A stretch of DNA of 19,229 bases from Candidatus Schekmanbacteria bacterium GWA2_38_11 (GTDB lineage: Bacteria > Schekmanbacteria > GWA2-38-11), in assembly GCA_001790645.1 (NCBI GenBank), contig MGDB01000150.1:1-19229 (forward strand), written 5' to 3'. Shown here one piece after another: positions 1-19,229 of the stretch. The first letter of the stretch is position 1; the number at the start of each line of letters is the position of its first letter. A program made the translations under genes and the position numbers. The notes beneath the pieces are model-generated. The model worked only from the letters and a program-made list of their open reading frames with translations, searched no databases and had not been told where the DNA came from.

Positions 1-11
1 AACCATAAAGC

Positions 12-43
12 AACCCGTTTTGCGGGTTCGATAAATCGAACCC
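12..43. repeat. Two overlapping, mutually exclusive hairpins
   Basis: AACCCG (12-17) can pair with CGGGTT (23-28) across a 5-base loop. The bases 24-32 (GGGTTCGAT) can instead pair with ATCGAACCC (35-43) across a 2-base gap. The shared GGGTT segment means only one fold can form at a time. The second arm resembles a GGTTCGATAAATCGAACC-type repeat that I recall as common in environmental genomes. No gene lies between it and smpB, so a role as an intergenic repeat or as the 3' end of an upstream transcript are both possible. Confidence 0.6.
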
Positions 44-227
44 CTACAAGTGAGTGAAAACCTTCAACAGTTAAAATCCCTGGGATTCTTCAAGCCTTTA
101 CAGTTTTTTGATCCAAGTTTCATAAAAGAATTTCATTGATTTGATTTTATTAAATGTGGTAACAAGTTCAGGACATTTAGTCTGAAACTAAAAGATTCAT
201 GGTGTTAAGCAGGGGTAAAGAAGAAGG

Positions 228-410
228 AAAATTCCCTTTGTCCTCATATTCCAGACTGTGTCACAATGTAGCCGCAACCTTTAGGTTGCGAATAAAATTT
301 TTTTAATATCAATGAGCTTAACGCAGGCTACCTGCCTGCCGGCAGGCAGGTAGCCTGCGGCTACCATTAAAACATGAGTTATGACACAGTCTGTTTCAAA
401 GGGGAATTTT
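228..410. repeat. Nested inverted-repeat element (MITE-like)
   Basis: Three blocks of the left arm find their reverse complements, in order, in the right arm. AAAATTCCCTTTG (228-240) pairs with CAAAGGGGAATTTT (397-410, one extra G). CAGACTGTGTCA (252-263) pairs with TGACACAGTCTG (382-393). GTAGCCGCA (268-276) pairs with TGCGGCTAC (356-364). The interior holds a CGCAACC-TTTA-GGTTGCG hairpin (273-290) and a 38-bp palindrome. There is no transposase and no convincing ORF inside. The shape fits a non-autonomous mobile element or a composite of stacked palindromes. It lies just upstream of smpB. Confidence 0.6.
322..359. repeat. Perfect 38-bp palindrome with a 20-bp repeated core
   Basis: The bases 322-340 are the exact reverse complement of 341-359. 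The centre is CCTGCCTGCCGGCAGGCAGG (331-350), which recurs exactly at 16071-16090 and 18450-18469. The outer 9 bp (CGCAGGCTA / TAGCCTGCG) form their own stem, so the 20-mer looks set into the apex of an existing hairpin. It could be a mobile palindrome, a protein-binding site or a recombination by-product. Confidence 0.8.
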
Positions 411-437
411 GAATTTCCTGTTTTAGTTTAGTAAATA
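409..437 (+). promoter_or_regulatory. Possible sigma-70 promoter for smpB
   Basis: TTGAAT (409-414) and TAAATA (432-437) are separated by 17 bases, and transcription would begin just before the GAGGG-containing leader of smpB. The match is partial and the surroundings are AT-rich, so this could be chance. The smpB run may also be read through from genes left of the window. Confidence 0.3.
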
Positions 438-461
438 TTAAAGAGGGAATTTATAGAATAA

Positions 462-935
462 ATGGCAGATTCTAAAAAATCTTTAAAAGACGTTAAAACT
501 GTTTGTACAAACAGGAAGGCATATCATGATTACTTTCTAACCGAGACCTTTGAGGCAGGTATATCCTTAAAAGGGACTGAAGTAAAATCGCTGCGGGATG
601 GAAAAGCAAATTTGAAAGACAGTTATGCAACGATAAAAGACGGGGAAATGTATCTGATGAACTGTCACATAAGTCCTTATTCTGCGGGTTCAAGGGAAAA
701 TCCTCCTCCTACAAGAACAAGAAAACTTCTCATGCACAGAAGAGAAATCGAGAGGCTTTTAGGGAAAACAAAGGAAAAAGGGTTTACTCTGGTCCCAGTG
801 AAGATTTACTTTAAAAAAGGGTATGCAAAGGTTGAACTGGCTCTGGGAAAGGGGAAAAAGCTTTTTGATAAGAGAAGAGCGATAAAGGAAAAGGAATCAA
901 AGCGGGAGATTGAAAGAGCTTTGAAAAAAAGATGA
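462..935 (+). CDS. smpB: SsrA-binding protein SmpB
   Basis: SmpB binds tmRNA and delivers it to ribosomes stalled on broken messages, the first step of trans-translation in the cytoplasm. The 157-residue product has the usual family length. It shows the family landmarks: an early Asn-Arg-Lys-Ala-Tyr-His block, GTEVKSLRDGKANLKDSY near residues 38-55, the NCHISPYS stretch, the RKLLMHRREI segment, and a basic tail with KLFDKRRAIKEKE that enters the decoding centre. The ATG is preceded by AAGAGGGAAT about 15 bases upstream, a rather distant ribosome site. The last four bases overlap the start of the amidase gene (ATGA), so the two are translationally coupled. No tmRNA gene is visible in the window. 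Identification is secure. Confidence 0.96.
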   Translation: MADSKKSLKDVKTVCTNRKAYHDYFLTETFEAGISLKGTEVKSLRDGKANLKDSYATIKDGEMYLMNCHISPYSAGSRENPPPTRTRKLLMHRREIERLLGKTKEKGFTLVPVKIYFKKGYAKVELALGKGKKLFDKRRAIKEKESKREIERALKKR

Positions 936-1705
936 TTAGAAAGAAAAAAGATTACCAATCAATTTTTTATATTTTATTTACCCTGTTAGTTCTTTATCTG
1001 CTGTCCCCTGAACTGTCTTCAATTGCCAAGGAGGAGCCGGTAAAGCCAAATAAGAAGCTTGTAGTCATTGACGCTGGTCATGGAGGGAAAGATACCGGCG
1101 CCAGTGGCGTTTCAGGACTGACAGAAAAAGGTATTACTTTAAAACTGGCTTTGATCCTGAGGGATATGCTTATAAAAAAGCCAAACCTGAATGTTCTTCT
1201 TACAAGGACTGAAAATATAGACATTGCTCCTGAAAAAAGGGTCTCTCTGGCAAATTCAAAAAGTGCAGATATCTTTTTAAGCCTTCATGTAAACGGTTCA
1301 TTTGATCCGGCTCAGAAAGGAATCGAAATATATTACTATTCTGAAGAGAATTTGGAATTATTCCTCCAGGCAAGTCCTGGTCAAACCTTAAGTCCTAAGG
1401 CTGAATCCGAAGAAACAAGTACTCTTATCTCTACCTGGAATGAAGCACAAAACGCATTTATACCTAAGAGCCTTAAACTTGCAAAGATTCTTGATGATAA
1501 TCTGCGTAAATTGCAAGATTTAGAAGTGAGAGGAATAAGACCAGCACCTCTTTATGTGCTTACAGGAACTACAATGCCTTCCCTGGTTATTGAAGCGGGG
1601 TTTGTCACTAACACGGCTGAAGAGTCTGCTCTTGCAAGGGATGAGTATTTAAAGGCTATTGCTTCTAAAATTGCAGATGGAATTGGTGAATATTTTGAAG
1701 AGTAA
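932..1705 (+). CDS. N-acetylmuramoyl-L-alanine amidase (Amidase_3/AmiC type)
   Basis: A zinc hydrolase that cuts the amide bond between N-acetylmuramic acid and the stem peptide, typically during daughter-cell separation or wall turnover. Residues 12-30 are hydrophobic and form a signal peptide or anchor, so the enzyme acts in the periplasm. The catalytic domain starts near residue 42 with VVIDAGHGGKDTGA. The likely zinc ligands and catalytic acids are His50, Glu65 (GLTEKG), His119 (SLHVN) and Glu221 (VIEAGFVTN). Residues 148-175 carry an extra loop of the type that can occlude the active site in AmiC/AmiB enzymes. No AMIN or SPOR targeting domain is present. The start overlaps smpB by four bases. 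Next to GerMN and murI it belongs to a cell-wall cluster. Confidence 0.92.
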   Translation: MIRKKKDYQSIFYILFTLLVLYLLSPELSSIAKEEPVKPNKKLVVIDAGHGGKDTGASGVSGLTEKGITLKLALILRDMLIKKPNLNVLLTRTENIDIAPEKRVSLANSKSADIFLSLHVNGSFDPAQKGIEIYYYSEENLELFLQASPGQTLSPKAESEETSTLISTWNEAQNAFIPKSLKLAKILDDNLRKLQDLEVRGIRPAPLYVLTGTTMPSLVIEAGFVTNTAEESALARDEYLKAIASKIADGIGEYFEE

Positions 1706-1745
1706 AAGAAGTGAGTGAGGAGTAGTAAATTCTAAATAATTTTAA

Positions 1746-2354
1746 ATGACAAAAATTCAAAATTCAAAGCTGTATGATTTGATCCTCAAGAGTTTAACCA
1801 GATACCGCTTTGTTTTTTTTCTTCTATTACTCTTTCTCATCCCCATATCATTAAATTGCAGTAAAAATGAATTAACAGAGAAAAAATCTTCAGAGGAAAC
1901 AAAAGGGGTTAATGGAAAAGAGGAGATGGCAGTAAAGATTTTTTTTCTTAATGGTTCACAATTAGCTTATGAGGAAAGAACTATTTCATTTGACAGATGG
2001 AAGCCTTCTAAAAAAATAAGCAGTGCATTGGAAGAGCTTATAAAAGGACCTAAGAAGGAGCCTCTTAAGCCTACTTTACCTAAGAAGACAAAGCTCATAA
2101 ATGTTTTTATTGATGAGGAAGGTGTAACTTATATCAATTTTTCAAAAGATATAATAATTAACCACCCGGGAGGGACATTTGGAGAATTAATTACAATTTA
2201 TTCTATAATTCGTACCCTGACCGAGAATTTTGAGGAAGTTCAGGCTGTGCAGATTTTAATAGGTGGGAAAGAGATAAATACTCTAATAGGGCATATAGAT
2301 ACTTCAATGCCTTTTAAGCTAAAAAGCTTTTCTGAAACTTCCCTTAACCAATAG
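1746..2354 (+). CDS. GerMN-domain lipoprotein
   Basis: The 202-residue product has a basic, hydrophobic N-terminus (about 20-37) ending in SLNCSK, with Cys38 as the likely lipidated residue, although the lipobox is not canonical. A low-complexity Glu/Lys linker follows, then a GerMN domain from about residue 60 to 192. That domain includes VKIFFLNG, a predicted helix with ISSALEELIKGPKKE, the IDEEGVTYINFSKD strand pair, and a second helix with TIYSIIRTLTEN. GerMN domains occur in Bacillus GerM and in many non-sporulating Gram-negatives beside amidase, murI and rph genes. The function there is unsettled, but location and partners point to envelope or peptidoglycan work. It starts 41 bases after the amidase stop with no strong ribosome site. 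Confidence 0.85.
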   Translation: MTKIQNSKLYDLILKSLTRYRFVFFLLLLFLIPISLNCSKNELTEKKSSEETKGVNGKEEMAVKIFFLNGSQLAYEERTISFDRWKPSKKISSALEELIKGPKKEPLKPTLPKKTKLINVFIDEEGVTYINFSKDIIINHPGGTFGELITIYSIIRTLTENFEEVQAVQILIGGKEINTLIGHIDTSMPFKLKSFSETSLNQ

Positions 2355-2389
2355 GGATGGCGGAAGAAGAAAATGCAAAGTGAAAAATT

Positions 2390-2437
2390 AAATCCCCCCC
2401 TAATCCCCCCTTTAGAAAAGAGGGGTTGGGGGGATTT
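2390..2437. repeat. C-rich/G-rich palindromic repeat (AAATCCCCC family)
   Basis: AAATCCCCCCCTAATCCCCC on the left pairs imperfectly with AGAGGGGTTGGGGGGATTT on the right around a short AGAAA-type loop. I recall this class (AATCCCCC...CCTTT...AAAGG...GGGGGATT) as a dispersed intergenic repeat in many bacterial genomes. It fills the GerMN-murI gap and could act as a weak terminator or processing site, although no T-run follows it. Confidence 0.75.
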
Positions 2438-2530
2438 GTTTAAAGTGATGATTTAAAATTCTGAGGTTTTAGATTTTGAACTATGGTTTTTAGTTTTTCA
2501 AACCTTTATGGACAATTGAAATGAGGAGAG

Positions 2531-3340
2531 ATGAATTTTAGATATAATAAAAAGCCAATAGGAGTTTTTGACTCGGGGATAGGAGGTCTTACAGTATTAA
2601 AACAGGTGATGAAGCTGCTACCCAATGAAAACTCCATATATCTTGGCGATACTGCAAGAGTTCCTTACGGGACTAAGTCACAGGAAACAGTGAGGAGATA
2701 CACATTTCAGAATATCCACTTCCTTTTAGAAAAAGGGATTAAGATATTGGTGATAGCATGTAATACTGCAACAGCTCACAGTCTTGAGATAGCAAAAAAG
2801 ACATTTCCAATTCCAATAATCGGAGTTATTGAACCTGGTGCCAGGGCAGCAGTGCGGGTAAGCAAGAAAAAAAGAGTTGGTGTAATAGGGACTTTTGGAA
2901 CTATTGAGAGCTCTGTATATAACAGGGCGATTCTTTCTCTGGATCCCAAATTCAAAATATTTTCAAAACCATGCCCTTTGTTTGTATCCCTGGCAGAAGA
3001 AGGCTTAACCAGAGGGAGAATTGCCAGAACCATAGCTGACAGATATCTGACTCCTCTTAAACAAAAAAGAATTGATGCCCTTGTCCTTGGATGCACCCAT
3101 TACCCTTTGCTTAAAGGTACTATCCAAAAATCAATCGGGAAATCTGTAAAATTAATTGACTCAAGCATTGAAACAGCTAAGGCTGTAAAAGAGGTTTTAA
3201 AAGAAAAATCTTTGGAGAATAAAAATTCTACCGGGTCTTATCATCATTTTTTTATAAGTGATGCCTCTTCTCATTTTTTAAGAACAGCAAAGCTTTTTCT
3301 TGGGAAAGTGATAGATGATTTTGTTCAGGTGGATTTATGA
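2531..3340 (+). CDS. murI: Glutamate racemase
   Basis: A cofactor-independent racemase that converts L-glutamate to the D-glutamate added to UDP-MurNAc-Ala by MurD, feeding cytoplasmic peptidoglycan precursor synthesis. The 269 residues match the usual length. Visible motifs are GVFDSGIGGLTVL (Asp14, Ser15), YLGDTARVPYGTKS, the first catalytic cysteine in ACNTATA (Cys77), and the second in LGCTHYPLL (Cys188, followed by Thr189-His190). All key residues are present. The ATG follows GAGGAGAG very closely, so the Shine-Dalgarno spacing is short. The preceding 176 bases carry the G/C-rich palindrome and otherwise only AT-rich sequence. The first four-helix-bundle cassette begins immediately after the stop. 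Confidence 0.96.
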   Translation: MNFRYNKKPIGVFDSGIGGLTVLKQVMKLLPNENSIYLGDTARVPYGTKSQETVRRYTFQNIHFLLEKGIKILVIACNTATAHSLEIAKKTFPIPIIGVIEPGARAAVRVSKKKRVGVIGTFGTIESSVYNRAILSLDPKFKIFSKPCPLFVSLAEEGLTRGRIARTIADRYLTPLKQKRIDALVLGCTHYPLLKGTIQKSIGKSVKLIDSSIETAKAVKEVLKEKSLENKNSTGSYHHFFISDASSHFLRTAKLFLGKVIDDFVQVDL

Positions 3341-3346
3341 GAAAGC

Positions 3347-3750
3347 TATAAGCTGTAAGTGATAAGCTGTAGGATAAAATGTCATACACGTTTAAAAATA
3401 TAAAGGTTTGGCAAAAAGCACATGAACTGGTTTTAGAAATCTATAAAGTTACTAAAACTTTCCCAAGTTCTGAAAAGTATGGTTTAACACCACAACTTAG
3501 AAGATCAGTTGCATCTGTAGCTACTAATATTGTTGAAGGTTATAAGAGAAGAAGTGATAAAGACTTTGCTCATTTCCTCAATATCGCTGATGGATCTTTA
3601 GAAGAAACCAAATATCATATGCTTTTGGCTAATGATTTAAAATATATGGATAAGAAAGATTATGAACATTTATCAATATTAGCGGATGAAGTTGGACGTA
3701 TGCTTTCTGCGTTTCAAAAAAAGCTTATGACTTAAAGCTTACAGCTTATA
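3347..3750 (+). repeat. Inverted repeat enclosing four-helix-bundle gene 1
   Basis: TATAAGCTGTAAG (3347-3359) is the exact reverse complement of CTTACAGCTTATA (3738-3750). A second inner pair, ATAAGCT (3362-3368) with AGCTTAT (3722-3728), continues the stem, and its right half lies inside the last codons of the gene. In RNA the two ends would pair and put the whole ORF in the loop. The left arm starts a few bases after the murI stop, and the right arm ends just before the AAGGAG of rph. This recalls 23S rRNA intervening sequences, where the same protein family sits between paired stem arms. Confidence 0.7.
3379..3735 (+). CDS. Four-helix-bundle protein, 23S rRNA-IVP family (copy 1)
   Basis: The 118-residue protein belongs to the four-helix-bundle / 23S rRNA-intervening-sequence protein family, related in fold to the Avd accessory protein of diversity-generating retroelements. 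The signature is the opening Phe-x-x-Ile-x-Val-Trp-x-Lys-Ala and the central LRRSVASVATNIVEGYKRRS (about 40-59), followed by FAHFLNIADGSLEETKYH. It has no signal peptide and is strongly basic and helical, which suits RNA binding. The role of free-standing family members is unknown, and copies inside 23S genes are not needed for growth. A weak AGGA lies four bases before the ATG. It interrupts the murI-rph pair within its own inverted repeat. It is clearly related to copy 2 but diverged from it. Confidence 0.88.
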   Translation: MSYTFKNIKVWQKAHELVLEIYKVTKTFPSSEKYGLTPQLRRSVASVATNIVEGYKRRSDKDFAHFLNIADGSLEETKYHMLLANDLKYMDKKDYEHLSILADEVGRMLSAFQKKLMT

Positions 3751-3763
3751 ACTAAGGAGTTAA

Positions 3764-4486
3764 ATGACAGTGCGGCATGATGGACGAAACTATAATGAAT
3801 TAAGAAGAGTAAAAATCAAAAGAAGATTTCTAAAAAATCCACCTGGGTCTGTGCTAATTTCTTTAGGTGAGACAAAAGTTCTCTGTACAGCCACGATTGA
3901 GGAAAAAGTTCCTCAGTTTTTAGAAAAAACAGGGAGAGGGTGGATAACTGCGGAGTATTCGCTTCTTCCAGGCTCTACACATACAAGAACAAGGCGTGAG
4001 GCATCAGCAGGGAAACTCAGCGGGAGGACACAGGAAATCCAGAGGCTAATCGGAAGAGCCCTTCGTTTAACTGCAGACTTAACCCTCCTTGGTGAGAGGA
4101 CAATCTGGATAGACTGTGATGTTCTCCAGGCAGATGGAGGGACAAGGACGGCAGCTATAACCGGTGCCTATGTGGCATTAATGGATGCCATAAGATTTTT
4201 GCTTTCTAAAAAGGTAATCAATGCAAATCCGGTTAAAGAGCAGGTTGCCGCAGTAAGCGTTGGTATTGTAAATGGGAAAATAAGCCTGGATTTAGACTAC
4301 CAGGAGGATTCCGGTGCAGATGTTGATATGAATGTAATAATGACTAAAAGCGGGAAGCTTGTGGAACTGCAGGCAACAGCTGAAAAAAAACCTTTTACTA
4401 AAAAAGATTTAGATAAACTCCTGACGCTTGCCCACAGAGGGATCTCACAGCTTATTGAGGTTCAAGAAAAAGTATTAATAAAGTAA
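3764..4486 (+). CDS. rph: Ribonuclease PH
   Basis: A phosphorolytic 3'-5' exoribonuclease that trims the 3' ends of tRNA precursors and works as a hexameric ring in the cytoplasm. The 240 residues match the family. Visible landmarks are RHDGR near the N-terminus, [31 protein letters not shown] (86-101), the phosphate-binding GGTRTA (125-130) within [20 protein letters not shown], and the acidic cluster [18 protein letters not shown] (176-193), which includes Asp178, Asp182 and Asp186. The ATG has a good AAGGAG site seven bases upstream, directly after the right arm of the first cassette, so RNA folding there could affect its translation. In many genomes rdgB follows rph. Here a four-helix-bundle gene does. 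Confidence 0.95.
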
Positions 4487-4488
4487 AG

Positions 4489-4920
4489 AGAGTTAAAGAG
4501 TTAGTGAGTTGGAGAGATAAGCTGATAGCTTAGTAATGAAATATGGCAAAGATAGAAAAATTTGAGGATATTCAAGTATGGGGAAAAGCAAGAGAGCTAA
4601 ATAAGAAAATATATTATATTACTAAGGATCATTCTTTTTCTAAGGATTATTCTCTCAGAGATCAGATTAGGAGGTCTTCAATTTCTATAATGGCAAATAT
4701 AGCAGAAGGCTTTGGACGTAGGAGCAGGAAAGAATTTGCAAACTTCTTAAATATGGCTCATGGCTCAGCAGCCGAGGTTCAATGTCATCTTTATGCAGCA
4801 TTAGATCAAAATTATATCAATCAGAAAAGTTTTAATGAATTATATGCAAAAGTTGAGGAAGTTTCAAAGATGATAAAAGGTTTCATGAATTATCTTAAAA
4901 CTCCTTAACTCATAACTCTG
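4489..4920 (+). repeat. Imperfect inverted repeat enclosing four-helix-bundle gene 2
   Basis: The left flank just after the rph stop contains AGAGTTAAAGAGTTAGTGAG (4489-4508). The right flank CTCCTTAACTCATAACTCT (4901-4919) reads, in reverse complement, AGAGTTATGAGTTAAGGAG, a match of roughly 17 of 20 positions with one gap. As in copy 1, the right arm overlaps the end of the ORF, and both arms are built from short repeated units, here GAGTTA. A local hairpin TAAGCT-GAT-AGCTTA (4518-4532) sits just before the ATG. The arm sequence differs from cassette 1, so each cassette carries its own matched pair. Confidence 0.6.
4543..4908 (+). CDS. Four-helix-bundle protein, 23S rRNA-IVP family (copy 2)
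   Basis: A second, 121-residue member of the family. The opening KFEDIQVWGKAREL and the central IRRSSISIMANIAEGFGRRS (about 42-61), followed by EFANFLNMAHGSAAEVQCHL, match the family pattern. Relative to copy 1 the conserved Arg-Arg, Asn-Ile and Glu-Gly positions are kept, but much of the rest differs, so it is not a recent tandem duplicate. No signal peptide or membrane segment is present. No good ribosome site precedes the ATG, and a small hairpin occupies that place. It lies between rph and leuS inside its own inverted repeat. The molecular function of such stand-alone copies is not known. Confidence 0.88.
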   Translation: MAKIEKFEDIQVWGKARELNKKIYYITKDHSFSKDYSLRDQIRRSSISIMANIAEGFGRRSRKEFANFLNMAHGSAAEVQCHLYAALDQNYINQKSFNELYAKVEEVSKMIKGFMNYLKTP

Positions 4921-4937
4921 CAACTACTAAAAATTTC

Positions 4938-4966
4938 TTGACAATGAACCAGTTTCAATTGAATAT
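4938..4966 (+). promoter_or_regulatory. Possible leuS promoter, nearly leaderless
   Basis: A consensus TTGACA (4938-4943) is followed after 17 bases by GAATAT (4961-4966), a poor -10. If used, the transcript would begin within a few bases of the leuS ATG at 4975. That would fit the absence of a Shine-Dalgarno site and suggest leaderless translation. The weak -10 keeps confidence low. Confidence 0.3.
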
Positions 4967-4974
4967 TTTGAGTT

Positions 4975-7476
4975 ATGAAATACGAACCTAAAATAATAGA
5001 AGATAAATGGCAGAAAATTTGGGAAGAGAAAAAAACCTTTGCTGCCCGTCCGGATAAGAACAGACAAAAATATTATATCCTTGAAATGTTTCCTTATCCA
5101 TCTGGAAGGATCCACATGGGTCATGTGAGGAATTATGCAATTGGCGATGTTATTGCGAGGTATAAATGGAGAAAAGGGTTTAATGTACTCCATCCGATGG
5201 GCTGGGATTCCTTTGGACTTCCTGCTGAGAATGCTGCTATTAAGCATAAGATCCATCCCACAAAATGGACTGAGGAAAATATAAGCTATATGAGAGCTCA
5301 GCTTAAAAGCCTTGGTCTTAGTTATGACTGGGACAGAGAAATATTTACGTGCAGGGAAGACTATTACAAATGGTGTCAGTGGTTTTTCTTGAAATTTTAT
5401 GAAAAGGGACTTGCCTACCAGAAAGAGGCTTTAGTTAACTGGTGCGAGTCTTGCAAAACAGTACTTGCCAATGAGCAGGTTGAGGACGGTAGATGTTGGA
5501 GGTGTGAGACTGAGGTAATCCAGAAAGAAATGAAACAATGGTTTTTCAAGATCACCCACTATGCTGAAGAGCTTCTTTCAGAACTTGAAAATTTGAAAGG
5601 ATGGCCTGAAAGGGTCCTGACAATGCAGAGAAACTGGATCGGCAAAAGCTATGGGGCTGAGATAATATTTCCGGTTTCTGATAAGAACTTTTCTATTACG
5701 GTTTTTACCACAAGGCAGGATACAATCTTTGGTGCGACCTTTATGAGCATTGCCCCTGAAAACCCGATTGTCAGGGAACTTATCAAAGGGACAGAATATG
5801 AAAAACCGGTAACTGAATTTGTGGAAAATGTTAGAAAAGAAAATAAGATTCTAAGGACAGATGCGACAAGAGAGAAGGAAGGAATTTTCACCGGAAGATA
5901 CTGCATAAATCCCATGACAGGATGGAAGATGCCCATATTTGCTGCAAACTTTGTTTTAATGGATTACGGGACAGGAGCAGTAATGGCTGTTCCTGCCCAT
6001 GACCAGAGAGATTTTGAATTTGCAAAAAAAATTGGACTTCCTGTTAAGGTTGTAATCCAGCCTCCTGGAGTAGAGCTTAATGCAGAATCACTTGAATCTG
6101 CTTATACTGAAGAAGGAGTTTTAGTGAACTCCAAAGAATTCTCCGGCATGAAAAATACTGAAGCAATGGAAGCCCTTGTATCCTATTTCCAGAAGAACGG
6201 GATAGGGAGAAAAGTAGTAAATTACAGGCTTAAAGACTGGGGGATTTCAAGGCAGAGATACTGGGGAGTTCCGATCCCGATAATTTATTGCGATAGCTGC
6301 GGAGTTGTCCCTGTGCCTGAGGCCGATTTGCCGGTACGTCTGCCAATGAACCTGCAATTTGATAATATTGGTGACTCGCCGCTTAAAGGCTGTGATGAGT
6401 TTGTAAACACAACTTGCCCGAAGTGCAGGAAAAAGGCAAAGCGGGAAGTGGATACAATGGATACCTTTGTAGATTCTTCGTGGTACTTCTCAAGATACTG
6501 CAGCCCACAGAGCAAAACATCCCCTTTGGAGAAGGAAGAGCTGAATTACTGGATGCCCGTTGACCAATATATAGGAGGTATTGAACATGCGGTGCTCCAC
6601 CTTCTCTATGCAAGATTTTTTACAAAGGTGATAAGGGATCTGGGTTTTTTAAATAGAGGTGAGCCATTCACCAATTTATTGACTCAGGGCATGGTTATTA
6701 AGGATGGAGCAAAGATGTCAAAGTCAAAGGGGAATATAGTTGACCCTGATGACCTGATAAAAAAATATGGTTCTGATACAGTAAGACTTTTTTGCTTGTT
6801 CGCATCTCCTCCTGAAAGGGATTTGGACTGGAGTGATGAAGGGGTTGAAGGTGCCTTCAGATTCCTTTGCAGGGTCTGGAGATTACTTGATGAGGAAGAA
6901 AAAAACTTCTCTCATAATAGTCCTTTCAGTGGAATAAAGGATTTAACTGGACAGGAAACCATCTCAGAAGATGCAAAGACCCTTTTAAAAAGATGTCATA
7001 AAACTATAAAGAAGGTATCAGATGATATAGAGCAAAGATTTCACTTCAATACTGCAATTGCTTCAATAATGGAGCTAGTCAATGCTTTGTACCTTATAGA
7101 TAAGAATGATTTTAAAAAAGATGATTCATTAAGGAGTGTATATTTTTTCTCGGTTGAAACTGTGCTTTTACTCCTTTCGCCGTTTGCACCTCATATTTGT
7201 GAGGAGTTGGGGCAGAGGCTTGGAAAGGCCGGTACAATATTTGAGCAACCATGGCCTGGCTATGATGAAAAAATGTTAATCGATGAGGAAATAACCATTG
7301 TTATTCAGATTAACGGCAAGATGAGAAGCAAAATTTCTGTTCCTGCTCAAGCCCCAGAGGAGGAGATTAAACAGATTACTATTAACAATGAGAAAGTTAA
7401 AGACCTTCTTAAAAATAAAAAGATTATAAAATCAATTTTGGTGCCTAAGAGACTAATAAATCTTGTAGTAAAGTGA
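4975..7476 (+). CDS. leuS: Leucyl-tRNA synthetase
   Basis: A class I aminoacyl-tRNA synthetase that charges tRNA-Leu with leucine in the cytoplasm. At 833 residues it is slightly shorter than the E. coli enzyme. The HIGH-type signature is His47-Met-Gly-His50 within [21 protein letters not shown] zinc-ribbon insert has Cys157, Cys160, Cys174 and Cys177. The CP1 editing domain shows [12 protein letters not shown] and [19 protein letters not shown], including the threonine-rich and aspartate positions needed to clear mischarged tRNA. The catalytic fold resumes with [15 protein letters not shown] and the KMSKS loop at 580-584. An anticodon-binding helical domain and a C-terminal tRNA-contact domain ([13 protein letters not shown]) follow. 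lptE begins seven bases after the stop, so the two are probably co-transcribed. Confidence 0.97.
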
Positions 7477-7483
7477 AATTTAA

Positions 7484-8011
7484 ATGGGAAAAACAATAAT
7501 ATCTTTAGCATTACTCATAACCTTTTCAGGTCTTCTCTTTATGCCAGGTTGTTATCATTTAGTTGGCTCTGGCAGTTCAGAGGTCAGCAAGGATATAAAA
7601 AACCTGGCAATACCTATTTTTAAGAATAAAACTGATGTGGCCGGGATTGAGATGATTGTTACTGATGCCGTGATAAAGGAATTCACCTCTTTTTCTCCTG
7701 GAAAAATAACGGATATTGAACATGCAAAGGCTGTTATTGAAGGGAAGATCACTTCCTATAGTCTTGAAACAATAGCCGCTGATAAAAGAGATAAGGTTCT
7801 TGAGTATCGCCTCAGAGTTAGGCTTGAGATAGCTTTAAAGGATATTGAGGAAAATAATATTCTTTATGAGAATAAAAATTTTGAAGGCCATATTGATTTT
7901 AAGGTTCCGAAGGACTCCATTTCGCGCAAACGGGGAGAGGAAAATGCCTGCCAGAGATTAGCAGAAGAGCTTTCCAAACGGTTTGTCGGTGAGATCTTTG
8001 AAGGGTTTTAG
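7484..8011 (+). CDS. lptE: LPS-assembly lipoprotein LptE (LptE/RlpB family)
   Basis: LptE is an outer-membrane lipoprotein that plugs the LptD barrel and helps place lipopolysaccharide in the outer leaflet. The 175-residue product begins with a lipoprotein signal peptide ending in PGCYHL, with Cys23 as the acylated residue. The start of the mature protein (Cys-Tyr-His-Leu, then KDIKNLAIPIFKNKTDVAGIE) is typical of LptE in Nitrospirota and deltaproteobacteria-like genomes. The rest is mixed alpha/beta and ends with ACQRLAEELSKRFV. It sits seven bases after leuS, a common arrangement (leuS-lptE). In many such genomes holA follows, but here the repeat-filled 8012-8257 gap follows instead. Sequence conservation in this family is low, so the call leans on the signal peptide and the context. 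Confidence 0.82.
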   Translation: MGKTIISLALLITFSGLLFMPGCYHLVGSGSSEVSKDIKNLAIPIFKNKTDVAGIEMIVTDAVIKEFTSFSPGKITDIEHAKAVIEGKITSYSLETIAADKRDKVLEYRLRVRLEIALKDIEENNILYENKNFEGHIDFKVPKDSISRKRGEENACQRLAEELSKRFVGEIFEGF

Positions 8012-8016
8012 TCAAC

Positions 8017-8137
8017 CAACTGCAATATTTGGCGTTATACTGCGTCAGTTGCGGCTCACAAATACTCACATACCACTCAGTATGCTCCGTTTTGTTCACC
8101 GACAACTTCCTTGTCTAACTCTCAAATCTTGCAGTTG
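8017..8137. repeat. Long imperfect palindrome (121 bp) after lptE
   Basis: The ends CAACTGCAATATTTG (8017-8031) and CAAATCTTGCAGTTG (8123-8137) are reverse complements at 14 of 15 positions. Partial complementarity continues inward through AGTTG / CAACT blocks to a central CATAC-CACTCA-GTATG stem. The central phrase CACATACCACTCAGTATG resembles a dispersed repeat I recall from Geobacter-like and other environmental genomes. The short open frame running through it is best read as repeat DNA, not a gene. Confidence 0.65.
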
Positions 8138-8183
8138 TCTAAAACATCCTGTTTCCAAGTTTATATAACAGATATTCGTAGAA

Positions 8184-8201
8184 ACAGACCTTTAGGTCTG
8201 T
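8184..8201. repeat. Hairpin with ACCTTTAGGT core
   Basis: ACAGACC (8184-8190) and GGTCTGT (8195-8201) form a perfect 7-bp stem around TTTA. The core ACCTTTAGGT and a nearby upstream GTAG match the hairpin at 273-290, so these are probably two members of one short palindrome family. It lies between convergent lptE and rpsT and could help end transcription in both directions, but no T-run is attached. Confidence 0.65.
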
Positions 8202-8232
8202 TGTTAACGGAGCTATCCTAGCCGGCAGGTAG

Positions 8233-8250
8233 AGGCAAGGGCTATTGCCT
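8233..8250 (-). terminator. Hairpin directly after rpsT, possible terminator
   Basis: AGGCAA (8233-8238) pairs with TTGCCT (8245-8250) around GGGCTA, starting a few bases beyond the rpsT stop on the minus strand. No uridine tract follows, so an intrinsic terminator is only a possibility. A degenerate half of the 20-bp palindrome (GCCGGCAGGT) lies beside it at 8221-8230. Confidence 0.35.
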
Positions 8251-8257
8251 GCTTCTA

Positions 8258-8533
8258 TCAAGCTGCTTCTTCTGACAGAGTATTAACTTTTTTTGTAAGC
8301 CTTGAAATCTTTCTTGAAGCTGTGTTTTTATGGATTACACCCTTTGCGGCTGCCTTATCAATTACAGATATGGCTTTTCCCAGTGATACCTTTGATTTTT
8401 CCAGGTTTCTTGATTCAACTGCAAGTAAAAGTTTTTTTACAGTAGTTTTAACCTGCGATTTTACTATGATGTTTCTTTCTCTTCTTTTTTCACTCTGTCT
8501 AATTCTTTTTTCAGCTGATTTAGTTTTTGCCAA
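8258..8533 (-). CDS. rpsT: 30S ribosomal protein S20
   Basis: S20 is a primary 16S rRNA-binding protein of the small subunit body. The 91-residue, Lys/Arg-rich, all-helical product has the expected length and pattern: AKTKSAEKRIRQSEKRRERN at the N-terminus, a middle helix with KTTVKKLLLAVE, and AAAKGVIHKNTASRKISRLTKKV near the C-terminus. The start codon is TTG, with a strong AAAGGAG upstream on the minus strand. TTG is well known for rpsT in E. coli (UUG), where it contributes to autogenous control, so the rare start may be meaningful here. A good sigma-70 promoter lies immediately upstream, divergent from the next gene. Confidence 0.95.
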   Translation of the reverse strand: MAKTKSAEKRIRQSEKRRERNIIVKSQVKTTVKKLLLAVESRNLEKSKVSLGKAISVIDKAAAKGVIHKNTASRKISRLTKKVNTLSEEAA

Positions 8534-8557
8534 AATATAGTCTCCTTTAAGGTTTTT

Positions 8558-8586
8558 TTATAACAAAATTAAAAACAAAGTGTCAA
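8558..8586 (-). promoter_or_regulatory. Sigma-70 promoter of rpsT
   Basis: On the minus strand TTGACA (8581-8586) and TTATAA (8558-8563) are exactly 17 bases apart. The leader to the TTG start is about 20-25 bases and contains AAAGGAG. This is a near-consensus promoter at the expected place. Confidence 0.75.
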
Positions 8587-8623
8587 GAACTTTTAAAAAT
8601 TTTTCTTTTATTAGAAGTTACTG

Positions 8624-8653
8624 TTGACACCATTCATAAAATTATGTTAATGT
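8624..8653 (+). promoter_or_regulatory. Sigma-70 promoter of the secreted His-Cys protein
   Basis: TTGACA (8624-8629) is followed after 18 bases by TAATGT (8648-8653), preceded by TG one base away, an extended -10 arrangement. Transcription would begin near 8660, giving a leader of about 50 bases with AAAAGGAG before the GTG start. It is divergent from and about 40 bases away from the rpsT promoter. Confidence 0.55.
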
Positions 8654-8712
8654 TCAAATCGTAAATAAAAAGGGGAAAATATTTTAAAAACTATTTTAAA
8701 AAAAGGAGACCT

Positions 8713-11451
8713 GTGGTGAGTAGAAATCTTAGTATTCCAATAATAATTTTTAGCATTTTGATAACTTTTTCCATTATTGCAATTCCTGTTACTGATGTGG
8801 TTTTACACGCTTATAGCATTAGCGAGGTATCCAATGTGGCTAAGGTTAAGATAACTCACATTATTACCACTACAGTTGGTGAGAATGGGAAACTCAAACC
8901 TAAAGGAGAAGTAAAAGTAAGAGATGGAAAAAACAAGTTATTCAAAGCTACTCCCAAAAAAGGTTACAAGGCAATAATTAAAGTGGACGGTCAGATAGTT
9001 AAGACGGGAAAAGTTGGGAAACCATGTACGTATAAATTGAAAAACGTTGTAGCAGATATGACTCTTGAAGCCTTGTTTGAGAAGGGTACAACCGCAAATT
9101 CAAATTCGATTTCTATCGCTATTATAGGGCTTGGTGAATCTATTAAAGTTACCAATACGACCCCTGCAACCTTTGCCGGGTATGCTGATTCTGGCATTGG
9201 AATTTCTAAAGTAGAGTTTTTTAACGATACCACAGGTACAAGTGGGACTGCCACAGGAACAACGGAATGGAGTGCTGCTATTGCTCTTAAAGAGGGAGAC
9301 AACACACTTCGTTTTGTTGCAACTGCAAAAGACAAAACCACGAGTGAAATCTCTACAATTGTAACCTATTATCCTGATCTGGACTTTACAACCGCACTTT
9401 CACTATCTAGTGACACGGTTTACATTGGTGAATCTGAAGATGTTACATTTACTATTGGATTAGGGAATACAACAGATGCCGTTGTAAAACTCTATCAAAC
9501 TGATGAAAATGGAGAAAACCCGGTTGAACTGGGTGAAATGAAGGATGATGGAACTTTACCAGATGAAATTCAGGGAGACGGAGTTTTTACTCTTCTCCAA
9601 ACAATATCTTCTATTGATGAAGGACATCTCTATTATCGTGTTGGGGTAACTAAGGGTGAAAAATCTTATTTCTCTGAAACCGCTTCTATCTGGGCAACTC
9701 AACACTTTAGCAGTGAACAGGTCCAAACTGCAGTAAGCACTGCGGATTCTGCAAAAGAAATTTATGACACAGCTATTTCAGAAAGTAAAACCTTGGAGGA
9801 AGCTGCAAAAGAAGTAAAACAATCCCTGAGTAACGACCCGAATATAGGCGCAACTGATACTACAGGGGTTGGAGGGGTATGGTGGATTACAAACGATGGA
9901 ATTCTCGGGCTTTACCACCCAACAATAGATGGTGAAAAGTCTGGAAGCTCTCAAGATGGAAACCGAAGCGTTCAGGCAAAAGCCTCTCAACAGCCAGTAC
10001 AAAATACTCAACTTGAAGTTTTTTATTACCCTGCATCATATCTCCAAGATCGCTCTCAGTATGTTCCAAACTACTTAAGCAACAAGACAGGATTGGAGAA
10101 AAGCTCAAAAATGACGGCAGCGGCAACTGAAACTAAAAACGAGATCAAAAGCAAGAAGGGCTTACTAATCAGCCCCTATATCAACAATCCTAATACTACT
10201 TCTAATTTTGGAAATGGGGATGATTATTATGTTCCGTGGAAAACTATCAAAGACAAAAAATCCTGCGCTTTGTCTGCATCTGCTGAAATACTAAATAACG
10301 GTTCTGTAAATGTTACAATAGACTCGTTCAAGAACTTGTCAGATTACGGATATATTCATATATCTACCCATGGCGACAACTTCTTCGCTGGACTTCTCGG
10401 ACTGTGGCAAGAAGCATGGGGACCAAATGACTTCCTGAAAGGAGCGCTTTCTCAGGTGGTCATTTTGACAGGGTTAAAAATTCCCAAGAACGCTGACGGT
10501 ACTTTTGACATTACTGGCTATGAAAATGATATAAAAGCCAAGAGGATTGCAATTTCACCAAGCGGAACAGTTTCTTTGCTTCCCAAGTTTTTCTCAGACT
10601 ATCTCACCCAACTTCCTAACAGTCTCGTAGTCCTTAGTGCCTGCAGATCAATGTATAATAATTCAATGGCTAATGCATTCCTTTCAAAGGGAGCTGGTGG
10701 AGTTGTAGGGTATTCTGACTACGTCGCAACCTCATATGCTCAAAACACTCTAAATAAAATCATTAACGATATGTTTGACAATAAAACTTTAGCTCAGGGA
10801 GTTGCTGACGCAATAAGCACATACGGTTCAAATGATGCAGATAAGGATCCTGCCTACCTATATTATGCAGGCAGCGGTGATCTTCTCCTACCTTCAGGAG
10901 ACCTTGAAAATGCAGGGTTTGAAGACGGTGTACTAACTCCTTGGTCAAAAGAAGGTGATGGCAGGATTATTACCCAACTTGGAGGCACATCACCTACAGA
11001 AGGCTCATATATGGGTATTGTTTCAACAGGGCTTGGATATACAACACAGAGCGGTTCGATTGAACAGGAATTCTGCGCTTCTCCAAAGCTCAGCAAATTG
11101 AGTTTTGACTGGAACTTTTTCTCCGAAGAATTCAAGGAATACTGCAACTCAATTTATCAGGATACATTCAGAGTCAGCATTTCAGTATATGATGACGCAA
11201 CAGATACGTGGACAGAGACTGAGCTTTTTAGCAGGAATGTTGATGATCTTTGCGGTTCAGTTTCAGAATCAGATGTGGGTTTCGACCGGGGTGGTGTCTA
11301 CGACACAGGATGGAACACTAACCAGGAGATTGATGTATCAGCCTATGTTGGGAAGCATCTTAGGCTTAAATTTTACGCTACTGATGTGGGAGACAGTATT
11401 TACGATACAGCCATACTGGTTGATAATATTGTCCTTACCGATGCACCTTAG
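8713..11451 (+). CDS. Secreted multidomain protein with CHAT/C25-like His-Cys domain
   Basis: The 912-residue product starts with a hydrophobic signal peptide (about 8-34), so it is exported. An InlB-type bacterial repeat domain follows (about 46-118: GENGKLKPKGEV, KGYKAIIKVDG, NVVADMTLEALFE). Next come an Ig-like domain (about 135-217), a beta-rich stalk-like domain (about 224-333) and a helical linker. Residues about 430-722 resemble clan CD cysteine peptidases of the CHAT/C25 kind: a hydrophobic strand into HISTHGDN with His553, then LVVLSACRS with Cys644, followed by FLSKGAGGVVGYSDYV. The C-terminal domain (about 731-912: ENAGFEDGVLTPW, GSYMGIVSTGLGY, FDWNFFSEEF) resembles choice-of-anchor / carbohydrate-binding-like modules. 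The start is GTG, and a second in-frame GTG follows directly. Natural substrate and target are unknown, and peptidase activity is inferred from the dyad only. Confidence 0.72.
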   Translation: MVSRNLSIPIIIFSILITFSIIAIPVTDVVLHAYSISEVSNVAKVKITHIITTTVGENGKLKPKGEVKVRDGKNKLFKATPKKGYKAIIKVDGQIVKTGKVGKPCTYKLKNVVADMTLEALFEKGTTANSNSISIAIIGLGESIKVTNTTPATFAGYADSGIGISKVEFFNDTTGTSGTATGTTEWSAAIALKEGDNTLRFVATAKDKTTSEISTIVTYYPDLDFTTALSLSSDTVYIGESEDVTFTIGLGNTTDAVVKLYQTDENGENPVELGEMKDDGTLPDEIQGDGVFTLLQTISSIDEGHLYYRVGVTKGEKSYFSETASIWATQHFSSEQVQTAVSTADSAKEIYDTAISESKTLEEAAKEVKQSLSNDPNIGATDTTGVGGVWWITNDGILGLYHPTIDGEKSGSSQDGNRSVQAKASQQPVQNTQLEVFYYPASYLQDRSQYVPNYLSNKTGLEKSSKMTAAATETKNEIKSKKGLLISPYINNPNTTSNFGNGDDYYVPWKTIKDKKSCALSASAEILNNGSVNVTIDSFKNLSDYGYIHISTHGDNFFAGLLGLWQEAWGPNDFLKGALSQVVILTGLKIPKNADGTFDITGYENDIKAKRIAISPSGTVSLLPKFFSDYLTQLPNSLVVLSACRSMYNNSMANAFLSKGAGGVVGYSDYVATSYAQNTLNKIINDMFDNKTLAQGVADAISTYGSNDADKDPAYLYYAGSGDLLLPSGDLENAGFEDGVLTPWSKEGDGRIITQLGGTSPTEGSYMGIVSTGLGYTTQSGSIEQEFCASPKLSKLSFDWNFFSEEFKEYCNSIYQDTFRVSISVYDDATDTWTETELFSRNVDDLCGSVSESDVGFDRGGVYDTGWNTNQEIDVSAYVGKHLRLKFYATDVGDSIYDTAILVDNIVLTDAP

Positions 11452-11484
11452 TAACTAAGTTTTTTGTCAGTTGTGAAATTAATG

Positions 11485-11512
11485 GCTGGGGCGTGGTAAA
11501 CCGCGCCCCAGC
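11485..11512 (+). terminator. Strong GC hairpin after the His-Cys protein gene
   Basis: GCTGGGGCG (11485-11493) and CGCCCCAGC (11504-11512) form a perfect 9-bp stem. The loop TGGTAAACCG can extend it with GGT/ACC. Stability fits a terminator or a 3' end-protecting structure, but no T-run follows. The first possible ATG of the downstream lipoprotein begins at the very next base. Confidence 0.5.
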
Positions 11513-11524
11513 ATGCTTTATGGT

Positions 11525-11971
11525 ATGAAGATGCTTAAACTAATAATATTAGCCGGATTTGTAACAGCTTGTTCGCTTAACTTCTCAGAACAGGGCAATA
11601 AAGCATCTTCATCCTTTAAGATTCCAAATCTTGGAGTTGTATCTCTACTTAATGCCAAGGGTAAAAATGTTGACGAAAAATGCATGACTGACATAATTTT
11701 AAAGATAATTACCTTATGCGATGAGAACAGGCTTGAACCTATTAAAACTGAAATCTGGAAAGACCATACGGTAGTTAAAGAGGCAATGGCTGAACTGGCA
11801 GTTAAGATAGAGAGAAGTCCAGCAGGAAAAAACTTTAATATCCTGATTCCTGTCAAATACAAAGGTAGCCGCATTATCCTCTATAAGGAGGGTGAGAACA
11901 TTTCCGAATATTCCTTCTATAGCCTTCCTGAAAATACACCTGATATTGATTTTTCTAAATGCATAAGGTAG
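11525..11971 (+). CDS. Small putative lipoprotein of unknown function
   Basis: Not recognised as a known family. The frame opens at 11513, but that ATG abuts the hairpin. Starting at 11525 gives MKMLKLIILAGFVTACS, a short lipoprotein signal with a VTAC lipobox, and about 148 residues. The mature part has a Ser/Lys linker, then an alpha/beta pattern: GVVSLLNAKGKNV, a helix with DIILKIITLCDEN, TEIWKDHTVVKEAMAELAVKIE, and beta-rich ILIPVKYKGSRIILYKEG. It ends in a conserved-looking FSKCIR. Additional cysteines (in KCMTD, TLCDE and SKCIR) could form a disulfide. There is no clear Shine-Dalgarno. Its place right after the secreted His-Cys protein suggests, without proving, a common role such as a partner or inhibitor. 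Confidence 0.6.
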   Translation: MKMLKLIILAGFVTACSLNFSEQGNKASSSFKIPNLGVVSLLNAKGKNVDEKCMTDIILKIITLCDENRLEPIKTEIWKDHTVVKEAMAELAVKIERSPAGKNFNILIPVKYKGSRIILYKEGENISEYSFYSLPENTPDIDFSKCIR

Positions 11972-12104
11972 GAAACCCTGCTAATTTTTTTATTTACAAC
12001 TATTTTTACATTTGTTACAGGTGAAAACGTTTTTAATCATTTAATGAAGTATAAGGATTGTGAACAACTGGCGAATTATTAAAGAACTTGTAGGGGCTTA
12101 ATAA

Positions 12105-13685
12105 ATGAATCAACTTTTTGCAAAAAAGCCGCTAAGCCTGCTTCTGGAAGAAATGGCAGGCGAACACAGGCTGCGCCGTGTGCTGGGTCCGGTCCAGCTT
12201 ACAAGTCTTGGTGTGGGCGCTATCATCGGTACCGGTATCTTTGTTCTCACGGGTGTGGCAGCACATGACAGAACCGGACCGGCGCTTATTCTTTCATTCG
12301 TAATATCCGGGATAGCATGTATCTTTGCAGCGCTCTGCTATGCTGAATTTGCCTCAATGGTTCCGGTTGCAGGTTCAGCGTATACATACGCTTATGCTAC
12401 GATGGGTGAGTTATTTGCATGGATTATTGGGTGGGATCTTGTGCTCGAATATGCAGTTGCCTCTTCAACAGTAGCTCATGGTTGGTCTCACTACTTTCAG
12501 GATTTCATAGGTATTTTCGGACTGAAGATTCCTTATGCGCTTACCAATGCCCCTTTTGATTATGATCCGAAGACCGGTATTCTTGCTCTGACCGGAACAA
12601 CCCTTGATCTGCCTGCTGTTGTCATTGCAGCAATTGTTACAATAGTTCTTGTAAAAGGAATCAGGGAAAGTGCCAGTTTTAATGCTGTAATGGTGTGCAT
12701 AAAGGTTGCAATTGTTTTATTTGTAATTGGTGTAGGCTCATTTTATGTTAATCCTGCTAACTGGCACCCTTTTGCTCCTTATGGTTTGACAGGAATAAGT
12801 TTTTTTGGAAAGACTCTGTCTGGTCAGACAGGAGGAGGCGGAGAACCTCTCGGGATGCTTGCAGGTGCGGCAATAATATTTTTTGCCTATATAGGATTTG
12901 ACTCGGTATCAACACATGCTGAGGAGGCACGCAAACCTAAGCGTGATGTACCTATTGGCATTGTTGCATCGCTTATCATTTGTACCATTCTCTATATTGC
13001 TGTTTCGGCTGTGTTAACAGGAATGGTTCCTTATGATCAAATTGATATCAATGCTCCGGTGTCAAATGCGTTTGGGAAAGTAGGATTGCCATGGGCCCAG
13101 TTTTTGATATCACTTGGTGCAATAGCCGGTATAACTTCAGTCTTGCTTGTGATGATGCTTAGTCAGCCACGGGTGCTGCTTGCAATGGCGCGTGATGGGC
13201 TTGTTCCGCATAGTTTTTTTGGGGCGATTCATGAGCGCTTCAGGACGCCCTGGAAAGCTACTATCCTTACAGGAGCATTTGTGGCATTAATGGCGGCATT
13301 TGTGCCTCTCAGAATTTTGGCTGAGTTAGTAAATATCGGAACGCTGCTGGCATTTGTAATTGTCTGTGGTGCAGTTCTTATTATGCGAAAGACAAACCCT
13401 GATGCAGAGCGGCCATTCCGCGTACCATTTGCCCCTCTTACACCAATCCTTGGTATCGCTTTTTGTTTGCTTTTAATGTTTTCTTTACCTCCTGAGAACT
13501 GGATGCGGTTGTTCATATGGCTTGCAATCGGCCTTTTAATCTATTTCAGCTACGGAAAGAAGCACAGTGTAATGTCACGGTATCTTACCAAGGAAATCGC
13601 CAAACATGGAGTTTCCCCAGCGGGATCACTTGCTACTGATATCAATACAAAAACAGGAGATGCGGATGAAACAGTTTCCAAGTAA
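12105..13685 (+). CDS. APC-superfamily amino acid permease (CAT/YfnA type)
   Basis: A cytoplasmic-membrane transporter, probably for amino acids by proton symport. Of 526 residues, the N-terminal ELRR-like segment HRLRRVLGPVQLTSLGVGA leads into TM1 with the substrate-loop signature GAIIGTGIFVLTG. Further hydrophobic segments follow, about 12 in all. TM3 region GSAYTYAYATMGELFAWIIG, the conserved FFAYIGFDSVSTHAEEARKP loop and MLSQPRVLLAMARDGLVP are hallmarks of the cationic amino acid transporter / YfnA branch. The tail of about 45 residues is hydrophilic. An AGGGG lies about 9 bases before the ATG. Hand counts of two 60-base stretches give 45% and 57% GC against 33% in one stretch of atpI, so its composition differs from the operon to its right. 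Specific substrate cannot be told from sequence. Confidence 0.9.
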   Translation: MNQLFAKKPLSLLLEEMAGEHRLRRVLGPVQLTSLGVGAIIGTGIFVLTGVAAHDRTGPALILSFVISGIACIFAALCYAEFASMVPVAGSAYTYAYATMGELFAWIIGWDLVLEYAVASSTVAHGWSHYFQDFIGIFGLKIPYALTNAPFDYDPKTGILALTGTTLDLPAVVIAAIVTIVLVKGIRESASFNAVMVCIKVAIVLFVIGVGSFYVNPANWHPFAPYGLTGISFFGKTLSGQTGGGGEPLGMLAGAAIIFFAYIGFDSVSTHAEEARKPKRDVPIGIVASLIICTILYIAVSAVLTGMVPYDQIDINAPVSNAFGKVGLPWAQFLISLGAIAGITSVLLVMMLSQPRVLLAMARDGLVPHSFFGAIHERFRTPWKATILTGAFVALMAAFVPLRILAELVNIGTLLAFVIVCGAVLIMRKTNPDAERPFRVPFAPLTPILGIAFCLLLMFSLPPENWMRLFIWLAIGLLIYFSYGKKHSVMSRYLTKEIAKHGVSPAGSLATDINTKTGDADETVSK

Positions 13686-13925
13686 AACAAGCGAAAATTC
13701 TGAAACTTAGACTTTCATTTTAATCTCCGAGCCTTCCTTGATAACCTATTTATTAGAATATAACTTGAATACCCCGCCTTTAGACAGGATTCTTTATTGC
13801 CCATTCTGTTACAACCAGATTTTTGACGATTTTAGGTAAGCATAGTTAATAAAATGGCGTTATATTAAAATAATTTGAAAATCTTTTTTAGAAAAAAGTT
13901 ATCATTTATTCTAATAATGTCAGAT

Positions 13926-13945
13926 AGTTATTGATATCAGGAACT
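13926..13945. promoter_or_regulatory. Dyad AGTT-N3-GATATC-N3-AACT, possible operator
   Basis: AGTT, three bases, GATATC, three bases and AACT form an exactly symmetric 20-bp site. It ends about 25 bases before the -24 GG of the sigma-54-type promoter. The symmetry suits binding by a dimeric regulator, but the half-sites are short. The rest of 13686-13965 is AT-rich with a CTTTTTT-AG-AAAAAAG inverted repeat and no gene. Confidence 0.35.
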
Positions 13946-13965
13946 GAAATATAATTTAAAAAAAA

Positions 13966-13984
13966 TTGTGGCATAAAATTTGCT
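13966..13984 (+). promoter_or_regulatory. Probable sigma-54 (-24/-12) promoter
   Basis: TTGTGGCATAAAATTTGCT matches the TGGCAC-N5-TTGCT consensus in all but one core base. The invariant GG (13970-13971) and GC (13982-13983) are separated by exactly 10 bases. It lies about 35 bases before the ATG of the 208-residue protein, as expected for its promoter. Sigma-54 promoters need an enhancer-binding ATPase, and none is encoded in the window. Confidence 0.55.
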
Positions 13985-14005
13985 TACAATCTTAGAAGGA
14001 AAAAA

Positions 14006-14014
14006 ATGGGGTAA
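14006..14014 (+). other. Two-codon micro-ORF (ATG GGG TAA) before the unknown gene
   Basis: The best Shine-Dalgarno in this leader (AGAAGGA, 13994-14000) is ideally placed for the ATG at 14006, not for the gene start at 14018, which lies only three bases beyond the micro-ORF stop. The arrangement could give translation by re-initiation. The GGGG within the micro-ORF might equally serve as the real ribosome site of the gene, in which case the micro-ORF is accidental. Confidence 0.35.
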
Positions 14015-14017
14015 AAA

Positions 14018-14644
14018 ATGGAATCTATTCCAAAATCTTCAAAGTTAATATTTAAAACAAACCTTATGGAATTTTTTAAGGAATCGGTTTCTATTGCAAT
14101 TGAGAAACAGAAAATTAAAACAAATGAAATAGTAGAGTTTTATATCGTAAACCTGCTTTCTGAATTCGGGAGCATAAAAAAGGTATATGAGAGAGATAAG
14201 AACGAAGAAAATGAGCCGATTGCTATACTCTTTCTTAAAACATTCCATTCATCATTAAGTGAGCAGATCAAGGGTTTTAAGAAGGTCGGGGATTTTTCTC
14301 TCTTTATTTCCGGTTTTTTTTCAGATAGCTTGAGAGATAAATCAGTTGATGTAGATTATTACAATTCAATCGGAAAACAGGCGTATAATAAACTTTCTTT
14401 GATATTAAAAAAAATCTCCAAAGGGGAAACCTTTTTTAACCTGTATCAGGAACTTTCCATCAAATTCCAAAGTTTTACAGATGTTCTCTCCGAGGTAAGT
14501 GCAATGTCATATATTACCTCTGACAAGGATGTTTTGAGGGTATATGAAAGATGGTTAAAGACAAAGGAGAAAAGAGATGAAGGACTTTTGCAGGAAAAAG
14601 GGATAATACCAATCAAGTCTCTCTCAACCCGCACGAATCAATAG
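14018..14644 (+). CDS. Conserved-looking hypothetical protein, helical, 208 residues
   Basis: I do not recognise a named domain. The protein has no signal peptide or membrane span and appears almost wholly helical, with a regular pattern of hydrophobic and charged residues: KTNLMEFFKESVSIAIEKQK, then TNEIVEFYIVNLLSEFG, KVGDFSLFISGFFSDSL near the middle, VDYYNSIGKQAYNKLSLIL, and a C-terminal YERWLKTKEKRDEGLLQEKG followed by a basic tail. The motif-like GDFSLFISGFFSD and VDVDYYNSIGKQAYN blocks look like conserved cores. A sigma-54-type promoter and a micro-ORF precede it, so expression is probably activator-dependent. It is convergent with dacA, 13 bases apart. A cytoplasmic regulatory or structural role is possible, but nothing firmer can be said. 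Confidence 0.7.
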   Translation: MESIPKSSKLIFKTNLMEFFKESVSIAIEKQKIKTNEIVEFYIVNLLSEFGSIKKVYERDKNEENEPIAILFLKTFHSSLSEQIKGFKKVGDFSLFISGFFSDSLRDKSVDVDYYNSIGKQAYNKLSLILKKISKGETFFNLYQELSIKFQSFTDVLSEVSAMSYITSDKDVLRVYERWLKTKEKRDEGLLQEKGIIPIKSLSTRTNQ

Positions 14645-14657
14645 AATTCATCCTCTG

Positions 14658-15884
14658 CTATTCCTCATCGTATAAAATCCATGATAGTCCGAGCTTGCGC
14701 AACAGGCGTAAAATTAAACGTGCTTTTTCTACATCTTTTACTGCCACAATATCTGACTTTGCAATTACTTTACCTTCAAGGCTTGCTGTAATTATTCCTG
14801 CTTTAGTTCCCTTTTTGAATGGAGCAACAAGTTTAGGCAGAGGTGAAAGTTTTTTCTCTACCTTTTTCTCATCTCTTTTTTTTACTACAGCAAATGTATC
14901 TTGTAAAACTTCAATCTTAACCTTTTTTACTTCTCCGTTTTCAACAGGAATAGTTCCAGCAACATCACCTTTTTTGAAGACGGGAATCTTTTTAAAGAAG
15001 CTGAATCCGTAATCGAGCAAGCGGACTGTTTCTGCAAATCGTTTTTTGTTGCTCTCTGCACCTAAAACTACAGAGATTAATCTTCTATCTCCTCTTTTAG
15101 CTGTGGCTACCAGGCAGAAACCAGCCTCCTTTGTATATCCTGTCTTTAAACCATCCATGCCTTCATATTTTTCTATTAATTTGTTGGTGTTAGTCAGTGT
15201 AAACTTCCCGCCTCTGAATTTTTCCTGCCGAATCGAACACCACTGCAATATAGCAGGGTATTTAATCAGCTCTCTTGCCACTAAAGAGAGGTCATAGGCA
15301 GATGTAAGGTTTTGTTCTGTCTCTCCCCTTTCAGGAGGAAGTCCATGTGTATTTACAAAATGGCTGTCCTTCATTCCAAGCTCTTTTGCCCTTTCATTTA
15401 TTGTTTCAACAAAAGCCTCTTCACTTCCGTCTATAAATTCTGCAACAGCTAAGGATGCGTCATTAGCTGATGCAATTGTAATAGCTTTCATCATATCTTC
15501 AAAAAAAAACACTTCACCTTCCTGCAAAAATACCTGGGAGCCTCCCATATGAGAAGCTCTCCTGCTAACTTTTACCTGATCTGTTAACTTCGCTTCCCCA
15601 GCCTTTAGTTTTTCCATTACAACGAGCATTGTCATTAACTTTACAATACTTGCCGGGGGCAATTTTTCATGCGGGGTTTTTTCAAAAAGGACCATACCAT
15701 TCTCTGCCTCAACAAGAATTGCTGATTTTACAGGAAGCTCTTCAATAGAACTCGGAGATTTTGAAGATTTGGAAGAAACAGGTTTACTTATTTTTTTTAA
15801 ATACTTAGCAAATATAGGATTAAAGCAGGAAAATAGAAATAACCATACCAGTAAAAAAGAGAACAATTTTTTATATTTTTTCAA
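14658..15884 (-). CDS. dacA: D-alanyl-D-alanine carboxypeptidase (PBP5/DacA type, peptidase S11)
   Basis: A periplasmic penicillin-binding protein that removes the terminal D-alanine from peptidoglycan stem pentapeptides and so limits cross-linking. The 408-residue product has an N-terminal hydrophobic segment (about 7-22) and a Ser/Lys-rich linker. The catalytic domain carries all three serine-enzyme motifs: SIVK (79-82, nucleophile Ser79), SAN (139-141) and KTG (247-249, in GLKTGYT). A beta-rich PBP5 C-terminal domain (about 295-390) and a short terminal helix of the membrane-association type follow. The start is TTG with GGAG seven bases upstream. A TTGACA promoter lies 65-95 bases upstream on the same strand. 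An exact substrate preference (DacA versus DacF) cannot be assigned. Confidence 0.93.
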   Translation of the reverse strand: MKKYKKLFSFLLVWLFLFSCFNPIFAKYLKKISKPVSSKSSKSPSSIEELPVKSAILVEAENGMVLFEKTPHEKLPPASIVKLMTMLVVMEKLKAGEAKLTDQVKVSRRASHMGGSQVFLQEGEVFFFEDMMKAITIASANDASLAVAEFIDGSEEAFVETINERAKELGMKDSHFVNTHGLPPERGETEQNLTSAYDLSLVARELIKYPAILQWCSIRQEKFRGGKFTLTNTNKLIEKYEGMDGLKTGYTKEAGFCLVATAKRGDRRLISVVLGAESNKKRFAETVRLLDYGFSFFKKIPVFKKGDVAGTIPVENGEVKKVKIEVLQDTFAVVKKRDEKKVEKKLSPLPKLVAPFKKGTKAGIITASLEGKVIAKSDIVAVKDVEKARLILRLLRKLGLSWILYDEE

Positions 15885-15949
15885 TTAACTACTCCATAAA
15901 AATTTAGAAATTTATACTTTTTGGTTAAATTATTTTGAAAAACGTTTTT

Positions 15950-15979
15950 ATAATAAGCTCACAGATTTCAAGTTGTCAA
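15950..15979 (-). promoter_or_regulatory. Sigma-70 promoter of the carboxypeptidase gene
   Basis: On the minus strand TTGACA (15974-15979) is followed after 18 bases by TATTAT (15950-15955). The leader to the TTG start is about 60 bases, AT-rich, with GGAG near the start. This is a good match at the expected position. Confidence 0.65.
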
Positions 15980-16061
15980 GGTGATTAATTTTGGAAGTGT
16001 AAAATTCATTAAATGAATGTATTTTTAACAGGATTTTTAAAGCATTGTAAAAAAATACGGT

Positions 16062-16101
16062 ACGGGACAACCTGCCTGCCGGCAGGCAGGGAATGTCCCG
16101 T
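16062..16101. repeat. 20-bp palindrome set inside an 8-bp hairpin
   Basis: ACGGGACA (16062-16069) pairs with TGTCCCGT (16094-16101). Between them, after one base, sits the exact CCTGCCTGCCGGCAGGCAGG (16071-16090). The 20-mer again occupies the apex of another inverted repeat, as at 322-359. The element lies in the 362-base gap between the divergent dacA and atp promoters. The rest of that gap shows only the two promoters. Confidence 0.75.
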
Positions 16102-16177
16102 CTATCGGTTTTAAATCGCTGCATTCATCCCGGTCCACAGGACGGGGCATTTTGCAGCATTTTCGTTAAGATTGGTC

Positions 16178-16206
16178 TTGACAAGAAAAAATCAATCTGT
16201 TAATAA
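16178..16206 (+). promoter_or_regulatory. Sigma-70 promoter of the atp operon
   Basis: TTGACA (16178-16183) and TAATAA (16201-16206) are exactly 17 bases apart. Transcription would start near 16213, about 35 bases before the TTG start of the atpI-like gene. This is a near-consensus housekeeping promoter. Confidence 0.7.
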
Positions 16207-16246
16207 ACCGAAAATTTTGAACCTATTGATTTATTAGAGAATAGAT

Positions 16247-16615
16247 TTGGTCCTCAGTATTCAGAGCTTAAACAACAGTGTCAAATTTGGCACATTAATT
16301 TTGCTTTTAATTTTACTTTTGATTTCATTAATAATTAAAAGCTTAGAGCTTTCTATTGGAGTGATATCAGGAGGGATTGCAGGTTTAGTTAACTTTTTCT
16401 TGTTAACAAAAGTAGTGTCAGAGATAACTAAAGATGGAAAGGGATTAAAAGGGAAAACATATTTAATTCTCTTAACTTCAGTAAGATATATGATAATATG
16501 CTTAAGCATGCTTGTTGGTATTTTAATATCAAAGGCGTGTTTGATTTTTGTATTAACAGCTTTGATTTTGCCGCAAATTGTAATGGTTCTTACTCCTCTT
16601 CTTGGAAAAGATTGA
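16247..16615 (+). CDS. atpI: ATP synthase subunit I-like membrane protein
   Basis: The 122-residue product is nearly all membrane: four hydrophobic segments (about 14-29, 33-53, 72-92 and 96-116) separated by short basic loops such as KDGKGLKGKT. This is the architecture of ATP synthase protein I, a poorly conserved factor thought to help assemble the c-ring or carry ions to it. The assignment rests on topology and on its place as first gene of the F1Fo operon. The start is TTG with AGAGA about six bases upstream, and an in-frame stop just upstream excludes a longer form. The genes for the a and c subunits usually come next but are absent here. Confidence 0.7.
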   Translation: MVLSIQSLNNSVKFGTLILLLILLLISLIIKSLELSIGVISGGIAGLVNFFLLTKVVSEITKDGKGLKGKTYLILLTSVRYMIICLSMLVGILISKACLIFVLTALILPQIVMVLTPLLGKD

Positions 16616-16668
16616 GAAAGAGAATAGTTAGTAAATTTAATTTTGTGAAATTTTCAGAAGGATAAATT

Positions 16669-17103
16669 GTGATAGAATTAAATTTTACTCTCGGTATACT
16701 GATAGTTAATTTTTTGCTGTTAATGTTTATTCTCAACAGGAAACTATTCAAACCTATGTTGGAGCATTTAGAGAAAAGGGATGAAGCCATTAAGGGCTCC
16801 TTGAAGAGTGCACAAGAGATGGAAGATAAGGGTGAAAAAAAATTAGCTGAGCATAAGACAAAGTTACAAGAAGAAAAAAGAAATGTTATTGTGCAACAAA
16901 ATCTTTTAAGGGATGAGACAATTGAGAGGCAGAAGGAAGTTTTAAAAAAAGCAAAATTATCAAGTGAGATGAAATTTTCAGAGGTAAAAAGTGAAATTAA
17001 CCAGCAGGTTGAAGCTCTTCGCAAGGATTTTTCAAAGCTTGCAGGAGCTTTAGCATCAGAAATATTAGCAGGAATCATTGCCAAGAGACATAAATTTGAT
17101 TAG
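16669..17103 (+). CDS. F1Fo ATP synthase subunit b' (AtpF')
   Basis: One of two peripheral-stalk chains. The 144-residue product has one N-terminal membrane segment (about 5-22, LGILIVNFLLLMFIL), then LFKPMLEHLEKRDEAIKGSL, the usual membrane-proximal motif of b-type subunits. A long charged coiled coil (about 40-130) follows that dimerises with b and reaches the delta subunit on top of F1. The start is GTG with a good AGAAGGA site. It lies 53 bases after the atpI-like gene and 36 before the second b gene. Paired b'/b genes are known from photosynthetic bacteria and from deltaproteobacteria such as Geobacter, where the cluster also lacks a and c. Confidence 0.88.
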   Translation: MIELNFTLGILIVNFLLLMFILNRKLFKPMLEHLEKRDEAIKGSLKSAQEMEDKGEKKLAEHKTKLQEEKRNVIVQQNLLRDETIERQKEVLKKAKLSSEMKFSEVKSEINQQVEALRKDFSKLAGALASEILAGIIAKRHKFD

Positions 17104-17139
17104 ATAAGGTAAGGAAAAAAGAGAGTTATTGGTGAAGTT

Positions 17140-17733
17140 ATGAGTAATTTTAAAAAGAAATTTTTAATAAGTTTATTTTGCATGGTTCTACTAATTGTCC
17201 TGGTAAATTTTCCTGTTTGGGGCATGGATAAGAAGGAAGGGGCTGAACATGGGTTTAATTTTTGGAAAGAAGTATGGAGGTGGGTGAATTTCATAATTTT
17301 AATTGCAGTAATTTATAAGTTTCTTTCTACCCCGGTGAAGGAATTTTTGGTTACAAGAGTTGAGAACATTAAAATGATGCTTAGCAGTAGCAGTGATGCG
17401 TTAAAGAAGGCTGAGAATAAATTGAAAGAAGCTGAAAAGATATTTGAGGGGCTGAAAGAAGAGATTGAAGGGCTTAGAAAAAAATCCAAGGAGACAATGG
17501 AATTAGAGAAAGAAAGAATTGGAAAAGAAACAGAAGAGATGAATAAAAAGATAAATGAGCAGGCAAAAAATAATATAGAACAGCTTTATAGAAAATCAAA
17601 AAAATATATTTCCAATGAGCTAATAAGAGAAGCGATAAAAATTTCAGAAGAATTGCTAAGAAAAGAATTTACCAAAGACCATCAAAAAGTTTTAGTTGAA
17701 AAATATATTAACTCCTTAGAGGAATTAAATTGA
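17140..17733 (+). CDS. atpF: F1Fo ATP synthase subunit b
   Basis: The second stalk chain, longer than b' at 197 residues. It has two hydrophobic stretches: a signal-like segment at about 8-27 (ISLFCMVLLIVLVNF), then the true membrane anchor at about 45-65 (WVNFIILIAVIYKFL). STPVKEFLVTRVENIKMML follows, then a long Lys/Glu coiled coil and a C-terminal region for delta binding. The additional N-terminal hydrophobic segment is typical of b subunits in deltaproteobacteria-like lineages and may be a cleaved signal peptide. GGTGA lies just before the ATG. The gene ends in a four-base TTGA overlap with atpH, which implies coupled translation and equal output. Confidence 0.92.
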   Translation: MSNFKKKFLISLFCMVLLIVLVNFPVWGMDKKEGAEHGFNFWKEVWRWVNFIILIAVIYKFLSTPVKEFLVTRVENIKMMLSSSSDALKKAENKLKEAEKIFEGLKEEIEGLRKKSKETMELEKERIGKETEEMNKKINEQAKNNIEQLYRKSKKYISNELIREAIKISEELLRKEFTKDHQKVLVEKYINSLEELN

Positions 17734-18275
17734 TTAAAGACATAGTAGCCAGAAGATACGCAAGAGCCTTGATAGCTTCGGTTGAGGCAAAGGAGATGCT
17801 GGATAAGATAGGAGAAGAACTGAAGGAAATTTCTTCAGTGTTTAAAAGTTCAAAGGAGTTACAGAATTTTTTTTTCAATCCTGCAATCCCATTCACAAAG
17901 AAAGAAATAGTCCTTAAAGAAATTTTAAAACTTTATTCTTTTAATCCAAAACTTGAAAAATTCATATTTCTTCTTTTGAAAAATGACTGGCTGAAAATTA
18001 TTGAAGTTATTTATGACCAATTCATGTTTTATTGTGATGAATATAATAATAGAGTTAGAGCGGAGATTACGTCAGCTTATGAGCTGACAGATTCAGAAAA
18101 GAAAGCAATAGCTTCAAAACTGAGCAGATATACCGGAAAGGACATAGTATTAAAGGTGGCGGTAGATTCCAGAATTATAGGCGGGATAATTGCAAAAATC
18201 GGAAGTCTTGTTATTGATGGAAGCATTATAAATTATTTACAGGTGATAAAAAATAGTTTGGTTGAAGAGGTCTAA
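17730..18275 (+). CDS. atpH: F1Fo ATP synthase subunit delta (OSCP)
   Basis: Delta caps the F1 head and ties it to the b stalk. The 181-residue product has the expected two-part shape. The N-terminal helical bundle (about 1-105) opens with VARRYARALIASVEAKE and includes FFFNPAIPFTKKE and FIFLLLKNDWLKIIEVIYDQF. The C-terminal part carries the alpha/beta signature VRAEITSAYELTDSEKKAIA and LKVAVDSRIIGGIIAKIG. The start is TTG, which overlaps the atpF stop by four bases. Unlike in most atp operons, where atpA follows closely, 240 bases of hairpin-rich sequence separate it from atpA. Confidence 0.93.
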   Translation: MIKDIVARRYARALIASVEAKEMLDKIGEELKEISSVFKSSKELQNFFFNPAIPFTKKEIVLKEILKLYSFNPKLEKFIFLLLKNDWLKIIEVIYDQFMFYCDEYNNRVRAEITSAYELTDSEKKAIASKLSRYTGKDIVLKVAVDSRIIGGIIAKIGSLVIDGSIINYLQVIKNSLVEEV

Positions 18276-18299
18276 CAGGTAATAACGAGTTGAAACAGA

Positions 18300-18362
18300 G
18301 GGTAGGGGAGGCTTTAGCCGTTCGGCTGAGCTCACGAGGAAGCCTCTCTATTTTATCTACCC
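18300..18362 (+). ncRNA. Multi-stem hairpin in the atpH-atpA spacer
   Basis: GGGTAG (18300-18305) pairs with CTACCC (18357-18362). GAGGCTT (18308-18314) pairs with AAGCCTC (18340-18346). Inside, AGCC-GTTC-GGCT (18316-18327) makes a third short stem, next to a GAGCTC palindrome. Together they form a branched structure of about 63 bases within the atp message. No known riboswitch is recognised. It could be a processing or attenuation element, or simply an inserted repeat. Confidence 0.5.
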
Positions 18363-18414
18363 ATGAAACTGACCCCGGGAAGTTAGGGTTTTGAATAATT
18401 GGTTTGTTACATAG

Positions 18415-18441
18415 GGGAATCAACCCCCGAAGGGGTTTCCC
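18415..18441 (+). repeat. Hairpin with CGAA loop in the atpH-atpA spacer
   Basis: AACCCC (18422-18427) pairs with GGGGTT (18432-18437) around CGAA. An outer GGGA/TCCC pair (18415-18418 with 18438-18441) adds a lower stem past a three-base bulge. It is one of four separate folds in this spacer. Confidence 0.6.
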
Positions 18442-18449
18442 ACAGATTG

Positions 18450-18469
18450 CCTGCCTGCCGGCAGGCAGG
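18450..18469. repeat. Third exact copy of the 20-bp palindrome
   Basis: CCTGCCTGCCGGCAGGCAGG is identical to the copies at 331-350 and 16071-16090. Here no longer inverted repeat frames it, but the TTCG-loop hairpin follows six bases later. It lies inside a transcribed operon spacer. Confidence 0.85.
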
Positions 18470-18474
18470 TGAGA

Positions 18475-18490
18475 GAGCCTTTCGAGGCTC
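18475..18490 (+). promoter_or_regulatory. TTCG-tetraloop hairpin just before the atpA ribosome site
   Basis: GAGCCT (18475-18480) and AGGCTC (18485-18490) close a TTCG loop, a very stable RNA tetraloop class. AGAAGGAGG, the atpA ribosome site (18494-18502), begins three bases later. The hairpin could keep that site single-stranded or protect a processed 5' end. The site lies 13 bases before the ATG, which is longer than usual. Confidence 0.55.
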
Positions 18491-18515
18491 AATAGAAGGA
18501 GGAATAGAGCTAAAA

Positions 18516-19229
18516 ATGGAAATACGCGCATCAGAAATTAGTGAGATTATAAAAAAACAAATATCCGGGTTTGAGCCTGCTGTTGATATTAAGGAAGTGG
18601 GCACTATAATTATGACCGGGGATGGTATTGCAAGAGTTTATGGATTAGAAAAAGTAATGTACGGAGAACTTTTGGAGTTTCCTCACGGAATTTACGGTAT
18701 TGCTTTTAACCTCGAGGAGGATAATGTCGGAGCAGTATTATTTGGGGAAAACTCAGAAATTAAAGAAGGGGATATTGTAAAACGGACTAAGAGATTAATG
18801 GAAGTTCCAGTTGGTGAAAAGCTCGTAGGGAGAGTAGTGAATGCATTGGGGCAGCCTATTGACGGTAAAGGACCAGTAGAAACAGAACATTTTGGTTATC
18901 TGGAAAAAATAGCTCCCGGAGTTGTGGATAGAAGGCCAGTTAAAGAACCATTGCAGACAGGGTTAAAGGCGATAGATTCCATGATCCCTATTGGAAGGGG
19001 ACAAAGGGAATTAATAATAGGAGATAGGCAGACCGGCAAAACAGCCCTGGCAATTGATACTATTATTAATCAAAAGGGGACTGGTGTTATATGCATTTAT
19101 GTAGCAACAGGACAGAAAAGATCAACTGTTGCCCAGGTAGTAAAGACATTAGAAGATTATGGAGCAATGGAATATACAATAATTGTTTCTGCCACGGCTT
19201 CTGAGCCAGCGCCTATGCAATATATCTCT
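18516..19229 (+). CDS. atpA: F1Fo ATP synthase subunit alpha (partial, right edge)
   Basis: The frame is open from ATG at 18516 to the end of the window, giving 238 residues, roughly the N-terminal half of a normal alpha chain of about 500. Alpha subunits alternate with beta in the F1 hexamer and hold non-catalytic nucleotides. The product starts [16 protein letters not shown], shows the beta-barrel domain with [17 protein letters not shown], then [29 protein letters not shown] [20 protein letters not shown], and the Walker A motif GDRQTGKTA. It ends in [15 protein letters not shown], just before the expected catalytic-interface region. Gamma, beta and epsilon genes are expected beyond the edge. 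Confidence 0.96.

Follow-up and report, generated by a model that had tools for sequence, protein, structure and literature searches.

In Coxiella the intervening sequence (IVS) of the 23S rRNA has tandem heptamers of the form GACAGAT upstream of its S23p open reading frame, and the same account states that S23/IVP proteins have no known function and that the protein of Xanthomonas campestris is a homopentamer (PMC4990558). Tandem heptamers have been described elsewhere as well: GGGAATC units of Xanthomonas and GGGGA(C/T)T units of Nostoc form intergenic arrays that were studied as G-quadruplexes, with convergent pairs stated for 70 cases among 186 arrays and for 75 among 183, and the available main text of that paper contains neither 'four helix' nor 'S23' (PMC4692102). 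The P6b region of the Nostoc trnL intron is made of degenerate heptamer stems with paired arms within a group I intron (PMC4476775), and Beggiatoaceae carry TAACTGA repeats (PMC4679880); the available portions of these two accounts make no mention of a PF05635 gene.

The DNA analysed here (the window) is a stretch of 19,229 nucleotides, positions 1-19,229 of the forward strand of contig MGDB01000150.1 of Candidatus Schekmanbacteria bacterium GWA2_38_11 (GCA_001790645.1). One strand of the window encodes, in this order, murI, an ORF of 118 aa, rph, an ORF of 121 aa and a leuS-like gene, and each of the two small ORFs lies between inverted arms. The features are:

2531..3340, + strand: murI (glutamate racemase), upstream neighbour of cassette 1 (NCBIfam TIGR00067, 5e-78)
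3343..3371, + strand: left arm of cassette 1, a degenerate heptamer array whose register places the start of the first unit at 3340
3379..3735, + strand: cassette 1 ORF, 118 aa, 23S_rRNA_IVP/four helix bundle family (PF05635, 1.3e-41; TIGR02436, 2e-40)
3722..3753, - strand: right arm of cassette 1, an inverted heptamer array with, between the matched units, one unit more than the left arm
3764..4486, + strand: rph (ribonuclease PH), downstream neighbour of cassette 1 (TIGR01966, 2.6e-112)
4489..4520, + strand: left arm of cassette 2, a degenerate octamer-like array, AGAGTTAA AGAGTTAG TGAGTTGG AGAGATAA (score 16)
4543..4908, + strand: cassette 2 ORF, 121 aa, 23S_rRNA_IVP family, between rph and leuS (PF05635, 1e-39)
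4890..4919, - strand: right arm of cassette 2, placed by arm alignment
4975..7476, + strand: leuS-like ORF (leucyl-tRNA synthetase) that follows cassette 2, identified by its own sequence

The original prediction, which had been made for the first of these units, described a four-helix-bundle gene inside its own inverted repeat, and much of this anatomy is confirmed. Both reported pairs exist, a perfect one of 13 bp (3347-3359/3738-3750) and one of 7 bp (3362-3368/3722-3728), and the ORF does belong to the 23S rRNA IVS protein/S23 family (PF05635, E 1.3e-41). It is bracketed closely by both neighbours, as had been claimed: the left arm lies within 3 nt of the murI stop, a TGA (3340) that the arm abuts, and the right array, of which 14 nt lie within the ORF, runs as far as 3753, just ahead of the AAGGAG of rph and 10 nt before the rph ATG (3764), at the rph ribosome site. 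What has to be revised is the reading of the arms, since the pairs exist but belong to degenerate tandem heptamers rather than to a simple stem of 13 and 7 bp. In heptamer register the left arm reads AGAAAGC TATAAGC TGTAAGT GATAAGC TGTAGGA and the right arm, inverted, TATAAGC TGTAAGC TTTAAGT CATAAGC; one extra heptamer in the right array explains why the spacing of the two reported pairs is 2 nt in the left arm but 9 nt in the right. The best single alignment of the arms (3343-3368/3722-3747) covers 26 nt with 23 matching and a score of 20, a value reached by none of 2000 dinucleotide shuffles of the flanks and by 37 of 4162 arm pairs swapped between loci (0.9%).

Cassette 2 had been overlooked. 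Its arms (4489-4520/4890-4919) differ from those of cassette 1, are nearer to an 8-nt period and are weaker, the score of 16 being reached by 21 of 2000 shuffles, and the two ORFs fall in different clades of the family tree. Both cassettes sit among protein genes (murI and rph being neighbours) and are not inserted in 23S rRNA; Rfam gives no match in the window at gathering score. In Pfam and NCBIfam the ORFs between the arms match families of the IVP/bAvd type only, with no transposase or catalytic domain.

Other repeats are scattered through the window. The palindrome CCTGCCGGCAGG occurs in three copies (335-346, 16075-16086 and 18454-18465; none expected by shuffles) and is found again in the murI-rph spacer of a related genome (G001, locus L035), which marks it as another dispersed palindromic repeat. 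An inverted repeat noted by eye, CCCCCCTTTAG...AGGGGTTGGGGGG at 2400-2445, between an ORF at 1746-2354 and murI, looks like a further repeat family.

The inverted-arm layout recurs around PF05635 genes across many bacterial phyla. PF05635 loci were collected from named genomes (the best 80 among the matches listed) and, for part of the matches, from the source genome and its relatives; they contain 123 PF05635 genes, of which the 105 that had full 120-nt flanks, contained no N, were unique and encoded 85-180 aa were kept. Inverted arms with a score of at least 16 in equal 120-nt windows flank 69 of these 105 genes; arms swapped between loci reach that score in 75 of 3117 pairs, and control ORFs of the same loci in 23 of 479 cases. 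With the windows extended into the ORF ends, self-matching inverted arms are present at 79 of the 105 genes (60 of 78 from the named genomes, 19 of 27 in the set of the source genome and relatives), as compared to 162 of 4162 swapped pairs (3.9%), and at 65 of 85 genes after thinning at 60% protein identity; the arm score is below 14 in 20 of the 105.

The arms have a distinct period. Lag identity in the arms of the 69 genes is 0.533 at lag 7 and 0.507 at lag 14 (control flanks: 0.303 and 0.297, respectively), and none of the other lags from 2 to 20 stands out (0.25-0.31). Without any selection for inverted arms, a strong lag-7 stretch marks the left flank of 38 and the right flank of 39 of the 105 genes (controls: 16 and 27 of 479), a strong lag-8 stretch those of 12 and 7 (controls: 7 and 3 of 479), and at lags 5, 6, 9 and 10 such a stretch occurs in at most 1 of 105. 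The period of the 79 arm pairs is 7 in 63 cases and 8 in 11. When the left arms of the 63 period-7 pairs are brought into a common phase, A occupies position 5 in 71% and G position 6 in 83%. This phase-locked AG carries 1.89 bits as compared to 1.38 +/- 0.06 (maximum 1.52) in 100 phase permutations, a comparison that gives a slight advantage to the real set, which had 40 random starts as against 8 for each permutation. The coding strand of the left arm is richer in G than in C in 59 of 66 loci and richer in C in 4. None of four 23S motifs is present in the 105 loci, and the 12 of the 80 named loci that were compared with Rfam gave no match at gathering score. Inverted heptamer arms are a family-wide design of PF05635 genes. 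We call the unit, one PF05635 gene between two inverted arrays (NNNNAGN)n, the IVP element, of which 3341-3753 and 4489-4919 in the window are copies.

Could the arms serve as an RNA stem, as they do in rRNA? By this reading they would pair in the transcript, RNase III would cut the stem and the insert would be processed out harmlessly. The original prediction had proposed to fold the region as RNA, and a stem is indeed predicted for the window (z -3.28), where 23 of the 29 left-arm positions pair into the right arm; any inverted repeat would give that result, however, and the predicted stem is there because of the inverted repeat itself. The Coxiella IVS, which is described as excised by RNase III and has its heptamers upstream of the ORF (PMC4990558), is a further argument for the reading. 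So is the sense-direction bias of the elements, both neighbours being co-directional in 33 of 66, both opposed in 3, and mixed or one missing in 30 (raw counts). Then again, selected RNA pairing should favour G-U over A-C mismatches, and the mismatches between the arms of 66 loci contain no excess of the G-U type (123 as against 135 of the A-C type, p 0.49), whereas the positive control, 128 terminator-like hairpins in the fetched loci, does (48 as against 23, p 0.004); arms and terminators differ in this asymmetry with a Fisher p of 0.003. Since the G-U excess is lacking, selection on an RNA stem is not supported, the claim of a stem as a conserved feature is not borne out, and we regard an element acting at the RNA level as unlikely. 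A G-quadruplex as the general basis of the arrays was set aside by eye, as arms such as those of this window have no G runs.

But how would the two arms be kept alike if not by selection on an RNA stem? Arm sequence is alike within an element and different between elements. That the arms change together, as had been anticipated, is seen at the same site in Capnocytophaga felis and C. cynodegmi, where they score 25 and 17 within species and between species only 7, left against left as well as right against right. In 8 of the 11 same-site pairs compared, all between-species scores lie under both within scores, though narrowly in L084/L072 (23 as against 26 and 27); L130/L087, L134/L119 and L115/L135 depart from this rule. 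Over 73 loci the mean identity between arms is 0.83 at the best register, a value biased upward because the best register is chosen, and within one arm at lag 7 it is 0.66. The observed arm scores average 24.4 as compared to 17.3 for simulated independent draws from each locus's own units, and the p value per locus is below 0.05 in 29 of the 73, below 0.01 in 20 and above 0.5 in 10. The simulation thus supports copying between arms for part of the family; the cassettes of the window (p 0.18 and 0.06), being compatible with independent draws from one heptamer pool, are outside that support. We suggest that arms may be kept alike within an element by copying from one to the other. Some close protein relatives differ in having arms, which speaks against the original prediction: L126 has an arm score of 11 and L119 one of 19 with proteins 91% identical, and similar couples of arm-poor and arm-bearing relatives are L139 (8) and L065 (18), at 72% identity, and L118 (9) and L096 (17), at 69%.

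Whether the element moves as a unit is best judged where sites with and without it can be compared. The murI-rph-leuS order without either cassette exists in G001, a genome of the same family (L035), and in G002, a genome of the same taxonomic order (L039). Apart from the source, murI lies upstream of rph in 6 of 30 rph loci (L035, L038, L039, L041, L042 and L061), and none of these six has a PF05635 match (E 1e-6). The empty site anticipated at this junction is found in so far as G001 and G002 lack the gene, but their spacers are too diverged to place the edges. Near-exact empty sites come from cyanobacterial plasmids. At site 1, for which 12 records cover at least 80% of the query and five were compared, the cassette is present in L150 and L159 and absent from L156 and L157, and L158 retains the left arm and a truncated gene; the flanks of L150 and L157 are identical at 299 of 300 and 244 of 250 positions, and GTAAT, single in the empty site, borders the insert at either end. 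Site 5 is filled in L171 and L172 and empty in L154, with flanks of L172 and L154 identical at 282 of 300 and 249 of 250 positions; its junctions read TTCTA on both sides in L171, the right one is TTCTG in L172, and a single G distinguishes the right flank from the empty site. The cassette of L170, which occupies a different site, likewise has ATTCTA at its end, and its empty counterpart L177 lacks this motif, so that the TTCTA letters may belong to the element. An ORF-less element, L175, differs from two empty counterparts (L178 and L179) by 214 nt, with only CG shared. The junction letters GTAAT, TTCTA/TTCTG and CG can equally be read as a duplication, as element ends or as chance homology. 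Filled and empty states also exist at sites 2, 3, 4 and 6 (L155/L160, L153/L164-L166, L152/L168 and L170/L177), with junctions that are not base-exact. Moreover, the L150 cassette recurs with its arms beside other neighbours in L170, L171 and L172 (77.8-82.5% identity), and L150 arms are carried by the ORF-less elements L173-L176. Near-identical plasmids with and without the cassette suggest that it inserts as a unit.

Two further plasmid loci deserve mention. L163, from a related plasmid (site 2), has by eye heptamer arrays around about 130 bp without an ORF, a further ORF-less form. In L151 a PF05635-type gene is flanked by cas6 and cas4 in a plasmid-borne type I-D CRISPR operon; its left heptamer array exceeds 300 bp, and a matching right array is not evident by eye.

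Not all copies need be recent arrivals. Five groups of loci, 16 loci in all, have shared flanks around their PF05635 genes (the same-flank pair L002/L004 was left out for runs of N in both flanks), which implies that many copies may be old residents, and in three same-site pairs dS is as high as 0.99-1.91. One conserved-site group lies between genes that we take, from a protein start, to be sdhA and sdhB; it does not form one clade in the tree, which fits a single as well as a repeated insertion. These data could be accommodated if there were no mobility today, an old resident gene having flanks that gather slippage-prone heptamers by chance and by copying. Such a history would leave the near-identical filled and empty flanks at sites 1 and 5 and the whole cassettes at different loci unexplained, and we consider it very improbable. 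The proposal that arms and protein form a cassette outside rRNA thus stands on the empty states, the different sites and the ORF-less forms, with the qualification that some close protein relatives have low arm scores; the cassette nature itself is well supported.

The genome from which the window derives holds PF05635 at five places, one of them partial with an internal stop. Four of these copies are in the tree, two of which share a clade of seven rows; the remaining two stand separately outside it, adjoining rows of other lineages in a tree with many unresolved forks. Repeats without the gene occur as well. The pattern (AAGCTNN)3 of this window's arms, with up to 2 mismatches allowed, matches 127 times on one strand and 101 times on the other (228; these overlap, so that 228 is not a count of elements), as compared to 2 and 4 (6) for the reversed pattern. 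Among 20 regions taken from this match list and partly chosen for visible inverted pairs, seven (L210-L213, L215, L216 and L218) contain short convergent ORF-less pairs with 76-130 nt between them, and L221 has an inverted pair built of another unit; tblastn (E 0.01) found no PF05635 remnant in the 20 regions. Across 60 relatives and the source genome, at least 10 matches to the array pattern with one mismatch occur only in G000 (75), G001 (29) and G021 (78). These three and G019 carry PF05635, as do 24 of the 61 genomes altogether, and the highest array count in a genome without it is 4; in G019, a PF05635-bearing genome, the reversed pattern has 68 matches and is not a neutral control. The co-occurrence of arrays and PF05635, resting on 4 array-rich genomes of 61, is suggestive only.

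Two observations on these repeats stand apart. The ORF-less heptamer pairs L211 and L216 enclose a second palindrome, TGTAGGGCAA...TTGCCCTACA, so that repeat families nest. In G011 partial PF05635 matches form nine closely spaced head-to-head pairs, one of them weak, which look as if an inverted duplication of a PF05635 gene had spread there.

An ORF-bearing form that is rarer than the dispersed inverted pairs without an ORF calls to mind REPINs, doublets of REP sequences with single palindromes as arms that are reportedly moved with an IS200-like transposase (RAYT). By analogy an IS200-like Y1 transposase might move the heptamer hairpins, the PF05635 gene being a passenger or regulator. This genome has five Y1_Tnp matches, and at two of the five loci (L232 and L234) AAGCT-type arrays lie within about 700 bp, as judged by raw nearness, and L232 has an additional array on its opposite side, at a distance of about 1.5 kb. 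No array abuts a Y1 gene, however, and three of the five loci, two of them clipped by contig ends, have no array. The gene inside the arms is moreover PF05635, and it is maintained: dN/dS is 0.04-0.19 in eight divergent pairs of 12 (rough values, as dS is 0.90-3.09), the remaining pairs being saturated in one case and near-identical and hence uninformative in three (0.86, 0 and none). The PF05635 protein is under purifying selection, and we regard a REPIN/RAYT-like system with PF05635 as passenger or regulator as unlikely.

What, then, would the protein do? It is basic, with a pI of 9.2 for the cassette 1 product, a median pI of 9.07 among the 105 proteins and a pI above 8 in 72% of them. The family has a sequence match to structure 2gsc, XCC0516, which from its name we take to be the Xanthomonas campestris homopentamer mentioned above. 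A relative of known structure, basic charge and a repeat unit of fixed length would suit a ring-shaped protein in which each subunit takes up one heptamer; the TRAP protein, for comparison, takes one triplet per subunit. An alternative is offered by the relation of the protein to Avd, a partner of reverse transcriptase (RT): it would work together with an RT and the element would move through RNA. The bAvd profile matches copy 1 at 4.2e-15, over the cut-off, and the sense-direction bias of the copies would suit this route as well, yet the Avd equivalog scores are 53.1 and 21.2 bits as compared to a cut-off of 80, and there are no RVT_1 matches in this genome, which is 70% complete. We think it highly improbable that the element moves in this way.

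Taken together, we propose that the IVP element is a small mobile element whose arrays are bound by its own basic, probably ring-shaped protein and which is moved by an enzyme acting in trans, a reading to which we assign a probability of roughly one half; the heptamer binding and the trans-acting enzyme are what we infer beyond the cassette itself. The protein, probably a pentamer, would bind the AG-bearing strand of the arrays, perhaps with one heptamer per subunit, and draw the two ends together, and an enzyme supplied in trans, either of replication and repair or a Y1 transposase, would then copy or move the unit. The left neighbour is within reach for 62 of 66 elements and co-directional in 51 of the 62, and in 31 of these 51 the arm starts within -12 to +15 nt of the stop of the left gene. 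This frequent placement at tight operon junctions and in the sense direction would make expression possible with the least disturbance to the neighbours.

How does such an element relate to the systems already described? With the IVS of 23S rRNA, as in Coxiella, both cassettes of the window share a PF05635-type ORF inside complementary arms, and the Coxiella heptamer GACAGAT, which was not used in deriving the consensus, fits NNNNAGN when read as TGACAGA (PMC4990558). The cassettes are unlike that IVS in lying between protein genes and in having arms without an RNA-pairing signature. Like a transposon or insertion sequence, the element has terminal inverted repeats, which are self-specific at 79 of 105 genes and present in the window's own copies; unlike one, it encodes between them no transposase detectable with Pfam or NCBIfam. 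With the REPIN/RAYT system it shares dispersed ORF-less inverted pairs (seven here, and L173-L176 in plasmids) next to an ORF-bearing form with the same repeats, but its protein, a four-helix bundle, has no transposase domain and its arms are tandem heptamers. Its relation to the Avd of diversity-generating retroelements is one of profile (PF22296; 4 of 6 matched phage records are annotated Avd), whereas its proteins stay below the Avd equivalog cut-off and this 70%-complete genome has no RT match.

The convergent pairs described for Xanthomonas and Nostoc have the same orientation as the cassette arms, although the Xanthomonas unit has GG where the cassette arms have AG and the arms of the window are without G runs (PMC4692102). 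NNTGAGT of P6b and the complement of TAACTGA both contain AG with a period of 7, as do the cassette arms (PMC4476775, PMC4679880). Judged by these motifs, the Xanthomonas, P6b and TAACTGA heptamers look related to the arms of the IVP element, which we offer as a suggestion. More tentatively, IVP elements might be a widespread class of mobile DNA in their own right, its NNNNAGN arrays being recognised, one unit per subunit, by a ring protein without catalytic activity; the intervening sequences of rRNA, the orphan heptamers of Xanthomonas, Nostoc and Beggiatoaceae and the trnL P6b stems would be members or ORF-less relatives of that class. S23/IVP proteins have solved structures, and the inverted (NNNNAGN)n arrays provide a concrete candidate ligand for the whole family. 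Such a partner sequence would also unite several repeat types that have been described separately, and with it the long-standing notion of mobile intervening sequences in rRNA becomes testable in plasmids of laboratory cyanobacteria. The literature searched, which included few subscription papers, contained no description of heptamer arms at PF05635 genes outside rRNA. The protein family, the rRNA insert and the heptamer repeats were each already known; their union as a mobile unit outside rRNA did not come up in that literature.
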